In this document: positions 1 through 64,000 of the stretch, piece by piece | How the letters are laid out: each line of letters begins with the position of its first letter | Numbering within the stretch: position 1 is the stretch's first letter | DNA from: Oscillospiraceae bacterium | Lineage (GTDB): Bacteria; Bacillota; Clostridia; Oscillospirales; Oscillospiraceae | DNA length: 64,000 bases | Assembly: GCA_017482385.1 (NCBI GenBank) | Contig: JAFUNI010000022.1 | Span: 108,763 to 172,762, forward strand | Reading direction: 5' to 3' | Position numbers and translations under genes: made by a program | Notes under the pieces: generated by a model | The model's input: the letters and a program-made list of their open reading frames with translations, nothing else | Databases searched by the model: none | Told to the model about the DNA's origin: nothing

Positions 1-2
1 GG

Positions 3-899
3 GCCTGCGGATATATTTACCCCTACTCCTCTATAGCGGTAGCAGCAGCTTTCCAAGAAAAAACCGACCACAGCATTGACAATCTCCAGGTCGGTGACAT
101 TCTTTGGCGAAAGGGTCACGTTGCCGGTGTAGTTGGCATTACCGCCAACGCTGACGGCCATATTTCCAGTGTGCGGATCATAGAGCAGGCTTGTTTTGTT
201 ATGATCTTTGAGGTCACCGCAGAGAATTGGTCCCAATATTTTTCCGGTATGTGGACAGGGATTTACCGCGGTGAAACCTATATGCGAAAAACCCCGGAAG
301 TGCCTGTTGCGTATCCGGAAAATCTGTCCATTATTTTCGAGCGGGGCAACAACACTTATGTGACTGACTATGATGAAATGTTGTTCTACATTCCCACGGC
401 TGATACCGTATATCTGACCAAGGACGACAAAACCACCCAGCATGCTAAGGATGCTTTCCCCGAAAAGCTCGTCAACGAAACCACCGTCTATGACCTGTCT
501 TCCCTGTTTACCGGCATCGGCGACTACTATTTCCACACCAACGAGAACCCCACGGATATTTGCATCAAAGTGATCGACACAGGCAGCATCACCATCGACC
601 CGGAACGCAAAACCGCAACGCTCCGTGGCTATAAAAATTGCAAGCCCCACGGGTTCTGTATGGTCCGGATCACGGAAAAGAAATCCGATAGTGAATACGA
701 TTTTTTCAGTGCTCCCGCTGGATTCATAGCCAACACCTCCACCCTCACCTTCCGTCAATTAGAGGAGGATACCTTCAGCCTGGAAAATATCCCCGAAAAT
801 ATTCCGGGCTGGAAATTGGAAGTCTACTATGACACCGGCTACGGTTGGGCAAAAGCCTTGAGTGAGAATATGATGTATGAAAAAACTCCCGTCCTGTGA
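3..899 (+). CDS. Amidase-like (NlpC/P60 or CHAP-like) protein, 5' truncated
   Basis: The reading frame is open from the window edge, so the true start lies outside; the first in-frame GTG (171) is an internal valine codon. The early part contains an L-x-V-G-D-I-L-W stretch followed by GHVAGVVGI, which resembles the strand carrying the catalytic histidine in NlpC/P60 and CHAP cell-wall amidases. The expected catalytic Cys would lie upstream of the window. The remaining 200 residues look like beta-rich extracellular modules and I do not recognise them. A peptidoglycan or surface role is inference. The stop codon lies inside a terminator hairpin. Confidence 0.5.
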   Translation, partial: ACGYIYPYSSIAVAAAFQEKTDHSIDNLQVGDILWRKGHVAGVVGITANADGHISSVRIIEQACFVMIFEVTAENWSQYFSGMWTGIYRGETYMRKTPEVPVAYPENLSIIFERGNNTYVTDYDEMLFYIPTADTVYLTKDDKTTQHAKDAFPEKLVNETTVYDLSSLFTGIGDYYFHTNENPTDICIKVIDTGSITIDPERKTATLRGYKNCKPHGFCMVRITEKKSDSEYDFFSAPAGFIANTSTLTFRQLEEDTFSLENIPENIPGWKLEVYYDTGYGWAKALSENMMYEKTPVL

Positions 900-909
900 C
901 GGGAGTTTT
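882..909. terminator. Bidirectional terminator between convergent genes
   Basis: Twelve-base inverted repeat, AAAACTCCCGTC and GACGGGAGTTTT, with a four-base loop and T-rich flanks on both strands. It sits between the truncated plus-strand gene and the minus-strand M20 gene and overlaps the stop codon of the former. Confidence 0.85.
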
Positions 910-911
910 CT

Positions 912-2084
912 TTATTTGTTCAAGTAATTCAGCGCAGAGGAAATCATAACTTCCATACCGAACTTCATCGCATCCTCATCCGGGGCAAACCGGTTATTAT
1001 GCAAAGGATAGAAGGGTGCATCCGCTTTTTGGCAGCCCAGCCAATAAAAGGCGCCGGGAATTTCCTTAACAAAATAAGAGAAGTCTTCCCCTGTCATAGC
1101 GGATTTTTCCGGTACAATCACATTGTCCAGCAAGGTTTTGGCAGTATCCCGCACCAATTCAAATTCTTTGGGGGTATTTATCGTGGGAATAAAGCCCTTG
1201 ACATATCGGAATGCATAACTGCCGCCCATACTCTCGGAAATGCCCTTGATGATCGATTCCATCCGGGTGGGCAGCTGCTCCTGCACCCGGGGATTTAAGG
1301 TCCGGCAAGTGCCTTCCATTAAGCATTCTTCGGCAATAATATTGTACCGGGAGCCGGCAGTGACCTTGCCGATGGTCAGCACCACGCTGTCCAAAGGACT
1401 AATATTGCGGGAAACAATGGTTTGCAGCGCCGTAATGACCTGGGCGCCGATGGTCACGGCATCCACACCATTTTCCGGGGCAGAACCGTGGCTGCTCTTA
1501 CCTTTGACGGTAATGAAAAAGCGGTCGGAGGAGGCGGACATAGCCCCCTCATTCAAGGCGATTGAACCGGTGGGATAGTAGGGACTAACATGCTGGGCAA
1601 AGATTGCATTCACAGGGGGATTTTCCAGCACGCCGGCAGCGATCATCTTTTTTGCGCCGCTGTCGGTGGCATTTTCCTCAGAAGGCTGGAAGATCAGCTT
1701 GACGGTGCCGGTAAATTCCTCTTTCATACCCACCAAAACTTCCGCTGCGCCCAAAAGCATCGCGGTATGAACATCGTGGCCACAGGCATGGCTGACACCG
1801 GGATTGACCGACGCAAAAGGCAATCCCGTTTCCTCCTGAATGGGTAGGGCATCAAAATCCGCCCGCAGGCCCACGCATTTATCTCCCTTACAGCCCTCGA
1901 TCACGGCAACCACGCCATAGCCGCCCACATTTTCGGTGGGTTCAAGGCCCAGCTTCCGCAAGGCTGTGGCAATATAGGCGGCGGTTTCTTTTTCCTTTCC
2001 GGACAGTTCCGGATGGGCATGGAGCCATCGGCGATGCTCTGCGACAGTCGCCTGAACGGCACCAATTTTATCAGCTAAGCACAT
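912..2084 (-). CDS. M20 family amidohydrolase (hippurate/N-acyl-amino-acid hydrolase type)
   Basis: Cytoplasmic metal-dependent hydrolase expected to cleave N-acyl or N-acetyl amino acids. The sequence shows the HAHPELSGKE motif near the N-terminus, the metal-binding ACGHDVHTAMLL motif, an FQPSEE segment and SSHGSAPENGVD in the dimerisation domain, all typical of the M20D amidohydrolase branch; about 390 residues is the usual length. I chose the ATG at 2084 because AGAGGTG lies five bases upstream; an upstream GTG at 2108 would overlap the preceding gene. It follows an M14 peptidase gene by about 20 bases, so the two probably form a peptide/amino-acid salvage operon. The exact substrate cannot be told. 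Confidence 0.88.
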   Translation of the reverse strand: MCLADKIGAVQATVAEHRRWLHAHPELSGKEKETAAYIATALRKLGLEPTENVGGYGVVAVIEGCKGDKCVGLRADFDALPIQEETGLPFASVNPGVSHACGHDVHTAMLLGAAEVLVGMKEEFTGTVKLIFQPSEENATDSGAKKMIAAGVLENPPVNAIFAQHVSPYYPTGSIALNEGAMSASSDRFFITVKGKSSHGSAPENGVDAVTIGAQVITALQTIVSRNISPLDSVVLTIGKVTAGSRYNIIAEECLMEGTCRTLNPRVQEQLPTRMESIIKGISESMGGSYAFRYVKGFIPTINTPKEFELVRDTAKTLLDNVIVPEKSAMTGEDFSYFVKEIPGAFYWLGCQKADAPFYPLHNNRFAPDEDAMKFGMEVMISSALNYLNK

Positions 2085-2104
2085 TCTTTTCACCTCTTGT
2101 TTTT

Positions 2105-3943
2105 TCACAGCTTACCGTTTTCCAAGGTATGGCAGTAACGGTAAAGGGGGAGCATTCCGGCTTCATCGGCTTCAATAAGACCCATACGCAAAAGGCACAT
2201 TTTGCGTTCCGGATTGCCGGGATTGAAGTCCGGCTCCATAATCACATTCAGCACGGCAGAATCCACTGTATTGGGGAATACCAACGCGCCGTTTTCAAAG
2301 GTGATGGGTTGCTCCTCGGTGATGGTAAAGCCGTCATCTGTTTTGACATATTGCTTCAGGTTCACGATACTGCCGGCAGGCAGGACATAATACTCCGCGC
2401 CGTGAATACCTGTCACCCGGAGAATTTCTGTCTCTTGGGCAAGTCCCACGGGAATGACATAGGCCGTGGCACGGGGACGGGTTGCAAGGGCCTCGGTATG
2501 TTCCTTATGCTCGATGGCGTGGTTCTCCTCCACTACTTCACCGCTGGGCACATGGACCAGAGGGCTATACCAGGTACCCGTAACGGTCGAGCCATGCTCC
2601 AGGACAAACAGTTTCTCCTCCAGATAGATGGGGTTGGACTTTTTCATAAAGTCCCGGCTGGCGTGAACCATTGCCATCATTTCTGCACTATGTTCTACGG
2701 TGTATTCAATCAGTGCAGATGCAATTGCATACTGCGACAGCACCCGGCGCTCAATACAGCTCATACCCCAGTTGATTCCCTGGGTCTCAATCAGGAAAGA
2801 CAGGCTGTTTCTTGTGCCGAAATAGCTGCTGCCGGCAGCGCCGCCGGCGGCAGAGGCAAGATTGCTGAAGAAATTGCTGCGCAAACCCAGGCTGCGAGCC
2901 TTTCCCTGGGCGGACAGAGCCATTTTCATGGTCATTTCCGTCATTTCAGCCGGGTGATTCAAGGCGCCGGCTCCGGTCTGTACGCCCACATCGGTACAAA
3001 CCTCCTCACCTGCACAGTTGAATCTGTGGTACTTCTCGTGACCGTCTATGCACACCTCCGGGCGGAACAGATTGTACACAGAGATCACCCTCTGTATCTC
3101 CACATTATGGGTGTAAAGATAGTCCCGGTTCATATCCTCTCCGGTGGTGGGGGACTTGCGGATCACTTCGTAAGCGCCGTCTAAGTTGATGCGGGGAATG
3201 ATGTAAATATCCACGGTGTCCAGCACTTTGCCGAAATCCCCGCACAGAGAGGCCATCATCGCCAGCGCACCCTCAGTGGAGGCAGGCTCGGTGGAATGGC
3301 ACTGGGCGTTGTACTGAATAGTAGGCTTTCCGTTCTCACGGATCACCTCTGCGGCCTGCTCCAAGGTCTTTCCTTCCACATTTTCCCGGGTGAACAGCAC
3401 CAAGGGCATATCGTAGCCGTACTTGGGAGATTTTCCCAGGCAGAAAATGTGCATATAAGGATTGTTTTCAGCTAATTTCTTAACAAAGTCCAGCATTTCC
3501 TCGTTGGTAGTCTGCTTATGACGGCCGGATCTGCCGGGCATAAACTGCGGTGTGCAGAAGAGTTTTGCATACTCAGTACCCCAGGCATCCTTGTGGGAAA
3601 CAAGCTGCTTTTCTAAAAATTCCCGGGTATACTGCATCACAAAGCCTGCTTCAAAGCCGTCTCCGGCTAACTTGTCCAATTCTATATGCAGCTGGGTGTT
3701 GCCCGTATAGTTGATGGTCTGGCAAAGGGAATTATACCCCTCCTGTGCTGCGCCGTAAAAGTACAGACCTTGCTCCAAGCCCTCGTAGGAATAGGTTGTG
3801 ATGCCGTCTTTTGTAGTAACCGCAGTTGGGGTAATCGCATTTTCAGGTTTCACGCAACTGGCATAATCCCGCTTTTCCGGCACACCGGCATACAAGCCGC
3901 ATGCAGCCTCTGCCGGTGCGGTAATCGTAATGGCCATAATCAT
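2105..3943 (-). CDS. M14 family zinc carboxypeptidase
   Basis: A 612-residue protein with the M14 metal site: CHSTEP supplies the His-x-x-Glu pair, RINLDG and NRDY match the substrate-binding region, and CIDGHEKYH supplies the third ligand. No clear signal peptide is seen at the N-terminus, although many M14 relatives are secreted, so cytoplasmic peptide trimming is the simpler reading. Two starts are possible; AAGGAG lies three bases before the ATG at 3943 and nine before the ATG at 3937. It probably heads an operon with the downstream M20 amidohydrolase. The C-terminal 200 residues are accessory beta-rich sequence without an assignment. Confidence 0.82.
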   Translation of the reverse strand: MIMAITITAPAEAACGLYAGVPEKRDYASCVKPENAITPTAVTTKDGITTYSYEGLEQGLYFYGAAQEGYNSLCQTINYTGNTQLHIELDKLAGDGFEAGFVMQYTREFLEKQLVSHKDAWGTEYAKLFCTPQFMPGRSGRHKQTTNEEMLDFVKKLAENNPYMHIFCLGKSPKYGYDMPLVLFTRENVEGKTLEQAAEVIRENGKPTIQYNAQCHSTEPASTEGALAMMASLCGDFGKVLDTVDIYIIPRINLDGAYEVIRKSPTTGEDMNRDYLYTHNVEIQRVISVYNLFRPEVCIDGHEKYHRFNCAGEEVCTDVGVQTGAGALNHPAEMTEMTMKMALSAQGKARSLGLRSNFFSNLASAAGGAAGSSYFGTRNSLSFLIETQGINWGMSCIERRVLSQYAIASALIEYTVEHSAEMMAMVHASRDFMKKSNPIYLEEKLFVLEHGSTVTGTWYSPLVHVPSGEVVEENHAIEHKEHTEALATRPRATAYVIPVGLAQETEILRVTGIHGAEYYVLPAGSIVNLKQYVKTDDGFTITEEQPITFENGALVFPNTVDSAVLNVIMEPDFNPGNPERKMCLLRMGLIEADEAGMLPLYRYCHTLENGKL

Positions 3944-4053
3944 CTACTCCTTTTGTGCAATTTGGGAGTATTATAGCACATTCCCGGGCAATCGTCTACC
4001 ATCTGTTGTATTTGTCCACAACAAGTTCCACGGCCCGTTCTCAAAACCAAACA

Positions 4054-4081
4054 AAAAACCACACCCGAAGGTGTGGTTTTT
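4054..4081 (+). terminator. Terminator-like hairpin upstream of the tRNA fragment
   Basis: Inverted repeat AAAAACCACACC and GGTGTGGTTTTT with a CGAA tetraloop. It lies directly beside the 21-base tRNA-Trp fragment, mirroring the terminator beside the intact tRNA. Confidence 0.6.
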
Positions 4082-4082
4082 G

Positions 4083-4103
4083 TTGGCAGGGGCACAAGGA
4101 CTT
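4083..4103 (-). pseudogene. tRNA-Trp 3'-end fragment (21-base repeat)
   Basis: These 21 bases are identical to the region covering the CCA end, acceptor strand and part of the T arm of the intact tRNA-Trp gene at 4251-4271. The D arm and anticodon arm are absent. Each copy is preceded on the plus strand by a hairpin with a T run. It is either a decayed duplicate tRNA gene or the attachment-site scar of an element that once integrated in the tRNA. Confidence 0.75.
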
Positions 4104-4137
4104 ATTGCATTTTTGCCTGCGGCAAAAACTATTGTAG

Positions 4138-4184
4138 CCACCAGTGTTTGCACTGGTGGCAGCAACAGTCCACCGGACTGTTGC
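4138..4184. repeat. Two adjacent short hairpins in the tRNA-Trp scar
   Basis: First stem CCACCAGTG/CACTGGTGG with loop TTTG; second stem GCAACAGTCC/GGACTGTTGC with loop ACC. Neither has a T run, so they do not look like terminators. They fill most of the gap between the tRNA fragment and the intact tRNA operon; no gene is seen in 3944-4250. Confidence 0.6.
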
Positions 4185-4220
4185 ATTTGTGATTTTCAAG
4201 TCCTTAATCCGAGAAAAAAA

Positions 4221-4246
4221 GACCCGATAGCTTATGCTATCGGGTC
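4221..4246 (-). terminator. Terminator of the tRNA operon
   Basis: Perfect 11-base stem GACCCGATAGC/GCTATCGGGTC with a four-base loop, followed on the minus strand by seven T residues. It lies five bases past the 3' end of tRNA-Trp. Confidence 0.85.
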
Positions 4247-4251
4247 TTTTT

Positions 4252-4327
<76 letters not shown>

Positions 4328-4359
4328 ATTTATTCAAAAAGGCAATGCCTTTTGTTCTC

Positions 4360-4436
4360 TGGTGGGCCCTCAGGGATTCGAACCCGGGACTATCCGGTTA
4401 TGAGCCGGAGGCTCTAACCAACTGAGCTAAGGGCCC
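4360..4436 (-). tRNA. tRNA with CAU anticodon (Met elongator or Ile2)
   Basis: Minus-strand cloverleaf with acceptor GGGCCCT/AGGGCCC, D arm TTAGCTCAGTTGGTTAGAGC, anticodon loop CTCATAA (CAU), T arm CGGGTTCGAATCCC and an encoded CCA end. The anticodon alone cannot separate elongator methionine tRNA from isoleucine tRNA whose C34 becomes lysidine. An initiator is unlikely because the first base pair is G-C and the anticodon stem lacks the G-C run of initiators. Confidence 0.9.
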
Positions 4437-4509
4437 ATAAGTTCAGTGCCTGAGCACCATCGCCGGGTTATTATATCACCCGCAAGGTGCATTGTCAAGG
4501 ATTTATTTT

Positions 4510-4551
4510 CTATTCCGGTGCTTTTCGGAGTTTTCCCAGGCAGGACACATA
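4510..4551 (-). pseudogene. Relic of the sigK 3' end
   Basis: This stretch closely matches the last coding bases of the intact sigK (5654 onward). Read on the minus strand it still gives L-G-K-L-R-K-A-P-E-stop against L-E-K-L-R-K-A-L-E-stop in sigK, and a further shared GGACACATA block appears after a deletion of about 15 bases. It lies directly downstream of the fucosidase-like gene, so that gene is bracketed by two sigK 3' ends. I infer a duplication or insertion scar. Confidence 0.65.
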
Positions 4552-4559
4552 TGGACAAT

Positions 4560-5528
4560 TTATTTTTCCAGCATTTCTTTCAAGCGCACAATCTGCGCTA
4601 CCGTTTTTTCAGCGAGGGAGCTGTCTTCATAGATGCCAACATTCCACGTAATACCACCCTTTTTATCCAAACAGGTTTTGGCATAATCAAACAGTGTTTC
4701 ATCAGAAAATCTCGGCGGCTCTATTTCTCCGGGTTCTCCGCAATGCATCCAAAAGCAATCCAACCATATTAAGGTATGCCATTGTTTCTCACGAGAGGCA
4801 TAATCCCACGGATACAGGTGATCCGTTCTGCCGCCCAGATGTTTCTCAATCAATTTTTGATCCGGACCGGCGGATTCACCGGGCAAATACTCTTCTTGCT
4901 CAAACACATATTCCACACGGTTGGAGCCCTTATTCATTGCAGTAATTCTGTCCGGATTTCCGGCGCGGGCTGCTGCAAACCAGCTTTCTTCGTCAAAGCG
5001 GCGGTTATCCCAGTCATTTGTTCTGAGATACGTTTTTTCCGCGGCGTTAAAACATCCGTCAAACCACCAGCCATCCAGAAGTGTGCCGAATTTCTCAGCA
5101 TAGTATCGAATGACCTGTGTCCAACGCTCCATAAACACCTTCTTATCGGCCGAAAGATCCCAGCCAAAAGCATCTCGAATAGCAGGGGTATTACCATCCA
5201 CTTCCGTTGGAAAGTATCCTATAAAACGCAGGCCTTGCTGCTTTGCCTCTACTGCCAGCTCTAAAACCAGATCCCGTTTACTGCAACTGCCGGGGTGGTA
5301 TTTTTCAATTACCGCATTATACGACCAATAATGTCCGGTATTTTGCCCAAATGGGAATATGATCCACTTTCCGCCCATCTGTTTCACGGAACAAACAAAT
5401 TTTTTTACATCAAATTGGTCCGCCATTTGGTCAACGGTCATTTTTTTCGAGCCGCTGCGAGGGGCTATATGTGACAAAAAATGCACCATTATGCCATAAT
5501 TGCCAGCCATCCAAGTCGCTTTTCCCAT
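4560..5528 (-). CDS. GH29-like alpha-L-fucosidase family protein
   Basis: A 322-residue protein resembling the catalytic barrel of GH29 fucosidases. It starts with GNYGIMVHFLSH, like the Phe-Gly-Ile-Phe-Ile-His block of the family, and has DGWWFDGCFN, matching the D-x-x-W-x-D segment in which the second Asp is the nucleophile. GH29 enzymes are usually above 400 residues, so this is a catalytic-domain-only form. There is no signal peptide, suggesting an intracellular glycosidase. The ATG at 5528 is preceded by AGGAGG at six bases; an upstream ATG at 5591 lacks this. Its placement beside a sigK 3' relic suggests it was inserted here. Confidence 0.65.
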   Translation of the reverse strand: MGKATWMAGNYGIMVHFLSHIAPRSGSKKMTVDQMADQFDVKKFVCSVKQMGGKWIIFPFGQNTGHYWSYNAVIEKYHPGSCSKRDLVLELAVEAKQQGLRFIGYFPTEVDGNTPAIRDAFGWDLSADKKVFMERWTQVIRYYAEKFGTLLDGWWFDGCFNAAEKTYLRTNDWDNRRFDEESWFAAARAGNPDRITAMNKGSNRVEYVFEQEEYLPGESAGPDQKLIEKHLGGRTDHLYPWDYASREKQWHTLIWLDCFWMHCGEPGEIEPPRFSDETLFDYAKTCLDKKGGITWNVGIYEDSSLAEKTVAQIVRLKEMLEK

Positions 5529-5653
5529 AACAGACCTCCTGTTGCTTATGTTTTCGCTATTCACAAGATTGCACGCATTTTTATGCATCATGTCTATGTC
5601 GAAATTATAACAGACCCCACAAGAAAGTCAACATTGTATTGCCAAATTGTTTT

Positions 5654-6328
5654 TTATTCCAGTGCTTTTCGGAGTTTTTCCAAAGCGCGTTTTTCAATGC
5701 GGGACACATAGCTGCGGCTGATACCCGTGGCCTTTGCCACCTCACGCTGCCGCTGGGGACTGTAGCCCCGCAAACCGTAGCGCATACAGATCACCTGCCG
5801 TTCCTGTTCCGTCAGGCAGGTATCTACCAGCTTCCCCACGAGCCGCACCTGCTCCCGGTTGCAGAAATTTTCCGCCATATCCTCATCCTGGCTCACCACA
5901 TCCATTAAGGAAAGAGCCGCCCCATCGGTACCGGTTTCAATATAGTCGGACAGGGATACATCGTTGCTTGACTTTCGCTGGGCTCGGAAATGCATCAAAA
6001 TTTCATTTTCAATACACCGGGAGGCATAGGTTGCCAGTTTGATTTTCTTCTCCGTCCGGTAAGTATTGACAGCTTTGATAAGTCCGATAGTACCGATGGA
6101 GATCAAATCCTCCTGGTCCGACACCTGGGCATAGTACTTCTTCATAATATGGGCAACCAGGCGAAGGTTGCGCTCTATGAGAACATTCCGGGCCTCCAGG
6201 TCACCCTGGGCGGACAATTCTAAGTAATGGGCCTCCTCCTGGGCGGTCAAGGGCTTGGGAAAACTTCCCGGAGAAAGCTGCAGAGAGTACAACAGGCTGC
6301 TAAGCACCAGCCAGACTGTGGCGTACAT
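5654..6328 (-). CDS. sigK: RNA polymerase sporulation sigma factor SigK
   Basis: Late mother-cell sigma factor of endospore formation. The 224 residues contain the family pattern: hydrophobic N-terminal pro-segment (about 1-20), FPKPLTAQEEAHYLEL, region 2 with NLRLVAHIMKKYY and SIGTIGLIKAVNTY, ATYASRCIENEILMHFR, and region 4 ending in GISRSYVSRIEKRALEKLRKAL. The start ATG has GGAGGTGA four bases upstream. The gene is uninterrupted, unlike strains in which a skin prophage splits sigK. The N-terminal segment suggests a pro-protein needing proteolytic activation, as in Bacillus. A 3'-end relic of the same gene lies 1.1 kb away. Confidence 0.93.
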   Translation of the reverse strand: MYATVWLVLSSLLYSLQLSPGSFPKPLTAQEEAHYLELSAQGDLEARNVLIERNLRLVAHIMKKYYAQVSDQEDLISIGTIGLIKAVNTYRTEKKIKLATYASRCIENEILMHFRAQRKSSNDVSLSDYIETGTDGAALSLMDVVSQDEDMAENFCNREQVRLVGKLVDTCLTEQERQVICMRYGLRGYSPQRQREVAKATGISRSYVSRIEKRALEKLRKALE

Positions 6329-6394
6329 CGCCTCACCTCCGCTACTACCCTATTCGCCACAGCAAGTCCGTTTTCCCGGCAATCACATAAAATT

Positions 6395-6416
6395 GCCCGT
6401 GGAAAATTCCACGGGC
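6395..6416 (-). terminator. Terminator at the end of the polysaccharide operon
   Basis: Ten-base stem GCCCGTGGAA/TTCCACGGGC with a two-base loop, followed on the minus strand by a T-rich run. It lies about 25 bases past the stop of the last gene of the polysaccharide operon and before sigK. Confidence 0.75.
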
Positions 6417-6441
6417 GTCTTTATTTATAATTCTTTGGGTA

Positions 6442-7182
6442 TCAGTCTACTGCAATTCCCTTATATTCTTCCTTGATTTTATTGTAGCTCTCCAAATTGC
6501 CCACATCAAAACGCTTACCGGGCATTTCCATAGCAAAGACAGGGGTCTGGGTGCACAGCCAGGCAATATAGCTGCCGGGGGCATCAGTGCCGCAGCCAGC
6601 CTCGATACCCTTGGCTACCAGCTTGGCATCGGTCTTAGTATAGTAATAGAAGGGCGGGCAGCACCAATGGGATTTGGGCTCTGCCGGTTTTTCCTCCATA
6701 GATACGATGCGGTCATTTTCATCGATCTCCACCACACCGCACTTGGTAAGCTTCTTCTCCTCATGCTCATAGTAGCGCATAATGCAGGAGGTGTTCTTTT
6801 CCTTGGCATAGCGCAGGAATTTGGTCAAGCTGAAGTCCAGCACATTGTCACCGGCGATGACCAGCATATCGTCATCCAGGCCTAATTTGTCGATAGCAAA
6901 CTGGATATCCTTCACCGCACCTAAGCGGGTCTCATTGGAATCGGTGCCATCGTCCACTACAGTGACTTTCATAGCCTTAGTGGCTGCCCATTTATCAAAA
7001 TGATGGGCAAATTTATGGTTGGAGATCACCACAAATTCATCGACCAGGCCAGCAGTATGGATGTCATCCACCAACCAATCCAAAATGGTCTTGCCGCCCA
7101 CATCCAGCAAAGGCTTGGGAAAATTCTCAGTCAGAGGATACAATCGGGTAGCATAGCCCGCTGCAAGAATCAGACATTTCAT
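6442..7182 (-). CDS. Sugar-phosphate nucleotidyltransferase
   Basis: Expected to join a nucleoside triphosphate and a sugar 1-phosphate to give a sugar nucleotide and pyrophosphate. The N-terminus carries the signature MKCLILAAGYATRLYP, then ENFPKPLLDVGGK with the substrate lysine, and the VIAGDNVLDFSL metal segment, as in RfbA/RmlA-type enzymes of 240-290 residues; nucleotide and sugar cannot be read from the sequence. The ATG has AAGGAG upstream. It lies 14 bases after a GHMP sugar kinase gene, so the pair plausibly phosphorylates then activates one sugar for the polysaccharide. It is the last gene of the long minus-strand operon. Confidence 0.85.
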   Translation of the reverse strand: MKCLILAAGYATRLYPLTENFPKPLLDVGGKTILDWLVDDIHTAGLVDEFVVISNHKFAHHFDKWAATKAMKVTVVDDGTDSNETRLGAVKDIQFAIDKLGLDDDMLVIAGDNVLDFSLTKFLRYAKEKNTSCIMRYYEHEEKKLTKCGVVEIDENDRIVSMEEKPAEPKSHWCCPPFYYYTKTDAKLVAKGIEAGCGTDAPGSYIAWLCTQTPVFAMEMPGKRFDVGNLESYNKIKEEYKGIAVD

Positions 7183-7196
7183 CGGTCTTCTCCTTT

Positions 7197-8372
7197 TTAG
7201 GAAAATTTCACGCCATCTGCAGTTTCGCAGATATAGGCAGAGTATTTACCCTCCAGATGGGGAAAAGCTTTCAAGTATTCCTTTTCCACATTTTCTAAGA
7301 TGGACTGCTCATAAGCAGGGTCAATGAGGGCCATACAGCAACCCTTAAAGCCTGCACCGGAGAACCGTCCGCCGTAGATACCGGGGGTCTTGGTCATAAT
7401 TTCATAGAGAGTCTTCAGCTCCGGAGAGCCGGTTTCCCAATTATAGATAGAGGATCTGCCGCTTTCAAAGGACAGCTTGCCAAATGCCTCAATGTCACCT
7501 CTGCGCCAGGCTTCCGCGCCCTTCTGTACCCGGTCAAACTCCGAGTACCAGTGCTCTGCCCGCTTGCGCCAATTATCAGGGAGCTTATCCTTATGCTGCT
7601 CAAAAACTTCCCGGGGAATATCCCGCAGATTGGTTTCCTCAAATTTGCCGTAGGGCATACCGCTAAATGCCTTCAAAGCATAGGCAGCGCTGCGGCATTC
7701 ATCCACACGCATATTGAAGGCAGAGCCAGTCAGGCTTCTCTCCAAACCGCTGAAGAAAATTGCGATCTTATAGGGTTTCATAGCCGGGTTGGTGGGAATC
7801 AGTTCGTAGCTGTCATCCTGCATATCCATATACAGCAGGTGGTCCTTGCGGCAATACATCTCACAGCTTTGATCCAGCTTACCACAAGCTACGCCCACAT
7901 AGCGGTTTTCTGCCGCCTGAGCCAACTGGATCATCTCCCGCTCCTCCAGCTCAATGCCGTTTATATTGGCAAGGGCAGACAGGAAGGTAAGGATCACTGC
8001 TGCAGAAGATGACAAACCGCCAATGGGCAACTCTCCGCCGATCACTGCGCACAGGCCCTTCCGCAGAGGGTACTTGGCATTGAGGGCAATGGTGGCGCCA
8101 CGGAGATGGTCTGCCCAGTCGTCCTGTTTTTCCTCAGGAGTAGATGTTACATGCCACTGAGCCCGCTTGGGAAACTGCAAGGATTTAAGCTCAATAATGC
8201 CGGTCTGCTTGGGGCCATAAGCAATATGAATGCCCTTGTCGATGGCCAAACCGGTGATTTTACCCAGCTGATGGTCGCTGTGCGCACCAATGGGACAAAC
8301 CCGATACGGGGTAAATGCCACTGCCATAGGATCTTTCTTATAAGTCTGCTGGAAGCTTTCCAACGCTGTCAT
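7197..8372 (-). CDS. Galactokinase-like GHMP sugar kinase
   Basis: Phosphorylates a hexose at C1, by family. The 391 residues show a galactokinase-type N-terminal signature in altered form (RVCPIGAHSDHQLG, where galactokinases have RVNLIGEHTDY), the GHMP phosphate-binding loop PIGGLSSSAAV, and the C-terminal GGRFSGAGFKGCCMAL motif. The altered signature leaves the sugar open; galactose, GalNAc or a related hexose are all possible. ATG at 8372 has AGGGGGA upstream, and a longer form would overlap the previous gene. The adjacent nucleotidyltransferase suggests salvage-type activation of a sugar for the surface polymer. Confidence 0.82.
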   Translation of the reverse strand: MTALESFQQTYKKDPMAVAFTPYRVCPIGAHSDHQLGKITGLAIDKGIHIAYGPKQTGIIELKSLQFPKRAQWHVTSTPEEKQDDWADHLRGATIALNAKYPLRKGLCAVIGGELPIGGLSSSAAVILTFLSALANINGIELEEREMIQLAQAAENRYVGVACGKLDQSCEMYCRKDHLLYMDMQDDSYELIPTNPAMKPYKIAIFFSGLERSLTGSAFNMRVDECRSAAYALKAFSGMPYGKFEETNLRDIPREVFEQHKDKLPDNWRKRAEHWYSEFDRVQKGAEAWRRGDIEAFGKLSFESGRSSIYNWETGSPELKTLYEIMTKTPGIYGGRFSGAGFKGCCMALIDPAYEQSILENVEKEYLKAFPHLEGKYSAYICETADGVKFS

Positions 8373-8409
8373 ACACTTTCCCCCTTTTCTGTTTGATTGT
8401 GCAAAACTA

Positions 8410-9462
8410 TTATTTGTTCCAGGCAGCCAGCTGCTCACGGACATAGTCGGTAGTCATGATCTTATCAATGGTGCCCTGCACATCCAGCCGCTTGGTGTTG
8501 TGGCTGCTGTATTCCTCGTCCATCTGGGTCTTGGAATTGATGGCGGCAGTGTACTTGTCGTAGTTCAAATCTCTGTCATCGGGTGTTACACGGAAGTAGT
8601 CGCCCATATCCTCGGCGCGGACCAATTCTTCCTTGGTCATCAGAACCTCATACAGCTTTTCGCCGTGACGGCTGCCTATGATCTTTGTGCCGGTGTCGCC
8701 AAACAGCTGCTGCACAGCCTGTCCCAAAACGCCAATGGTAGAGGCATCGGACTTCTGCACGAACAGGTCGCCGGGCTTTGCATGCTCGAAAGCAAACATA
8801 ACCAGGTCCACAGCCTCATCCAGGTTCATCAAGAAACGGGTCATATTGGGATCGGTAATGGTGATGGGCTTGCCAGACTTGATCTGCTCAATGAACAGAG
8901 GAATGATAGAGCCACGGGAACACATAACATTACCGTAACGGGTACAGGAAATAACAGTACCGCTCTTTTCCATTGCCCGGCGGGCATTGGCGCGGATGAC
9001 CTTTTCCATCATAGCCTTGGAAATACCCATAGCGTTAATGGGGTAGGCAGCCTTATCGGTAGACAGGCACACCACATTTTTGACCTTAGCGTCGATGGCA
9101 GCATTCAGCAGATTATCAGTACCAATAATGTTGGTGCGAACTGCCTCCATGGGGAAGAATTCGCAGCTGGGCACCTGCTTCAGCGCAGCTGCGTGGAAGA
9201 TAAAATCCACGCCGGCAACTGCATCCCGGAGAGAATCAATATTACGCACATCGCCAATGAAGAAACGCACTTTTTCTGCCAGCTCCGGATGCTTGGCCTG
9301 CAGCTCGTGGCGAATATCATCCTGCTTCTTCTCGTCACGGGAGAAAATGCGGATCTCGCCAATGTCAGAGGTCAAAAACCGCTTCAGCACAGTAGAGCCA
9401 AAGGAACCGGTACCGCCGGTGATCATAAGGGTTTTTCCGTTAAAATAATTCTGTGTGTTCAT
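8410..9462 (-). CDS. Soluble UDP-GlcNAc 4,6-dehydratase (CapE/WbjB/PseB type)
   Basis: Extended short-chain dehydrogenase that removes water from a UDP-HexNAc to make a 4-keto-6-deoxy sugar, often with C5 epimerisation. The sequence has the NAD-binding ITGGTGSFGSTV loop, the FHAAALKQVPSCE segment, and the STDKAAYPINAMGISKAMMEK active-site block. The usual tyrosine of the YxxxK pair is methionine here, which I recall also for the capsule enzyme CapE, so it need not mean loss of function. At 350 residues it lacks membrane segments, unlike the larger FlaA1-type enzyme at 22510-24612. Two dehydratases imply at least two 6-deoxy amino sugars in the polymer. Confidence 0.85.
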   Translation of the reverse strand: MNTQNYFNGKTLMITGGTGSFGSTVLKRFLTSDIGEIRIFSRDEKKQDDIRHELQAKHPELAEKVRFFIGDVRNIDSLRDAVAGVDFIFHAAALKQVPSCEFFPMEAVRTNIIGTDNLLNAAIDAKVKNVVCLSTDKAAYPINAMGISKAMMEKVIRANARRAMEKSGTVISCTRYGNVMCSRGSIIPLFIEQIKSGKPITITDPNMTRFLMNLDEAVDLVMFAFEHAKPGDLFVQKSDASTIGVLGQAVQQLFGDTGTKIIGSRHGEKLYEVLMTKEELVRAEDMGDYFRVTPDDRDLNYDKYTAAINSKTQMDEEYSSHNTKRLDVQGTIDKIMTTDYVREQLAAWNK

Positions 9463-9522
9463 AGCCTCATTCTAACCTTTCTGTTCTATAAAATATATCG
9501 ATTCAGAGTTTTCTGTAAACTA

Positions 9523-10035
9523 TCAAAAATTCTTGGGGATCGCCAAGCGCTTTACGCCTTCATAAGCTTTTCCGTAGCTCATCACATAGTGGTCGAATTT
9601 TTTTCCCGCCACTGTGACCTTGCCGCAGGGCATATCCAGCCAGCCGCACCGGCTGTAGAACTCCGTCAGCTCTTTATGGCAAAGGAGCAGACCCGGCTTT
9701 CCCTGCTGGGCAATATACCGGTTCGCGCCCTCTACGATTTCCTTTCCCAATCCCTGCTTCTGGCAGGAGCGATCCACACATACACCGCCCAGACCGAGGA
9801 TCTCCTCTGCTTGGGAATCCATTTGGCAGGAAATTACATTCAAGCTGGCATAGGCCACTGGGGTGTTCTCCCGGTACAGGATCAAATGGACATCATTCTC
9901 TTCATAATTGTCCAGAATCCAGCTTATTTGGGAATCAACTCCGTGGGGCCAATGCTGGTCCTTCAAAGAAGCAATTTCCTCTAACTGTTTCCGGGGTATA
10001 TCCTTGTGCTTTTGAATGTCAAGGCGCAATGCCAT
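9523..10035 (-). CDS. GNAT family N-acetyltransferase
   Basis: A 170-residue GNAT-fold protein. The acetyl-CoA-binding part is visible as LGGVCVDRSCQKQGLGKEIVEGANRY, with the Q/R-x-x-G-x-G/L loop, followed by the typical FYSRCGW strand. ATG at 10035 has GGAGG seven bases upstream; an upstream ATG lies inside the preceding gene. It follows an aminotransferase-like gene by two bases, so acetylation of a 4-amino sugar made in this operon is a natural guess, but GNAT substrates cannot be read from sequence. Confidence 0.8.
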   Translation of the reverse strand: MALRLDIQKHKDIPRKQLEEIASLKDQHWPHGVDSQISWILDNYEENDVHLILYRENTPVAYASLNVISCQMDSQAEEILGLGGVCVDRSCQKQGLGKEIVEGANRYIAQQGKPGLLLCHKELTEFYSRCGWLDMPCGKVTVAGKKFDHYVMSYGKAYEGVKRLAIPKNF

Positions 10036-10037
10036 TT

Positions 10038-11105
10038 TTATTCCTCCATCCACCAGCCGCAGGGCAAGGCCACAAAGCGGCTGTAAAATGCGTCAACGCC
10101 GGGCAGCGCCACATCCTGCTTGCCAAAGGCGCTGTAGATGCTGTTCATAATGTGCACGCCGGAAGCGTAATAGCCCTGCTCCCGGAAACGCAGGATCGTC
10201 TCCCGCTTGTTGTCCGCCAAAAGGCCGTAGATCCAGTAATTGGGCACGCCCTCGGCCGGAGAAACCGGCCTGCAGCCGGGCATATCTTTCAGCTGGGCAG
10301 TCCATTTTTCTGCCTGCTTTTGCTGCTTTTCAAAAAGCGTATCGGCAACAGCCATCTGCTGCAAGCCAATGTAGCCGTTTACATTGCTCATGGTTGCGCT
10401 GTAGCCAACTAAGCTGATATCGCAATCGGGGCTGATCTCACCAATATCGTCACGGAAGCGGCTTCGGTCAATGCCGGAATCCCGGACAAGCAGCGCTTTT
10501 GCATACTGCTGGGGGTCTTTGAATATGATCACGCCGCCATCCACGCAGTTGGGGATCCGCACTGCGCTGAGGGCAAATACCGTTACATCCGTTCCGCAAG
10601 CGCCGATTTTTTTGCCCTTATAAAGGCTTCCAAAGCACTCGATGCCGTCATCGATCACAGGAATGCCGAATTCCTTGCCGATGGCATTGATCTCATCAAT
10701 ATGGCCGGGGTAGCCACAGAAATGGTTGTGGACAATGGCCTTTGTCTGGGGTGTGATCCGCTGCCGGACACTCTCCGGATCCAAGGTTCCCCTCTCCGGG
10801 TCCACATCCGCCCAACGGACGGACAGGCCCGCCGCCAAATAGGGCTGAGAAGACACCAGGCAAGCCATAGGCGATGCGATCACCTCGTCCCCGGGCACAA
10901 TATCCAGGGTGGTCAAGGCCACCTGAATGGCGCTACTGAAGGTGTTCACCGCCATCACATAGGGCGCCCTAAAATATTCCCGCAATTTCTCTTCAAATTG
11001 CTTTGTATAGTTTCCGTAGGCCAAAGCACCGGAATGCAAAATCGCATCCATCTCCGGCAGTTCCGGCATATAGGGTTTTAACAATGGGATCAAATTATTT
11101 TCCAC
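10038..11105 (-). CDS. DegT/DnrJ/EryC1/StrS-fold protein lacking the PLP lysine
   Basis: A 355-residue relative of sugar aminotransferases. Family marks present include the N-terminal PLLKPYMPEL block, PGDEVIASPM, DVDPERGTLDP and VDGGVI. The residue that should form the Schiff base with PLP is arginine 183 in FALSAVRIPNCVDGG (codon CGG, 10557-10559), whereas the other two family members in this operon have lysine at the same place. The E-D-x-A-H cofactor motif is also altered to IDDGIEC. It may be inactive, bind substrate as a partner subunit of an active paralogue, or do PLP-independent chemistry. It starts with GTG; a TTG four codons later is an alternative. Confidence 0.8.
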   Translation of the reverse strand: MENNLIPLLKPYMPELPEMDAILHSGALAYGNYTKQFEEKLREYFRAPYVMAVNTFSSAIQVALTTLDIVPGDEVIASPMACLVSSQPYLAAGLSVRWADVDPERGTLDPESVRQRITPQTKAIVHNHFCGYPGHIDEINAIGKEFGIPVIDDGIECFGSLYKGKKIGACGTDVTVFALSAVRIPNCVDGGVIIFKDPQQYAKALLVRDSGIDRSRFRDDIGEISPDCDISLVGYSATMSNVNGYIGLQQMAVADTLFEKQQKQAEKWTAQLKDMPGCRPVSPAEGVPNYWIYGLLADNKRETILRFREQGYYASGVHIMNSIYSAFGKQDVALPGVDAFYSRFVALPCGWWMEE

Positions 11106-12189
11106 CCTTCAATTTTTTGAAAAGAGGTGCAATATATCTCTCAAAAATAAATGTTGCCGCCACAGTAAGCAAAATGCCGACAATCAGAAGCATCGGCCAG
11201 GGTTTGATTTCGTTCCAGGGCAATTTGCTCCAAACAAGCTTCAAAAACCATAAGATCGGCCAATGGAACAGATACATAACATAAGATGTATCGCCAAGAT
11301 ATTTCAGCACCCTTCCCAACCACCTTGAAGAAACTGCTTTTCCATAAATATCCTTCAGACCAACTCCGGCGATCAACCAGTAAAACACAAGGGCAAAGTA
11401 CAGGTAAAGATTGCCCGCAACAAGATTTGCCAAATAACGGTCACTGTTATTTAAGCTACGGTATGCATTCAGTAGGCTCAGATTGTGGGCCTTCATCAGG
11501 CACAGCCAAGACACAACTATACCCAAAACGCCCAGCACACCTGCAATCCAAGAGGTGGTCAAAACCTTCTTTTGACTGTCCTCCTCCAACTGGATCGCCA
11601 GCAAAGAACCTACCGCAAAAGCATCCATGTGGGAAAGCGGACTCAAGCTGAGCACCAAAGTATCGTAGCCAATAAAAATCAGCCACGTTCTAAGCGCCAC
11701 AGAGCAGGCAAGACAGGCATACATAGCCTTCCGCCAAGCGGGTTTGGGAAGAACCTTTAACAAAACAAGCCACAGGAAACCCATCCATACTTCGATGGAC
11801 ATAGTCCACAAATGGGCTGTCAAAGGTTGCATAGAAGAAGTATAGCGGGTGACCATCCACAAAAAATTCTGTCCGAACACCAAATGGGGAATAAAATCAT
11901 ACAGATTCTCACGGAACAGAATTGAACGCAACGCAGCTAAGACCAACACACAAATATACGGCAGGCTGAGCCTTTGAATCCTGTGCCAAAATTGTGATTT
12001 GACAGAGATTTTTTCTGTCCTCCACAATTTTCTCGTCAAGAAGAAAGAACTCAGCAGGAAGAAACACTCAATTCCTCCCCAAAGAATATTTGAAAACGGA
12101 ACATTGCAGTGAAACACGAAAATCGTCAAAAATACAATGCCACGCAGCATTTGAACGCGGTCCATTCTGGTCTTAACTGTCACCTGCAT
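11095..12189 (-). CDS. Membrane acyltransferase 3 family protein (OafA-like)
   Basis: Integral membrane O-acyltransferase of the kind that acetylates surface polysaccharides. The protein has about ten hydrophobic segments across 364 residues and the family N-terminus: MDRVQMLRGIVFLTIFVFHCN with the conserved helix-1 histidine, then the ECFFLLSSFFLTRKLW segment. It overlaps the next gene by 11 bases and follows an aminotransferase by two, so it belongs to the operon. Acetylation of the exported polymer is inferred from family and context. Confidence 0.82.
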   Translation of the reverse strand: MQVTVKTRMDRVQMLRGIVFLTIFVFHCNVPFSNILWGGIECFFLLSSFFLTRKLWRTEKISVKSQFWHRIQRLSLPYICVLVLAALRSILFRENLYDFIPHLVFGQNFLWMVTRYTSSMQPLTAHLWTMSIEVWMGFLWLVLLKVLPKPAWRKAMYACLACSVALRTWLIFIGYDTLVLSLSPLSHMDAFAVGSLLAIQLEEDSQKKVLTTSWIAGVLGVLGIVVSWLCLMKAHNLSLLNAYRSLNNSDRYLANLVAGNLYLYFALVFYWLIAGVGLKDIYGKAVSSRWLGRVLKYLGDTSYVMYLFHWPILWFLKLVWSKLPWNEIKPWPMLLIVGILLTVAATFIFERYIAPLFKKLKGGK

Positions 12190-12191
12190 TT

Positions 12192-13280
12192 TTACCAGCC
12201 CTTCTTAATTGCCTGGGTTACGCGCTCTCTGTCCTCGTCGGAGACCCACCAACCACAGGGAATGTGGACAAACTCAGAATAGAACTTGTCCATCTGGGGC
12301 AGGTCGCAACGGGATTCCGCAAAGACACTGTGGGTGTCGCTTCTGTGATGGAGCGGAGAGGCCAGAATGCCGTTTTCTTCCATCATTTTCATAAAGCCGT
12401 CCCGGTTTTCCACCTTCATGGTGTACAGCCAGTAGGAAGGCTCCGTATTTTTATAATAAGGTACCATGGTCACGCCGGGGATGCCCTTCAAGGCTTCGTC
12501 ATAGTACTTGCCGTTGGAAATGTATCTGCCGATCACCTCGGGAAAGTGTGCCAGCTGCACACTGCCGATGGTGGCCGTTACATTGTTCATACCGTACTTA
12601 TAGCCGGCGCGGGTAATATCGTTTTCCATTCTGGAAACCTTTTTGTCCAGGCCGAACCATCTGAGTCTGCGGGCAGCAGCCACATCAGCTTCATCCCGGA
12701 AGGCAATGGCACCGCCATCCACGGTGGTCATCTGCTTGATGGCCTGGAAGGAATAGCAGGTAAAGCGGGAGTTAGAGCCCACGATCTTGCCGTTATACTT
12801 ACTGCCAAAGGCATGGGCAGTATCCTCGATCACAGGAATATTAAATTCCTCGGAGATCTTGTTGAACTCGTCCATATCACAGACCATACCGGCATAGTGC
12901 ACCAGCATAATGGCCTTGGTCTTTTCGGTGATCTTTTCCCGTACGGATTTAGGATCCAGCAGACCGGTATTCACATCCACATCGGCCCACACGATCTTTG
13001 CGCCGGTGAGGGCGATGGTGGTATTGGTGGGTTCAGCGGTCATAGGGGTACTGATCACCTCATCGCCGGGGCCCACATTCAGAAGCAGCAGCGCAATATG
13101 CAGCGCGGCAGTACCGGAGCTGAGCATCAGCACATTGGGATTGCCAATGTACTTGGCAAATTCATCTTCAAAGGAATAGACGGCTTCGCCCTCAGCAATG
13201 TAGCCGCTGTACAGGATCTTCTCAATAGCGGGCATCATTTCATCCCGGGGGGCGATATAAGGCTTTACCAAAGGTAACAT
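12192..13280 (-). CDS. DegT/DnrJ/EryC1/StrS sugar aminotransferase
   Basis: PLP enzyme that adds an amino group to a keto-sugar nucleotide. Motifs include LPLVKPYIAPRDEM, PGDEVISTPMT, the cofactor motif PVIEDTAHAFGSKYNGK, and YSFQAIKQMTTVDGGAI with the PLP lysine present. Start chosen at the ATG at 13280, with AGGAGG six bases upstream; the slightly longer frame would start at TTG. With a 4,6-dehydratase in the same operon it should produce a 4-amino-4,6-dideoxy sugar; which dehydratase it works with is unclear. It is the intact counterpart of the lysine-less protein at 10038-11105. Confidence 0.87.
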   Translation of the reverse strand: MLPLVKPYIAPRDEMMPAIEKILYSGYIAEGEAVYSFEDEFAKYIGNPNVLMLSSGTAALHIALLLLNVGPGDEVISTPMTAEPTNTTIALTGAKIVWADVDVNTGLLDPKSVREKITEKTKAIMLVHYAGMVCDMDEFNKISEEFNIPVIEDTAHAFGSKYNGKIVGSNSRFTCYSFQAIKQMTTVDGGAIAFRDEADVAAARRLRWFGLDKKVSRMENDITRAGYKYGMNNVTATIGSVQLAHFPEVIGRYISNGKYYDEALKGIPGVTMVPYYKNTEPSYWLYTMKVENRDGFMKMMEENGILASPLHHRSDTHSVFAESRCDLPQMDKFYSEFVHIPCGWWVSDEDRERVTQAIKKGW

Positions 13281-13304
13281 ACATATCCTCCTCAACGCTG
13301 ATAA

Positions 13305-14780
13305 TCAGCTTTTTTGTTTTCTCTTGATTTTGCCCTTGGTGACGGTTTCCAGCAGCACATAAAAGCTTTCGTTACCGGTGACGGCAGCCACCGCCACATA
13401 GGCTACCACGCCAACAAAGACCTTCACAAACAGGCGCACGACCAAATTACCAACTAAGAAGCCCACGCCGTAAATGGCGGCGCTCATAATTGCGCAAAGG
13501 GCAATGGGTATGCCCAGGTCTGCCAACTGCTGCCGCACAGTATAGCGGAATACCTTTTTCAGGTAAGGAATATTCACGATGCAAGACACCAGCTGGGCTG
13601 CAAATGCCGCCCAGGCAACTGCAATGGGATCGTTGACCAAAAATAGCAGGCTGAACAGAAGTGCCAAAGAAAGCACTTTTTTCAGAATTTCCAACCGCAG
13701 ATAATCATCGCCCTTGCCAACGGCCTTAAAGGCCTGCACAGCGCAGATCTGTACGGGCTGGAATGCCCAAAGGGCGCACATGATCTGCAAATAGGGCACC
13801 ATACCGATCCAGTTTTCCGTAAACAGGAATACAACCGCCTCCTGGGAAACCATCATAAGGCCTGCCATCAGGGGCATCAGCACGAAACAGCTCAGGCGAA
13901 TACCGTAGCGCAATTTCTGACGGATCAGATCCAGGTCGCTTTTTGCCTCGGAGAAAACCGGGAACAAGACCTTGGACACAGCGGTATTCACACTGCCCAA
14001 AAGCATTTGGGGCAGATTGTAGGACTTACTGTAATAAGCCAGGTCTGCTTTGGAATGCTTTTTGGCGATAATCAGACTGTTTAAGCTGGTATACAGGGAG
14101 TTCAGCAGGTCCACCAGCACAAATTTTGTGCAGTATTTCACCATGAACTTCACATAGGGCCAGTCAAATTCCCATACCAGCTTGAAGCCGATACTCTTCC
14201 ACAGAATTACGGAAGAAATCGCCGTTTCCATCATAGGCAGGAACACCAGAGCCCAAACGCCGTTTCCGGTGTATGCCAGTGTAAAAGCGACTGCAGCGCC
14301 GCTCACTGCGCCGATCAAGGTGGCTTTGTATGTTTTCTTGAACAGCATATTCTTGGAAACATACGCCATAAGGATCGAATGCACACCCTGCAGCACAAAC
14401 AGAAGGGACATCACCCGTGTGATGTTCAGCACAGCAGGGTCATCATAATAGGCTGCGATCCAGGGCGCGGCAATAAACAGCGCCGCATACAGAATGCCTG
14501 TTGCCATCAAAATGGCAAACATTCCCGTAGAATAGCGCCGGGGGCTTTGTTCTCTGTCAAAAATCAGCGCGCTGGCAAAGCTGGAAGTGACCACTGTGCC
14601 TGCCAGGTTCACAAAAACCGTAACAAGGGCTACCGAGGCATAATCCTCGGGCAACAGCAACCGCGCCAGGATAATGGAAAGGACCGTGTGCAAAAACTGA
14701 GAAGTTACCCGTTCCACCACAGACCAGGCCATATTTTTGGCAACAGAGCCACCTGTATTGCGCGGGGGATTATTTTCCAT
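13305..14780 (-). CDS. Polysaccharide flippase, Wzx type
   Basis: Membrane transporter that flips undecaprenyl-linked repeat units to the outer leaflet. The 491-residue protein has 12-14 hydrophobic segments, begins with SVVERVTSQFLHTVLSIILARLL typical of PST/Wzx flippases, and carries LFVLQGVHSILMAYVSKNMLF. Start chosen at the ATG at 14780 with AAGGGTGG upstream; it overlaps the preceding glycosyltransferase gene by 11 bases. Together with the EpsG-type polymerase and the LCP ligase it defines a Wzx/Wzy-dependent pathway. Confidence 0.87.
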   Translation of the reverse strand: MENNPPRNTGGSVAKNMAWSVVERVTSQFLHTVLSIILARLLLPEDYASVALVTVFVNLAGTVVTSSFASALIFDREQSPRRYSTGMFAILMATGILYAALFIAAPWIAAYYDDPAVLNITRVMSLLFVLQGVHSILMAYVSKNMLFKKTYKATLIGAVSGAAVAFTLAYTGNGVWALVFLPMMETAISSVILWKSIGFKLVWEFDWPYVKFMVKYCTKFVLVDLLNSLYTSLNSLIIAKKHSKADLAYYSKSYNLPQMLLGSVNTAVSKVLFPVFSEAKSDLDLIRQKLRYGIRLSCFVLMPLMAGLMMVSQEAVVFLFTENWIGMVPYLQIMCALWAFQPVQICAVQAFKAVGKGDDYLRLEILKKVLSLALLFSLLFLVNDPIAVAWAAFAAQLVSCIVNIPYLKKVFRYTVRQQLADLGIPIALCAIMSAAIYGVGFLVGNLVVRLFVKVFVGVVAYVAVAAVTGNESFYVLLETVTKGKIKRKQKS

Positions 14781-16005
14781 CTGTACCACCCTTAGTATTT
14801 TTCATAGTGTCTAAGAATTTGTCAATGGCGGGCTGCACGGTAGCGGTGATGATCTCTTCAGCGGCCTTTATATTCGTAATGCCCGCAGTGGTAAACACCT
14901 TCTCATTTACCTGGGCCTGGCGCTTATCGCGAATGGCTCGGTAAATTTTCGCAACCGGCTTAATGTTCCGGAAGGTTTCCTTGATCTTCTTCTTCATGAA
15001 ACCGGGGTAGGTCTGCCGCATTTCCTTTTTCAGGAGCTGCTCGTCGCAGTTGTTGCGGTGGAAATTCTCCATAATTTCCTTCTTATAGGCGCGGTGGTTC
15101 AGCAGACACATACAGGTCAGCTTCTCCACATAGAACAGCTTCTTCATATCCTCTGCGCCCATATCATCCAATGCGTGCATAGCAGAATCCGCCCAAATAT
15201 TCATACCGCAGTAATAGGCCGGCACCTTCTCAGACCAGGTATAGGGCTGGCCGATAAAATGGGGTGCCAGCTCTAACTTGCTCACATTGACCTTATTGAC
15301 AGAATCGCCGGTGGTGCTCTGCTTGCAAGCGCCGAAAATCGTCAGCGGGAAGTTCAGACACAGCAGCGAATCCGTGTCCAGGGACAAGGATGTGCTCAGA
15401 TAGATATCCGGAGACAGACCGCCGCAGTATCTACCGGTCTTGTCATAGATCTTTTGGAACATATCCTTGCGGACAATTCCGTGATAGGCCTTGACCAGCT
15501 TGGCATTGGGGAAATCCAATGCGCCGGACTTCAAGAATCTCTCCAGTTCCTGCTGGGGATTTGCATAGTAATAGGAAGCATCTGTATACTCCAAATTGAG
15601 GCAGCCCTCCAAGAATGTAGGCATAGTGCCGGGCCAGAAATAAGAAGCCTGCACGCCGGGCTTTACCGCAGGGATATTGTTTTCTTTCGCCCACTTCACA
15701 ACATCCACGATGCCCCGCAGAACACCGTCATCGTCACCGATGCAGCAGACATATTCGCCGTCGCTGGCGGCAATACCGCCGGCATAATTGTCCACGCCGG
15801 GGATCCGGGTGGCAATATAGGTATACTTCACCCGGGGGCCGAAGTTTTCCTTCTCCAGCATAGCAGCCAGGCTGTCGTCGTCACTGTTGTCCTGCACAAC
15901 AATCTGCACGGATTCGTCAGTAACGGCATAGATCTGCTGCACGCTTTGCAGGGCATATATCTGCCGGTTTCGGGAGGGAATTACAACTGATAACAGATAC
16001 TCCAT
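14770..16005 (-). CDS. Glycosyltransferase family 2
   Basis: GT-A fold transferase: LLSVVIPSRNRQIYALQSVQQ at the N-terminus, VVQDNSDDDSL, and a CCIGDDDGVL segment as the D-x-D metal site. The family-2 domain covers about residues 1-230; the C-terminal half is helical and unassigned. ATG at 16005 follows a purine-rich AAAGGAAAGAG box. It is part of the minus-strand operon and probably adds one sugar of the repeat unit on the cytoplasmic face. Donor and acceptor unknown. Confidence 0.85.
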   Translation of the reverse strand: MEYLLSVVIPSRNRQIYALQSVQQIYAVTDESVQIVVQDNSDDDSLAAMLEKENFGPRVKYTYIATRIPGVDNYAGGIAASDGEYVCCIGDDDGVLRGIVDVVKWAKENNIPAVKPGVQASYFWPGTMPTFLEGCLNLEYTDASYYYANPQQELERFLKSGALDFPNAKLVKAYHGIVRKDMFQKIYDKTGRYCGGLSPDIYLSTSLSLDTDSLLCLNFPLTIFGACKQSTTGDSVNKVNVSKLELAPHFIGQPYTWSEKVPAYYCGMNIWADSAMHALDDMGAEDMKKLFYVEKLTCMCLLNHRAYKKEIMENFHRNNCDEQLLKKEMRQTYPGFMKKKIKETFRNIKPVAKIYRAIRDKRQAQVNEKVFTTAGITNIKAAEEIITATVQPAIDKFLDTMKNTKGGTDGK

Positions 16006-16025
16006 TTTTCTCTTTCCTTTATAAT

Positions 16026-16949
16026 TTAAAAAATCTTTTCGGGCAGGACCAATTTTTCGCCCCAATAGGCATCAGTCTCCGGAAAAAGCTTCCAGTCAAA
16101 GCCGCTGGCGGAGAACAGAGTCAGCTCGCCAAAATAAATCTTTCCGTTGCTCTGATACAGGTCCACGCGCAGATAGGGCATTCCCTTGGACAGTTTCTCC
16201 GCAATGCGGAACATTTCGTCCATGCCTTCCGGCTTGGGAAGGGTGAAGCCTTCAGGAGCCTTTTTGCCCCAATTATTCAGCCGTTGCAGTTCCCATTTCT
16301 CATTAAAAAAATAGTACTTTGTTTCACCGCTGAAGCGATCATAGCACACCATTACGCAATCCACAACGCCATCAAAACAGTGGAATTTGTAGTCTGTCAG
16401 TTCCTCGGTATCCGGGCCGTCGGTGATATACTCTTCGCAGATGATCTGGGGCTCTACATTCTTATAGGGCCACTCTCTGCCGAACCAGAAGAAATTGTAT
16501 TTCAGACACTTTTCTATCTTTTTCTTTGCCGCAGCCTTATCCAGCTTGCTCTTGTCCTTGCAGATCACCAAGCCGCCGCAGTCGTGGGTGCATTTCAGCA
16601 CAAACTGATTGGGCAGCTTATCAAAATCGATCTCATCAAAGGACTTCCACACGCCTAAGGTAGGAATGATGTGCTCCTGGCCGATGATGTTCGCCACATA
16701 CTCCTTTGCGGAGTGCTTGTCCACCATTTTGGTAAACTCCGGCTTCCGGTAATAAAGCTTCAGCCACTGCAGCTTTTCATTCAGGGTCTTGGGGTTTTCC
16801 AAGTCCAATTCCCTTTTGAAATGGGCCTTAAACTTTCTCTTGATGTACGCCTCATCGGACATATTATTGTGCCAACCCTTATCCGCATTGTACAAGAAGC
16901 GGTAATCGCTGTCTGTCACATAAGAAATGATTTTTTTTACGATGCCCAT
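16026..16949 (-). CDS. TupA-like ATP-grasp protein
   Basis: A 307-residue protein of the TupA (teichuronopeptide) ATP-grasp family found in surface polymer loci. Recognisable parts are NPKTLNEKLQWLKLYYRKPEFTK near residue 55, FVLKCTHDCGGLVICKDKS, ICEEYITD, DYKFHCFDGV and ELTLFSASGF near the end. The family is thought to attach amino acids or other carboxylates to polymers, or to act as a transferase. The gene sits between two glycosyltransferase genes with 13-21 base gaps. A decoration role is inference. Confidence 0.75.
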   Translation of the reverse strand: MGIVKKIISYVTDSDYRFLYNADKGWHNNMSDEAYIKRKFKAHFKRELDLENPKTLNEKLQWLKLYYRKPEFTKMVDKHSAKEYVANIIGQEHIIPTLGVWKSFDEIDFDKLPNQFVLKCTHDCGGLVICKDKSKLDKAAAKKKIEKCLKYNFFWFGREWPYKNVEPQIICEEYITDGPDTEELTDYKFHCFDGVVDCVMVCYDRFSGETKYYFFNEKWELQRLNNWGKKAPEGFTLPKPEGMDEMFRIAEKLSKGMPYLRVDLYQSNGKIYFGELTLFSASGFDWKLFPETDAYWGEKLVLPEKIF

Positions 16950-16962
16950 TGTATGGTCCTTT

Positions 16963-17856
16963 CTATTTGATCTTCAGATCTCTGGCATTTACGCCATTAT
17001 AACCGGCCAAAGCAGCTTTCAGCTGCATGACACGGATCTGGAAAAACTTCACATTAAAATATACGCGATCTTTGAAGCTTACGCCGTTTTTCTTAAGTCC
17101 TTTGGTAAGATTCCAGTTGGTGTCGATCTTGAATATTTTCAGGAAGAATACCAGCGCCAGGCGGGCTTTGGATCCTCCGTTGTTTCGGCAGGATTTGCCC
17201 CTGCCGTAAGCTGTACGCTTCTCCCGGGTTGCGATCTCCTCAAAGGTCTTGCGGGAGGGGTGGTACATAAAGGCTTCCGGATCGTACTTGACGGTGAGGC
17301 CCTTGCGGCAGGCTCTCTGCGACCATTCAAAGTCACCGCCGGAGAACCGCTCCTCAAACAGGCCCACTTTGAAATAATCTTCCCGGTTTACTGCCATATT
17401 GGCAGTGGGAACGCAGTTGTTGGCAATGGCTGCCTCAGTCTGGCCCAAATGGACCAACCTGTCCAAATGTTCCCACAGGTTATTCTCGATCAGTTCCAGT
17501 TCCACCTTGCCTGCCAAAACAAAACCATCTTCCACTTTCCGGACCTGCTCCAGCCAGGCAGGTGACGGCTTGCAGTCGCTGTCCGTAAAAGCGAAAATAT
17601 CACCCTTGGCTTGCTTAACTGCGTGGTTTCTTGCCGCATAAGAATCGGCTTTTTCCGTGTATTGCAGAACCCGGTACAAGTTGGGGTACTTCTGTGCCTG
17701 CTGTGTGCACAGCTCATAGGAGCGATCCTTTGAGCCGTTGTCCACCAACAGGATCTCATCCCCTTCTGCAAAGGCACATTTATCAAAGCAATCAAACAGA
17801 AAGGGTAAAAACCGCTCTGCGTTAAACAGCGGGACTATCACGGATATATTTTTCAT
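16963..17856 (-). CDS. Glycosyltransferase family 2
   Basis: A 297-residue GT-A transferase with NISVIVPLFNAERFLPFL at the start, EILLVDNGSKDRSYELC, and AFTDSDCKPSPAWLEQV as the D-x-D site; GDFEWSQRACRKGL matches the catalytic-base region. Start ATG has AGAGGTAG upstream. It lies 21 bases after the EpsG-type polymerase gene. Specificity unknown. Confidence 0.86.
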   Translation of the reverse strand: MKNISVIVPLFNAERFLPFLFDCFDKCAFAEGDEILLVDNGSKDRSYELCTQQAQKYPNLYRVLQYTEKADSYAARNHAVKQAKGDIFAFTDSDCKPSPAWLEQVRKVEDGFVLAGKVELELIENNLWEHLDRLVHLGQTEAAIANNCVPTANMAVNREDYFKVGLFEERFSGGDFEWSQRACRKGLTVKYDPEAFMYHPSRKTFEEIATREKRTAYGRGKSCRNNGGSKARLALVFFLKIFKIDTNWNLTKGLKKNGVSFKDRVYFNVKFFQIRVMQLKAALAGYNGVNARDLKIK

Positions 17857-17876
17857 AGAACTACCTCTGTAATCTA

Positions 17877-18938
17877 TTATTGCCAGAAGAACTTATAGGG
17901 CAACTGACCCTGGCCTCCGCTGACCAGATCCATAACAAATGGGATTCCGATTATCACAGCAAAGATGATTCTCACCAAAAGCGGATGTTTGGTTCTCTTT
18001 GCCACATGGCCCATAAACAGGCATCCGCATATGGAGAAGTACAAGCCAATGCGGTCCATAAATGTGAAGAAATAGCCAAGCAAGGTAATGAAAAGGCCCA
18101 AGCCATAATAAATGACCGTAAACGTATTCATATACGAATACCGGTCACCTATCTTCTTGCCGCCCCAATGACCGGAAATCAGTTTCACCGCAACCACATA
18201 CAAAGCAAGGAAACTGATTTTCAGTGGAATCAGGAAGCCGATATTCATCCGGATGTTCTTAAAATAATGCAAATATTTAGTTGCCTTCAGAAGAATAAAG
18301 CCACCGGCCAAAACCCCTGCACACAAAAACGCCAGAAACAACACCTTATGGCGCTTCCACTTGTCCTTTTGCAGGAAATCAAACACTAAATACAAAACAC
18401 CCAGCAATGCCGACTGGTGGAAAAGAAATGCCGCCACCACGCAAGCAAGGAACGGGATGTACTTTTCTTTCTGCACAAATCTTGTTCCCCAGAAAACAAT
18501 GGCAACCGCCACCATCTGTCTGACAATATTAAATGTGAAGAAATAGAAGCAAGCGTAAAAATAAATGAATGCCCACACGAAGGAAATTCTTTTTCGGAAG
18601 TCCCAAAGCCGGAACAGGATCAGCCCATTGGTGATAAAAGCAAACACCAGGAACACAAAAACCGGGGATTTGCTAAATATCTGCAAGATCTGCACAATCT
18701 TCACAAAGGTGCGTTCCGCGCCAAATACAAGGTGAGCATTTCCCCTGGCAATATGGCCAAAGTTCTCAATATATTTGGGCGTATCAATACCAACACTACT
18801 GCCTCTGATTCCCACAAATACTGACAAAATTGCAACAATCAGCCAAACATATCGCTGTTTCTGTGTGTCTTCTGCACGCTTTGCAAGGTATATGCCCCCT
18901 GCTAACAATGCAACATACAGGAAAATTGATACTACCAT
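17877..18938 (-). CDS. EpsG/Wzy-like polysaccharide polymerase
   Basis: A 353-residue protein with about ten hydrophobic segments and the EpsG-family N-terminal pattern VGIRGSSVGIDTPKYIENF, a loop found in enzymes that polymerise repeat units outside the membrane. AAAAGGAG lies before the ATG. The operon has no other polymerase candidate, which supports the assignment. It is less well conserved than enzyme genes, as is usual for Wzy. Confidence 0.78.
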   Translation of the reverse strand: MVVSIFLYVALLAGGIYLAKRAEDTQKQRYVWLIVAILSVFVGIRGSSVGIDTPKYIENFGHIARGNAHLVFGAERTFVKIVQILQIFSKSPVFVFLVFAFITNGLILFRLWDFRKRISFVWAFIYFYACFYFFTFNIVRQMVAVAIVFWGTRFVQKEKYIPFLACVVAAFLFHQSALLGVLYLVFDFLQKDKWKRHKVLFLAFLCAGVLAGGFILLKATKYLHYFKNIRMNIGFLIPLKISFLALYVVAVKLISGHWGGKKIGDRYSYMNTFTVIYYGLGLFITLLGYFFTFMDRIGLYFSICGCLFMGHVAKRTKHPLLVRIIFAVIIGIPFVMDLVSGGQGQLPYKFFWQ

Positions 18939-18991
18939 ACAAACTCCTTTTGGCCTTAGGTTATATACAGCCCTTTGCTGCGCAAACCCGC

Positions 18992-19774
18992 CTACTTTTT
19001 GCCTGTTACACTCAGGCCGCCTTGAAGCATTGCTTTATAGGCTACAGAAATACTTCTTCCTTCGTAGATTTTATGGTGGCGGATCGCATCCTGCAAGCAC
19101 CAAAGTTTCCACATACGACGGGACATCACTCTATATAGCACGCCTTGATCCCGGAGATATTTTTCGTCATAACCCGTATTCCAGCTGGAGGGTCTTTCCT
19201 CTGTCAGCTCTGCGATAAACGCCGGTAAAGCGTAGACTTTCAGTCCTTTTTGCAGGCAAGCTGCCAGGAAGAGATTGTCCTCTCCGTGGCAATGCTCTGT
19301 GCCGCCGCCAAAGCATTGGTTGAAATAAACACCGTGTTTTTGCACCACCGCGTTCCGAACAGCGACACGGGCTGTTCCGTAACGGAGGAAATTATAGAAC
19401 CGGACACGGGAGAATTTTTGAATGATCGGTCTTGTGGGGTCTTTCTCAATCAGATTGAACACCAGCACATCTGCTTCCGGGTGTTCCGCAAAGGCCTTGG
19501 TAAGAGTCTCTGCGTAGCCGTCACAATACCGCATATCATCATCGGCAAACAGGCAAATATCCCCGTCTGCGCGCATCAATGCATTGTTCCGGTTCAGACC
19601 CACACCCCGTTCCGCAAAATTCAAGTAGCGGATATTGTGTCCGTTCCACTGGAAATCTTCCACGCTGTTGCGGTCGCACTGGTTGCCCACGATGGCATCG
19701 CTTTGAATATTCATTTTTTCAAGGAGCGAATAATCGCTCTGATGCATTGCCGCAACCAAGACCTGTACCTTCAT
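18992..19774 (-). CDS. Glycosyltransferase family 2-like
   Basis: A 260-residue protein: VQVLVAAMHQSDYSLLEKMNI replaces the usual N-terminal strand, followed by GVGLNRNNALMRADGDICLFADDDMRY with a D-D-D metal site, then FNQCFGGGTEHCHGEDNLFL in the acceptor region. These are the marks of a divergent GT2 enzyme. AAGGAG precedes the ATG. It is one of four family-2-like transferases in the operon, consistent with a repeat unit of several sugars. Confidence 0.8.
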   Translation of the reverse strand: MKVQVLVAAMHQSDYSLLEKMNIQSDAIVGNQCDRNSVEDFQWNGHNIRYLNFAERGVGLNRNNALMRADGDICLFADDDMRYCDGYAETLTKAFAEHPEADVLVFNLIEKDPTRPIIQKFSRVRFYNFLRYGTARVAVRNAVVQKHGVYFNQCFGGGTEHCHGEDNLFLAACLQKGLKVYALPAFIAELTEERPSSWNTGYDEKYLRDQGVLYRVMSRRMWKLWCLQDAIRHHKIYEGRSISVAYKAMLQGGLSVTGKK

Positions 19775-19785
19775 AGGTTTTCTCC

Positions 19786-20538
19786 TTATTTGATCTTAAA
19801 TACCTTCAAAAAGCACCAAAAGCCAATGTGGAACACAGAGCGCAGCACACTCAGGTGCTCAATCTGTCTGTACAAGATCCAATGATACTTGATAACTGAC
19901 AGCTTATTGCTGGAAATGGAATTTTTCCGAATCCGGTAGCGCATCAGCACATCAGGCATACCCCAAATGTACTTTTCCTTCTTCAGCATATTCAGCCAAA
20001 GGGCATCATCATTGCGCTTACGGATATTGGGCACTTCAAACTTGCCCATCACGCCCACATTGTACATAACAGAAGAATTGCCTACAGGGCAATCCAACAG
20101 CAGGCGGTTATAGTCGGTCTTCTCCACGGTCTTGATGACCCGGTTCAGACTGTTGCTTTCCTCGTCGATCTGCTCGTAGGCAGTGCAGGAGAATGCGTAG
20201 CTGTTTTCCTGCATAAATGTGATTTGGCGCTCCAGCTTGTCCGGCATCCATAAATCATCGCTGTCGCAGAAGGCTATGTACTCTCCGCGGGCCAAACGCA
20301 TGGATTCTGTCCGGGCAACGGCAGCGCCGGAATTGGTTTCCAGGCAGTGATAGTGAATACGCTTATCCTGCTCCATCAAAGGAGCAAGCACTGCTTGGGT
20401 ATCATCTGTGGAGCAATCATCCACAATCTCAATTTCCCAGTTTTCATAGGTCTGGGCCTGAATGGATGCGATGGTTTCAGCGATAAATCTGCCGCAGTTA
20501 TAGGTGGGCATTATTACAGACACAAGTCCTTTGACCAC
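19786..20538 (-). CDS. Glycosyltransferase family 2
   Basis: GT-A transferase with LVSVIMPTYNCGRFIAETI, EIEIVDDCSTDDTQAVL, and AFCDSDDLWMPDKLERQ as the metal site. I chose the GTG at 20538 because GAGGAG lies eight bases upstream and this removes a 32-base overlap with the preceding gene; the longer frame to 20592 adds a poor-looking N-terminus. About 250 residues is normal for a short GT2 enzyme. The region after residue 200 (WILYRQIEHLSVLRSVFHIG) is hydrophobic and may touch the membrane. Confidence 0.84.
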   Translation of the reverse strand: MVKGLVSVIMPTYNCGRFIAETIASIQAQTYENWEIEIVDDCSTDDTQAVLAPLMEQDKRIHYHCLETNSGAAVARTESMRLARGEYIAFCDSDDLWMPDKLERQITFMQENSYAFSCTAYEQIDEESNSLNRVIKTVEKTDYNRLLLDCPVGNSSVMYNVGVMGKFEVPNIRKRNDDALWLNMLKKEKYIWGMPDVLMRYRIRKNSISSNKLSVIKYHWILYRQIEHLSVLRSVFHIGFWCFLKVFKIK

Positions 20539-20560
20539 GCTCTCCACTCCTCTCTGTCTC

Positions 20561-21262
20561 TTATTTGGAATAGTCCTTGCCCAGCACGGCAAAGACGGTC
20601 ATAAACATCAGCTTGATGTCACCGAAGAAACTGAAATTTTCAATAGCTTCTAAGTTGTAGCGCATTTTGTCGGGCAATACCTGCTGGGTGTAGGTCTTTT
20701 CCACATCCTCTGCCACCGCTAGCAGCTCGTCCTCGTCCTTGTACATAATGCTGGCCAGGCTGGTAACACCTGCCGGCAAAAGGAGGGTCGACTGCATCTC
20801 GGGAGTATAGGCTGCCACATACTTGGGAACTTCCGGACGGGTACCCACAAAGGTCATGGTGCCCCGGAACACATCGATCAGCTGGCACAACTCGTCCAGC
20901 CGGCATTTGCGAATGAGCTTGCCCATCCGGGTGATCCGGCTGTCGTTGCCTACTGTGACCTGGGTACCGAGCTTATCCGCATTGTTCACCATAGAACGGA
21001 ACTTAAAAATGCGGAAATGCTTGCCGTACTGGGTCACCCGCTCCTGCCGGAAAAACACCGGGCCGGTGGAATCTATCTTGATGGCCACAGCCAACACCAA
21101 AAATACCGGTGACAGGACGATCAGCATCACAGCGGACACAAAAACATCAAAGATCCGCTTCAAAACCAGACTTCCCTGCTTCTTCTTAAGATGCTCATAA
21201 TAGGGTCGGACAGCATCGGTTCGGAGCTGCTCCGGCAGTTGTTCCCATTTTTTCAAAATCAT
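20561..21262 (-). CDS. Initiating sugar-1-phosphate transferase (WcaJ/PglC family)
   Basis: Transfers a sugar phosphate from a nucleotide sugar to undecaprenyl phosphate, starting each repeat unit at the inner membrane. Family marks are the membrane-inserted helix VLKRIFDVFVSAVMLIVLSP (about 33-52), PVFFRQERVTQYGKHFRIFKFRSM, RKCRLDELCQLIDVFRGTM and FVGTRPEVPKY with the conserved Arg-Pro. At 233 residues it is the short form, without the WcaJ N-terminal membrane domain. It overlaps the upstream aminotransferase by four bases (ATGA). The PglF-like, PglE-like and PglC-like gene order suggests the first sugar is a diaminotrideoxyhexose-type residue; that is inference. Confidence 0.88.
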   Translation of the reverse strand: MILKKWEQLPEQLRTDAVRPYYEHLKKKQGSLVLKRIFDVFVSAVMLIVLSPVFLVLAVAIKIDSTGPVFFRQERVTQYGKHFRIFKFRSMVNNADKLGTQVTVGNDSRITRMGKLIRKCRLDELCQLIDVFRGTMTFVGTRPEVPKYVAAYTPEMQSTLLLPAGVTSLASIMYKDEDELLAVAEDVEKTYTQQVLPDKMRYNLEAIENFSFFGDIKLMFMTVFAVLGKDYSK

Positions 21263-22464
21263 TTCAGATACTCTTTCAAAATGTCAGTGTAGCACGCAAG
21301 AACATAGTCCACCTCTGCATCTGTCAAGCAAGTGTGCAGGGGCAATGTGATCTCATTGCAGAAGAACGCATAGGCATTGGGATAATCCTTGATATCAAAG
21401 CCCAGGTTCTTGTACGCCGTGTGCATAGGCAGGGGCTTATAATGGACATTGCAGGCAACGCCCTGCTCTGCCATCTTAACAATGATATCCCGGCGCTGTT
21501 GATCTGTAATACCGGGAATCCGGGTGATGTACAGGTGACCTGAGGACTGCCGGGTATCGGTGTAATGCGGCAGCACTTCCACACCCAAGGGTTTCAGCGC
21601 TGCATCATACTTGCCGATGATCTCCTTGCGGCGCTTCAACATCTGAGGATAGCGCTCAAACTGCTTCAAGCCGATAGCAGCCACAATATCGGTCATATTG
21701 CACTTATACCAAGTGCCCACAACATCGTATTCCCATGCGCCCAGCTGGGTCTTGGCCAAGGCATCCTTGGACTGACCGTGCAGGGACAGCAGCTGCAGCT
21801 GCTTATAAATCTTCTCGTTGTCAATACCGGGCAGGTTGCGCCAGGTAAGTGCGCCACCTTCTGCGGTGGTGAAATTCTTCACCGCATGGAAGGAGAAAGA
21901 GGAAAAGTCTGCAATACTACCGGTCATTTTGCCCTTCCAGCTGGCGCCGAAGGAATGGGCAGTATCCGCCATAATGGCTACCCGGCCAAGGGCCTCCTGG
22001 ATGCTGCCATTGGGGACAAACATTGCTTTTTTCGCTTCGACGATGGAGAAAAGCTTCTCGTAATCGCAGGGAACACCACCCAAATCCACAGGAATAATGG
22101 CCTTGGTTTTAGAGGTGATGGCAGCCTCAACGGCATCATAGTCCATCTCGGTACTGCCGGGCTGGGTGTCCACCAGCACGATCTTTGCGCCTACATGGGC
22201 GATCACAGAAGCGGATGCGGTGTAGGTATAGGCCGATGTGATCACCTCATCCCCAGGGCCAACGCCCAATACCCGCAAAGCCATTTCTGCGCAGGCAGTC
22301 TGGGAGTTCAAGCACACACATTTTTCTGTGCCCACATAATCAGCGATGCACTGCTCTAACTTTTTTGTGCGGGGGCCGGTGGTGATCCAATCGGAACGCA
22401 AGGCTTCCGCAACTTCCTGAATCTCTAACTCCGTAATATCCGGAGGAGAAAACGAAATCTTCAT
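21259..22464 (-). CDS. DegT/DnrJ/EryC1/StrS aminotransferase (PglE-like)
   Basis: A 401-residue PLP aminotransferase. It has FSPPDITELEIQEVAEAL, the SDWITTGPRTKKLE block common in this family, PGDEVITSAYTYTASA, IMADTAHSFGASWKGK, and FSFHAVKNFTTAEGGAL with the PLP lysine intact. It lies directly after the FlaA1/PglF-type dehydratase gene, so it should aminate that enzyme's 4-keto product at C4. AGGAG precedes the ATG; the stop overlaps the next start. Confidence 0.88.
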   Translation of the reverse strand: MKISFSPPDITELEIQEVAEALRSDWITTGPRTKKLEQCIADYVGTEKCVCLNSQTACAEMALRVLGVGPGDEVITSAYTYTASASVIAHVGAKIVLVDTQPGSTEMDYDAVEAAITSKTKAIIPVDLGGVPCDYEKLFSIVEAKKAMFVPNGSIQEALGRVAIMADTAHSFGASWKGKMTGSIADFSSFSFHAVKNFTTAEGGALTWRNLPGIDNEKIYKQLQLLSLHGQSKDALAKTQLGAWEYDVVGTWYKCNMTDIVAAIGLKQFERYPQMLKRRKEIIGKYDAALKPLGVEVLPHYTDTRQSSGHLYITRIPGITDQQRRDIIVKMAEQGVACNVHYKPLPMHTAYKNLGFDIKDYPNAYAFFCNEITLPLHTCLTDAEVDYVLACYTDILKEYLK

Positions 22465-22509
22465 AAGCGATCTCTCCTAATATATCTGTATGGCGATCCT
22501 TAACAGACC

Positions 22510-24612
22510 TTAAACCTGTACAGTTTCCTTCTTCTCTATTTGCCGCATTTGTTCTTTATAGGCCTGGGTTTTTTCCGCAGAGCCGTGGCTGCCGGCAGGA
22601 TGGTAGGTAGGCACCACCTCTGCCACCATCTGACGGATCAGACTGTTTTTGCCTGCATAAGCCGCATCCATCAAAGTATGCAGCTGGGGCAGGAACGCAT
22701 CTGTGTCAAAGGGAATGGGACAACCAATGTGGATCAGATGATTGGGCGTGGTCATCAGGCCTTCCTCACTCATCAGTTTTTCCTCATAAAGCTTTTCGCC
22801 GGGGCGCAGACCCGTATAAGTGATCTGAATGTCCTCATCCGGTTTGAGGCCGGACAGGCGAATCAAATTCCGGGCCAGGGCATCGATCTTCACAGGAGAA
22901 CCCATATCCAAGACGAAAATCTCACCGCCGTTGGCATAGGTACCTGCCTGCAGCACCAAAGATGCTGCCTCGGGAATGGTCATAAAGTAACGGATGATGT
23001 CCGGATGGGTCACTGTCACAGGGCCACCCTTGGCGATCTGCTCCTTAAAACGGGGGATCACAGAGCCGTTACTGCCCAAAACATTGCCAAAACGCACCGC
23101 CACAAACTCCGTCTTGGGGTAATCGGTACCCGCAGGAACTTTATGGAACAGCTGCACATTCTCATCCTCTGCGTGGAGGTTGATAGGCGGCATATCAAAA
23201 GCCTTGCCTTCCTTCACCTTCCGGTCAAAGGTCTGGATGATCATTTCGCAAAGCCGCTTGGACGCGCCCATAATGTTGGTGGGATTCACCGCCTTATCGG
23301 TAGACACCAACACAAAGCGCTTACAGCCGTAGAGCATTGCGGCATACGCGGTCTTGTAGGTACCGATGGCATTGTTCTTAATAGCCTCGCAGGGGCTGTC
23401 TTCCATCAGCGGCACATGCTTATGGGCTGCAGCATGGTAGACGATCTCCGGCCGATACTGGGAGAAAATCTGATTCAGACGCCGGCTGTCCCGGACAGAG
23501 CCGATCAGCACCTCTAAATTCAGATGGGGATACTTATCCCGCAGCTCCAGACCGATGGCGTGGGCATTGTTCTCATAAATGTCCAGCACGATCAGCAGCT
23601 TGGGGTTGTTCTTTGCAATCTGTCGGCAAAGCTCGCTGCCGATACTGCCGCCACCGCCGGTCACCATAACCACCTTGCCGGTAAGGAAGCGGTAAATCTC
23701 GCTCATATCTACCTGAATGGGATCACGGCCCAGCAGGTCCTCCACTTCCACATCCTTCAAAGCGTCCATGCTTAGCTGTCCGGACACGATCTGTGTCACG
23801 CCGGGCAGATTCTTCAGCTCGCAGCCAGTCTCCTTGCAGATGTCCAGGATGTCCCGGCGCTCTGTGGGCGTAGCGGAAGGAATGGTCAAATAGATCTTTT
23901 CGATGCGGTACTTCTTTACATTCAGGAGAATATCCTCCTGGCCACCCACGATGGGTACGTCGTCAATATATCTGCCCCATTTATTGGGGTTGTCATCAAT
24001 GATGCAGCAAACCCGCTCGTTAATATCAGCAGATTGATGCATATTCCGCATGATCATTTGGCCTGCAGCACCTGCGCCGATGAGCATTACCCGGCTGGCA
24101 GGGGTTTGGTCGCTTCCCCATCTCTTCTTCTCCAGCAGGACAAACCGGTAAGCAAAACGAATGCCGAAGGTCAGCAGGAACTGGGCACCCATACCGATCA
24201 CATAGTAGGAATAGGGCATACGCCGGCCAGGCAGACCCTGTCCGAACAGGATCGTAATCGCCGCCGCATGGAACAAGGTTGTGATCAGATTGGCGATCAG
24301 AATGTGCTTAAACTCGTTGTAGCTGGCAAACCGCCACATACTTTGGTACAAATGCAGTACCCAGAAAACCACCACGCAGCAAACCGTGTAAATGGGAACG
24401 AATTTCTGCCAAGCCACCAAATACTGGGGCTCAATTTCAGAAAATGTGCAATCAAACCGGATCCACAGTGCAAAGAAATATGCGCCATTGGTCACTGCAA
24501 TATCATAAGCAAGCAACAGCAGTACTATCAAATGCCAATGCTCGATAAAATAGGGCTGTCTCTTGATCAAGGGATCTCCCTTATGCTTTATAATTTTGCG
24601 TCTTTCCTTCAT
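22510..24612 (-). CDS. Membrane-bound NDP-sugar 4,6-dehydratase (FlaA1/CapD/PglF type)
   Basis: A 700-residue protein with four N-terminal hydrophobic segments (about residues 25-160), a first Rossmann domain with VMLIGAGAAGQMIMRN, and a C-terminal dehydratase domain with VMVTGGGGSIGSELCRQ, YHAAAHKHVPLMED and STDKAVNPTNIMGASKRL. This is the layout of membrane UDP-N-acetylhexosamine 4,6-dehydratases. The active-site Tyr is replaced by Met, as usual for this branch. AAAGGAG precedes the start. It makes the 4-keto sugar for the following aminotransferase. Confidence 0.9.
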   Translation of the reverse strand: MKERRKIIKHKGDPLIKRQPYFIEHWHLIVLLLLAYDIAVTNGAYFFALWIRFDCTFSEIEPQYLVAWQKFVPIYTVCCVVVFWVLHLYQSMWRFASYNEFKHILIANLITTLFHAAAITILFGQGLPGRRMPYSYYVIGMGAQFLLTFGIRFAYRFVLLEKKRWGSDQTPASRVMLIGAGAAGQMIMRNMHQSADINERVCCIIDDNPNKWGRYIDDVPIVGGQEDILLNVKKYRIEKIYLTIPSATPTERRDILDICKETGCELKNLPGVTQIVSGQLSMDALKDVEVEDLLGRDPIQVDMSEIYRFLTGKVVMVTGGGGSIGSELCRQIAKNNPKLLIVLDIYENNAHAIGLELRDKYPHLNLEVLIGSVRDSRRLNQIFSQYRPEIVYHAAAHKHVPLMEDSPCEAIKNNAIGTYKTAYAAMLYGCKRFVLVSTDKAVNPTNIMGASKRLCEMIIQTFDRKVKEGKAFDMPPINLHAEDENVQLFHKVPAGTDYPKTEFVAVRFGNVLGSNGSVIPRFKEQIAKGGPVTVTHPDIIRYFMTIPEAASLVLQAGTYANGGEIFVLDMGSPVKIDALARNLIRLSGLKPDEDIQITYTGLRPGEKLYEEKLMSEEGLMTTPNHLIHIGCPIPFDTDAFLPQLHTLMDAAYAGKNSLIRQMVAEVVPTYHPAGSHGSAEKTQAYKEQMRQIEKKETVQV

Positions 24613-24666
24613 AGAGTACTCCTTTTCCTGCTATGGGGCGGCTATATTCACAAGCCGCTGCTCAAA

Positions 24667-26160
24667 TTAAGGGGTTACAGTTTTTCCGTCAACCAGATCC
24701 ATGATCAGTTGCTTTGCTTTATCTACGGACTCTTGATGCGGGAACATCATATAGGCCGATGCGCCGCCTGCGGCAGGAGATTTTTCATAACCGCCGGAAC
24801 CGGTAACACTGTAAGACACCACATTCCAGGAGCCGCCTTCAGCCAGCTGTCGAGAAACCAAATCGCCAATCACATTCATAGGAACAGTCATTTCCATACT
24901 GCCCGCAACCGCTTCCAAAATCTGGGTGTAATTGGTCAGCAGCTTGGGGGACATTGCTTTGTCAATGACAGCCTTGATCACAGCCATCTGATTCTTGCCC
25001 CGTTGATTATCACCGCTGGCAAAAGCATGACGAATCCGACAGAAGGCCAAAGCCTCCTCACCGTTAAGTTGGTTGATGCCCTTGGTAAAGCTATACTTCT
25101 TTCCGCCTACACTTTCGCTGAAACTGTACTCAGAATTCACAGAAATGCCATCCAACGCATCTACGATTTCCTTAAAACCGCCGAAATTGACCTTGAAATA
25201 GTAGTTGATATCAATGCCGTACAGGTTGCTCAGGGTCTCCCGGCTGGCATTGGGGCCGCCAAGGCCGGCGTGGGTCAGCTTATCCTTTTTGCCATCAAGG
25301 GACTTCTGGGGAGAGCTGATTTCTACATAATAATCCCGAGGCGTATTTACCAACAGGATCTGCCTTGTTTTGGGATTCACAACCGCAACAATGTTTACAT
25401 CGGAACGGCCTTTGACAGAGACCTTTCCGCCTCTCGTGTCAATACCGCTGATGTATATCGCAAAAGAATCCTTCAGGGAAGTGTAATCAGGCTTGACTGT
25501 TTCTCCACCGTTTGCGTCATTCTCTGTTTTAATCTCCACGCTGTGGGCAAAAACCTCCCGGATCTTATCCAGCTTTTCCGAATAACCGGGTATATCCTCC
25601 AGCAGTTGCAACACTGCATGGTTCACAATCATAGCGTCCGTATCGCTCTTCAGCAGCGCATCCACTAATTCAACCGGGCTCTCATATTCCTTGCAGGCGA
25701 TCTCAGCCTTCAGCTCTTTGTTCAGTTTTTCCACCACACTGTCGGTAGCCTGACGGTCCATACTGGTCAAAATACCGAATTGGAATTGACCTGCGTTTTC
25801 AGCGTTCAGCTCCCGGTCATCGTCGCCGCGCATATAAACACCCATCTGCACAGTTTCTGTATCGCCTGCAGAAATGTCGTTCAAGGTGCTCACAGCTTTC
25901 CAAACATAGAACGAGCCTACGCACATCACGGCAATGCCGATGACCGCCAAAACAATTCCCAGAGTCATCCGAACCTTACCGCGGCCGGACCAGGTCAACA
26001 CGATCACCAGCGCTGTCAGCAGTACCATAAGGACACCAATCAATGTTACCACTGTAGTGGGAAGCATCTGCAGTTTCCACAGGCCAATGAACAGAACCGC
26101 TGCTGCAATGGCAAACAGGCCGCCCAAAACCTTTCCTAACACAAATTTAAGCGTTTTCAT
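24667..26160 (-). CDS. LytR-CpsA-Psr (LCP) family ligase
   Basis: First gene of the polysaccharide operon. LCP enzymes move undecaprenyl-linked polymers onto peptidoglycan. The 497-residue protein has hydrophobic N-terminal segments (about 8-100) and an extracellular LCP domain from about residue 210: ISGIDTRG, VNTPRDYYV, GIDINYYFKVNFGGFKEIVDALDGI, and NGEEALAFCRIRHAFASGDNQRGKNQM with the conserved arginines. A region between residues 100 and 210 may be a separate extracytoplasmic module. AAGGAAG precedes the ATG, and a strong promoter lies about 80 bases upstream. Confidence 0.9.
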   Translation of the reverse strand: MKTLKFVLGKVLGGLFAIAAAVLFIGLWKLQMLPTTVVTLIGVLMVLLTALVIVLTWSGRGKVRMTLGIVLAVIGIAVMCVGSFYVWKAVSTLNDISAGDTETVQMGVYMRGDDDRELNAENAGQFQFGILTSMDRQATDSVVEKLNKELKAEIACKEYESPVELVDALLKSDTDAMIVNHAVLQLLEDIPGYSEKLDKIREVFAHSVEIKTENDANGGETVKPDYTSLKDSFAIYISGIDTRGGKVSVKGRSDVNIVAVVNPKTRQILLVNTPRDYYVEISSPQKSLDGKKDKLTHAGLGGPNASRETLSNLYGIDINYYFKVNFGGFKEIVDALDGISVNSEYSFSESVGGKKYSFTKGINQLNGEEALAFCRIRHAFASGDNQRGKNQMAVIKAVIDKAMSPKLLTNYTQILEAVAGSMEMTVPMNVIGDLVSRQLAEGGSWNVVSYSVTGSGGYEKSPAAGGASAYMMFPHQESVDKAKQLIMDLVDGKTVTP

Positions 26161-26235
26161 AAAACTTCCTTCTTTATTTTATAATCTTTTTGTGTCGAGG
26201 GCATTATTACCCATACTTATCCTTATACAAAAACC

Positions 26236-26263
26236 ATTATACTCAAAATTCAAAAAAAGTCAA
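26236..26263 (-). promoter_or_regulatory. Promoter of the polysaccharide operon
   Basis: On the minus strand, TTGACT and TATAAT are separated by 16 bases, about 75 bases before the LCP start codon. No other comparably strong promoter was seen inside the operon, whose gene gaps are mostly under 60 bases. Confidence 0.7.
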
Positions 26264-26358
26264 TGAATTTTGCCAAAAACACCCCTTGACAGATTTCTCC
26301 GAAAAAGGTGTGCAATAACAATATTTTTTCAGCGGTTTTATCCGCGATTTGCAACAAT

Positions 26359-26391
26359 ATTACCCCGCAGTCTGCCTGACTGCGGGGTAAT
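26359..26391. terminator. Strong hairpin between NahK-like gene and polysaccharide promoter
   Basis: Fourteen-base stem ATTACCCCGCAGTC/GACTGCGGGGTAAT with a five-base loop; the plus-strand side is followed by a T run. It probably ends transcription of the minus-strand kinase gene before the next promoter, although the T run is on the opposite side. Confidence 0.65.
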
Positions 26392-26419
26392 GAATTTTTT
26401 TGCAAAATATAGAATATTT

Positions 26420-27544
26420 TTACACTTTCTTCACGCAATCCCCAATGATTTTTTCCATCTGGGGAAGTTTCTGCAGCACATCCTTGGCCAAGGCGATCTG
26501 ACAGCGGGTACGCACCAAATTGTGCTCGGCATAATTGGTTTTGAAGTACACATCGCCAGCTATGTAGTCTGCCAAAAAACGGGTCGCTAACTCACAGGTA
26601 AGCGCCAGGCAGCTCAGTGCCAGGGTATCGATCTCCGGCTTGGTCAGAGATTTGGCTGTCTTGCTAAGGAATCCCTCAGCAAAAGCACGGAAAATATCCA
26701 TATTTACACCGGCTTTTTCCGCTTCGGGGCTGTCCTCTTCCACCAAATTGGCGGCAAAGCGCACTGCATCACCAAAATCGTGTCCCACTAAGCCGGGCAT
26801 GACCGTATCCAAGTCGATAACCACCAACGCATCGTCGGTTTCCTGGTCAAACAGCACATTGTTGATCTTGGTATCGTTGTGGGTAACACGCAGAGGAAGT
26901 ACTCCGTCCAGCTGCAATTGGGTCAGCTTGCAAGCCTGGTCTTTTACACTTCGAAGCCAGGCAATTTCTTCCTGCACTTCCTTCACGCGGCCCACAGGAT
27001 CGGCAGTCACCTGTTCCTCCAACTGCTCATAGCGCTTGATAGTATTGTGAAAATCCGGAATCGTTTCGCTAAGCTGAGAGGCATCAAAATCCGACAGCAT
27101 CATTTGAAAATCGCCAAAGGCCAAACCGGCGTTATAGATAACGCGCAGATTATCTGTGGCAGAATATGTGACAGAGGGGATAAAGTTAAACAGACGCCAA
27201 AAACCGCTTTTGTCAAAAATGTAGGTTTTTCTGTCATGGGTATGGTGGAAATGGAGGGCACGGCGGTCCGGATCCTTGGCATGGATATACTCCGTAACCT
27301 TGTCAATATTGTTCATCACCTGCACAGGATTTTTAAACGCAAAGGTGTTCACAGACTGAACAATATAGGATTTCAGCCGTGTTTTTCCGGGGTTCTTAGG
27401 GTCCTCCCCTTCAAACGTCACCTTGTAGGTCTTATTTACATTGCCGACCTTGATCTCCTCACAGAACTGATACTGTCCGGGAATCCGGAAATGACGGCAA
27501 ACCTCAATCAGCTTTTTGTCCAAAAGTTCTTTTTGATTACTCAC
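26420..27544 (-). CDS. Phosphotransferase, N-acetylhexosamine 1-kinase-like
   Basis: A 374-residue member of the aminoglycoside/choline phosphotransferase fold. The active-site loop reads RVTHNDTKINNVLFD and the metal-binding segment VVIDLDTVMPG; this pair, with FWRLFNFIPSV earlier, is what I associate with NahK-type N-acetylhexosamine 1-kinases of the lacto-N-biose pathway. Start is GTG with AAGGA about ten bases upstream. It lies downstream of glmM and a left-handed beta-helix gene but has its own promoter, so amino-sugar salvage to GlcNAc-1-P or GalNAc-1-P is likely. Substrate is inferred. Confidence 0.75.
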   Translation of the reverse strand: MSNQKELLDKKLIEVCRHFRIPGQYQFCEEIKVGNVNKTYKVTFEGEDPKNPGKTRLKSYIVQSVNTFAFKNPVQVMNNIDKVTEYIHAKDPDRRALHFHHTHDRKTYIFDKSGFWRLFNFIPSVTYSATDNLRVIYNAGLAFGDFQMMLSDFDASQLSETIPDFHNTIKRYEQLEEQVTADPVGRVKEVQEEIAWLRSVKDQACKLTQLQLDGVLPLRVTHNDTKINNVLFDQETDDALVVIDLDTVMPGLVGHDFGDAVRFAANLVEEDSPEAEKAGVNMDIFRAFAEGFLSKTAKSLTKPEIDTLALSCLALTCELATRFLADYIAGDVYFKTNYAEHNLVRTRCQIALAKDVLQKLPQMEKIIGDCVKKV

Positions 27545-27643
27545 GTCCCGCGGTCCTTTCTATGTTTTTTTCATATACGGCAACTGGGAAACATAGTACA
27601 AAAGTGGACATAACTGTATATGCCCACTCTTGCAACTGTATTC

Positions 27644-27672
27644 ACTATAGCATAGTTTTTATGCTTTCGCAA
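27644..27672 (-). promoter_or_regulatory. Promoter upstream of the NahK-like kinase
   Basis: Minus-strand TTGCGA and TATAGT with a 17-base spacer, about 100 bases before the kinase GTG. The -35 element lies inside the terminator hairpin of the upstream glmM gene. Confidence 0.6.
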
Positions 27673-27681
27673 GCATAAAAA
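27656..27681 (-). terminator. Terminator after glmM, overlapping a promoter
   Basis: Inverted repeat TTTTTATGCTT/AAGCATAAAAA with loop TCGC. It lies about 45 bases past the glmM stop and overlaps the -35 box of the next promoter. Confidence 0.55.
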
Positions 27682-27726
27682 GAATTTTTGTATATTTGCC
27701 CAAATTTTTCCAGTTTTTCACAAATC

Positions 27727-29115
27727 TTACACTGCTCCGTGACCCTGGGCCAAAATCGTGCCAACCACCTGCTGCACCGCTTCCTTGCAGGTGGCTTCGT
27801 CAGCTGCTTCCACCATCACCCGGATCACAGGCTCCGTGCCGGATTCCCGGACCAGGATACGGCCGGTATCGCCCAACTTTTCCTCCACGGCCTTCACGGC
27901 TGCCTGAACCTTGGGGTCATTCTGCGCCTCCGGCTTAGATTTCACCCGCACATTTTGCAAGACTTGGGGATAAATTGTCAATCCCTCGATCAGCTGGCTG
28001 AGTTTCTTTTTCTTACCCATCATCACCTCCATCAGCTTGATGGACGTAAGGATGCCGTCGCCGGTGGTGGCATACTTGGAGATGATGATATGGCCGGACT
28101 GCTCACCGCCCAGGCGGCAACCGTTCTTCACCATATATTCATACACATATTTGTCGCCCACGGCAGTTTTGGCATAGTTGATGCCCTGCTCATCGAAGGC
28201 TTTATACAGGCCAAAATTGGACATCACGGTGGTAACCACGGTGTTGTTGTCCAGCTGACCCCGCTCCTGCATATACTTGCCCAGAATGTACAGGATATGG
28301 TCACCGGTGATGATCCTGCCGGTCTCATCCACGCACAAACAACGGTCCGCATCACCATCGTAGGCAAATCCCACATCTAAGCCGTTATCCACCACAAATT
28401 TCTGCAGAACCTCAATATGGGTAGAACCGGCATTGCGGTTGATATTGGTACCATCGGGGTCGGCGTTCAGCACATAGGTCTTGGCGCCCAAAGCATCAAA
28501 GACATTTTTGGCAATATTCCAAGCGGCGCCGTTGGCGCAGTCCAGGCCCACCTTCACATCCCGGAAGGAGAACAACCCCAGGGAGATCAGATAACCGATA
28601 TAGCGGTTACGGCCGGACACATAGTCCACGCTGCAGCCCACTTTATCCTTTTGGCCATAGGGCAGCGACTTCCACTTTTGTCCGAACAGTTCCACTTCGC
28701 CGTCTAAATAGGCCTCAACCAACTCGATGGTTTCTTCTTCCATCTTCTCGCCGTTTCTGTTGAGAAGCTTAATACCGTTATCGTAGTAGGGATTGTGGCT
28801 GGCCGAGATCATAATACCGCAATCAAATGCATCCACCCGGGTCACATAGGCAACGGAGGGCGTGGTGGTCACGTGGAGCAGATGGGCATCTGCGCCGGAA
28901 GCGGTAAGACCTGCTGCCAAAGAGTATTCAAACATATAGCTGGAGCGGCGGGTATCCTTGCCGATAACCACACGAGCCGGCTCAGTACTGCCTGCCCGGC
29001 GCTTCAGTTCGCCATAATACCAGCCCAAAAAACGACCAACCTTGAAAGCATGGTCGGCAGTCAAATTCACATTGGCTTCTCCGCGGAAGCCGTCAGTACC
29101 AAAATATTTACCCAT
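27727..29115 (-). CDS. glmM: Phosphoglucosamine mutase (GlmM-like)
   Basis: Interconverts glucosamine 6-phosphate and glucosamine 1-phosphate on the way to UDP-GlcNAc. The family marks are present: KYFGTDGFRGEAN at the N-terminus, catalytic MISASHNPYYDNGIKL with the phosphoserine, AYDGDADRCLCVD as metal site, and RESGTEPVIRVMVEA as phosphate-binding loop. Length 462 is typical. AGGAGG precedes the ATG; it is two bases after the upstream hexapeptide-repeat gene, so they are co-transcribed. A separate phosphomannomutase role cannot be fully excluded. Confidence 0.88.
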   Translation of the reverse strand: MGKYFGTDGFRGEANVNLTADHAFKVGRFLGWYYGELKRRAGSTEPARVVIGKDTRRSSYMFEYSLAAGLTASGADAHLLHVTTTPSVAYVTRVDAFDCGIMISASHNPYYDNGIKLLNRNGEKMEEETIELVEAYLDGEVELFGQKWKSLPYGQKDKVGCSVDYVSGRNRYIGYLISLGLFSFRDVKVGLDCANGAAWNIAKNVFDALGAKTYVLNADPDGTNINRNAGSTHIEVLQKFVVDNGLDVGFAYDGDADRCLCVDETGRIITGDHILYILGKYMQERGQLDNNTVVTTVMSNFGLYKAFDEQGINYAKTAVGDKYVYEYMVKNGCRLGGEQSGHIIISKYATTGDGILTSIKLMEVMMGKKKKLSQLIEGLTIYPQVLQNVRVKSKPEAQNDPKVQAAVKAVEEKLGDTGRILVRESGTEPVIRVMVEAADEATCKEAVQQVVGTILAQGHGAV

Positions 29116-29117
29116 AA

Positions 29118-29777
29118 TCAGTGTTCCTCCTTGGCGACAATCACGCCACCGGTTTTATAGATAGAATTTGCCGGAACGACACCACGGACACAGGAAGTGG
29201 GGTACACATTGCTGTGTCTGCCGATGACGGTGCCGGGATTGAGCACGCTGTTGCAGCCCACTTCCACAAAGTCGCCCAGGAATGCGCCCACCTTCTTCTG
29301 TTGGGTTTCCACGGGTGGCGCAGTTTTGATCGCCACCAGGGTCTTGTCGGACTTCACATTGGATGTGATAGAACCGGCGCCCATATGGGACTTATAGCCC
29401 AGAATGCTGTCACCCACATAGTTGTAGTGGGGCACTTGCACGCTGTCAAAAATGATCACATTTTTCAGCTCCACAGAATTGCCTACCACGCAGCCCTCAC
29501 CCACCAGAGCAGAACTGCGAACAAATGCGCAATGGCGCACCTCGGTATTTGCGCCAATAATGCAAGGCGCACCCAAATAGGCCGTAGGCGCTATCTTGGC
29601 TGTATTGTGCACCCAAACGCCCTCGGACACCTGGGTGTAGTCATCTCCCAAAGTGGGGCCCAGGGCCAAAATCATATCCTTGATGCCCTTCAGCGCCTCC
29701 CAGGGGTAGGTAAAACCGCCCAAATATTCAGCCGCCTTCGTATGGGTCAGATCGTACATTTCAGAAATGGAATACAT
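29118..29777 (-). CDS. Left-handed beta-helix (hexapeptide repeat) protein, GlmU C-terminal-like
   Basis: A 219-residue protein with a left-handed beta-helix: repeated hexads such as IAPTAYLGAPCIIGANTEV and VGEGCVVGNSVEL, then YVGDSILGYKSHMGAGSITSNVKSD and GCNSVLNPGTVIGRHSNVYP. The block resembles the acetyltransferase/UDP-GlcNAc pyrophosphorylase beta-helix of GlmU but the pyrophosphorylase domain is absent. Operon with glmM supports a role in amino-sugar phosphate metabolism. Whether it has acetyltransferase activity is not clear. GGAGG precedes the start. Confidence 0.75.
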   Translation of the reverse strand: MYSISEMYDLTHTKAAEYLGGFTYPWEALKGIKDMILALGPTLGDDYTQVSEGVWVHNTAKIAPTAYLGAPCIIGANTEVRHCAFVRSSALVGEGCVVGNSVELKNVIIFDSVQVPHYNYVGDSILGYKSHMGAGSITSNVKSDKTLVAIKTAPPVETQQKKVGAFLGDFVEVGCNSVLNPGTVIGRHSNVYPTSCVRGVVPANSIYKTGGVIVAKEEH

Positions 29778-29948
29778 AGAACCTCCGGTTCTTTATTATT
29801 AGTCGCGATTTGCGCCAACGCTGTTATACCACATATTTTTATCAATTTCAATCTTTTTTTTATCATTTTTTGTCCTGTTGCTGTGCAACTGCACCTTTAG
29901 TATATGCCAAAGCTACCATATATGCGCCAAATAAAGTCAATATTTCCT

Positions 29949-29976
29949 TTGACAACGGTTGCTTTTTGGGTATAAT
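29949..29976 (+). promoter_or_regulatory. Rubrerythrin promoter
   Basis: Consensus TTGACA and TATAAT with a 16-base spacer, 34 bases upstream of the rubrerythrin start codon. No PerR-like palindrome was recognised by eye. Confidence 0.82.
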
Positions 29977-30010
29977 AAAAACAGAATCCAAAACATAACG
30001 GAGGTTTACT

Positions 30011-30556
30011 ATGGAAAAGAAAAATCCCTATGCCGGTACCAAAACCGAAAAGAACCTGTGGGAGGCCTTTGCAGGCGAATCCCAGGCCCGCAACAAGTAC
30101 ACCTACTTTGCAAGCGTCGCAAAGAAGGCAGGCTACGAGCAGATTGCCGCTCTGTTCCTGCAGACCGCCGAGAACGAGAAGGAGCACGCAAAGCTCTGGT
30201 TCAAGGCTCTGGGCGAGCTGGGCAACACCGCTGAGAATCTGATCGAGGCTGCCCAGGGCGAGCATTACGAGTGGACCGATATGTATGACCGTATGGCCAA
30301 GGAAGCTGAGGAAGAAGGCTTCACCGCTCTGGCCGCTCAGTTCCGTGGTGTCGCCGCCATTGAGAAGTCTCACGAGGAGCGCTACCGCGCACTGCTTCAC
30401 AATGTGGAGACCAACGCCGTCTTTGAAAAGGCCGGCATCGTGATGTGGGAGTGCCGCAACTGCGGTCACCTGGTCACCGGCACCAAGGCTCCCGAGGTTT
30501 GCCCCGTCTGCAACCATCCCCAGGCCTTCTTCGAAGTCCGCAAGGAAAATTATTAA
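30011..30556 (+). CDS. rbr: Rubrerythrin
   Basis: Non-haem diiron peroxidase that detoxifies hydrogen peroxide in anaerobes. The ferritin-like four-helix domain (1-140) has the two E-x-x-H/E-x-x-R type ligand helices: [26 protein letters not shown] and [15 protein letters not shown]. The C-terminal rubredoxin domain has [12 protein letters not shown] and [13 protein letters not shown], giving the four iron-binding cysteines. Length 181 is normal. GGAGG precedes the ATG and a strong promoter and terminator make it monocistronic. Confidence 0.96.
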
Positions 30557-30565
30557 TCCTCACCA

Positions 30566-30597
30566 AAAAGCCCCTGTGCAACAGCACAGGGGCTTTT
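30566..30597. terminator. Rubrerythrin terminator, bidirectional
   Basis: Fourteen-base stem AAAAGCCCCTGTGC/GCACAGGGGCTTTT with an AACA loop, between the convergent rubrerythrin and TIGR01906-like genes. Confidence 0.9.
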
Positions 30598-30598
30598 C

Positions 30599-31228
30599 TT
30601 ATGCCTTTTTCCGGTCATACAGCAGTAAGCCAATACAGCTCAAAAGAATCACAGCAAAAATCAAGATCCCGCAATTTCTGAAAAACTCCGCCGGGAGCAT
30701 ATAGATCACCGGGTCTTCATAGCCATCGAACACCCAGTTGTCCTTGCCGGGGAAAAATATCTTGTGGAACACGGTAAAGGCTTTTTCAAAGTCTATAGCC
30801 ACCAGGCCGCCCACTACCAAAAAGCCGGTGCCCAGGCCAATGGCACTCCAAAATCCGGGGATATGCCCAGCCAAACGGACGGGCTTCTTCCGGTTGACAT
30901 AACACAAAATCCCAAGGGCGATACCGGCAACGATCAGCACTGTCAAATCCAAAATGAACAAATTCCGCACATCGGCAAAATGGGCCGCGCCGGACTCTGA
31001 AAAGGACAAAACGCCCACCGAAAAAGTATTGGAAAGGCCCATACAGTAGTCAAGCATTTCTCCATAAGCCTGCTTGATCTGCTCTACGGTCAGACCCATA
31101 TATTCCGGGATTCCAAAGGGTTCCATATGCCACCAGTAGAATGGCCGGAATAAAATAGGCAAAGCGATTGCGCCACTTAGGATCACCAGCGCGATCAGCA
31201 CCGCCCGGATCACAGCTTTAATCTTCAT
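30599..31228 (-). CDS. DUF1461/TIGR01906-like integral membrane protein
   Basis: A 209-residue membrane protein with four to five hydrophobic segments (about 8-28, 92-110, 124-145, 185-202). The loop after helix 1, PFYWWHMEPFGIPEYMGLTVEQIKQAYGEMLDY, and a following SESGAAHFADVRNLF segment match my memory of the TIGR01906/DUF1461 family of Firmicutes, whose function is unknown. ATG at 31228 has AAGGAG upstream and overlaps the end of eutH by 11 bases, so translation is probably coupled. Confidence 0.75.
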   Translation of the reverse strand: MKIKAVIRAVLIALVILSGAIALPILFRPFYWWHMEPFGIPEYMGLTVEQIKQAYGEMLDYCMGLSNTFSVGVLSFSESGAAHFADVRNLFILDLTVLIVAGIALGILCYVNRKKPVRLAGHIPGFWSAIGLGTGFLVVGGLVAIDFEKAFTVFHKIFFPGKDNWVFDGYEDPVIYMLPAEFFRNCGILIFAVILLSCIGLLLYDRKKA

Positions 31229-32294
31229 TGGTTTTCTCCTTGTAAAGTAACATTGCCAGCGCCACAGCGCAGACACCGGACAAAAGCTTTCCCACCATCA
31301 CAGGCAGCAAATAGCTGCTGTCAAAGGCCATCGTAAAGGCCAGGTGAGAACCGAAGACGAATGCGGCAGACACCGCAAACGCCGCATTCAAGGCTACACC
31401 CTTGGGGTTCATTTGATCCATTGTACCCAATATGGTAGTGGCAGAAACCAAATTTGCCAAAAAAGATACCGCAGAAAAGCTGTTGATACCCATTTTTGCG
31501 CTGATTCGCTCTGCCGGCTTGTTCAGCAGTTTTTTCACCAAATACATCAGCGGCATCATACCGGTTAACGTCACGCAGGCATTGACGCAAATCATTGCCG
31601 CGCTCTCCAACGAACCGAAATAAGGATTGATCTCTATTTTCGTCAAAAATGTAAAAATCGCGCAAATAAGGCCTGCGATGCCTGCCGCCCGCATCAGCCA
31701 GCCGAACACTGAGAAAATCTTAATGGACACATTGGGCGCAAGGGCAAGGCCAGCAGCAATAATACCGGAAAGCAGGAGCAGTGGCAGCAGATTTAACAAA
31801 ATCTCCCCCACTCCCAGGCCACAAATCAAGCCGGATACAAAGCCACCCACCGGCACCGTCACGATACCGCACAAGAACCCAAAAAACAAATCCTTATGCT
31901 GTTCTTTTTTCACCATACTGATGGCAACCGGAATCGTAAAAGAAATGACACAGCCCATCATAGAGGAAATCACAAAGGCATTGAAATTGCCCACGGCCTG
32001 GTCTTTGCAGATCTCCCGGGCTATAGTCATACCGCCCATATCGTTGGCAAACAGAGATGCGGGAATGATAGAGGGATCGATGCCAAACAAATTATAAAAT
32101 CCTTCAAACACAGGCTCGAGCCACACGCCCACCGCCGGAGCAACCGCCAAAATGCCCAGCATGGAACTGGCCATAGGCGTAAACAGAGAAAAGGCCCGGT
32201 CAAACTCCTTTCCCATACCCAATTTGTTGCCAAACAGCTTATCCAGCGCGCCGATTATGGAAAAAATCAGCACGATCACTGTAATCGCATTCAT
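31218..32294 (-). CDS. eutH: EutH-type ethanolamine permease-like protein
   Basis: A 358-residue protein with 9-11 hydrophobic segments and EutH-family sequence such as ASLFANDMGGMTIAREICKD and SSMMGCVISFTIPVAI, and KGVALNAAFAVSAAFVFGSHLAF near the C-terminus. EutH is proposed to move ethanolamine across the membrane. No other eut genes or microcompartment shell genes are in the window; instead the gene overlaps a PHP-phosphatase gene by four bases. A different amine or alcohol substrate is therefore possible. AAGGAAG precedes the ATG. Confidence 0.85.
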   Translation of the reverse strand: MNAITVIVLIFSIIGALDKLFGNKLGMGKEFDRAFSLFTPMASSMLGILAVAPAVGVWLEPVFEGFYNLFGIDPSIIPASLFANDMGGMTIAREICKDQAVGNFNAFVISSMMGCVISFTIPVAISMVKKEQHKDLFFGFLCGIVTVPVGGFVSGLICGLGVGEILLNLLPLLLLSGIIAAGLALAPNVSIKIFSVFGWLMRAAGIAGLICAIFTFLTKIEINPYFGSLESAAMICVNACVTLTGMMPLMYLVKKLLNKPAERISAKMGINSFSAVSFLANLVSATTILGTMDQMNPKGVALNAAFAVSAAFVFGSHLAFTMAFDSSYLLPVMVGKLLSGVCAVALAMLLYKEKTNED

Positions 32295-33118
32295 AACTGC
32301 ACTTCCTTAAAACCGTTATCTGTCAATATCCATCGGGTTGTAAAGCCTGCCTCCCGGAGTAACCACCGGGCTTCCTCAAAATATCCGTCCAAAAAATTCT
32401 TATCGTGGCAATCCGAAGACAACACCGCTCCAAAGCCACACTTGCAAAATTCCCGCAAGAACTCCATTTGGGGATAGGGGCTTGTCCGATATCCCCGGAA
32501 AATAGCGCCAGTGTTCACCTCAAACAGGGGGATCTTCCCCTGCAAAGTATGAATGGTTTCCAAGCCCATACGGATATACTTAGGATTGGTGGTATCGATA
32601 AAATGTCCCTGCTCATTGTTCTTGGTCAGCAGATCAAAATGCCCCAAAATATCAAAATTGCCCTTCTCCGGCAGGTGGCACAGGGTATCAAAATACTTTT
32701 CCGCAAAGGCCATACCGCTACCTCCAAAGTGATCCCGGATATAAGCCTGCACTTCCTCCAATTTCCGGTCAAAGCCCAGGACCTTGCCGGCAAAATCCAA
32801 ATAATGCACTGAGCCGATCATATACTCAAAGCCTTCCAGGGGCACACGGGAGTGATATTCAAATTCCAGGCCGCAGAACACATCGATCCTGTCTGCGTAC
32901 TCTTCCTTTAAGCGGCGGATCTCCTGCCTGTAAGGTTCCATTTCCGAAATGTAAAACTGCTTTAGTGAGGGAGAAAAATACATATAGGAATGCTCCGAAA
33001 AACCGATGGAAGAAAAGCCTCTTGCAATGGCTTCCTCGATCAGCTCCCGGGGGGTGTTTTTTCCGTCCGACCAGGTGGAATGGGTATGCAAATTCTGTTT
33101 ATTTTCCAATGCTGTCAC
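32291..33118 (-). CDS. PHP-domain histidinol-phosphatase-like protein (HisJ family)
   Basis: A 275-residue PHP hydrolase. The metal site appears as NLHTHSTWSDGKNTPRELIEEA at the N-terminus, GFSEHSYM, GLEFEYHS, GSVHYLD, LGHFDLL and SSDCHDKNFL, in the order of the HisJ branch that dephosphorylates L-histidinol phosphate. No other his genes are nearby and it is coupled to eutH, so another phosphomonoester is possible. It starts with GTG at 33118; a TTG three codons later is better spaced from GGGTGA and may be the real start. Confidence 0.78.
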   Translation of the reverse strand: MTALENKQNLHTHSTWSDGKNTPRELIEEAIARGFSSIGFSEHSYMYFSPSLKQFYISEMEPYRQEIRRLKEEYADRIDVFCGLEFEYHSRVPLEGFEYMIGSVHYLDFAGKVLGFDRKLEEVQAYIRDHFGGSGMAFAEKYFDTLCHLPEKGNFDILGHFDLLTKNNEQGHFIDTTNPKYIRMGLETIHTLQGKIPLFEVNTGAIFRGYRTSPYPQMEFLREFCKCGFGAVLSSDCHDKNFLDGYFEEARWLLREAGFTTRWILTDNGFKEVQL

Positions 33119-33260
33119 CCGTTGTTTTCAATATTTTGGTTATTGTAACATATTCTGCACCGCGGGGCAATATTTACTTGACAAAATATTGGCGATATGG
33201 TTAATTATACTTGTAGTTAAGAGTGTCAAAAAAAGAAAAAGTATCACGAGGAGGTTACTT

Positions 33261-34055
33261 ATGACAAACATTGATTTTAACGAGAAAAAAGGCTTCATCT
33301 GCGATATGGACGGCGTGATCTATCACGGCAATATCGTCCTGCCCGGTGTGGCCGAATTTATCAACTGGCTGAACAAGGAAAAGAAAGAATATCTGTTCCT
33401 TACCAATAACAGCGGCTACACCCCCTGCGAGCTGAAGCTGAAGCTGGCCCGGATGGGTCTGGATGTGCCGGAGCATCATTTCTACACCAGCGCATTGGCC
33501 ACCGCCGCTTTTTTGAAGGAGCAAAGCCCCGGCTGCTCCGTATATGCCATCGGCGAAGCAGGCCTGCTGAATGCTCTGTATGAAGCCGGCTGCACCATGA
33601 ACGATATCAACCCCGACTATGTGGTGGTGGGCGAAGGCAAGACCTACTCTTTGGAAGCCCTCACAAAGGCCACCAACTTGGTTTTGGGCGGCGCCAAGCT
33701 CATCGGCACCAACTCCGATGTGACCGGCCCCATTGAAAAGGGCATTGCTCCCGCCTGCCGGGCGCTGATCGCCCCCATTGAAATGGCCACAAACACCCAG
33801 GCTTACTTCTGCGGCAAGCCCAATCCCTTGATGATGCGCACGGGCCTGAAGCTGCTGGGCTGCCACTCCGCCGAGGCAGTGATGGTTGGCGACCGGATGG
33901 ACACGGATATTATTTCCGGTCTGGAGACCGGTATGTCCACGGTGCTGGTGCTTTCCGGCATCTCCACCCGGGAGACCTTGAAGACCTTTGCCTACCGGCC
34001 TACCGTGGTCTTAGACGGTGTGGGCGACATCGTCCGTTTGGCAAGCGGCGACTAA
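33261..34055 (+). CDS. NagD-like HAD-IIA sugar phosphatase
   Basis: HAD-superfamily phosphatase with the C2 cap of the NagD branch. Motif I is CDMDGVIYHGN (nucleophile and acid Asp), motif II LTNNSGYTP, motif III lysine in FCGKPNPLMM, motif IV VMVGDRMDTDI. At 264 residues it is standard. ATG at 33261 has GAGGAGG upstream; a longer frame starts far into the divergent gene. A TTGACA at 33178 suggests a promoter in the gap, with a poorer -10. Substrate probably a sugar or nucleoside phosphate. Confidence 0.88.
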   Translation: MTNIDFNEKKGFICDMDGVIYHGNIVLPGVAEFINWLNKEKKEYLFLTNNSGYTPCELKLKLARMGLDVPEHHFYTSALATAAFLKEQSPGCSVYAIGEAGLLNALYEAGCTMNDINPDYVVVGEGKTYSLEALTKATNLVLGGAKLIGTNSDVTGPIEKGIAPACRALIAPIEMATNTQAYFCGKPNPLMMRTGLKLLGCHSAEAVMVGDRMDTDIISGLETGMSTVLVLSGISTRETLKTFAYRPTVVLDGVGDIVRLASGD

Positions 34056-34064
34056 ATTGCATCA

Positions 34065-34096
34065 AAAAATCGCGTGCTTTTCAGCACGCGATTTTT
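34065..34096. terminator. Bidirectional terminator
   Basis: Thirteen-base stem AAAAATCGCGTGC/GCACGCGATTTTT with a six-base loop between the convergent NagD-like and TIM-barrel genes. Confidence 0.9.
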
Positions 34097-34098
34097 AT

Positions 34099-34947
34099 TT
34101 ATACGATATGTTCCATCAGCTTGTCGGCAGCATTTACCAGGTACTTGGCAAAGTCTTTCCGCAGCTCCGCAGGAATACCGCCTGCCTCCACCTCATAGTT
34201 GAAACAGCCGTCAAACTCTGCCAAGGCTAGACCGTGCATAGCATCTACCCAGTCCACATTGCCCACAAAAGGCGGCAAATGGTCATCATCAGCAGCACGG
34301 TTATCATTGACGTGCAAAACCTTCAGCCGCTTGCCGATATACTGGAGCGCCTCAGACTGCTTAAAACCGGCCAAATTTGCGTGACCGAAATCCCAACAAA
34401 CACTGACACCCAGCGCATCTGCTACCTCACAAAGTTCGTCCGCATCCTGGCAATAGCGGTGGGATTGCCGAATGCCCGGCACCAACCGCATATTTTCCAC
34501 AGCCAGATTCACACCGACCTTTGCTGCATAGTCCGCAACGGGTGAAAGATGGCGCATCACAAAATCGTATGCCACCGTCCGGTTAAAGCTACGCACGGGC
34601 ATGGAAACCGTATTGGGATGCACCACCGCATACTCTGCGCCCAAAATCTTCGCCTTATCCACAGCGGTACGCAGCCTTTGGATACATTCCTCGGCGCAGG
34701 CCAGCTCCGGATCCATATAGAACGGAAGATGGCAGATCTTAAAGGGAATGCCTACTGCATCCGCTTCCTGCACCGCCTGTTCCACCAGGCCCTGCCACTG
34801 ATCGTCCGGGAACACATCCACGCACACATCCGCCGCTTCAAAGCCCACATCCTTCAGAAAAGCAAGGCCTGTTTTGCAGAATTCCGCAGGATTTTTTGCA
34901 GAGCAGCAGTTCAGATTAACGGATCCGCTTTTCAGTAATTTTTTCAT
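34099..34947 (-). CDS. Sugar phosphate isomerase/epimerase-like TIM-barrel protein
   Basis: A 282-residue xylose-isomerase-like TIM barrel. Metal and substrate segments are visible: KICHLPFYMD, AVVHPNTV, NLAVENMRL with the glutamate ligand, CWDFGHANLAG, LKVLHVNDNRAADDDHLPP and NYEVEAG at the C-terminal strand. The family includes epimerases, isomerases and endonuclease IV relatives; this looks like the sugar branch. ATG at 34947 begins two bases after the proS stop, with only a weak GGGGCG site, so translation is probably coupled. Confidence 0.82.
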   Translation of the reverse strand: MKKLLKSGSVNLNCCSAKNPAEFCKTGLAFLKDVGFEAADVCVDVFPDDQWQGLVEQAVQEADAVGIPFKICHLPFYMDPELACAEECIQRLRTAVDKAKILGAEYAVVHPNTVSMPVRSFNRTVAYDFVMRHLSPVADYAAKVGVNLAVENMRLVPGIRQSHRYCQDADELCEVADALGVSVCWDFGHANLAGFKQSEALQYIGKRLKVLHVNDNRAADDDHLPPFVGNVDWVDAMHGLALAEFDGCFNYEVEAGGIPAELRKDFAKYLVNAADKLMEHIV

Positions 34948-34948
34948 A

Positions 34949-36385
34949 TTAGTAAGCAACGCCCCACAGGATCATCTTCTTGGCAGGCTTGCCGCAAATG
35001 GGGCAAACATCACCCAAGTTTTCCTGGGCAAAGGGCATACAGCGGGAGGACATTCCGGCTACTTCCTTCATCTTCAGCTCGCACTCCAGCTCACCGCACC
35101 ACATGGTCTTGATGAAGCCGCCGTTGGCCTCCTGCAGCTCCTTAGCTTCTTCCAAAGAATGGGCCTCGTAAATATGCTCGTCCAAATTCTTCTTGGCCCG
35201 GGCAAACATACCCTGGTGCACCAGCTCCAGCTGCTCGGCAACGGCCTTTTCCAAATCCTCAAGGGCAACAACTGTCTTCTCGCCGTCATTTCTGCGAACC
35301 AGGACCACCTGGCCGTTCTCCAGATCACGGGGGCCGCACTCTACACGCAGGGGCACGCCCTTCATTTCGTACTCGGCGCACTTCCAGCCCATGGAGTTGT
35401 CGGAGTCGTCCAGCTTTACGCGGAAACCGGCCTCAACAAGGCGGTTCTTAATTGCCTCAGCACCCTCCAAAACGCCGGGCTTATGCTGGGCGATGGGCAG
35501 GATCACTGCCTGGATAGGCGCGATCTTGGGAGGCAGGACCAGACCGTTATTGTCACCGTGAGTCATAATGATACCGCCGATGAGACGGGTGGAAACACCC
35601 CAGGAAGTTTCGTGGGGCGGTACTTTCTGATTGTTCTTGTCGGTGAATTCAATGCCGAAGGCCTTGGCAAAGCCGTCGCCGAAGTAGTGGGAAGTACCGG
35701 CCTGGAGAGCCTTGCGGTCGTGCATCATACACTCGATGGTGTAGGTAGCCTCAGCGCCGTTGAACTTCTCCTTCTCGGTCTTCTGACCCCGGGTAACGGG
35801 CATAGCCAGCACGTTCTCACAGAAGTCGGCATAGACATTGAGCATAGTCTCGGTGAAGTCTCTTGCTTCCTCAGCGGTAGCGTGGATGGTGTGACCCTCC
35901 TGCCACAAAAACTCTCTGTGACGCAGGAAAGGACGGGAGGTCTTCTCCCAGCGCAGCACACTGCACCACTGGTTATACTTCATAGGCAGCTGACGGTGGG
36001 TCTGCAGCACATTTGCCCAATGCTCACAGAACAGTGTTTCGGAAGTGGGACGGATGGCATAGCGCTCTTCTAATCTTTCGCCGCCACCCATAGTGACCCA
36101 GGCGCACTCGGGGGCAAAGCCCTCAACATGGTCCTTCTCCTTCTGCAGCAGGCTTTCGGGGATCAACAGGGGCATATACACATTCTCAACGCCCTGCTTT
36201 TTGAACTCCTTGTCCATAATAGCCTGGATATTTTCCCAAATGGCATAGCCGTAGGGCCGGTAAATAAACACACCCTTAATGGAGGAGTAGTCGATCAGCT
36301 GCGCCTTGGTGCAGACGTCGGTAAACCACTGACCAAAGTCAACCTCCATATCGGTAATTTGTTCCACTTTTTTCTCTTTTGCCAT
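34949..36385 (-). CDS. proS: Prolyl-tRNA synthetase, short (archaeal/eukaryotic-like) type
   Basis: Charges tRNA-Pro with proline. The class II core has motif 2 [24 protein letters not shown] and motif 3 [24 protein letters not shown], with [13 protein letters not shown]. At 478 residues it lacks the bacterial-type editing insert and has a C-terminal domain ending [18 protein letters not shown], with an upstream SSRCMPF, as in ProS type 3. AGAGGTGA precedes the ATG. The 60-base gap upstream has no room for a T-box leader. Confidence 0.95.
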
Positions 36386-36446
36386 AGCTTTTCACCTCTT
36401 GTGTTATTTGCGAATTCAACTTATTTATTGTAACACGCCTGTCAAG

Positions 36447-37175
36447 TTATTCCAAGATGTTTGTGGTGATGTAATCCACGCCGCAGGCAATCACCCGGGC
36501 AGCGTCCTCCAAAGTATCCACCGTCCAGCAGTTGATCTCCTGGCCGATGCTATGTATCTTTTCTACCAGCTCAGCGGTGATCGCGGTATGCCTAATATCC
36601 AGACCCAAATCGTATTCTTTCAGCTTGGGGAGCCACTTGTCATCCCAGCCGGACAGCAGGAACTGGGCTTTTTGCTTGGGGAAGTTTTTCCGCAGGTAGA
36701 CCATATTATCAAAAGAAAAGGAAATAACCACCATATGCTCTGCATAGTCCATAGCCTCCACTGCCCGGATAATCTCACAGACAGCCTCCTCGGGCATGGG
36801 ATTCTTAAGCTCCAAAACCGCCACCTTACCGTACTTTTTACAAATAGAAATATACTCCTCTAAGGTGGGCAGCACCAAATCCCAACGCGTACCTTCCCGT
36901 TCTTTATCCAACAGATGCAGGCTGCGCAGGGTGTCAAAATCCGTTTCCTCCACAGTCATCTCCACGCCGGAGACACGGGTGGTGGTATCATCGTGAATGA
37001 TCACAAACTTGCCGTCAGCAGTACAGTGGATATCAGTCTCGATGCCCCAATAGACTTCCCGGTTGCCCGCCGCCACGAAAGCAGCGCAGGTATTCTCCCG
37101 CTCCAGGCCGGAAAGCCCCCGGTGGGCGATCATTTTCACATTGGTGTCTTGCTTGTCTAACTTGATGGTATTCAC
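36447..37175 (-). CDS. Glycerophosphodiester phosphodiesterase
   Basis: A 242-residue GDPD TIM barrel that hydrolyses glycerophosphodiesters to glycerol 3-phosphate and an alcohol. It has MIAHRGLSGLERENTCAAF with catalytic His-Arg, GIETDIHCTADGKFVIIHDDT with the metal-binding Glu/Asp and second His, and VAVLELKNP. No signal peptide, so cytoplasmic. GTG start preceded by GGAGGGG. About 60 bases downstream lies proS on the same strand; they may be one unit. Confidence 0.9.
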   Translation of the reverse strand: MNTIKLDKQDTNVKMIAHRGLSGLERENTCAAFVAAGNREVYWGIETDIHCTADGKFVIIHDDTTTRVSGVEMTVEETDFDTLRSLHLLDKEREGTRWDLVLPTLEEYISICKKYGKVAVLELKNPMPEEAVCEIIRAVEAMDYAEHMVVISFSFDNMVYLRKNFPKQKAQFLLSGWDDKWLPKLKEYDLGLDIRHTAITAELVEKIHSIGQEINCWTVDTLEDAARVIACGVDYITTNILE

Positions 37176-37295
37176 AGAATCCCCTCCAAAAGTTTTTTCT
37201 TATTCTACCACAGCCTTGCCGCCTTTGCAAGATTTTTCCGTCACCGCCAACAGCAAAATCGCATAGTATGAACCACAGAATTTTGGGGGTAAATT

Positions 37296-37442
37296 ATGGA
37301 TGCAGTAACGATTCTTCTGGACCCGGCAGTGGTTCTTTTTTATACCCGCATCGCACAAAACGCAGGCATTTCTTTGGAACAGGTATTAAGCGATGCCCTT
37401 TTCAAATTGGCCGGGGAGCTGAGCTTGGAGGCAATGCAATAG
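37296..37442 (+). CDS. Small protein of 48 residues
   Basis: A short frame starting at ATG 37296 with GGGGG five to six bases upstream, encoding a mostly helical protein with an N-terminal hydrophobic stretch (VTILLDPAVVLFYTRIA) and C-terminal SLEQVLSDALFKLAGEL. It lies 60 bases upstream of the serine ammonia-lyase gene in the same direction and between divergent genes. I do not recognise the family; the good ribosome site and intact frame support that it is translated. Confidence 0.55.
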   Translation: MDAVTILLDPAVVLFYTRIAQNAGISLEQVLSDALFKLAGELSLEAMQ

Positions 37443-37502
37443 CACTTGCATTGCCTCTGATAATTTGCTATACTGTAGCAAATCCTATCATGGAGGTTTC
37501 TT

Positions 37503-38708
37503 ATGAAATCCATCAAAGAAATTTACAAAGTGGGCAAAGGCCCTTCCTCCTCCCATACCATGGGTCCGGAGCGGGCAGCCCGGCTTTTTAAGGACAAGCA
37601 CCCGGGATCTGACGGTTTTCGGGTGGTTCTCTATGGCTCTCTCAGCAAGACCGGCGTGGGCCACGGCACGGACCGGGTCATTCGCCAGGTGCTGTCCCCC
37701 CTGCCTGCGGAAATTGTGTTTTCTAAAGAGCATTTGGAGGGCTTCCACCCCAACACCATGGACTTTTTCGCTCTGAAAGATGGCCGGGAAATCGGCACAC
37801 TCCGGGTAGAATCCATTGGCGGCGGTGATATCCGCGTTCCCGGAGAAGGCACTTTGGACTCTCCGGAGGTGTACCCGGAAAATTCCTTTGCGGAGATCGC
37901 AGATTTCTGCAAATGGCGGTATTTTGACACCATCAGCGAGTATGTGGAGCTGAACGAGGGCGAGGAGATTTGGGATTTCCTCCTGCACATTTGGGAAGTG
38001 ATGAAGGGGGCTATCGCCGACGGTCTTTCCGCCACCGGCGAGCTGCCCGGCGGTCTGCGGGTACAGAGAAAGGCCAAGTATCTATACGACCAGCAGGTGC
38101 AGGACCAGGCCCCCGCTGTGGAAGAATTCCAAAAAATCGCCGCCTATGCCTATGCGGTGGCTGAACAGAATGCAGACAACGGCACCATCGTGACCGCCCC
38201 CACCTGCGGTGCTTGCGGTGTGCTGCCAGCTGTCCTCAAATACGCCCAGGACACCAAGGGCTTCTCCGACATGGACATTGCCCGGGCTTTAGCAACTGCC
38301 GGCATCATCGGCTCGCTAACCAAGCGCAATGCGTCTATTTCCGGTGCTGAATGCGGCTGCCAGGCAGAGATCGGCACAGCCTGCTCTATGGCCGCAGCGG
38401 CTTTGGCCCAGCTTTACGGACAAAACATCGACCAGGTGGAATATGCCGCCGAGGTGGCAATGGAGCATCACTTGGGTCTGACCTGCGATCCCATTTGCGG
38501 TTTGGTGCAGATCCCCTGCATCGAACGAAACGCGGTGGCCGCTATGCGGGCTATGAATGCCTGCAACTTAAGCTATTTCCTCACCGGCTCCCGAAATATC
38601 AGCTATGATATGGTCTGCCGGGCCATGCACGAAACCGGCATAAATCTAAGCCACCGCTTCCGGGAAACCAGCGAAGGCGGTCTGGCCAAGATCTATCATC
38701 GCCGCTAA
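37503..38708 (+). CDS. sdaA: L-serine ammonia-lyase, iron-sulfur dependent, single chain
   Basis: Deaminates L-serine to pyruvate using a 4Fe-4S cluster. The beta-type domain starts IYKVGKGPSSSHTMGPERAA and the alpha-type domain has VTAPTCGACGVLPA, GAECGCQAEIG and CDPICGLVQIPCIERNAVAAM, supplying cluster cysteines and the anion-binding SSSHTMGP. At 401 residues it is compact for a fused enzyme (often about 450). GGAGG precedes the ATG at 37503. Gut Clostridia use it for serine catabolism; a strong terminator follows. Confidence 0.93.
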   Translation: MKSIKEIYKVGKGPSSSHTMGPERAARLFKDKHPGSDGFRVVLYGSLSKTGVGHGTDRVIRQVLSPLPAEIVFSKEHLEGFHPNTMDFFALKDGREIGTLRVESIGGGDIRVPGEGTLDSPEVYPENSFAEIADFCKWRYFDTISEYVELNEGEEIWDFLLHIWEVMKGAIADGLSATGELPGGLRVQRKAKYLYDQQVQDQAPAVEEFQKIAAYAYAVAEQNADNGTIVTAPTCGACGVLPAVLKYAQDTKGFSDMDIARALATAGIIGSLTKRNASISGAECGCQAEIGTACSMAAAALAQLYGQNIDQVEYAAEVAMEHHLGLTCDPICGLVQIPCIERNAVAAMRAMNACNLSYFLTGSRNISYDMVCRAMHETGINLSHRFRETSEGGLAKIYHRR

Positions 38709-38712
38709 CAAG

Positions 38713-38749
38713 AAAAATCGCAAGTTCCAAAATGGAACTTGCGATTTTT
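38713..38749. terminator. Bidirectional terminator
   Basis: Seventeen-base stem AAAAATCGCAAGTTCCA/TGGAACTTGCGATTTTT with an AAA loop between convergent genes; it reaches the last base of the minus-strand stop codon. Confidence 0.92.
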
Positions 38750-39330
38750 TATGGAATAAAGTATGCGGAAAAGATACAGTAGGCCAAAATGCACCAAGGC
38801 TTTCCCACTAAGATTATAGAAATAAATTTCTTAGGCGGCATATCCACAAGCCCGGAAAAGAAACACAGAAAATCATCCGGCACGGCTGGCAGTACAATGC
38901 AGGCAAGTAAAAACACCGTGTAGCTTTTGCTGGCGTTGATCCGGGCGATCCACCTTTCGTACTTTTCCATCTTTACCAGCTTGCTCACCAGCTTTATGCC
39001 ATATTTTCTAGCCAAGTAGTAGGCAGCAACAGAGCCGGCGCACATACCGATATAACTGATCACAAAGCCCACTACCGGGCCGAACAACGCCGCACCTACA
39101 ATGCAGCCGGTAAAACCGGGCAGCACAGGAAGCACCACCTGGAACGTCTGGAACACCATCAAAACGACAGGACCCCATGCGCCAAAGGATCCGATATAGT
39201 CCCGCAGGGTCTCAAAAGAATCGAAGTCGCCGTCAATCCAGCCTTTGAGCAAAACGACTACCATCAAAGCAATCAGCACGCAAGTCAGCGCAATCAGAAT
39301 TGTTTTGATGATCGATTCTTTCGCCTTCAT
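38749..39330 (-). CDS. TVP38/TMEM64-family membrane protein (VTT/DedA-like)
   Basis: A 193-residue membrane protein with an N-terminal helix (about 8-28) and a VTT domain: FQVVLPVLPGFTGCIVGAALFG, GFVISYIGMCAGSVAAYYLARKYG, and VLPAVPDDFLCFFSGLV, the re-entrant-loop pattern of SNARE-associated/DedA relatives. Some members move lipids or polyprenyl phosphates across the membrane; that role is only possible here. AAGGAG precedes the ATG. Confidence 0.82.
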   Translation of the reverse strand: MKAKESIIKTILIALTCVLIALMVVVLLKGWIDGDFDSFETLRDYIGSFGAWGPVVLMVFQTFQVVLPVLPGFTGCIVGAALFGPVVGFVISYIGMCAGSVAAYYLARKYGIKLVSKLVKMEKYERWIARINASKSYTVFLLACIVLPAVPDDFLCFFSGLVDMPPKKFISIILVGKPWCILAYCIFSAYFIP

Positions 39331-39349
39331 TTTTTCTCTCCTTAGGCTT

Positions 39350-40684
39350 TTATTTGGTGAGCATTTGCATATATTCTTCCATGCACATGCCCAGTTCTTT
39401 CAGTTCCAGGGCAAGCTCTGTTCCCACATAGCGGAAGTGCCAATACTCATAGTCAATGCCGGTAAACTCTGCTTTGCCCTCAGGATAACGGACAATAAAA
39501 CCGTACTCCCAGCAATGCTCTTCCAGCCATTCCCGGGCCACACTCGAACCAAACAGATCCACCGCAAGGCCGGTCTGATGTTCACTGTGACCAGGCTTCA
39601 TAGCCCACCGGGCTGTTTCTGCCTGCGCCTCTTCTTTGGTCATACCCTGGGCCATCCGCCTTTTTATACCGGATTCCCACACATGTTTCTGCACCTCTTT
39701 AGAGCGGTAGATATTATCAATCGTGGTAGCATAGGGACATGCTTTGCGCATTGCCTCCAACGCTGTTTTGGTATCGCTATCCACTTGATATCCGCCATAG
39801 CTTACCAAATTTGCCACAAAAGTATCCGGCACAGGATTTTCCTTATTCACCAACAAAACATATTTTCCCGTGGATGTAAAGAAGTGGTTCACACCGTCTA
39901 TTTTCATCTTGCCTATGGCCATTTCGCCATTTTCTTTGCAATAGTATTTTTCGCCGTCCTGCTCCACCCATCCGGTGGTCATCCGGCCGTCTTTGTCAAA
40001 GTAATACCACTTTTCATCGATCTTCATCGGACCGACAGCGGGATTGCCCTGCTCATCGAAGAAGTATTTACCGGTTTCATCTTCAAACCAACCTTCCACA
40101 ATTGCACCGTCTTCGCCAAAGAAACGCCAGACACCATCAATCTCTACCCGTCCGGTTACGGCACAGCCTGTATCGGCAAAGTAATACTGCTTGCCGTCAA
40201 TAGTCTGCCAACCGCTCACCGCTTTGCCGGTTTCGTCAAAGTAACAGGGTACGCCGTCTGCATTCTGCCAACCGGTTCCCAACATGCCGTTTTTCTTGAA
40301 GAAATAACTAACGCCGTCTATGGTACGCAGTCCCTGGACCATCTTGCCGTTTTCCGTAAAGTAATATTTCTCTCCGGTGATCTCCTGCCAACCGGTATAG
40401 GCAATACCATTTTCATCAAAATAGTACCGATCTGTGCCGATCCACATCCAACCGGTGGCACGGGCGCCTGTATCGGGCATAAAATAATACTGCTTCCCTT
40501 CGATCTCCTGCAAACCCTTCAAGGGCTTTCCGTTTTTATCCAAATAGCAGATTGCGCCGCCTTTCTCGCTCCAACCGGATTTATCTGTCTGGCCGAAGTG
40601 GCGCAACAGGAAAAATGCACCTGCTGCCAAAAGCAGCGCCGCCGTCAGCAATACCGCTATCCAAACTTTCACTCTTTTTTTCAA
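39350..40684 (-). CDS. VanY-type D,D-carboxypeptidase with cell-wall-binding repeats
   Basis: Surface peptidase that trims D-alanine from peptidoglycan stems. A membrane helix (KVWIAVLLTAALLLAAGAFFLL) is followed by about ten repeats of roughly 20 residues with G-W-x-x-x-x-G-x-x-Y-Y-F (for example GWQEITGEKYYFTENGKMV), as in choline-binding and glucan-binding proteins. The C-terminal VanY domain has SEHQTGLAVDLFG and EYWHFRYVG, giving the zinc and catalytic residues. I prefer the TTG at 40684 because GGAGG lies eight bases upstream; an ATG at 40699 overlaps that site. Confidence 0.88.
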   Translation of the reverse strand: MKKRVKVWIAVLLTAALLLAAGAFFLLRHFGQTDKSGWSEKGGAICYLDKNGKPLKGLQEIEGKQYYFMPDTGARATGWMWIGTDRYYFDENGIAYTGWQEITGEKYYFTENGKMVQGLRTIDGVSYFFKKNGMLGTGWQNADGVPCYFDETGKAVSGWQTIDGKQYYFADTGCAVTGRVEIDGVWRFFGEDGAIVEGWFEDETGKYFFDEQGNPAVGPMKIDEKWYYFDKDGRMTTGWVEQDGEKYYCKENGEMAIGKMKIDGVNHFFTSTGKYVLLVNKENPVPDTFVANLVSYGGYQVDSDTKTALEAMRKACPYATTIDNIYRSKEVQKHVWESGIKRRMAQGMTKEEAQAETARWAMKPGHSEHQTGLAVDLFGSSVAREWLEEHCWEYGFIVRYPEGKAEFTGIDYEYWHFRYVGTELALELKELGMCMEEYMQMLTK

Positions 40685-40757
40685 CGAAGATACCTCCATA
40701 TAGTTCGCGCTCCGGTCATTATAGCACAACATTCCCCTACCCGCAAGGGCAAAATCT

Positions 40758-40785
40758 GCAGCGGTAAGGATTTCCTTACCGCTGC
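40758..40785 (-). terminator. Terminator of the ECF transporter operon
   Basis: Thirteen-base stem GCAGCGGTAAGGA/TCCTTACCGCTGC with a two-base loop; the minus-strand side continues into a short T run. It is six bases past the S-component stop. Confidence 0.72.
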
Positions 40786-40791
40786 GCCATT

Positions 40792-41481
40792 TTACGTCAG
40801 CATTCCGTACTTCACTTGAATGCGATTTAATATACTGAGGAACGGCTTGCCCAAGATCAGCATCACCGCCGCCGTACACAGGGCGTTGGGGCAATTGTGG
40901 GCAAAGCCCGGGATAAACACAAGTCCAAAGGCCTCCGGGCTGGGCTTCACAAAGCCCAAAAACAAGCTCATGCTGTCTAAGATCGGTCCAACCACCAGCA
41001 CTACAGTGACAAAACCGAATATACCCATCAGCCAGGCTTTTCTGGGCAGTCTTCCTTTTCCAAAGGCAAAGCCGCTCAGCATACCGGCAGCGCCGTAGCT
41101 GAACATCTGCCAGGGGGTATAGGCGCCCTGGCCGTAAACGAAATTGCTGCCAAAGGCGGCAATGGCACCCACCATAAAGCCCGTTTCCGGGCCAAAGGCA
41201 ATGCCTGCAAGCATAATCACGCCAAAAATCGCCTTAAAATCCGGAATAGGGATCAGCACCCGGCCGGCAATGGCAATGGCGCTGAGCACTGCGATGATCA
41301 CCAATTCCCTTGCCTGGGGCTTACGGCCCTCAAAGGCCATAAAAAAGGGGATCATCAGCTCCAAAATGATCAGCGTTCCCGTAATATAATAGGTCCGACC
41401 GGGCAGCTTTGCTCCCAAAAAGAGGGTCGCCGGGATTAGCAAAAAAAATGTAATTAACGTGGCAATATGGGATTTTTTCAT
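40792..41481 (-). CDS. ECF transporter S component, probably for cobalamin or a precursor
   Basis: A 229-residue membrane protein with six hydrophobic segments. It contains FEGRKPQARELVIIAVLSAIAIAGR, GFMVGAIAAFGSNFVYGQGAYTPWQMFSYG and PNALCTAAVML, typical of vitamin-binding S components. It is the last gene of a T-ATPase-S operon whose leader contains a cobalamin riboswitch, so B12 or a corrinoid is the likely cargo. GGGAGGG precedes the ATG. Other B12 S components such as CbrT are known; I cannot tell whether this is an orthologue. Confidence 0.82.
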   Translation of the reverse strand: MKKSHIATLITFFLLIPATLFLGAKLPGRTYYITGTLIILELMIPFFMAFEGRKPQARELVIIAVLSAIAIAGRVLIPIPDFKAIFGVIMLAGIAFGPETGFMVGAIAAFGSNFVYGQGAYTPWQMFSYGAAGMLSGFAFGKGRLPRKAWLMGIFGFVTVVLVVGPILDSMSLFLGFVKPSPEAFGLVFIPGFAHNCPNALCTAAVMLILGKPFLSILNRIQVKYGMLT

Positions 41482-41483
41482 CT

Positions 41484-43133
41484 TTATCCCTCCCTGTTTT
41501 TCCGGTACAGCTGCACCACATCTTCGGCGGTGACTGCCATAGAGAAGATGTGCCGGCTCATACGGTTTGCGGCGGTGGTGTAGAAGCTGTTGTTGCCGAA
41601 GAACCGCCGGGGTGTGTCGGTGGTCAAAATTTGACCGTCAAAAAACATACTGACCATATCTGCATATTTGGCGCAGAACTCCACATCGTGGGAAACCATC
41701 ACAATAGTGATGCCTTGCTTTTGCAGTTTACATAATATACCTGCCAGCTTCTCCTTGAAGATGCTGTCAATGCCCTTGGTGGGCTCATCGAGAAGCAGCA
41801 ATTTGGGGCTTGTCAGCAGCACCTTTGCCAAAGCAGAGCGCTGCTGCTCACCGCCGGACAGGTCATAAGGATGGCTGTCCAACAGGTTTTCGATCTCACA
41901 GATTTTAGTGATTTCTGCGATCTTTTCCCGGTCAGCGGTCATTTCTTCCAGCTCTTCCCGGACAGTTTTTTTCACAAACAGGCTCTTGGGGTCCTGGGGC
42001 AGCATAGCTAAGCAGCCGCCAAACAGCTCCGCAGACTTGTACTTGGCCACCGGCTTGCCGAAGACCTTTACGCTTCCCCGGTAGGGCTTGCAAATGCCGC
42101 AAACAGCCTTTAGCATGGTGGATTTTCCGGCACCGTTGCCGCCCACGATGGCGTATAAGCTGCCCATCGGCACTTCTGCTGTAACGCCCCGGAGCACATC
42201 CGGGCTGTCCTTTTCATAACGAAACCACAAATTTTGCAGCGAAAGGGCAATATCCTTGCCTGCCGGCAATTCCTCTATGGGCAGAGTATTTACCTTGGGG
42301 TCAGGACAAGTCTTGCTCAGCCAGGTTCTGCCCTCCCGGACAGTGAGGGGGCAATCCCCTTCTCCTTCTCCGCCGTAAAACACCCGCACGGGGGTGGGCA
42401 TGGCGGCAAACATATGGTTTTTCTGCGTATAGAGCAGTTTACCGATATTGCGGGGGGTATCATCAGCGATCACCCGGCCATCATCCATCACGATAGCCCG
42501 GTCGGCATAGGGGAAGATATCCTCCAGGCGATGCTCGGTGATAATGACAGTCGTGCCCAGCTCTGTATTGATCTTGCGGACGGTATTTAAGAAATCCGAG
42601 GCTGCAAGGGGATCTAACTGGCTGGTCGGTTCGTCTAAAATCAGCACCTCCGGCTGCATCGCCATAATGGATGCCAAATTCAGCAGCTGCTTTTGTCCGC
42701 CGGAAAGGATCTCCACATCCTTATGAAACCAATCCTGGATACCGAAATAACAGGCCATTTCCGCCACCCGGGCACGCATGGTCTTCTGGTCGCAGCCCAA
42801 AGATTCCAGTCCAAAGGCCAACTCGTGCCACACCTTGTCGGTGACGATCTGCTCCTCGGGATTCTGCATCACATAGCCGATCTTGGCGGATTGTTCCTGC
42901 TGGCTCACCTGTTCCAAAGGCATGCCGTTAAAGAGGATCTGACCCTCTTTCTTGCCGTGGGGGGCAAGGACGGATTTTAACTGCCGCAAAAGGGTGGTTT
43001 TACCACTGCCGGAGGCACCGCACAGGACAATATACTCGCCTTTTTCTATGGTGAGATTTACATTTGCAAGGGATTCCCGCCCCTCAGCGGTAGGATAAGC
43101 AAAGCTCAGATTTTCGATCTGGAAATGTACCAT
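41484..43133 (-). CDS. ECF transporter duplicated ATPase (EcfA1-EcfA2 fusion)
   Basis: A 549-residue protein with two ABC ATPase domains. Domain 1 has LCGASGSGKTTLL, LSGGQKQLLNLA and VLILDEPTSQLD; domain 2 (from about residue 290) has VGGNGAGKSTML, LSGGEQQRSALAKVLL and LLLLDEPTKGID. This is the fused ATPase form of vitamin ECF transporters. ATG at 43133 with GGAGG upstream; it overlaps the T-component gene by 28 bases. It powers the S component in the same operon. Confidence 0.92.
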   Translation of the reverse strand: MVHFQIENLSFAYPTAEGRESLANVNLTIEKGEYIVLCGASGSGKTTLLRQLKSVLAPHGKKEGQILFNGMPLEQVSQQEQSAKIGYVMQNPEEQIVTDKVWHELAFGLESLGCDQKTMRARVAEMACYFGIQDWFHKDVEILSGGQKQLLNLASIMAMQPEVLILDEPTSQLDPLAASDFLNTVRKINTELGTTVIITEHRLEDIFPYADRAIVMDDGRVIADDTPRNIGKLLYTQKNHMFAAMPTPVRVFYGGEGEGDCPLTVREGRTWLSKTCPDPKVNTLPIEELPAGKDIALSLQNLWFRYEKDSPDVLRGVTAEVPMGSLYAIVGGNGAGKSTMLKAVCGICKPYRGSVKVFGKPVAKYKSAELFGGCLAMLPQDPKSLFVKKTVREELEEMTADREKIAEITKICEIENLLDSHPYDLSGGEQQRSALAKVLLTSPKLLLLDEPTKGIDSIFKEKLAGILCKLQKQGITIVMVSHDVEFCAKYADMVSMFFDGQILTTDTPRRFFGNNSFYTTAANRMSRHIFSMAVTAEDVVQLYRKNREG

Positions 43134-43999
43134 TGCGCAGCCTCCTTCCAGTGATAAAGTATGGGTATCATCAAAAACAGCGTGTAGGAGCAAAGCCCCC
43201 AGGACACCGGGGCAATCTCCATAACCGGGGTAAACGCAGCCGCCGTTTGTCCAAAGTAAGCCGCCACTAAGGTCAGCCCCAAAAGCAGCACCATCGCAGC
43301 CATCAGCAGCCAATCGCTGAGTGTCATACGGTAGATCATAAAGCTCGACCGCTTGGCTGTGCCATAGCCCCGGGCACGCATGGAATCGCCGGTGACCACA
43401 CTGCCCTCCAAGGCCCAGGTGGTCAGCGCCCCCAACAGGGTCAGGCCATCGGTCACTTTTTCTTTTGCGGTGGCATTCTCCCCTGCGCCCTTGCCTATGG
43501 ACTTTCTCGCCCCGGCAAGCTGCCGGGCCTTGCGAATAAAATTGGGCACCATGCGGAATACCATTACCAGCAGCAGGGATATAGCCGGGATCAAATTGCC
43601 GAACAGGCTTGTAAATTTATCTCCGGTCAGCACCTGGTTATAGCAGCCGAACCACAACAGCATCACCACGATCACGCCTGACAGAGCCAAACCGTAAAGG
43701 AGCGCCTCATAGGTATAGGGTCTGCCGAAAACATGGCATAAAATCCTTTGTCCGTCGGTATTGAACAGGGGGTTAATGGCCGCCACAAACACAAAAACCG
43801 GCAAAAGCAGCAATAAAAACTTAAGCCCCTTGGCGCCGTTTAGCATCAAGTAGTAAATAGCACCTGTAACAAAGCCTGCCAGCACATAGGCCGGATGCTG
43901 GATCAGCGCCGATGCCACGATCACACCCAGGAAAAACACAAAGTTCACCGCTGGATGGCGCTTGGAGAAGGCATCATGCAGTTGGCGGTTTCCTTTCAT
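43106..43999 (-). CDS. ECF transporter T component
   Basis: A 297-residue membrane protein (five to six helices) with the T-component start RHPAVNFVFFLGVIVASALIQHPAYVL and coupling-helix motifs: RMVPNFIRKARQLAGARKSIG and AMEGSVVTGDSMRARGYGTAKRS (read as LEGSVVTGDSMRARGYG), holding the Ala-Arg-Gly motif that docks on the ATPases. ATG at 43999 has GGGAGG upstream. It is the first gene of the operon, downstream of a cobalamin riboswitch and terminator. Confidence 0.9.
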   Translation of the reverse strand: MKGNRQLHDAFSKRHPAVNFVFFLGVIVASALIQHPAYVLAGFVTGAIYYLMLNGAKGLKFLLLLLPVFVFVAAINPLFNTDGQRILCHVFGRPYTYEALLYGLALSGVIVVMLLWFGCYNQVLTGDKFTSLFGNLIPAISLLLVMVFRMVPNFIRKARQLAGARKSIGKGAGENATAKEKVTDGLTLLGALTTWALEGSVVTGDSMRARGYGTAKRSSFMIYRMTLSDWLLMAAMVLLLGLTLVAAYFGQTAAAFTPVMEIAPVSWGLCSYTLFLMIPILYHWKEAAQWYISRSKI

Positions 44000-44012
44000 A
44001 GTTTTTCCTCCC

Positions 44013-44040
44013 AAATAAAAAAGAGCCCCAAAAAGGGACT
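44013..44040 (-). terminator. Riboswitch-controlled terminator before the ECF operon
   Basis: Minus-strand stem AGTCCC/GGGGCT with a five-T loop, followed by CTTTTTTATTT, immediately upstream of the T-component ribosome site. It lies between the riboswitch and the gene and is the probable expression platform. Confidence 0.7.
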
Positions 44041-44079
44041 CATTGCACAGCAAAACGCACCGGTCGGCAGTCCCCAAGA

Positions 44080-44262
44080 GCCATCCGGTCAAAAGTCACA
44101 GCTCGTATTCCGGCTCCGGACGCCATTTGCCTGCTCTCTTCTCGGTTGCCCAATGAAAACAGGCGGCTTATGTCCGTCTACGGCGGCTTGGTACCGCTGG
44201 GATTTCCCCATTCCAATGTTCCGCTGTGGCTTTACACTATTCATTTGCAGAGATAGTCTATC
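44080..44262 (-). promoter_or_regulatory. Cobalamin riboswitch controlling the ECF operon
   Basis: The minus strand contains GGGGAAATCCCAGCGGTACC, followed by a GCCGCCGTAGACGG block (the B12-box region) and later GTCCGGAGCCGGAATACGAGC, in the order and spacing of the cobalamin riboswitch core. It is followed by a terminator and the ECF T-component gene. Boundaries are approximate. When cobalamin is bound, expression should fall, as in other members of the class. Confidence 0.8.
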
Positions 44263-44324
44263 ATATTCTGCCGCAAAAGGCAAATAATTTTTTACAAGCC
44301 CTTGCTTTTCAAAAGAGAAAGTGC

Positions 44325-44512
44325 TATGCTGAATATGCTGTTAGGGGAAACAGGTGTGATCCCTGTACGAGTCCGTCGCCGTGAAGCGCTTGATACCGCC
44401 GTTCTTACCGGGGCTGCCGCAAGCACCGGGACAGGGCCATTGGAATCTTCCGAGAAGGCCGGATGGCTGTGCGCCAAGTCGGAATATCCGGACAGCAAAA
44501 CCCACATAAAAG
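44325..44512 (+). promoter_or_regulatory. Cobalamin riboswitch controlling the DUF4430 lipoprotein
   Basis: The plus strand contains TTAGGGGAAACAGGTGTGAT, then CCCTGTACGAGTCCGTCGCC ending in a GCCGTGAAGCG B12-box-like block, and later GCCAAGTCGGAATATCCGGAC, the ordered core of a cobalamin riboswitch. It ends about 50 bases before the lipoprotein start; no terminator was recognised in that gap, so translational control by masking the AAGGAG site is more likely. It lies back to back with the minus-strand riboswitch. Confidence 0.82.
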
Positions 44513-44559
44513 CTGCGAGACACGGCTTGTGGGAAATACAATTTAAGGAGCAAAGAATT

Positions 44560-45054
44560 ATGAACAAAAACAGTATGCGCAAGCTTCTGTCGTTCATCCT
44601 TTGCATCGTGCTGATTGCGGCTATGGCACTTTTTGCAACAGGTTGCAGCGACAAAAAAGAAACCCCAGAAACCCCCAAAAAACCGGCAACGACCACCCAG
44701 ACCGAAGCCACCAAGGGCATTTTGGAAGAAGTCCCCACCCAGGTGACCGAAAAGGGCGAGGGCAAGACCGCCTTCAACTTTGAAGTGACCGACTTGGACG
44801 GCAAGACCACCAAGTTCTTAGTCAAGACCGACAAGACCATTGTGGGCGAAGCTCTGCTGGAAGTGGGTCTGATTGCCGGCGAAGAAGGTCCTTACGGCCT
44901 GATGGTGAACTCCGTCAACGGTATTACCGCAGACTACAACAAGGACAAAGCCTACTGGGCGTTCTACACCAATGGCGAATATGCCACCAAGGGTGTGGAT
45001 CAAACCGAAATTGACCCCACCGCGACCTATGCCTTTGTAAAGACCCCCGCTTAA
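44560..45054 (+). CDS. DUF4430 lipoprotein, probable cobalamin-binding surface protein
   Basis: A 164-residue lipoprotein: signal peptide with lipobox LFATGCSD (Cys near residue 29), a Thr/Pro/Glu linker to about residue 75, then a DUF4430 domain with VGEALLEVGLIAGEEGPYGLMV, AYWAFYTNGEYATKGVDQTEI and a final ATYAFVKT strand. DUF4430 resembles the beta domain of transcobalamin and intrinsic factor. With a cobalamin riboswitch in its leader, capture of corrinoids for the divergent ECF transporter is a strong inference. AAGGAG precedes the ATG. Confidence 0.83.
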   Translation: MNKNSMRKLLSFILCIVLIAAMALFATGCSDKKETPETPKKPATTTQTEATKGILEEVPTQVTEKGEGKTAFNFEVTDLDGKTTKFLVKTDKTIVGEALLEVGLIAGEEGPYGLMVNSVNGITADYNKDKAYWAFYTNGEYATKGVDQTEIDPTATYAFVKTPA

Positions 45055-45063
45055 TTGCACGAA

Positions 45064-45096
45064 GCCGCCGATGTATTTCGCATCGGCGGTTTTTTA
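45064..45096 (+). terminator. Terminator after the DUF4430 gene
   Basis: Ten-base stem GCCGCCGATG/CATCGGCGGT (one G-U) with a seven-base loop and a run of six T residues. Confidence 0.88.
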
Positions 45097-45098
45097 TC

Positions 45099-45126
45099 TT
45101 GAAAATGGATATTTTTGTGCTATAAT
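45099..45126 (+). promoter_or_regulatory. Promoter of the truncated gene at the island edge
   Basis: TTGAAA and TATAAT separated by 16 bases, about 30 bases upstream of an AAAAGGAG ribosome site and an ATG whose frame closes after 24 codons. Confidence 0.7.
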
Positions 45127-45156
45127 GGCTGTATTGAATCGAAAAGGAGATAAATA

Positions 45157-45231
45157 ATGAAATTAGGTATCGGCGCTGAAACTACCGATTCCATATTTCA
45201 ATGTATCTCCACAAATGCCGATATAGCTTGA
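45157..45231 (+). pseudogene. Truncated gene 5' end at the left island boundary
   Basis: A good promoter and AAAAGGAG site lead into a frame beginning MKLGIGAETTDS that stops after 24 residues. Expression signals are complete but the product is too short for a normal gene, and base composition becomes more A+T-rich just after. I infer that the original gene was split by insertion of the island, with the junction between about 45160 and 45240. The product cannot be named. Confidence 0.55.
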
Positions 45232-45297
45232 TAAGCACTAGGTTTTTCAATATCTTTAAAACACATAAGTCCACGCAACTCTATGCCTTCCAATGCG

Positions 45298-45331
45298 AAA
45301 ATGGCGTAAAAATGGCGTAAAATGGCGTAGA
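45298..45331. repeat. Three tandem copies of an ATGGCGTA unit
   Basis: ATGGCGTA occurs three times in a row with two- to three-base A spacers. It lies just inside the inferred left island edge, where recombinase arm-type sites or regulatory repeats would be expected. In the gene-free stretch 45232-45565 I see only this, the terminator-like direct repeat that follows and no RNA gene. Confidence 0.6.
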
Positions 45332-45360
45332 GAAAATCAGCGGCCAGCCCGCGAAAAAAA

Positions 45361-45426
45361 TGCATACTGCTACCAAAAACAGCCACCCGGCGGTAGAACC
45401 AAACTGGTCTCACCGCCGGGTGTTCT
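45361..45426 (+). repeat. Direct repeat A (terminator-like) before the DUF4238 gene
   Basis: About 66 bases matching 46751-46816 at roughly four positions in five by eye. It begins TGCATACTGCT, has AACAGCC, and ends in a stem ACCCGGCGGT/ACCGCCGGGT. The two copies bracket one gene and its leader. Confidence 0.7.
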
Positions 45427-45565
45427 ACGTTATTATCTTTTCCTCATCCTATCAGCATGTATGCTTGCACTACTCGACGAAGGCAATTGATTTTCACCAT
45501 CTAATATGCAATAATAGTGATCACAAAATACAACGATATTTTCCAACGCACGGCAGGTGAAACTA

Positions 45566-46720
45566 ATGAAAAAGAAACAGTTTACAAGAAAGCAGCATTA
45601 TATTTCACAGGGATTACTCAAGCTCTTCTCTGATGACGGCAACCATATTTATGAATGCCTTGTTTCTTCGAAAAAAGTTTATCAAACAGATGTTGCAGAT
45701 GCCATGGAAGAGAATTGCACTTATGAGCATCCGTTACTTGAGGAAAACACACTTGAAGATGCATTTGCTACAATCGAAGGTAGCTTCATTCCTCAAGTAG
45801 TTGCAATCGCAAACGAAGTTGTTTCCTCAGAGAAATTCACCACAGATACATATGCAAAAATCTGTCAGCTGCTAGAAATCTTCTTGCTTTTCTACTACCG
45901 AAGCGGTGCAGTTCTTTCTGAATTCTGCTACGGAGTAGATGATCCTGCCGCTAAGAAACGCCTAAGGGTTAGACGGCTACTAGAAATCATTACTACACGT
46001 TCCTACCTTAAGCAGTTAGCAAATTCCATTCGCAACGGATACGAATGCTCTCTGCTTCATGCCGGCACAAGCCATTTCATTATCTCTGACCAGTATCTAT
46101 CAACCGTTGCATTATCCTTTAAGAATCAATTTGTTAACACGTCGAACAGAGCAATTGGTATGAAGGATACAATGGTTCTAATTCCTTTATCCGACAAACT
46201 TTATATTGCTTTCTTTAATGGCAGGATTCCAGATTACATTAAGCATAACCAAATTTCTCATCTTAACGAATCTCAAGTTTTTCAAATCAACAAAATCATC
46301 TTTCACAACGCCTTCAAGAAATGTGCCGGTCCAAACAGCACATTACTTAATTTGTTAAAGGAAGAGAAGTACTTTTCACACGAGGCCACTCAAGTATTTT
46401 TCGGAAATGACGATGGATGCACAGGCGGATATACCAACAAAAAAGAAGTCTTCTTCTACCCCGAAGACGAGGAAATATGCACTTTCCACATACAATACGC
46501 CCTAAAGTATAGAGATTTAAAAAAACAGTACGGGAAAGCACACATGCGTAACATAAAATGTCCTTGCGGTTCAGGGAAGAAGTTCAAAATATGCTGCCTA
46601 GCTAAATATGAACGAGCACAACAAGCCGTTGAAGAAACACAAAACCCGAAGTTGCAAAACTACCGAATATCTGATTGCATTGCTGAAATGCCAATCTATG
46701 AATTCTGGAACAATGACTAA
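45566..46720 (+). CDS. DUF4238 protein with C-terminal SEC-C zinc motif
   Basis: A 384-residue protein. The N-terminus has RKQHYISQGLLKLFSDDGN, the QHY-x-P/S-x-x-x-L-x-x-F signature of DUF4238, a family common in defence-type islands but without proven function. The C-terminus has CPCGSGKKFKICC, a SEC-C zinc-binding motif often fused to nucleases or SecA. ATG at 45566 has AGGTGA upstream. The gene is flanked by two direct repeats with terminator stems, suggesting a cassette. A defence role is inference. Confidence 0.75.
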   Translation: MKKKQFTRKQHYISQGLLKLFSDDGNHIYECLVSSKKVYQTDVADAMEENCTYEHPLLEENTLEDAFATIEGSFIPQVVAIANEVVSSEKFTTDTYAKICQLLEIFLLFYYRSGAVLSEFCYGVDDPAAKKRLRVRRLLEIITTRSYLKQLANSIRNGYECSLLHAGTSHFIISDQYLSTVALSFKNQFVNTSNRAIGMKDTMVLIPLSDKLYIAFFNGRIPDYIKHNQISHLNESQVFQINKIIFHNAFKKCAGPNSTLLNLLKEEKYFSHEATQVFFGNDDGCTGGYTNKKEVFFYPEDEEICTFHIQYALKYRDLKKQYGKAHMRNIKCPCGSGKKFKICCLAKYERAQQAVEETQNPKLQNYRISDCIAEMPIYEFWNND

Positions 46721-46750
46721 CACGAAATCATTGGATAGCTTGTGACAAAG

Positions 46751-46816
46751 TGCATATTGCTGCTATAAACAGCCGCCCGGCGGTAAGACCAAATCGATCT
46801 CACCGCCGGGTGTTTT
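46751..46816 (+). repeat. Direct repeat B (terminator) after the DUF4238 gene
   Basis: Second copy of the 66-base repeat, beginning TGCATATTGCT, with stem CCCGGCGGT/ACCGCCGGG and followed by a run of T. It probably acts as the terminator of the DUF4238 gene and shields the convergent gene beyond. Confidence 0.72.
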
Positions 46817-46826
46817 TTGTTGGCGA

Positions 46827-47273
46827 TTATCTTCTTTGAATCACACCGCAGGCAATTTTCTTCCCTGCGTTCCCAGCAGGCTGTGTGTGAAAATCATCCG
46901 GATCGCTGTGAATAACGACTGTCCGTCCTATAATCTCATCCACAGAAAAGCGATCTGTTTTGACAGACAGATATGCTTGCCCATAGCACGACAACAATGG
47001 TGGCAAATCACCTGCATGTTCCGGATGTTCTTGACCTAACGGATTGTAATGACCTTCCGTTCTGGAAAACCCAGCTCCAGAGCAATCTCTACCTTGATGG
47101 ATGTGGAATCCAAAGAATCCTGTTTCATTCGTCTTTGGCAAACCGGAAATCTTCGCCTTAATCAGCACACATTCATTCTCCTGATAAAACCGTACACACC
47201 CGGATAGCTGTGGTGCCTCTTCCCCACCCATAATCCGCGCCACCGCATCCGGTCTTTTTCTGCAATACTGCAT
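46827..47273 (-). CDS. Cu/Zn superoxide dismutase family protein without signal peptide
   Basis: A 148-residue protein with the Cu/Zn SOD core: GFHIHQGRDCSG (two copper-ligand histidines), HYNP and EHPEHAGDLPPL (bridging and zinc ligands, with the Asp), and TVVIHSDPDDFHTQP with the last copper His, then AGKKIACGVI with the second Cys. All metal ligands appear present. There is no secretion signal, unlike most bacterial SodC, so it should be cytoplasmic. GAGGTGAG precedes the ATG. It sits alone and convergent inside the island; presence in an anaerobe's mobile region is unusual. Confidence 0.85.
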   Translation of the reverse strand: MQYCRKRPDAVARIMGGEEAPQLSGCVRFYQENECVLIKAKISGLPKTNETGFFGFHIHQGRDCSGAGFSRTEGHYNPLGQEHPEHAGDLPPLLSCYGQAYLSVKTDRFSVDEIIGRTVVIHSDPDDFHTQPAGNAGKKIACGVIQRR

Positions 47274-47439
47274 AAGCTCACCTCATATCAGTCTATGGCA
47301 GCAACCATCTTTTGCCCCTTGATTCGCATTTAAACCATCAACGCAGGAACTAACCAAAAGTTTATGAAATATCTCTTTCTTGCAAATAATTGTATTTTCC
47401 TATAAAATAAGAACAGATACTATGGCTGGGGTGAATACA

Positions 47440-48966
47440 ATGTCAAAAAAGTATACGGATCCTTTTTCAAAGGCAACTACCGAACTTACACAACGTTTCG
47501 ATGCTGCTACAATAAGCAAAGATTATAAAACGCTCTCAAAGCTTATTGACGAGGCTATTGAGTTAATAAAAACTGAAACAACTGCGTCACAGGCCCAGCT
47601 ATACTATTCATTAGCCACAACCTATAGTGATTTTGCAAGGTTCAAAGGTCTCTCTGAGGACGAGTCATTTAAAAAGCAATTATACTATTTCCGTAAAAGC
47701 TTAGAATTAATTAATGCCGAGGAGAATGAAAAAGACGAATACAAGCCATATATAATTGGATTTAAACCCATGCTTCTCACAAACTATGCTAACGCCCTTG
47801 ACAATTGTGGCAGGAAAATTGCTGCTATTGAGCAGTACAAAGAAGCACTTCAAATTCTTCCCCAATTCGGTATGGCTCTTGGCAATCTGGGACGAGTATA
47901 CACAGACTATGGTATGCTAGAGTACGATCCCGGGCATAGCGACTATTTTCATTTCCACGCTTACACCTTGATGGATGCCGCATCGGTGAGTAGCGATCCA
48001 AATACCCACGAGGATGCGAAAAAGCGTTTTGAACAAGTACTGCAATGTTATGATGAAGACTATATAGATAAACTCTTTGAAATTCTTCCAGATATCCCCG
48101 ACTATACTTATGATGATCCTACAGAGTATGCATATCGAAAGTGGGCACTTGATAATAATCTCTTTTTAAACACCTTAAATGATCTCCCTGATTTAAAATT
48201 GCGTTTCGCTGCCGTTGTTATTCAACTTCCGAGCATCACGGCAGATGTCGGAGCGAAACCAATCTTCCACGGTATGTTCAACCAGATAAAGCAAGAGTAT
48301 ATCTATGCTAGATACCTATATTACTCATCGCTAGACGTTCCCGACGTGCCTCATTATGCAGATAAGGAAACCTATTTACTCAATCTCACAGATTATCCGC
48401 AATATAGTATTCGAATTGAAAATCTAAAATCTTCATACAAAACACTTTATAGTCTATTTGATAAACTAGCTTATTGTATCAATTCATACTTTGACCTTGG
48501 CATTAAGGAACGAGACGTCTCATTCAATAGTATTTGGAAACATACACATGGCTATGGTAAGAATAAATACTACAATAAGAATGATCTAAATCCTCACGAG
48601 AATTACGCCCTGTCCTCATTGTATTGGATATGCAAAGACTTCTTTGAAAAGTTTGAAGCTTCTCCTAACCCAAATCTCCAGAGATTCCGAGATTTGCGGC
48701 ATGCAATGGAGCACAGATATATAAAAGTCACATGGATAGAAACCACTGACGGAAAATATATTGAAGACGATGGTTTGGCAGTATATGTCTCTGAATTAGA
48801 ACTATACGACCTAACAATGCAGTTGATGCGTATTGTTAGAGAAGCAATAATTTGTCTTGCTCTTGCAATTAGTATAGAAGAAAGAGATCGCAATCATAAA
48901 AAGGATCCTAACACTAAAACCGTCTCCATTCAAATTAGTGGTTATGATGACGAATGGAAACTATAA
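47440..48966 (+). CDS. LA2681-type HEPN protein with TPR-like N-terminus
   Basis: A 508-residue protein. Residues 30-160 form TPR-like helical pairs (for example ALDNCGRKIAAIEQYKEAL). The C-terminal domain has NPHENYALSSLYWICKDFFE and then RDLRHAMEHRYIKV near residues 417-430, containing R-x4-H (R420, H425), the HEPN ribonuclease motif in the setting of the LA2681 family. HEPN proteins are frequent toxins or anti-phage RNases. ATG at 47440 has GGGGTGA upstream. No obvious antitoxin gene adjoins it. Function as an abortive-infection RNase is inference. Confidence 0.75.
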   Translation: MSKKYTDPFSKATTELTQRFDAATISKDYKTLSKLIDEAIELIKTETTASQAQLYYSLATTYSDFARFKGLSEDESFKKQLYYFRKSLELINAEENEKDEYKPYIIGFKPMLLTNYANALDNCGRKIAAIEQYKEALQILPQFGMALGNLGRVYTDYGMLEYDPGHSDYFHFHAYTLMDAASVSSDPNTHEDAKKRFEQVLQCYDEDYIDKLFEILPDIPDYTYDDPTEYAYRKWALDNNLFLNTLNDLPDLKLRFAAVVIQLPSITADVGAKPIFHGMFNQIKQEYIYARYLYYSSLDVPDVPHYADKETYLLNLTDYPQYSIRIENLKSSYKTLYSLFDKLAYCINSYFDLGIKERDVSFNSIWKHTHGYGKNKYYNKNDLNPHENYALSSLYWICKDFFEKFEASPNPNLQRFRDLRHAMEHRYIKVTWIETTDGKYIEDDGLAVYVSELELYDLTMQLMRIVREAIICLALAISIEERDRNHKKDPNTKTVSIQISGYDDEWKL

Positions 48967-48980
48967 TATTTGTAGGAGTC

Positions 48981-49020
48981 AAAAACGACGCAGATGATCG
49001 GCTACATCTGCGTCGTTTTT
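48981..49020. terminator. Bidirectional terminator between defence-like genes
   Basis: Sixteen-base perfect stem AAAAACGACGCAGATG/CATCTGCGTCGTTTTT with an eight-base loop, serving the HEPN gene on the plus strand and the KAP-DUF4062 operon on the minus strand. Confidence 0.92.
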
Positions 49021-49031
49021 AATATCCATTT

Positions 49032-50183
49032 CTATTCCCTATTGCCAGTATGGCGTTGTGCAATTTTATGGCAATAATCCTCAATATGCTCAGAATGATA
49101 TCTTACTAGCATAGATGGGCGTATCATTTCTCTAAGTGCCTCCAAAATAAGGTCTTTGGAATTTTCGGATATTCTTTTAAACGAATCCCAATCATTTCTC
49201 ATTTCTAAAACAATATCTCTCGCTAATTTGGTATCAAAGAATGAACCGTTTTCCAATAAAACGATTGTCCGCGGGTATATTGCCCTCTGCCGATCAACAG
49301 GGCACAATGCATCAAAATCAAGTATTTCTACAATGTTTTGATGCTGCAGTAATTCATCAAATGACCCATCAAACGAACATATGAATCCTTGTTCACATCT
49401 AATACCAAACAAGAATTCTGCCAAGCGTCGATATCGTACAATTCCATTAGCAACTTCTCGCTGATCTACGTTTTCAATCGACGTAATAATTGCGGTTTTT
49501 AGATCTTCAAACTGTTCATTAAGTCTGTCAATTTGTTTGGCTTCTTCTTCTTCACGATTCCTCTGTTCATATAGTAATCTTTGGAAATAGGCAGACCATT
49601 GTTTCTTTAATACATCCTCAATATCTTGAAGTCTTTCAAATTGGAAGAATTGATTGCCTGTTTTTCTAAGCCTTATGTAGTTCAAAAATCCAAAAATATA
49701 CGGTGCAGTTTCACGCTTCTCTATAGCAGGAAAAACTATGTTTTTAATCACTTCTGGTTTATCCTTATTCTTCTCATACACTTTATGCTCATAATAAACT
49801 TTCTTTTCTACAAAGGTATAAATTGGGATGTTGCTTTCAATCGCCTTCAACACTTCTAGTTGAGTAATTGAGATGGGCTTATCCTGAGTAATAAAGGAAG
49901 GATCTTTAGATAATTCTTGTAACATTGCCGAATCTATACTGTCCAATGCCTGTGGAACGCTTGCTCCACCAAAGCGAGAACCAATAATAACAACCATGAT
50001 ATCACAGTTACTGACCTCATTTACACAACTCGTATGCGTATGGATTCGTGGATCATATAACACATCGGCATATTCACTCATCACAGGTTCATGTCCTAAA
50101 GACAGAACGAAGTTGCGGAGCTCCGCTCGTAATACCGATAAATCATAGCATGTAGACGAAATAAAAACTTTTGTGCCTGCCAT
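49032..50183 (-). CDS. DUF4062 domain protein
   Basis: A 383-residue protein starting KVFISSTCYDLSVLRAEL, with VSNCDIMVVIIGSRFGG near residue 60: the DUF4062 domain, a TIR/Rossmann-like fold often found at the N-terminus of STAND and other conflict proteins. The rest is helical (coiled-coil-like stretch at about 195-235, RNREEEEAKQIDRLNEQFEDLK) followed by an unassigned domain. AGGAG precedes the ATG. It follows the KAP NTPase gene by 26 bases and is surely co-transcribed; NTPase plus sensor/effector is the inferred arrangement. Confidence 0.78.
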   Translation of the reverse strand: MAGTKVFISSTCYDLSVLRAELRNFVLSLGHEPVMSEYADVLYDPRIHTHTSCVNEVSNCDIMVVIIGSRFGGASVPQALDSIDSAMLQELSKDPSFITQDKPISITQLEVLKAIESNIPIYTFVEKKVYYEHKVYEKNKDKPEVIKNIVFPAIEKRETAPYIFGFLNYIRLRKTGNQFFQFERLQDIEDVLKKQWSAYFQRLLYEQRNREEEEAKQIDRLNEQFEDLKTAIITSIENVDQREVANGIVRYRRLAEFLFGIRCEQGFICSFDGSFDELLQHQNIVEILDFDALCPVDRQRAIYPRTIVLLENGSFFDTKLARDIVLEMRNDWDSFKRISENSKDLILEALREMIRPSMLVRYHSEHIEDYCHKIAQRHTGNRE

Positions 50184-50209
50184 TTTTCTATCTCCTTGTT
50201 TATGTTATA

Positions 50210-52015
50210 TTAGTAATTCTTAATTGCAGCCTCTATATGCCCAATAAGCCATAAATATTGAAGCCTAACTATTTTGTCTGCCCCTTTGTTGCTATCCAGT
50301 AAATTTTGAACACCTGCTTGGAATCCAACGAGAGCATCTTTATCATTTGGCAGAAAATCACTTATATTTGCAATTCCATACGTGGATAGGAATCCTCTTC
50401 TAAATTCCGAAACTTGTGTTGCTGTAGCTTTTTCGAGTCCGACTAAAATCTTATCAGTATCAATTTTATCCATAAAGCTCTTGCTTTGTCGAACATCACT
50501 TTCTTTATCATACATCAACTCTGCAATCTTTTGCAAATACTCAAGAGGATCGTCCTCTTTGATGTAAGAAAAAGCATTGCTTTGGAAAACAGACGACATT
50601 TCTTGAATAAAGGTGTTATATTCTTTAACCTGTATATCGTCCCAAAAGCTAAAACTGTCGTGGATTCGTAATCTATCTAATATTCTACCATCCCGATGTG
50701 TGACCTTTTTCAGGTTCTGCAGCATAATTGTTTTACATTCATCTATTATATCTGGGTTGTCTAGCAGGGATCTAACAGCAATAAGATAGTTTGCCAATTT
50801 GCCATACTGTATAACAGGAATAACCGTCCCATCTTTCAACTCATCTCGCACCATTTCTACAGCACAGCCAAGAATAACGCTTTTTTGATTTGGAAAATCA
50901 TAGAGTATACTTAATGCAGTATTCGTTCCTTGCTGCTTTTTCTCGTACTCTTTTCTTTCGATAAAAGTTTCTTGGTTAGACTTAATTTCAGAAACATCTA
51001 ACTCTTGATACTTAATATAATCATAGCAGAATTTGTATAGTGGGTACTCACTAGTTCCTAATGAATTGGGGTTTGTTCTCTCTCCCCATTTTAGGTCATC
51101 GTTGCTTTTTAATCTTAATGAAAAAGCAAGATTGCCAAGAAGGACATGCTTAAAAAACACAATGTCTAAATTATTTTTGTAGTTTAGGAATATATCTACC
51201 GTTTTTTGACAAGCAAAAATAAGCGATCTTAAATTGTATACTCCTACATCTGCCATCACACTTCTTATTTCATTGACAATGAGAGCCTTGCCGTGGGTGT
51301 CTTTTTCTTCTAAACACGTATTGAGGTTAGGATCAGAAAACGTTTTAAGAATATTCTCAATAGCCGCATCAAAATCACATAAGTAATGAATTGTATCACT
51401 AACAGTTTTTTCTTTTATCTTTAAATATTCTTCTGTTTCAGCCGTGTATACCCATTTCGTTGTATCTTTCCCCTCTTTGTCCTTGGTGATCTTTTCTTCA
51501 AGATCTTTAACCTCGTTTTCATTAGCAACTAAAAGAACCTTTGCACCGTCTTGCTCAACCAAATTATTCACATACCCTAGTACCTGTTTGATGCTTATGC
51601 CAGATCGTTCTAAATCTTCTAAAATAATTAGTTTATCGGACAGATCAATTGATGTATATAGTTTCTCTAAATCCTCTTCCCTTACCGAAAGATCAATTCC
51701 AACAGTACTTAAACCATTTTTCAATAACGTTTTAGCAACAATTTTTCCGGCTTCAAATTTCTCGTTCTTGCTACCTATTTTCTTAACGCGCAATTCGAAG
51801 TAAATAGCTTTACTAATTTCTTTAATATCATTTAAACCATATAAGGAAACGACAACACACTTTTTGTCTCCATCATGCTCTAGATGAGGTATAAGACTAT
51901 TTTGTATATAATAGCTCTTTCCCATTCCCCAAGGGGCAATTAGCATTATTGCGCTTTTTGTTTTATCATTTTTCAGATAGTTTTCAATATACAGGTTGTA
52001 TTCATGATCATTCAT
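50210..52015 (-). CDS. KAP-like P-loop NTPase
   Basis: A 601-residue P-loop protein: Walker A APWGMGKSYY at residues 27-36, Walker B LIILEDLERSG at 129-139, and YVNNLVEQDGAKVLLVANENEV as the sensor strand, the layout of KAP/STAND-like NTPases. No membrane segment is evident, unlike many KAP proteins. The C-terminal 350 residues are helical and unassigned. GGAGA precedes the ATG. Together with the DUF4062 gene downstream it forms a two-gene unit; anti-phage function is an inference from island context. Confidence 0.75.
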   Translation of the reverse strand: MNDHEYNLYIENYLKNDKTKSAIMLIAPWGMGKSYYIQNSLIPHLEHDGDKKCVVVSLYGLNDIKEISKAIYFELRVKKIGSKNEKFEAGKIVAKTLLKNGLSTVGIDLSVREEDLEKLYTSIDLSDKLIILEDLERSGISIKQVLGYVNNLVEQDGAKVLLVANENEVKDLEEKITKDKEGKDTTKWVYTAETEEYLKIKEKTVSDTIHYLCDFDAAIENILKTFSDPNLNTCLEEKDTHGKALIVNEIRSVMADVGVYNLRSLIFACQKTVDIFLNYKNNLDIVFFKHVLLGNLAFSLRLKSNDDLKWGERTNPNSLGTSEYPLYKFCYDYIKYQELDVSEIKSNQETFIERKEYEKKQQGTNTALSILYDFPNQKSVILGCAVEMVRDELKDGTVIPVIQYGKLANYLIAVRSLLDNPDIIDECKTIMLQNLKKVTHRDGRILDRLRIHDSFSFWDDIQVKEYNTFIQEMSSVFQSNAFSYIKEDDPLEYLQKIAELMYDKESDVRQSKSFMDKIDTDKILVGLEKATATQVSEFRRGFLSTYGIANISDFLPNDKDALVGFQAGVQNLLDSNKGADKIVRLQYLWLIGHIEAAIKNY

Positions 52016-52054
52016 TCTCTTTCTCCAATCATTTGTGAGTTATTATATAATTTA

Positions 52055-52942
52055 TCAGTACAAAATCCTAAAGTAATCCAAATAGGCTTTAAAGCGATCC
52101 TGGGCGGTGAGGCAGGTGTCCATAAGGAAGCCTCTTTCGTGATTCCATTCCTTGAGGCCGCGGTAGTAGAACAGTTTCAGATTGTCCTCGATGATGAATG
52201 GCACAATATTGTGCTTCAGGCACTCTTTGAAGAGGATCAGGCGGCCCACACGGCCATTTCCGTCCTGGAAGGGATGGATGCGTTCAAAAGCTACATGGAA
52301 GGCTACAATGTCCTCAAAGGTCTTGGAAGGCAGCGCATTATAGTCTGCCAGCAGTTTACGAATCTCACCGGCAACATTTTCGGGGAGCGTGGTATCATTA
52401 CCACCCACCTCATTGGGCAGTTTCTTGTACTCACCTACCGCAAACCAATCCTTACGGCTGTCGCTGGTGCCGGTCTTCAGTACGAAATGCAGCTCCTTAA
52501 TAAACTTCTCAGTCAGCGCAAAACCAGCTTGGTCGATCACCATATCGATGCAACGGAAGTGGTTGGATGTTTCAATCACATCATCCACATTCACAGACTC
52601 ATTTTCAAAACCGATGGTATTGGTCTCAAAGATATACCGAGTCTGATCGTGAGTAAGACGGCTGCCCTCAATATGGTTAGAGTTGTAGGTCAGATCGATC
52701 TGCACTTTGTGATAGATACCGCCGATCATCTTGGCAGCCTTCTGCTCCCGCAAGATCTGCAGCAAGGACGGGGTATCTTTCTTTTTATTGACACGATCCG
52801 GCTTCCGAGCATTTTCCGGAATGTACCAAGTTTTTCCGATAAGCTTGGCGTCACGAATTCTGCCCTGAGCACAGTAATTTCTCACACTTCGTTCAGAAAG
52901 TCCCCATTTTTCAGCCATTTTCGCAACAGATACGTATTCCAT
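52055..52942 (-). CDS. Fic-domain protein with N-terminal HTH and inhibitory motif
   Basis: A 295-residue Fic protein. The active loop reads HPFQDGNGRVGRL, complete for AMP transfer, and the N-terminal inhibitory motif is visible in NSNHIEGSRL (S-x-x-x-E-G), as in self-inhibited class II Fic proteins. The first 55 residues form a MerR-like helix-turn-helix (YVSVAKMAEKWGLSERSVRNY), suggesting DNA-binding autoregulation. ATG at 52942 with GGGAGG upstream; an upstream start is poor. It is divergent from the ATPase-macrodomain pair and has no separate antitoxin gene. Confidence 0.87.
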   Translation of the reverse strand: MEYVSVAKMAEKWGLSERSVRNYCAQGRIRDAKLIGKTWYIPENARKPDRVNKKKDTPSLLQILREQKAAKMIGGIYHKVQIDLTYNSNHIEGSRLTHDQTRYIFETNTIGFENESVNVDDVIETSNHFRCIDMVIDQAGFALTEKFIKELHFVLKTGTSDSRKDWFAVGEYKKLPNEVGGNDTTLPENVAGEIRKLLADYNALPSKTFEDIVAFHVAFERIHPFQDGNGRVGRLILFKECLKHNIVPFIIEDNLKLFYYRGLKEWNHERGFLMDTCLTAQDRFKAYLDYFRILY

Positions 52943-53048
52943 AGTTACCTCCCGGCAATTTTTCTTGACCTTATTATACCACATTATCGGCAAAATAGCA
53001 ACCATTTTTACATTGAAATATTATAATTATTGCCGGTATGTAGCTTAG

Positions 53049-53072
53049 GGATGGGGCGATTTTGCCCCGTCC
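53049..53072. repeat. Junction hairpin R1
   Basis: Stem GGATGGGGC/GCCCCGTCC with a six-base loop between the divergent Fic and AAA ATPase genes, followed by GGTGGGTTATATTTAT and then the ribosome site. First member of the hairpin family found across 53-61 kb. Confidence 0.75.
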
Positions 53073-53113
53073 GGTGGGTTATATTTATAGAACAACAACT
53101 AAGGAGGGGTTTT

Positions 53114-54073
53114 ATGATCTACTTGGAGAGTTTTTCTTTTCCAAACGAATCTCAAGAAACAGCCTTTTTGCATCCGAAGGACAAAACTCCTGAAGAAGTG
53201 AAAAATTTGGTAAAGAAAGATTTTAGAACTCGGTTTCACTATGGTTCAGTTTATCCTTTTGAGATTCTGAGTCCCAATGGCATGTACGGTGCATCCTTTG
53301 ATGAAATTACCATTTTTTGTGGCGGTAATGGCTGTGGAAAAACCACCGCATTAAACGTAATTGCAGAAAAGCTTGGATTAAAACGAGATAGTCTTTTTAA
53401 CAGTGGTCGTTTTCTTCAAGACTATTTGAATCTATGTACCTATAAATCGCACTTGGGTGAGGACGGATATTGGCGACAAGTAAAAGGAAAGGAAATGGGG
53501 ATCTGTGTTCCGGTAGATAGTCGGATTATCGTCAGTGATGATGTATTTGCGCATTCTATGAAGCAACGGCAAGTCAATGATCAAATTATCCGTAATCGGC
53601 CAGAAGTGGAGCATGAATTGGATGTCATTGCATGCAGTAACCCTCGTTTGCAATCACTTGCAGATTATGATCGCTGGGCAGCGAGAAACGATGCACTAAA
53701 AAACCAGTCTGCTTTTATAAGGAAAAAGCTCGGCGAAGAAGCACAGGAACACTCCAATGGTGAAACGGCTATGCTGTATTTTCTGGAGAGAATGGAAAAT
53801 CCGGGACTATATCTGCTAGATGAACCAGAGAACAGCCTGTCTTTAGAAAATCAAAAAACACTAGCTGAATACATCGTTAATTCTGCTCGTTTTTTCAAGT
53901 GTCAGTTCATTATTGCAACTCACTCTCCTATATTTCTATCTATCAAAGGTGCACGAATATATGACATGGACGAAAAACCTGTAGTAACAAAAAAGTGGAC
54001 AGACGTTGAAAACGTCCGAGCAATGTATAACTTTTTCAAGACCCACGAAGCTGAGTTCGGCAAAGGTGTATGA
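53114..54073 (+). CDS. AAA family ATPase (ABC/OLD-like)
   Basis: A 319-residue ATPase: Walker A in CGGNGCGKTTALN near residue 75, EHSNGETAMLYFL as the signature-like region, Walker B in LYLLDEPENSLSLENQ, and QFIIATHSPIFLS as the switch histidine strand. This matches small ABC-type ATPases of the predicted-ATPase/OLD kind. ATG at 53114 with AAGGAGG upstream; longer frames run into the hairpin. Its stop overlaps the start of the macrodomain gene (ATGA), so the two are translated together. Confidence 0.83.
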   Translation: MIYLESFSFPNESQETAFLHPKDKTPEEVKNLVKKDFRTRFHYGSVYPFEILSPNGMYGASFDEITIFCGGNGCGKTTALNVIAEKLGLKRDSLFNSGRFLQDYLNLCTYKSHLGEDGYWRQVKGKEMGICVPVDSRIIVSDDVFAHSMKQRQVNDQIIRNRPEVEHELDVIACSNPRLQSLADYDRWAARNDALKNQSAFIRKKLGEEAQEHSNGETAMLYFLERMENPGLYLLDEPENSLSLENQKTLAEYIVNSARFFKCQFIIATHSPIFLSIKGARIYDMDEKPVVTKKWTDVENVRAMYNFFKTHEAEFGKGV

Positions 54074-54627
54074 GTATGGGAAACATAATAGTTCTCCACG
54101 GCAATATTGTAGATGATGTTATTCTAAAGCTTGGTGACGCTATTGTCTTACCAACAAACCCCATGATGCGATGTGGCGCTGGCGTCAGCGGAGCAATTTT
54201 CAAGAAGGCCGGTGTTGATCAGCTAGAACACTATACTGAGAAAACTTTCGGAATCAGTTACTACGATATGACACGGAAAAACGAGATGAAGCCAACAGAA
54301 GTCCGCGTAACCCCCGGTTTTGCACTGCCCTGTGACATAATCTTTGCACAAGGCCCCAAAGCATATGAATATGAAGACTTCGAAGATGCACTTAACTTGC
54401 TGCTCCAGACATATCAAAATATTATCCATACCGCAATGGTGCGCGGATATAAATCAATCCTGCTACCTGCGCTTGGTACAGGATCGTATGGCTTTACGCA
54501 CGTAGACACCGCACAGAATGTTATACATTTGTTGAAAACTATGTTACAAGGCAACGATTTAACGGTGTATTTCGTGGTGTATGAAGAAGAAACTAGATAC
54601 ATATATTGGCAATACCTTAATGCGTAA
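54070..54627 (+). CDS. Macrodomain (ADP-ribose-binding) protein
   Basis: A 185-residue macrodomain: DAIVLPTNPMMRCGAGVSGAIFKKAG near residue 25 (the N-x-x-x-x-x-G-G/A-V-x-x-A/I loop), then GYKSILLPALGTGSYGFTHVDTAQ, the phosphate-binding loop. Members bind or hydrolyse ADP-ribose or its protein adducts. It overlaps the ATPase gene by four bases; AAAGGTG is better spaced for an ATG at 54076. Pairing with an ATPase and a divergent Fic gene suggests conflict chemistry on nucleotides, but that is inference. Confidence 0.87.
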   Translation: MSMGNIIVLHGNIVDDVILKLGDAIVLPTNPMMRCGAGVSGAIFKKAGVDQLEHYTEKTFGISYYDMTRKNEMKPTEVRVTPGFALPCDIIFAQGPKAYEYEDFEDALNLLLQTYQNIIHTAMVRGYKSILLPALGTGSYGFTHVDTAQNVIHLLKTMLQGNDLTVYFVVYEEETRYIYWQYLNA

Positions 54628-54636
54628 TACGCAATC

Positions 54637-54676
54637 AACCCACCAGATGGGGCAAAAACGCCCCGTCTGGTGGGTT
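54637..54676. repeat. Junction hairpin R2
   Basis: Seventeen-base stem AACCCACCAGATGGGGC/GCCCCGTCTGGTGGGTT (one G-U) with loop AAAAAC, between the macrodomain and PolC-like genes. It continues ATATTTATGGC, very close to the sequence after R1. Confidence 0.85.
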
Positions 54677-54713
54677 ATATTTATGGCAAAAAAAGAAATT
54701 GGAGGTTTCTGCT

Positions 54714-56147
54714 ATGAATAACCGTATAGCCGTTTATGGATTTACAGAAGAGCAATTGATGCTTTTGGCAGAACACATACCAGAGGGGTATGTCTGCAAG
54801 AAATACGATGACGCAGTTGGATTAATCGGTACACATTGCCTTTGCAACATTATCTGCTCTGAAGGTTTGGACACCAAAGCACGGGAGTTTTTGGATAGCT
54901 TCTACCTTGATGTAGGCGAGAATGCCGATGAGCAGGTTATATGGATTGATTCTCAGACAAAGCCGCCGGAGTTAGAAGGTGTCTATTTTCATTATAATAG
55001 CCTTTCGAAACTGCTACCCGAGTTGAAAATGGTTTTGGAACGAGCTCAGAAGCATTACACAATTCAGCAAATGTATTGCGGTCCCTTTGCATTTCTGCCC
55101 AAGTTGGGGATTGAGGAAATATTGGAAGATGAACTGCGGGATGCACGGCAAAACAAGTATGGAAGAGAACCGGAAATCTTCAAGCGTGTTCGTCAGGAGT
55201 GGACCGCTCTTTTAGAAGTGGATGCGATTTCGGAATTGGCTGCAGTAGATGAATTAATTACTTGGCTGAAACAAAACAAGCACCCCTATCGGCTTGGTGG
55301 AACAGCAGTGTGCGGTATGATCCCTTATTTGCTTGGCATCCACGATGTAAATCCGTTGCCATCTCATCTGTATTGTTCTGAATGCCAAAAGGTTATTTGG
55401 AAAGATGATTATAAGGATGGTTTTGACATTCCACCGGAAGTCTGCCCCGAGTGTGGCGGACTGATGCAGGGAGACGGACATAACCTCGTCTGGCAGGAAT
55501 ATGCAAGCTATGGCCGTGTGCCAACCTATGTGTTTTATCTGCCTTATGATATGAAACCGCTAATTTCCGATTGGCTGGATAACCATTGGCTGCGTAAGTA
55601 CATGGGCGATCAATGGGAAGCTGCCCAGCCTTACGAGGATCACCTGGCAAGAGGAAATATGCTCTTCCGGTTTGAGCTGGACCGGAACGAAATCTCTCCA
55701 GAGTTTTACGGCATCAACATTGGTTCAAACAGCAAAGCAGAACTCATTCAGATGGCAACCAACGACGAGTATTATCACAAAAATCCCTATCCCAAAGATA
55801 TGGGAGAACTGTTGACACAGCTTGGCTTTCGAAAAACGCTTTGGAAGGAAGATGAAGTTACCCGTAACATTTTTCTGCAGAACAAAATCTCGTGGAGAAA
55901 CATTCCTGCTTGCCGCGAGGAGGTGTTCTTCTATCTGAAAGAGCACGACTTTATAGACAAGGACGCTTTTCGCGGTATGACAAGCGTTCGCAAAGGCAAG
56001 GGTCTGCCGGTGGTTACTGAGAATATGCGAACTGCGGAAGATTATTGGAAAGTAGACTATTTCAATCAAATCGACTGGATGCCATCCAAAGCGATTCTGC
56101 TGCAAAGGCTTTTCTTTGGAATTAAAAGGAAGATAAAGGAGAAATAA
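54714..56147 (+). CDS. PolC-like protein lacking polymerase catalytic residues
   Basis: A 477-residue protein with segments that align by eye to the palm and zinc region of Gram-positive DNA polymerase III PolC. Residues 200-270 contain GIHDVNPLPSHLYCSECQ, GFDIPPEVCPECGGLMQGDG and a following tyrosine-rich strand; PolC has the same spacing (TEVNPLPPHY-C-x2-C, GFDLPDK-x-C-x2-CG, KKDGHDIPFE). Residues 365-435 match the PolC region ending in ESVRKGKGL (here TSVRKGKGL). The PolC catalytic segment PDIDLNF reads PTYVFYL here, so the aspartates are missing. The first 120 residues are unlike PolC. GGAGG precedes the ATG; the DnaA-like gene starts two bases after its stop. Polymerase activity is very unlikely. 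Confidence 0.7.
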   Translation: MNNRIAVYGFTEEQLMLLAEHIPEGYVCKKYDDAVGLIGTHCLCNIICSEGLDTKAREFLDSFYLDVGENADEQVIWIDSQTKPPELEGVYFHYNSLSKLLPELKMVLERAQKHYTIQQMYCGPFAFLPKLGIEEILEDELRDARQNKYGREPEIFKRVRQEWTALLEVDAISELAAVDELITWLKQNKHPYRLGGTAVCGMIPYLLGIHDVNPLPSHLYCSECQKVIWKDDYKDGFDIPPEVCPECGGLMQGDGHNLVWQEYASYGRVPTYVFYLPYDMKPLISDWLDNHWLRKYMGDQWEAAQPYEDHLARGNMLFRFELDRNEISPEFYGINIGSNSKAELIQMATNDEYYHKNPYPKDMGELLTQLGFRKTLWKEDEVTRNIFLQNKISWRNIPACREEVFFYLKEHDFIDKDAFRGMTSVRKGKGLPVVTENMRTAEDYWKVDYFNQIDWMPSKAILLQRLFFGIKRKIKEK

Positions 56148-56149
56148 CA

Positions 56150-56800
56150 ATGGGTCAAACGGAAAACACCTTTGAGAATTTTATAATTACATCATCAAAT
56201 CGCTTTGCTTATCTTGTTGCTCAAGAAATATGCAAATCCCCTGGTTCCTACAATCCTCTGTATCTTTATGGACCTGCAGGTGTTGGAAAGACCCACTTGC
56301 TACGGGCCGTTGGAGAAGTATACCAAAATCAGCATCTAACAGGCATCTATCTCTCTGCAAATCAGTTTGCAGAAGAGATGATTAACGCAATCAAAACAGG
56401 AGCCAATGTAGAGTTCAAGGAGAAATATTGCCAGGTTGATATTTTACTCATTGATAGATTGCAATATATTAGTGGGAAAGAGGCAACGCAGGAAACGCTA
56501 TACAGCATTATTGAGAAACGGGTATCAGATAGCAAACAGACGGTCTTTGCCGGAAATACAGCCCCTGCGCAGCTTGATTTGGAGCAAGGACTGCGTTCTT
56601 TTATGGCGCGTGGCTTGTGTGTGGAAGTACCAACTCAGGGTATTGAAGAAACAGCTCAAATTATTTTCCAAAAACTAAAGGGGCTCGGAATAGATTGTTC
56701 AATGGGTACCTGCAAATACATAGCACTAAATATTCCTTCTAAAGTCTGTCAGATAGAGGGAGAAATCAATAAAATCTTAGCACTTAGCAAATTGCTGTAA
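56150..56800 (+). CDS. DnaA-like AAA+ domain protein, altered active site, no DNA-binding domain
   Basis: A 216-residue relative of the DnaA AAA+ module. It starts TFENFIITSSNRFAYLVAQE (DnaA: TFDNFVxGxxNRFA), has an intact P-loop LYGPAGVGKTHLLRAV, FKEKYCQVDILLID, and KEATQETLYSII. Walker B reads LLIDR (second Asp is Arg 103), the box VII arginine finger of RSRF is Phe 151 (RSFM), and the sensor II arginine of NVRELEGAL is Cys 200 (KVCQIEGEI). Domain IV, which reads DnaA boxes, is absent. It should bind ATP but neither hydrolyse normally nor bind oriC. It could join DnaA filaments as a poison, act like Hda, or be delivered by the PolC-like partner two bases upstream. Function unproven. Confidence 0.8.
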   Translation: MGQTENTFENFIITSSNRFAYLVAQEICKSPGSYNPLYLYGPAGVGKTHLLRAVGEVYQNQHLTGIYLSANQFAEEMINAIKTGANVEFKEKYCQVDILLIDRLQYISGKEATQETLYSIIEKRVSDSKQTVFAGNTAPAQLDLEQGLRSFMARGLCVEVPTQGIEETAQIIFQKLKGLGIDCSMGTCKYIALNIPSKVCQIEGEINKILALSKLL

Positions 56801-56840
56801 ACACCACCCGATGGGGCGAAAATGCCCCGTCGGGTGGTGT
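56801..56840. repeat. Junction hairpin R3
   Basis: Seventeen-base stem ACACCACCCGATGGGGC/GCCCCGTCGGGTGGTGT (one G-U), loop GAAAAT, starting one base after the DnaA-like stop codon and followed by GTCTTTTCATG. It lies between convergent genes. Confidence 0.88.
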
Positions 56841-56870
56841 GTCTTTTCATGCATTCTTTATCGTATACCA

Positions 56871-57380
56871 TCAGTACAAAACATCATCTGTCTCGATAAT
56901 TTGGTAAACTACATTTTCCAAATTGGACTCTTCCACGACCTTCTTTTTAATAGAATCCGTATATATTGCTGGCTGCAGATAGATAACAGCCTTGTTATAG
57001 CGCAGATCCACACGCCCCATCGGATAATAATTATATTTCTTCCCGTGGGTGACTTCCGTTGAAAGGTTTTCCCATACCTTTTTGTGATGATTTTTAGGAA
57101 TCCCTGGTGGTTCTTTAATGTAAATCAGCTTTCCATCTATGACCCAGAAAACACCCTGCATACATCGATTTGTAATAAATACATCGCAATTTAACGCACC
57201 GCAAAAACGATCGTTGGAAGAAAATGCACAGCGTTGACAACAATAATGACAAATATAGGCTCCATCCTCCCGGTTCGTTTTAGGGTGTGGGCAAAAGCGT
57301 ATTTGCGGGATGCGGTATTGACGGCCACATTTTCCGCAGATGTAGGAAGATGTAGTTTGATTCGTTTCTTGCAAATTCAT
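56871..57380 (-). CDS. Cysteine-rich zinc-finger-like protein of unknown function
   Basis: A 169-residue protein whose first 75 residues contain cysteine pairs typical of zinc ribbons: YICGKCGRQYRIPQIRFCPHP, YICHYCCQRCAF and RFCGALNCDVFITNRC. The rest is a short alpha/beta region without assignment. AAGGAGG precedes the ATG. It is the only minus-strand gene in the stretch 53-62 kb and is divergent from the Spo0A-like gene across hairpin R4. Nucleic acid or protein binding is a guess. Confidence 0.65.
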   Translation of the reverse strand: MNLQETNQTTSSYICGKCGRQYRIPQIRFCPHPKTNREDGAYICHYCCQRCAFSSNDRFCGALNCDVFITNRCMQGVFWVIDGKLIYIKEPPGIPKNHHKKVWENLSTEVTHGKKYNYYPMGRVDLRYNKAVIYLQPAIYTDSIKKKVVEESNLENVVYQIIETDDVLY

Positions 57381-57418
57381 ATTGAATACCTCCTTTTCTT
57401 ATGTCCTTAGACTATCAC

Positions 57419-57448
57419 ACCCGATGGGGCGAAATTGCCCCGTCGGGT
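57419..57448. repeat. Junction hairpin R4
   Basis: Stem ACCCGATGGGGC/GCCCCGTCGGGT (one G-U) with loop GAAATT in the divergent gap between the zinc-rich and Spo0A-like genes, followed by GTGTATCTTTATGGC. Confidence 0.88.
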
Positions 57449-57504
57449 GGTGTATCTTTATGGCAGGAAGTGAAAAACATTTCCGCCAGAAAGGAGAAAT
57501 ACAT

Positions 57505-58254
57505 ATGAAAAAGCAGGTTTTGATTGCAGATGCAGACGAACAGTTCCGCAACGAACTGGTAACCATCTTAAAAGACAGCGAAGAATTTGAAGTAATGGGC
57601 GTAGCAGTTGACGGCCAGGAGGCACTCCAAATAGCCAGTGAGAATCGACCGGACATTATCATTCTGGATCTGTTGCTGCCCCAGTACGACGGCATTAGTG
57701 TTTTGGACTTGATTTCTGTCCGGTATGCTGACTGCAAGGTATTTGTTGCAACCGGTTTTATCAGCAACTATATCATTTCGGCGTTGGCAACAAGACGGGT
57801 TTCCGCTCTAATGAAAAAGCCGTGTACTGCACAATGTGTTGTAGATCGAATCAACGAAGTGCTGCAGCAAAGCGACTTACCCGTTGAAGAAAAACTGCCG
57901 ACGCTGAATCAGCAAATTACAAAAATGATCCACGATATTGGTGTACCTGCTAATATCAAGGGATACCGGTATCTCCGCGAGGCAATCAAGCTTGCAGTAG
58001 AGGATTTTGACCGAATTAACAATATGACTGAGTTGATTTACAAACCAATTGCACTAGTGGATAACTCTACCCCGAAACGGGTACGGACAGCGATTACGCG
58101 GGCAGTTGAGATTGCTTGGGACAGAGGCGATCTGGATACTCTGCAAAGTTTCTTTGGATATACCGTCAGCAACACAAAAGGAAAACCTACCAACTCGGAA
58201 TTTATTGCTATCTTAGCAGATAAAATGCTATTTCCGTATGGAAGAATCCTTTAG
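57505..58254 (+). CDS. Spo0A-like response regulator
   Basis: A 249-residue two-domain regulator. The receiver (1-120) has acidic residues D9 and D11 in VLIADADEQ, the phosphoacceptor D55 in IIILDLLLPQYDG, T83 in VFVATGF and a lysine in ALMKKPC. The C-terminal domain from about residue 140 reads ITKMIHDIGVPANIKGYRYLREAI, RVRTAITRAVEIAWDRGDLD and FFGYTVSNTKGKPTNSEFIAILADKM, the Spo0A effector domain with its recognition helix. AAGGAG precedes the ATG at 57505. A complete Spo0A paralogue on an island could impose its own sporulation or replication control on the host. Phosphodonor unknown. Confidence 0.92.
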   Translation: MKKQVLIADADEQFRNELVTILKDSEEFEVMGVAVDGQEALQIASENRPDIIILDLLLPQYDGISVLDLISVRYADCKVFVATGFISNYIISALATRRVSALMKKPCTAQCVVDRINEVLQQSDLPVEEKLPTLNQQITKMIHDIGVPANIKGYRYLREAIKLAVEDFDRINNMTELIYKPIALVDNSTPKRVRTAITRAVEIAWDRGDLDTLQSFFGYTVSNTKGKPTNSEFIAILADKMLFPYGRIL

Positions 58255-58271
58255 GGATTCTATTTGCACCA

Positions 58272-58299
58272 CCCGATGGGGCGAAATTGCCACATCGGG
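58272..58299. repeat. Junction hairpin R5
   Basis: Stem CCCGATGGGGC/GCCACATCGGG with one mismatch, between the Spo0A-like and WYL genes. The sequence is more diverged than R2-R4 but keeps GATGGGGCGAAATTGCC. Confidence 0.75.
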
Positions 58300-58348
58300 C
58301 GTTGTAATATGGTGTCAAACATGATACACTAACTACGAGGTGATTGAA

Positions 58349-59413
58349 ATGGCACAAACCGCACCGGCAAAGAAAATGCTCATGATGAATATTCTCGACA
58401 TTCTGAAGCGATACACAGATGCGGAACATACACTGAGCCAAAAACAAATCATAGACTATCTATGGTCTGACTATAATATGGCCGCTGACCGCAAAACCGT
58501 GGCGCGGAATCTGTCAAATCTGATGGAAGCCTATGAGTCCGTTCAATATAAAGGTGAGGTTGCGCGCACCTACATCAACAAACAGGGCAAAAAAGAAACC
58601 AGCTACATCCTCTCTGACTTCTACCTGGAGCGTGATTTTACAGATGCTGAGCTGCGACTGCTGATCGACAGTTTGCTGTTCTCCAAGCATATTCCCTATC
58701 GGCAGTGTCAGGAACTGGTGGAGAAACTGGAGGGATTAAGCAACAAATACTTCAGCGCTCACGTAAAGCACGTTCGGACAATGACTGGAATCACCACTCC
58801 CAATAACCAGTTATTCTGGACAATCGAAGTTTTGGATGAGGCAATCGAAAAAGGATTACAGGTCGCATTCAACTATAACACCTACAAAACAGACAAAAAA
58901 ATGCACCCTAGCGTGAACCCCGATGGCTCAGTACGGGAGTTCGTGGTAAACCCATACCAGATGGCGGCCACTAACGGACGGTACTATTTGGTCTGTAATT
59001 ACGATGAAAAGCCTAATCTTGCAAACTGCCGTCTGGATCGGATCACCGACATTCGCCTGCTGGACACACCGGCAAAGCCCAAGGAGCAGGTGCAAGGTGG
59101 AAAGCAGTTTTCCCTTCCCCAGCATATGGCAGAACATCTGTATATGTTTAGCGGTGAAAGTGTGCCTGTGACATTCCGAATGAAGAAGGGCATTGTAAAA
59201 GATGTCATTGATTGGTTCGGTATGGATGTCGCTTTCTCTGACGAAACTGAGGACGAAGTCACCGCCCGGGTCACCGTCAATTGGCATGCCATGCGCCACT
59301 GGGCACTGCAATACTGCCGCCATGTTACTGTTCTGTCGCCCCCTGATTTGGCAGAGCATGTTCAACAAGACTTGGTGGAGGCGTTGGAGCGATATAAAAA
59401 CTGTGAGGACTAA
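58349..59413 (+). CDS. WYL-domain transcriptional regulator
   Basis: A 354-residue regulator with an N-terminal winged helix (ILKRYTDAEHTLSQKQIIDYL and RKTVARNLSNL, residues about 14-60), a WYL domain (FVVNPYQMAATNGRYYLVCN, followed by NCRLDRITDIRLL) and a C-terminal WCX-type domain. WYL proteins bind ligands such as nucleic acids or cyclic nucleotides and control defence islands. ATG at 58349 with GAGGTG upstream; the GTG nine bases earlier is less likely. It may regulate the hairpin-linked genes around it. Confidence 0.87.
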   Translation: MAQTAPAKKMLMMNILDILKRYTDAEHTLSQKQIIDYLWSDYNMAADRKTVARNLSNLMEAYESVQYKGEVARTYINKQGKKETSYILSDFYLERDFTDAELRLLIDSLLFSKHIPYRQCQELVEKLEGLSNKYFSAHVKHVRTMTGITTPNNQLFWTIEVLDEAIEKGLQVAFNYNTYKTDKKMHPSVNPDGSVREFVVNPYQMAATNGRYYLVCNYDEKPNLANCRLDRITDIRLLDTPAKPKEQVQGGKQFSLPQHMAEHLYMFSGESVPVTFRMKKGIVKDVIDWFGMDVAFSDETEDEVTARVTVNWHAMRHWALQYCRHVTVLSPPDLAEHVQQDLVEALERYKNCED

Positions 59414-59464
59414 TTCTCTCTACAAAATCGGTATATTGTTAGAAACAAATGTAGGAGGCATACT

Positions 59465-60115
59465 ATGCATAATGGTGAATTCAGAGGAGATCTGGCCGAA
59501 AACCAAAAGGTAAGAGTTTTAATTCTGGGTGAGTCCCACTATTGGGGCGAAGATAAAAAAGAGGAAGACAAGCTAACATCTAAAGTGGTTGAAACCTATT
59601 TAAAAAAATACAACTCCCGGATTCGTTCCGAAAAGGATCGCTCCTATCGATTCTTTGACAATATTGTGCAGGCTTTCGGAATTGATCCTGAAAATCGAAC
59701 CGATTTCTGGAACCGTGTTTGGTTCGGGAACTACATCGATGAACCGTGTGGAGTCAGAGATTCTCAGGCAACTAAGGTACTCAAGAGGCCTGGTAAGCGC
59801 GATGCTCTCAACAAACAGTTATTTGAATTTATTGAAGAGAATAAAATCGATATTGTATTCTGTTTCAGCAGAAAAGTGTATGCCAAGCTTCCTCCGTTGG
59901 AATTGGCTGGCGACAGCGAGAAAACAGGAGAAAAAAGTGACTCCCACCGTCTGGATATGTGTGTATACGGTGCAGGAGAGAGAAAGGCTGTATCCATACC
60001 CCTTTCTAAATCCGTTACCGTTTACGGTCTAAAGCATCCCTCTCAAGGATTTAGCTACCGTAAATATCAAAACCTAATCAAGAAAATTGTTCAAGAACAT
60101 GGATTGCTATTCTAA
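59465..60115 (+). CDS. Unknown protein, faintly uracil-DNA-glycosylase-like
   Basis: A 216-residue protein with VRVLILGESHYWGE near the N-terminus, FWNRVWFGNYI in the middle, IDIVFCFSRKVYAKL, and KHPSQGFSYRKYQ near the C-terminus. An early G-E-S loop, a central strand and a late H-P-S motif recall the uracil-DNA glycosylase-like fold, but I cannot confirm the family. AGGAGG precedes the ATG at 59465. It lies 51 bases after the WYL gene without a hairpin, so they may be co-transcribed. Confidence 0.5.
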   Translation: MHNGEFRGDLAENQKVRVLILGESHYWGEDKKEEDKLTSKVVETYLKKYNSRIRSEKDRSYRFFDNIVQAFGIDPENRTDFWNRVWFGNYIDEPCGVRDSQATKVLKRPGKRDALNKQLFEFIEENKIDIVFCFSRKVYAKLPPLELAGDSEKTGEKSDSHRLDMCVYGAGERKAVSIPLSKSVTVYGLKHPSQGFSYRKYQNLIKKIVQEHGLLF

Positions 60116-60143
60116 AGAAAAATGCCTTAAGGAGTGTGTACAT

Positions 60144-60707
60144 ATGCAAGAATATATTTGGGTACTGTGCGAAGAATTAGATCCGATGGATAGCTTCGAT
60201 GAAACAAGAGCAAAGAACATTTGGACATTTAATGATTTTGAAGCAGCAAAGACCGCTCTGCGGAAGTTGATGCGCACCAGAGCCTGTACAGAAAATAAGG
60301 TCTTTAACGGAAAAGGCGGGATCCGAGGCTTGACAGAACGGATTCAGGAAGCAATTAGCTGGGGAGAAAGCGATCTGGAACATGATGGCCGCTTAATTCT
60401 ATGGGGCTTATACGATATGTTTATTGATGGCAAGCCTTTTCCGGAAGAATGTGATGAAGGAATTGGCTGGTTGGCTTTCGGGTTCGATTGCTGTTACGAT
60501 CTGGACGCCAACGGTGAATACTATTTCTCTGTAAGTGGTGATGGTGGCGGTATTGATCCCAGAATCTACATCAATACCTTCCAGATGGATGATCCGGAAA
60601 AAACATATATCTGCCGTTTGGACTGCAAATTTGACGAATGGCATAACGAAGACAACGGCTTCTGGGCTGTTACATTAAAGCGCACAACATTAAATCAGTT
60701 TCCTTAA
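60144..60707 (+). CDS. Hypothetical protein
   Basis: A 187-residue soluble protein, rich in acidic and aromatic residues, with segments such as YIWVLCEELDPMDSFDE and GIGWLAFGFDCCYDLDANGEYYF. I do not recognise a family. ATG at 60144 has AAGGAG nine bases upstream; a longer frame begins within the preceding gene. It follows that gene by 28 bases and precedes hairpin R6, so it probably ends the WYL-led transcription unit. Confidence 0.6.
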   Translation: MQEYIWVLCEELDPMDSFDETRAKNIWTFNDFEAAKTALRKLMRTRACTENKVFNGKGGIRGLTERIQEAISWGESDLEHDGRLILWGLYDMFIDGKPFPEECDEGIGWLAFGFDCCYDLDANGEYYFSVSGDGGGIDPRIYINTFQMDDPEKTYICRLDCKFDEWHNEDNGFWAVTLKRTTLNQFP

Positions 60708-60742
60708 TGAAATAACAAATTGTGCTTGATGACCTAATTTTG

Positions 60743-60782
60743 CCCCATCGGGGATGGTAGAATGAAACCATCCCCAATGGGG
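60743..60782. repeat. Junction hairpin R6 (variant)
   Basis: Sixteen-base stem CCCCATCGGGGATGGT/ACCATCCCCAATGGGG with one mismatch and an eight-base loop, upstream of the Hfq-like gene. The loop faces differ from R1-R5, but the arms share the GATGGGG and GCCCCATC blocks. Confidence 0.7.
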
Positions 60783-60816
60783 TGAATTATTTAGAGAAAA
60801 GAAAGAAGGATGTTTT

Positions 60817-61032
60817 ATGAACCTACAGGAAGCAATATTGAACGAGCTCATGAAGGAACGGGTACCGGCAACGTTCTTTCTAATGAATGGTTTTCAAATC
60901 AGAGGTATTTTAACAGCATATGACAGCGTTGTGATCGTGGTAGTAACAGATGGTAAACAACAAGTGTTCTATAAGCACGCAATCTCTACTATTGCACCGT
61001 TGCGTCCTCTTAAGTGTTTAGAGAATAGATGA
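60817..61032 (+). CDS. Hfq-like RNA chaperone
   Basis: A 71-residue Sm-fold protein close in length and sequence to Hfq: Sm1 motif NLQEAILNELMKERVPATFFLMNGFQIRGILTAYD (split here by position 2-36) and Sm2 motif VFYKHAISTIAP at 50-61, with the K-H pair of the proximal RNA-binding site. In Hfq the corresponding text is LQDPFLN, LxxxxxPVxxxLxNGxxLxG and YKHAIS. AAGAAGGA precedes the ATG. A second Hfq on a mobile element could interfere with or bind host small RNAs, or chaperone island RNAs such as the junction hairpins. Confidence 0.85.
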   Translation: MNLQEAILNELMKERVPATFFLMNGFQIRGILTAYDSVVIVVVTDGKQQVFYKHAISTIAPLRPLKCLENR

Positions 61033-61045
61033 TCTAATTTCTACG

Positions 61046-61074
61046 GCTGGATGGGGCGTTTTTTCTGCATCGGC
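61046..61074. repeat. Degenerate junction hairpin R7
   Basis: Weak remnant: GGATGGGGCG, a T run, then TGCATCGGC, between the Hfq-like and lipoprotein genes. Only part of the stem can form. Confidence 0.45.
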
Positions 61075-61115
61075 TATGATATTGTTGAATTACCAAGAAT
61101 TAAGGAGGTAATTCA

Positions 61116-61574
61116 ATGAAAAAACTACTCGCAATCATTTTGGCCTTGGTGTGCACCCTGTCTATGGTAGCCTGCTCTACCGATGAGACGATCTTCGAAA
61201 CAACCGAAAGCTCACAGACACAGCAATCTACCAAACCATCAGCTGACAGTGCACCGCAAGAAACGAACAAACCCAACCAGCCGACACAGCCCGTCGTGAC
61301 ACAGCCCCAACAGAATATGTGTTACTGGTGCGGTGAAATGCCGGTTGGTGATTTCGAAACCTACTGCATCAACTGCCGCTGTCTTAAGTGCGATAAACTG
61401 CGCAAGGATGGTGGTGGAAAATACGTGTATTGTCGGGATCACAACTGCAATGAGAGCCTGTGTGAATATCCCGCATTTGAGGACAGTCAGTACTGCTCCG
61501 AGCACAAGTGCAGTAAACCCAACTGCGATAACCGCAGATGGCCCGGTTCCGAATACTGCGCACATCACAAATGA
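61116..61574 (+). CDS. Cysteine-rich lipoprotein
   Basis: A 152-residue lipoprotein: signal peptide KLLAIILALVCTLSMVACST with lipobox Cys near residue 20, a Ser/Thr/Pro/Gln linker (25-68), then a domain with about 12 cysteines and several histidines in repeated units such as YCINCRCLKCDKLR, CRDHNC, YCSEHKC and YCAHHK. The pattern suggests metal-binding zinc-finger-like repeats outside the cell. AGGAGG precedes the ATG. Family not recognised. Confidence 0.72.
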   Translation: MKKLLAIILALVCTLSMVACSTDETIFETTESSQTQQSTKPSADSAPQETNKPNQPTQPVVTQPQQNMCYWCGEMPVGDFETYCINCRCLKCDKLRKDGGGKYVYCRDHNCNESLCEYPAFEDSQYCSEHKCSKPNCDNRRWPGSEYCAHHK

Positions 61575-61610
61575 GACAAGACCTCCGGTCAGGCACCGGA
61601 GGTCTTGTCT
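61574..61610 (+). terminator. Terminator after the lipoprotein
   Basis: Sixteen-base stem AGACAAGACCTCCGGT/ACCGGAGGTCTTGTCT with a five-base loop, beginning at the last base of the lipoprotein stop codon and ending 36 bases before the recombinase start. Confidence 0.85.
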
Positions 61611-61646
61611 TTGTATGCAATCATTTTTACAGATAGGAGAATCACT

Positions 61647-62816
61647 ATGTTCCGCAATTACAAAAACTACAAAATCCATCTCAGAAAGGACGGTCGGTAT
61701 ACTGCACGGGTTATGGATCAAGGGCATAATACCGTCTTTTATGGCAGGACCAAAAAGGAGGTTCAGCAAAAACTGGAGGTGTTTATTGCTGAGCTAAACG
61801 CCACGGCACAAATAAAATACGAAATGGCCCACCCCACAAAATATATGACTTTAAGAAACTGGGCATATCTCTGCTTGAATACCTACTGTGTTGCAAACAT
61901 TCAGGGAAACACCTATGCGGCATACGAACGGCTGATCCGCTTGCACTTCGGTGAGTTGGGAGATATGCCCATTGGGCGCATATCGAGCCTTATGGTTCAA
62001 AAACACATCACAGACTGTTCCCTGCTTGTGGATGAAAACGGAATCAGCGAAAGCCACCTATGCCGTCTGCGGAATTTCATGCACATGATCTTTGAATACG
62101 CCATTCAAAACAATATGATTCTGCACAATCCCACAAAAGGTGTCCGCATTCCCAAGACCGGCATCAATGAGAACCGTGCCTTGTCCTCGGAAGAGATCGT
62201 ACGGCTCATTAACGCTGTGCATAACTCTGACCATTTGGTCACATTTTGCATTATCCTGTGCCTTTTCACGGGGCTCAGAAAGGGTGAGCTGCTCGGTCTG
62301 AAATGGAGCAATGTTGACTTTGAAAATCGGACCATCACAATAGAGCACCAGCTTGTACGAGAATATAAGATCAACTCCACAGACGAGGCTAAAACGCGCT
62401 ATGTTCCCAAAACCACAAAAACCAAAAGTTCCAAGCGCACGATTCATATGATAGAACCGTTGGCAAAGGAATTTGAAGAATACAAGCGCAAGCTGTTGGA
62501 GCAGCAAGCAGAACGTGATATCCCGTATTCAGAGGACAATTATGTATTCCCCACCCGGAACAATACAGGCTTTGCAAGCAAAACCTTCTACAGATATTAC
62601 CACGAAATTCTTGAGGCAGCTGGGATCACAGATGTTAATTTTCATACACTCCGTCACACCTTCGCAACCATGTGCCTGGAATCCGGCACGGACCTCCTTA
62701 CGATCTCCAGAACACTTGGCCATGCCAGTGTAAAGATAACCGGTGACGTATATTTACATATGTCCCAATCGCATCAAAAAACGTGCCTAGACAAGCTGAA
62801 TTCTTGCTATATTTAG
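61647..62816 (+). CDS. Tyrosine site-specific recombinase (integrase)
   Basis: A 389-residue phage/ICE-type integrase. It has a short N-terminal arm-binding region (YKIHLRKDGRYTARVMD), a SAM-like core-binding domain (WAYLCLNTYCVANIQGNTYAAYERLI), and a catalytic domain with the R in FTGLRKGELLGLKW, HTLRHTFATMCLESG (H-x-x-R), LGHASVKITGDVYLHM with His and the nucleophile Tyr. ATG at 61647 with AGGAGA upstream. It probably mobilises or once mobilised the island to its left. Confidence 0.95.
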   Translation: MFRNYKNYKIHLRKDGRYTARVMDQGHNTVFYGRTKKEVQQKLEVFIAELNATAQIKYEMAHPTKYMTLRNWAYLCLNTYCVANIQGNTYAAYERLIRLHFGELGDMPIGRISSLMVQKHITDCSLLVDENGISESHLCRLRNFMHMIFEYAIQNNMILHNPTKGVRIPKTGINENRALSSEEIVRLINAVHNSDHLVTFCIILCLFTGLRKGELLGLKWSNVDFENRTITIEHQLVREYKINSTDEAKTRYVPKTTKTKSSKRTIHMIEPLAKEFEEYKRKLLEQQAERDIPYSEDNYVFPTRNNTGFASKTFYRYYHEILEAAGITDVNFHTLRHTFATMCLESGTDLLTISRTLGHASVKITGDVYLHMSQSHQKTCLDKLNSCYI

Positions 62817-63553
62817 AGCCACCGGGTTTTAGTTATGTGGTCGTTGGTTCGCCCTTTCCTAAGATCATGGGCAAAACACCTCAAAACAGCCTCAGGAACG
62901 GTAAAAATCGCTTCAAAACGGCTGTTTTTCAGTAAAAATCGGATCCAAAACATCGATTTTAGGCTTTTGACTGCCCTCGTGAGCTTCCAAAAACGCCATC
63001 GTCTCGGACCGCCATTTTTTGAGCTCTTTAAAAATTTTACGTCAGAATCTGCTTCAGGTGTTTTTCCAAAAATAGCAAAAAGCCTTGAAAACCCAGTGTT
63101 TTCAAGGCTTTTTCGGCACGCCAATTTTGGGCAAAACCAATGACCTCATGATTAACAGTCATGCGCTCCTTTTTTTATGCCATTTACATGGATTTATATG
63201 GACTTATGGGGCAATTTTTACCCCAAAAAACGCATTCGTCCATTATCTCAACCTGCAAAAATAACAGCGCATTTTCCCTGTATTACCAACGCTTTTTCCC
63301 TCTAAAAAGTGGAGCCACTAAGAAATCAACATGTGCTCTACCCTCTTTATTGATACAAAAACCGATACAAAAATTATTTTTTCTGAGAAAAATGATGTTT
63401 TCTTGAAACGCGATTTTAACTCTCATATATTATTAACATAGAAGTTCACCACAAAATGAATGAATGAGCGAATTGAACAACACTGCAATGAGCCGGACAT
63501 TGCAGAAGGATGAATGTGTCAAACTTCTAAATATTTTTGAAGGAGGCATTCAT
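62817..63553. other. Non-coding stretch between recombinase and xis gene
   Basis: No convincing gene here: open frames lack ribosome sites. It holds a strong bidirectional terminator, TGATACAAAAACCGATACAAAAA direct repeats of a GATACAAAAA unit near 63350-63375 written here as two ten-base copies, and A+T-rich DNA. An attachment site of the recombinase or the left end of a second element may lie here, but I cannot place it. Confidence 0.5.
63077..63113. terminator. Bidirectional terminator
   Basis: Sixteen-base stem AAAAAGCCTTGAAAAC/GTTTTCAAGGCTTTTT with a five-base loop, about 260 bases past the recombinase gene. Confidence 0.88.
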
Positions 63554-63760
63554 ATGTCCAAAGCTATGAATCCCGTGCCAATTTACCACAAGATCACACT
63601 AACGATCGAGGAGGCAGCTGATCTGAGCAACATCGGTATCAACAGAATCGATGCTATGCTTCGCAAAGCGAACTGCCCGTTTGTGTTGTTCGTGGGGAAA
63701 AAGAAATTGGTAAAGCGTAAGGAGTTTGAAGAGTATATCAGCAAAACCCTTTATATCTGA
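63554..63760 (+). CDS. xis: Tn916-like excisionase
   Basis: A 68-residue winged-helix protein with YHKITLTIEEAADLSNIGIN near the start and VGKKKLVKRKEFEEYI near the end, the Tn916 Xis pattern (IPIWEKYTLTIEEA and IKRKxFE in Tn916). Xis bends attachment-site DNA and directs excision. ATG at 63554 with AGGAGG upstream. It stands 121 bases before an integrase gene, the same order and distance class as in Tn916-type elements. Confidence 0.83.
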   Translation: MSKAMNPVPIYHKITLTIEEAADLSNIGINRIDAMLRKANCPFVLFVGKKKLVKRKEFEEYISKTLYI

Positions 63761-63881
63761 TAGCATCTCATAAATTCTTGCGGAAAAGTTTTCATTATTG
63801 TCTTGAGAAAAAGGGCGCACTGTGTTATTATTATAGTGTAGCAGTGTGCTCTTTTTCGCCAAGGCGGAAAGGAGTTCATCT

Positions 63882-64000
63882 ATGGGAAAGAATCTCAAAG
63901 GCAAAGAATGTGGTAAGGGTATCTACCAAAGAAAGGATGGTCGATACAGCGCAAGGTATATTGATAAAGCAGGAAAGCGACACGAAAAATATTTCCAAAC
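63882..64000 (+). CDS. Second tyrosine integrase, N-terminal part, cut by window end
   Basis: The frame begins MGKNLKGKECGKGIYQRK and continues DGRYSARYIDKAGKRHEKYF, a Tn916-type integrase N-terminal arm-binding domain, similar in layout to the recombinase at 61647. GGAAAGGAG lies upstream of the ATG. The catalytic domain is beyond the window. With the xis gene it marks the end of a second, Tn916-like element. Confidence 0.82.
   Translation, partial: MGKNLKGKECGKGIYQRKDGRYSARYIDKAGKRHEKYFQ

Follow-up and report, generated by a model that had tools for sequence, protein, structure and literature searches.

The island described here carries seven copies of a palindromic, promoter-like element, a WYL regulator and altered look-alikes of host replication proteins. 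With about even confidence, it was interpreted as a mobile and modular stress or defence island that would be run as one WYL regulon and whose look-alikes would jam replication. Most likely the island is responsive to damage or to phage, and its effectors would either jam replication or bait the attackers of replication. The window, i.e. the whole stretch of 64,000 nucleotides that was analysed, was taken from an Oscillospiraceae bacterium.

Gene starts were picked by eye from ribosome sites, and protein identity was assigned by Pfam and NCBIfam profile searches. All five genes named in a previous reading of the sequence only (PolC-like, DnaA-like, Spo0A-like, Hfq and WYL) were recovered in place by these searches. 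An AAA_15/OLD-type ATPase (53114..54073, plus strand; Pfam) and an overlapping macro-domain protein (54070..54627, plus strand; Pfam, 1.3e-14) are located upstream of the PolC-like gene. In PADLOC, the KAP neighbour is similar to PDC-S49 and the AAA15 neighbour, weakly, to PtuA/AriA. The minus-strand gene 56871..57380 encodes a cysteine-rich protein without a Pfam family, for which the name ZnF57 was coined; a relative (36%) adjoins a PolC-like gene in locus L171. Downstream of the regulator follow, all on the plus strand, a UDG-like gene named by eye (59465..60115; no Pfam family), which is also found next to WYL in L143 and L148, a gene without a Pfam family (60144..60707), hfq, a putative lipoprotein gene with a cysteine-rich tail (61116..61574; 85% in L110) and a tyrosine integrase gene (61647..62816; Pfam, 5.2e-30). 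The minus-strand gene, the integrase and the seven palindromic elements had not been mentioned in the sequence-only reading. The contig ends where the window ends, so the right side of the mobile element was not seen. No PADLOC system covered the gene set of the island; no PADLOC model was found for the PolC-like, ZnF57, UDG-like, Hfq or macro proteins, and the other proteins gave only generic WYL, AAA or weak matches.

The seven element copies span positions 53,051-61,085. Six transcription units of the island, the WYL gene among them, are preceded by a palindrome, 9 bp and a -10-like box. Element 1 (53051..53085, plus strand), with a 20-bp palindrome and the -10-like box TATATT, lies before the AAA15-macro pair and scored 20.0 bits when the window, L110 and L142 were left out of the training of the matrix. 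Element 2 (54647..54681, plus strand) precedes the PolC-like gene and scored below 13 bits with the leave-one-out matrix and 13.2 in another scan. Element 3 (56811..56845, plus strand) is located between convergent genes and has a weak -10-like box (TGTCTT). Element 4 (57424..57458), where the ZnF57 and Spo0A-like genes diverge, has a score on either strand (plus 21.9 bits, minus 18.8 bits). Element 5 (58276..58310, plus strand; 30.1 bits) is the candidate operator-promoter of the WYL gene, element 6 (60729..60763, plus strand; 28.0 bits) precedes hfq, and element 7 (61051..61085, plus strand; 15.2 bits), which has no hairpin fold, precedes the lipoprotein-integrase pair. The copies flanking ZnF57 are 95% identical to each other. 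No near-perfect copies were found elsewhere in the 2.39-Mb genome, and no Rfam family covered the hairpins. Outside this genome, the hairpin pattern with up to 2 mismatches matched once each in 10 of 400 family genomes, which was taken for chance; a scan of IMG/VR returned only the contig of L091.

The regulator (58349..59413, plus strand; 354 aa) matched the Pfam families WYL (1.6e-09, above the cut-off) and WCX (4.1e-06). Its DNA-binding helix-turn-helix, for which Pfam gave no match, is assumed. The first search for related regulators yielded 34 places other than the window, of which 16 with at least 46% identity were taken and 18 with 37-42% were left out; two further searches added every new place (8 and 12). 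The motif preceded WYL at 11 of 18 loci as against 88 of 5202 random stretches, although it had been written after these loci had been viewed; in fresh loci the strict motif preceded WYL in only 2 of 8 (background 50/4600). With the leave-one-out matrix and a threshold of at least 16 bits, 28 extra sites were obtained across 24 WYL loci totalling 405,951 bp and none across 16 other loci, totalling 258,559 bp, that were used as control. A blind set gave 12 sites across 12 WYL loci (220,670 bp) and none across 11 control stretches (167,662 bp) from the same genomes; a site stood directly before WYL in only two of these 12 loci, and three had no site at all. Extra sites precede FtsH-like genes (L151, L152, L166, L171), a DnaB-like gene (L147) and a ZnF57-like/PolC-like pair (L171). 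At sequence level, these scans showed the predicted palindrome-promoter arrangement again at WYL-linked loci in further genomes of the class, also before look-alikes of replisome or housekeeping proteins. A putative palindromic operator is present at the promoter of the regulator as well as at further island units, and the assignment of the island to one predicted regulon of its WYL protein is well supported by sequence. The WYL gene, listed as an accompaniment in the sequence-only reading, was indeed present, but it appears to be the organising part rather than an extra.

Comparable regulators are described in three reports. BrxR, likewise a WYL regulator encoded within a mobile defence island, controls that island via two inverted repeats placed ahead of its own gene and of a second island unit, as found here; there the repeats are of 11 bp with a 5-bp spacer and act in repression, whereas the present island has seven copies of a 20-bp palindrome at 9 bp from the -10 box, and replisome look-alikes in place of BREX or restriction genes (PMC9122601). 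The palindrome bound by SiwR has 19 bp and lies upstream of the -10 box, similar in size and position to the present element (PMC10693628), and PafBC activates via the -35 region, ssDNA being its signal (PMC11804915). Both are mycobacterial damage-response activators; the genes putatively regulated here differ in kind.

The PolC-like protein (54714..56147, plus strand; 477 aa) consists of an N-domain (residues 1-120) and PolC zinc and finger parts. It shares the zinc and finger regions with PolC, the DNA polymerase III of Gram-positives, but it is much shorter (PolC, about 1437 aa), has the additional N-domain and is devoid of the catalytic aspartates. The match to Pfam DNA_pol3_alpha was below the cut-off (0.0071), NCBIfam polC_Gram_pos gave 6.3e-20 and 70.5 bits (full-length cut-off 1043), and a profile of three PolC-like proteins matched PolC 9qpc at 7.7e-16. 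By eye, just beyond the end of the 9qpc alignment, VPTYVFYL replaces VPDIDLNF of PolC, which we take to hold the catalytic DxD of the palm. The loss of the aspartates claimed before was thereby borne out, and the protein is predicted not to be a functional PolC. The gene evolves under purifying selection, with a dN/dS of 0.11-0.13 in three pairwise comparisons. The mean pLDDT of the predicted structure was 33. Among plasmids and phages, only 4 records were retrieved, which matched 28-33% of the PolC-like protein; two of the four are annotated as PolC. The PolC-like protein of L177 retains the DxD pair, and PolC-like genes of three genomes (G417, G449, G320) are not near WYL; both points count against the preferred reading of the island.

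Bac_DnaA (3.9e-44, above the cut-off) is the sole Pfam domain of the DnaA-like AAA+ protein (56150..56800, plus strand; 216 aa), which reached 192.7 bits with the NCBIfam DnaA model, below its cut-off of 343.9. LRSFMARGL stands for LRSRFEWGL and LLIDRLQY for LLIDDIQF, the arginine finger is lost, and the protein stops before the DNA-binding domain. The altered motifs and the early C-terminal end agree with the previous claim that both features are missing; judged by them, the protein is predicted not to act as a functional DnaA. Hda is a DnaA-related inactivator without a DNA-binding domain. Both are short AAA+ proteins of the DnaA family, but with the Hda model the DnaA-like protein attained only 87.7 bits against 194.8, and it has lost the arginine finger. 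A search of plasmids and phages returned 44 records, all with less than 60% identity and the 15 listed ones without annotation; the IMG/VR scan gave no relatives.

Both domains of a complete Spo0A-like regulator (57505..58254, plus strand; 249 aa) were present as read before, namely the receiver (Response_reg, 1.9e-16) and Spo0A_C (9.7e-34), each above its Pfam cut-off; the score with TIGR02875 was 194.8 bits against an equivalog cut-off of 200. Hfq (60817..61032, plus strand; 71 aa) exceeded the Pfam cut-off (6.8e-24) and that of the equivalog TIGR02383 (79 vs 61.7 bits). Separate, full-length host copies of all four genes were found, as the module proposed before presupposed: dnaA as a 462-aa frame on contig C13, polC as a 1437-aa frame on C16, spo0A on C28 and hfq on C4. 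Paralogues with Spo0A_C are frequent in the genus, the domain occurring in 16 of 16 genomes and several of these having additional copies; 15 neighbourhoods of such extra copies held no PolC-like or DnaA-like genes.

The proposed four-gene module did not hold as a conserved set. In the two closest relatives found, L091 and L110, the PolC-like gene and a Spo0A-type gene are kept and the DnaA-like and hfq genes are missing. L091 (13 kb) matches the island proteins only in these two; L110 has PolC-like, Spo0A-like (42%), WYL, lipoprotein and integrase genes. The integrase of L110 is 97% identical over the first 242 residues, and IMG/VR contained one relative (28%). The payload would be exchangeable, with DnaA-like, ZnF57 and hfq genes as optional parts and PolC-like, Spo0A-type, WYL and integrase genes more constant. 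Truncated PolC-like genes were found in 7 of 38 WYL loci, and look-alikes of DnaA, DnaB, DnaG and GyrA in WYL-linked loci; in the GyrA-like protein of L142, the catalytic Tyr is replaced by Phe. Further payload includes FtsH-like, phosphatase-like, RtcB-like, macro and Hfq proteins. Named by eye were RtcB, Hen1, Pnkp, agmatine deiminase, RNase J, phosphatase, reverse transcriptase, UvrD-like (L149), DnaG-like (L145) and most FtsH-like genes. The FtsH-like proteins keep HExxH and the DnaG-like protein keeps Toprim; several payload proteins look active by their motifs, so not all of them are dead copies.

Other explanations were weighed against these data. It is unlikely that, under the same WYL regulon, the inert copies serve as decoys which bind or sense phage proteins or toxins directed at PolC, DnaA, gyrase or primase while host replication continues. 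Such a role would fit look-alikes that retain partner-facing parts and have lost catalysis, as well as the signalling-type N-domain of the PolC-like protein, which elsewhere is joined to a helix-turn-helix; however, no phage partner is known, the present evidence fits bait as well as poison, and a listing of open-licence literature gave nothing relevant on decoys. Quite unlikely is mixed cargo, i.e. a real WYL regulon that captured unrelated stress and repair genes singly, with replication as no common target. The payload is very diverse, and 25 of 38 WYL loci have no replisome look-alike within the stretch seen; against this, three of the 12 blind loci but none of the 11 controls had PolC-like genes, and the only two strong non-canonical Bac_DnaA genes in 24 WYL genomes, the one of the window and one in L169, are both near WYL. 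The earlier argument that the genes are not chance cargo is upheld by the low dN/dS of the PolC-like gene, the common operator-like element and the recurrence of look-alikes near WYL.

A replication or transfer module of the element itself, in which DnaA-like and PolC-like proteins aid replication or time excision, seems improbable: the integrase belongs to the same putative regulon through element 7, but the PolC-like protein has no catalytic residues, and L110 has no DnaA-like gene despite its closely similar integrase. An integron-like cassette array with the hairpins as attC-like recombination sites was considered because the homology blocks between the window and L110 start at an element in 5 of 5 cases, and the near-identical copies around ZnF57 would be in line with it. 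This array was set aside as extremely improbable, since the palindrome with its -10 box precedes WYL genes in other genomes as an operator would, many copies lack the long stem, and the adjacent integrase scored only 63.6 of 265 bits on the integron-integrase model TIGR02249.

For the preferred reading, a WYL-controlled island that jams replication, the following course is proposed. The WYL protein would bind the palindrome, located at the position of the -35 box, and its WYL domain would sense a nucleic-acid sign of damage or of phage replication. The promoters would then be switched, either by activation as with SiwR, PafBC and the activator-type WYL regulator DriD, or by released repression as with BrxR. 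The look-alikes may join the complexes of the real proteins or compete for their partners, and dead PolC together with DnaA unable to bind origins, elsewhere GyrA without its tyrosine, could jam replication, be it that of the invader or that of the infected cell.

The regulatory half is probably a variant of known WYL-controlled islands; the payload would be the novelty. Tentatively, and with less confidence than the reading as a whole, a new immune or stress system is suggested in which WYL regulators that sense nucleic-acid damage fire counterfeit replisome parts that poison replication of the invader or the infected cell. Its switchable arsenal would comprise inactive PolC, DnaA unable to bind origins, GyrA that lacks its tyrosine and DnaG/DnaB cores, which islands would exchange behind a standard operator. 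No precedent for counterfeit replication proteins as effectors was found in listings of the open-licence literature, which does not prove absence. If the suggestion is true, counterfeit replication proteins serve bacteria as effectors and are kept in regulated sets; ATG-N14-CAT, 9 bp, TAnnnT would be a DNA signature for finding islands of this type together with the effectors they encode, and the mini-PolC and short DnaA genes located close to WYL regulators would become testable proteins.

A palindromic element of 20 bp, followed 9 bp on by a -10-like box and taken as the candidate operator of the WYL regulator, was found in seven intergenic copies between positions 53,049 and 61,082 of the window. 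The 2.39-Mb host genome was scanned with up to three mismatches. Near-perfect copies were confined to the island, and outside it just four scattered three-mismatch matches were detected, which is the level of the backward control (4 and 4 matches). A same-strand gene was located downstream of six copies; copy 3 (56,811) sits between convergent genes. The box fitted TAnnnT in 6/7 copies and read TGTCTT in copy 3. Folded as single-stranded DNA, five copies gave a hairpin, one another fold and one none. The complete long outer stem, present in some copies only and mostly with a same-strand gene end just 5', is read by us as a terminator overlapping the putative operator. Left of the island, beyond the element-bearing stretch, genes for a DUF4062 protein, a KAP ATPase (PADLOC PDC-S49, 1.7e-42) and a Fic protein were annotated (49032-53005, minus strand). 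A cobalamin riboswitch (44309-44509, plus strand; 36.5 bits, Rfam gathering score 31.5) and, by eye, the apparent start of a second integrase ended by the contig end (63883-64000, plus strand) were also recorded.

With E up to 1e-50, relatives of the WYL regulator were present in 30/394 order-level genomes; with E up to 1e-80, they were present in 13/400 genomes sampled from the family and 15/391 from the class. The three samples overlap. Upstream of WYL in many of these genomes, the palindrome ATG-N14-CAT was followed 9 bp on by a -10-like box. This motif, composed after inspection of the loci concerned, was counted 5' of WYL in 11/18 loci, including the window and its relative L110, versus 88/5202 random stretches of the same loci. 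Applied unchanged to eight fresh WYL loci, it was found in two (background 50/4600), and a palindrome with a weaker box was seen by eye in two more. A leave-one-out weight matrix of element and box, applied with a threshold of 16 bits, gave 28 extra sites in 24 WYL loci (405,951 bp) and no site in 16 other loci (258,559 bp). Three of the extra sites repeat another one on the opposite strand, and a further three lie just 5' of WYL in loci outside the training set. In a blind set searched with a fixed matrix, the 12 WYL loci (220,670 bp) yielded 12 sites, and the 11 control stretches from the same genomes (167,662 bp) yielded none; the site was directly 5' of WYL in two blind loci, only elsewhere in seven and absent from three. 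With a matrix trained without the window, L110 and locus L142, all sites of at least 13 bits in the 64-kb window were island sites; copy 2 (54,647) scored below 13 bits.

Two close relatives of the island were compared with it. L091, a 13.4-kb IMG/VR contig, has the order element, PolC-like gene (83%), element, Spo0A-like gene (88% over 226 residues), and lacks DnaA-like and the cysteine-rich ZnF57 protein (window 56871-57380, minus strand). A serine recombinase gene (3464-4877, minus strand) starts just past the loss of Spo0A-like homology at residue 226, as if the gene had been interrupted by an inserted phage or element. L110 (JAGBTV010000008.1) is from a yak-caecum Oscillospiraceae assembly. 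Its PolC-like protein (86%), WYL (73%), lipoprotein (85%) and integrase (97% over 242 residues) match those of the window. A UvrD-like helicase occupies the position of DnaA-like, ZnF57 is absent, an additional gene separates the Spo0A-like gene (42%) from WYL, a different gene replaces Hfq, and a weakly UDG-like protein is present. At 8421-9428 a DNAG_N remnant (4.5e-4, below cut-off) is fused to BspA-type leucine-rich repeats. All five blocks of DNA homology between window and L110 in corresponding places start at an element, and two of them span little beyond element and leader. The scaffold is therefore constant and the payload exchanged.

Replisome look-alikes were searched in 38 WYL loci (the window, L110 and fetched sets of 16, 8 and 12). 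They were found in 13 loci, PolC-like in seven, and none in the other 25 within the stretch covered. PolC-like proteins were encoded in L143 (528 aa), L171 (480 aa, PDID to PEIE) and, with motifs read by eye, L174 (728 aa, first Asp missing), L179 (393 aa, second Asp missing) and L177 (756 aa, DxD retained). Further look-alikes were a DnaA-like gene without DNA-binding domain (L169), DnaG-like genes without zinc domain (L146; L145, by eye), a DnaB_C domain alone (L147), UvrD-like genes (L110; L149, by eye) and a GyrA/ParC-like gene with Phe for Tyr (L142) at what we take to be the catalytic position. Soluble FtsH-like AAA proteins were encoded in 10/38 loci; HExxH was present in seven of eight checked, and the eighth ends at a contig end. 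Extra element sites were located 5' of FtsH-like genes (L151, L152, L166, L171), of DnaB-like (L147) and of ZnF57-like plus PolC-like (L171), and ahead of gene runs containing PolC-like (L174, L179). The L142 site lies within the long frame, yet 5' of where the GyrA-like gene probably starts.

PolC-like was present in 3/12 WYL loci of the blind set versus 0/11 controls, which gave one DnaG match (probably the true gene) and one weak DnaB match. Beyond full-length DnaA, the only Bac_DnaA genes (E<1e-40) in 24 WYL genomes were those of the window and L169. With the DNA_pol3_alpha model, too insensitive for the window's own PolC-like gene, short extra genes adjoined WYL in two genomes (G402, G145) and were not WYL-adjacent in three (G417, 45 kb from a WYL gene; G449; G320); a 227-aa gene of G501 may be a contig-end fragment. 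Hen1/Pnkp- and RtcB-like RNA-repair genes, identified by eye, adjoin WYL in L169 (10716-14897), L172 (8866-12728) and, downstream, L145 and L146; RNA repair may be a further function under WYL control.

Positions and family identities of the island genes were confirmed as in the sequence-only reading, and separate host dnaA, polC, spo0A and hfq were all present on contigs other than that of the window. Residues 135-266 and 382-434 of PolC-like align to the zinc and finger regions of PolC (9qpc); just past the end of the alignment, VPDIDLNF of PolC is replaced by VPTYVFYL (by eye). DnaA-like is a 216-aa AAA+ domain (5.7e-40 versus DnaA 8bv3) in which LRSRFEWGL is changed to LRSFMARGL and LLIDDIQF to LLIDRLQY. 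The functional meaning attached to the altered motifs of both proteins is presumed. The dN/dS of PolC-like was 0.11-0.13 (three copies); the protein therefore has some use other than polymerisation. Its N-domain was also found joined to a helix-turn-helix in L086 (1e-10) and L177 (by eye), in the latter in the same gene run as PolC-like. An RNase J-like gene, named by eye, lies beside the N-domain gene in both genomes (L086 8007-10794; L177 13125-14996).

DriD is a further WYL regulator named beside SiwR and PafBC. In excerpts of the respective reports, SiwR is described as an activator with a 19-bp palindrome 5' of the -10 (PMC10693628), PafBC as activated by ssDNA and substituting for the -35 contact (PMC11804915), and the repeats of BrxR as acting through repression (PMC9122601). 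The island palindrome covers the -35 region and so resembles SiwR and PafBC as described there. We favour a regulon that would be triggered by damage or infection and whose putative effectors would jam replication; the main rival is that the look-alikes would serve as decoys. PolC-like, DnaA-like, Spo0A-like and Hfq had been proposed to form one module interfering with or retuning host replication, sporulation and small-RNA function. Something real was recognised and the conclusion was roughly right; the reasoning was partly wrong, as the four proteins do not form a unit. They belong to a larger set of genes, probably under common control, in which replisome look-alikes recur.
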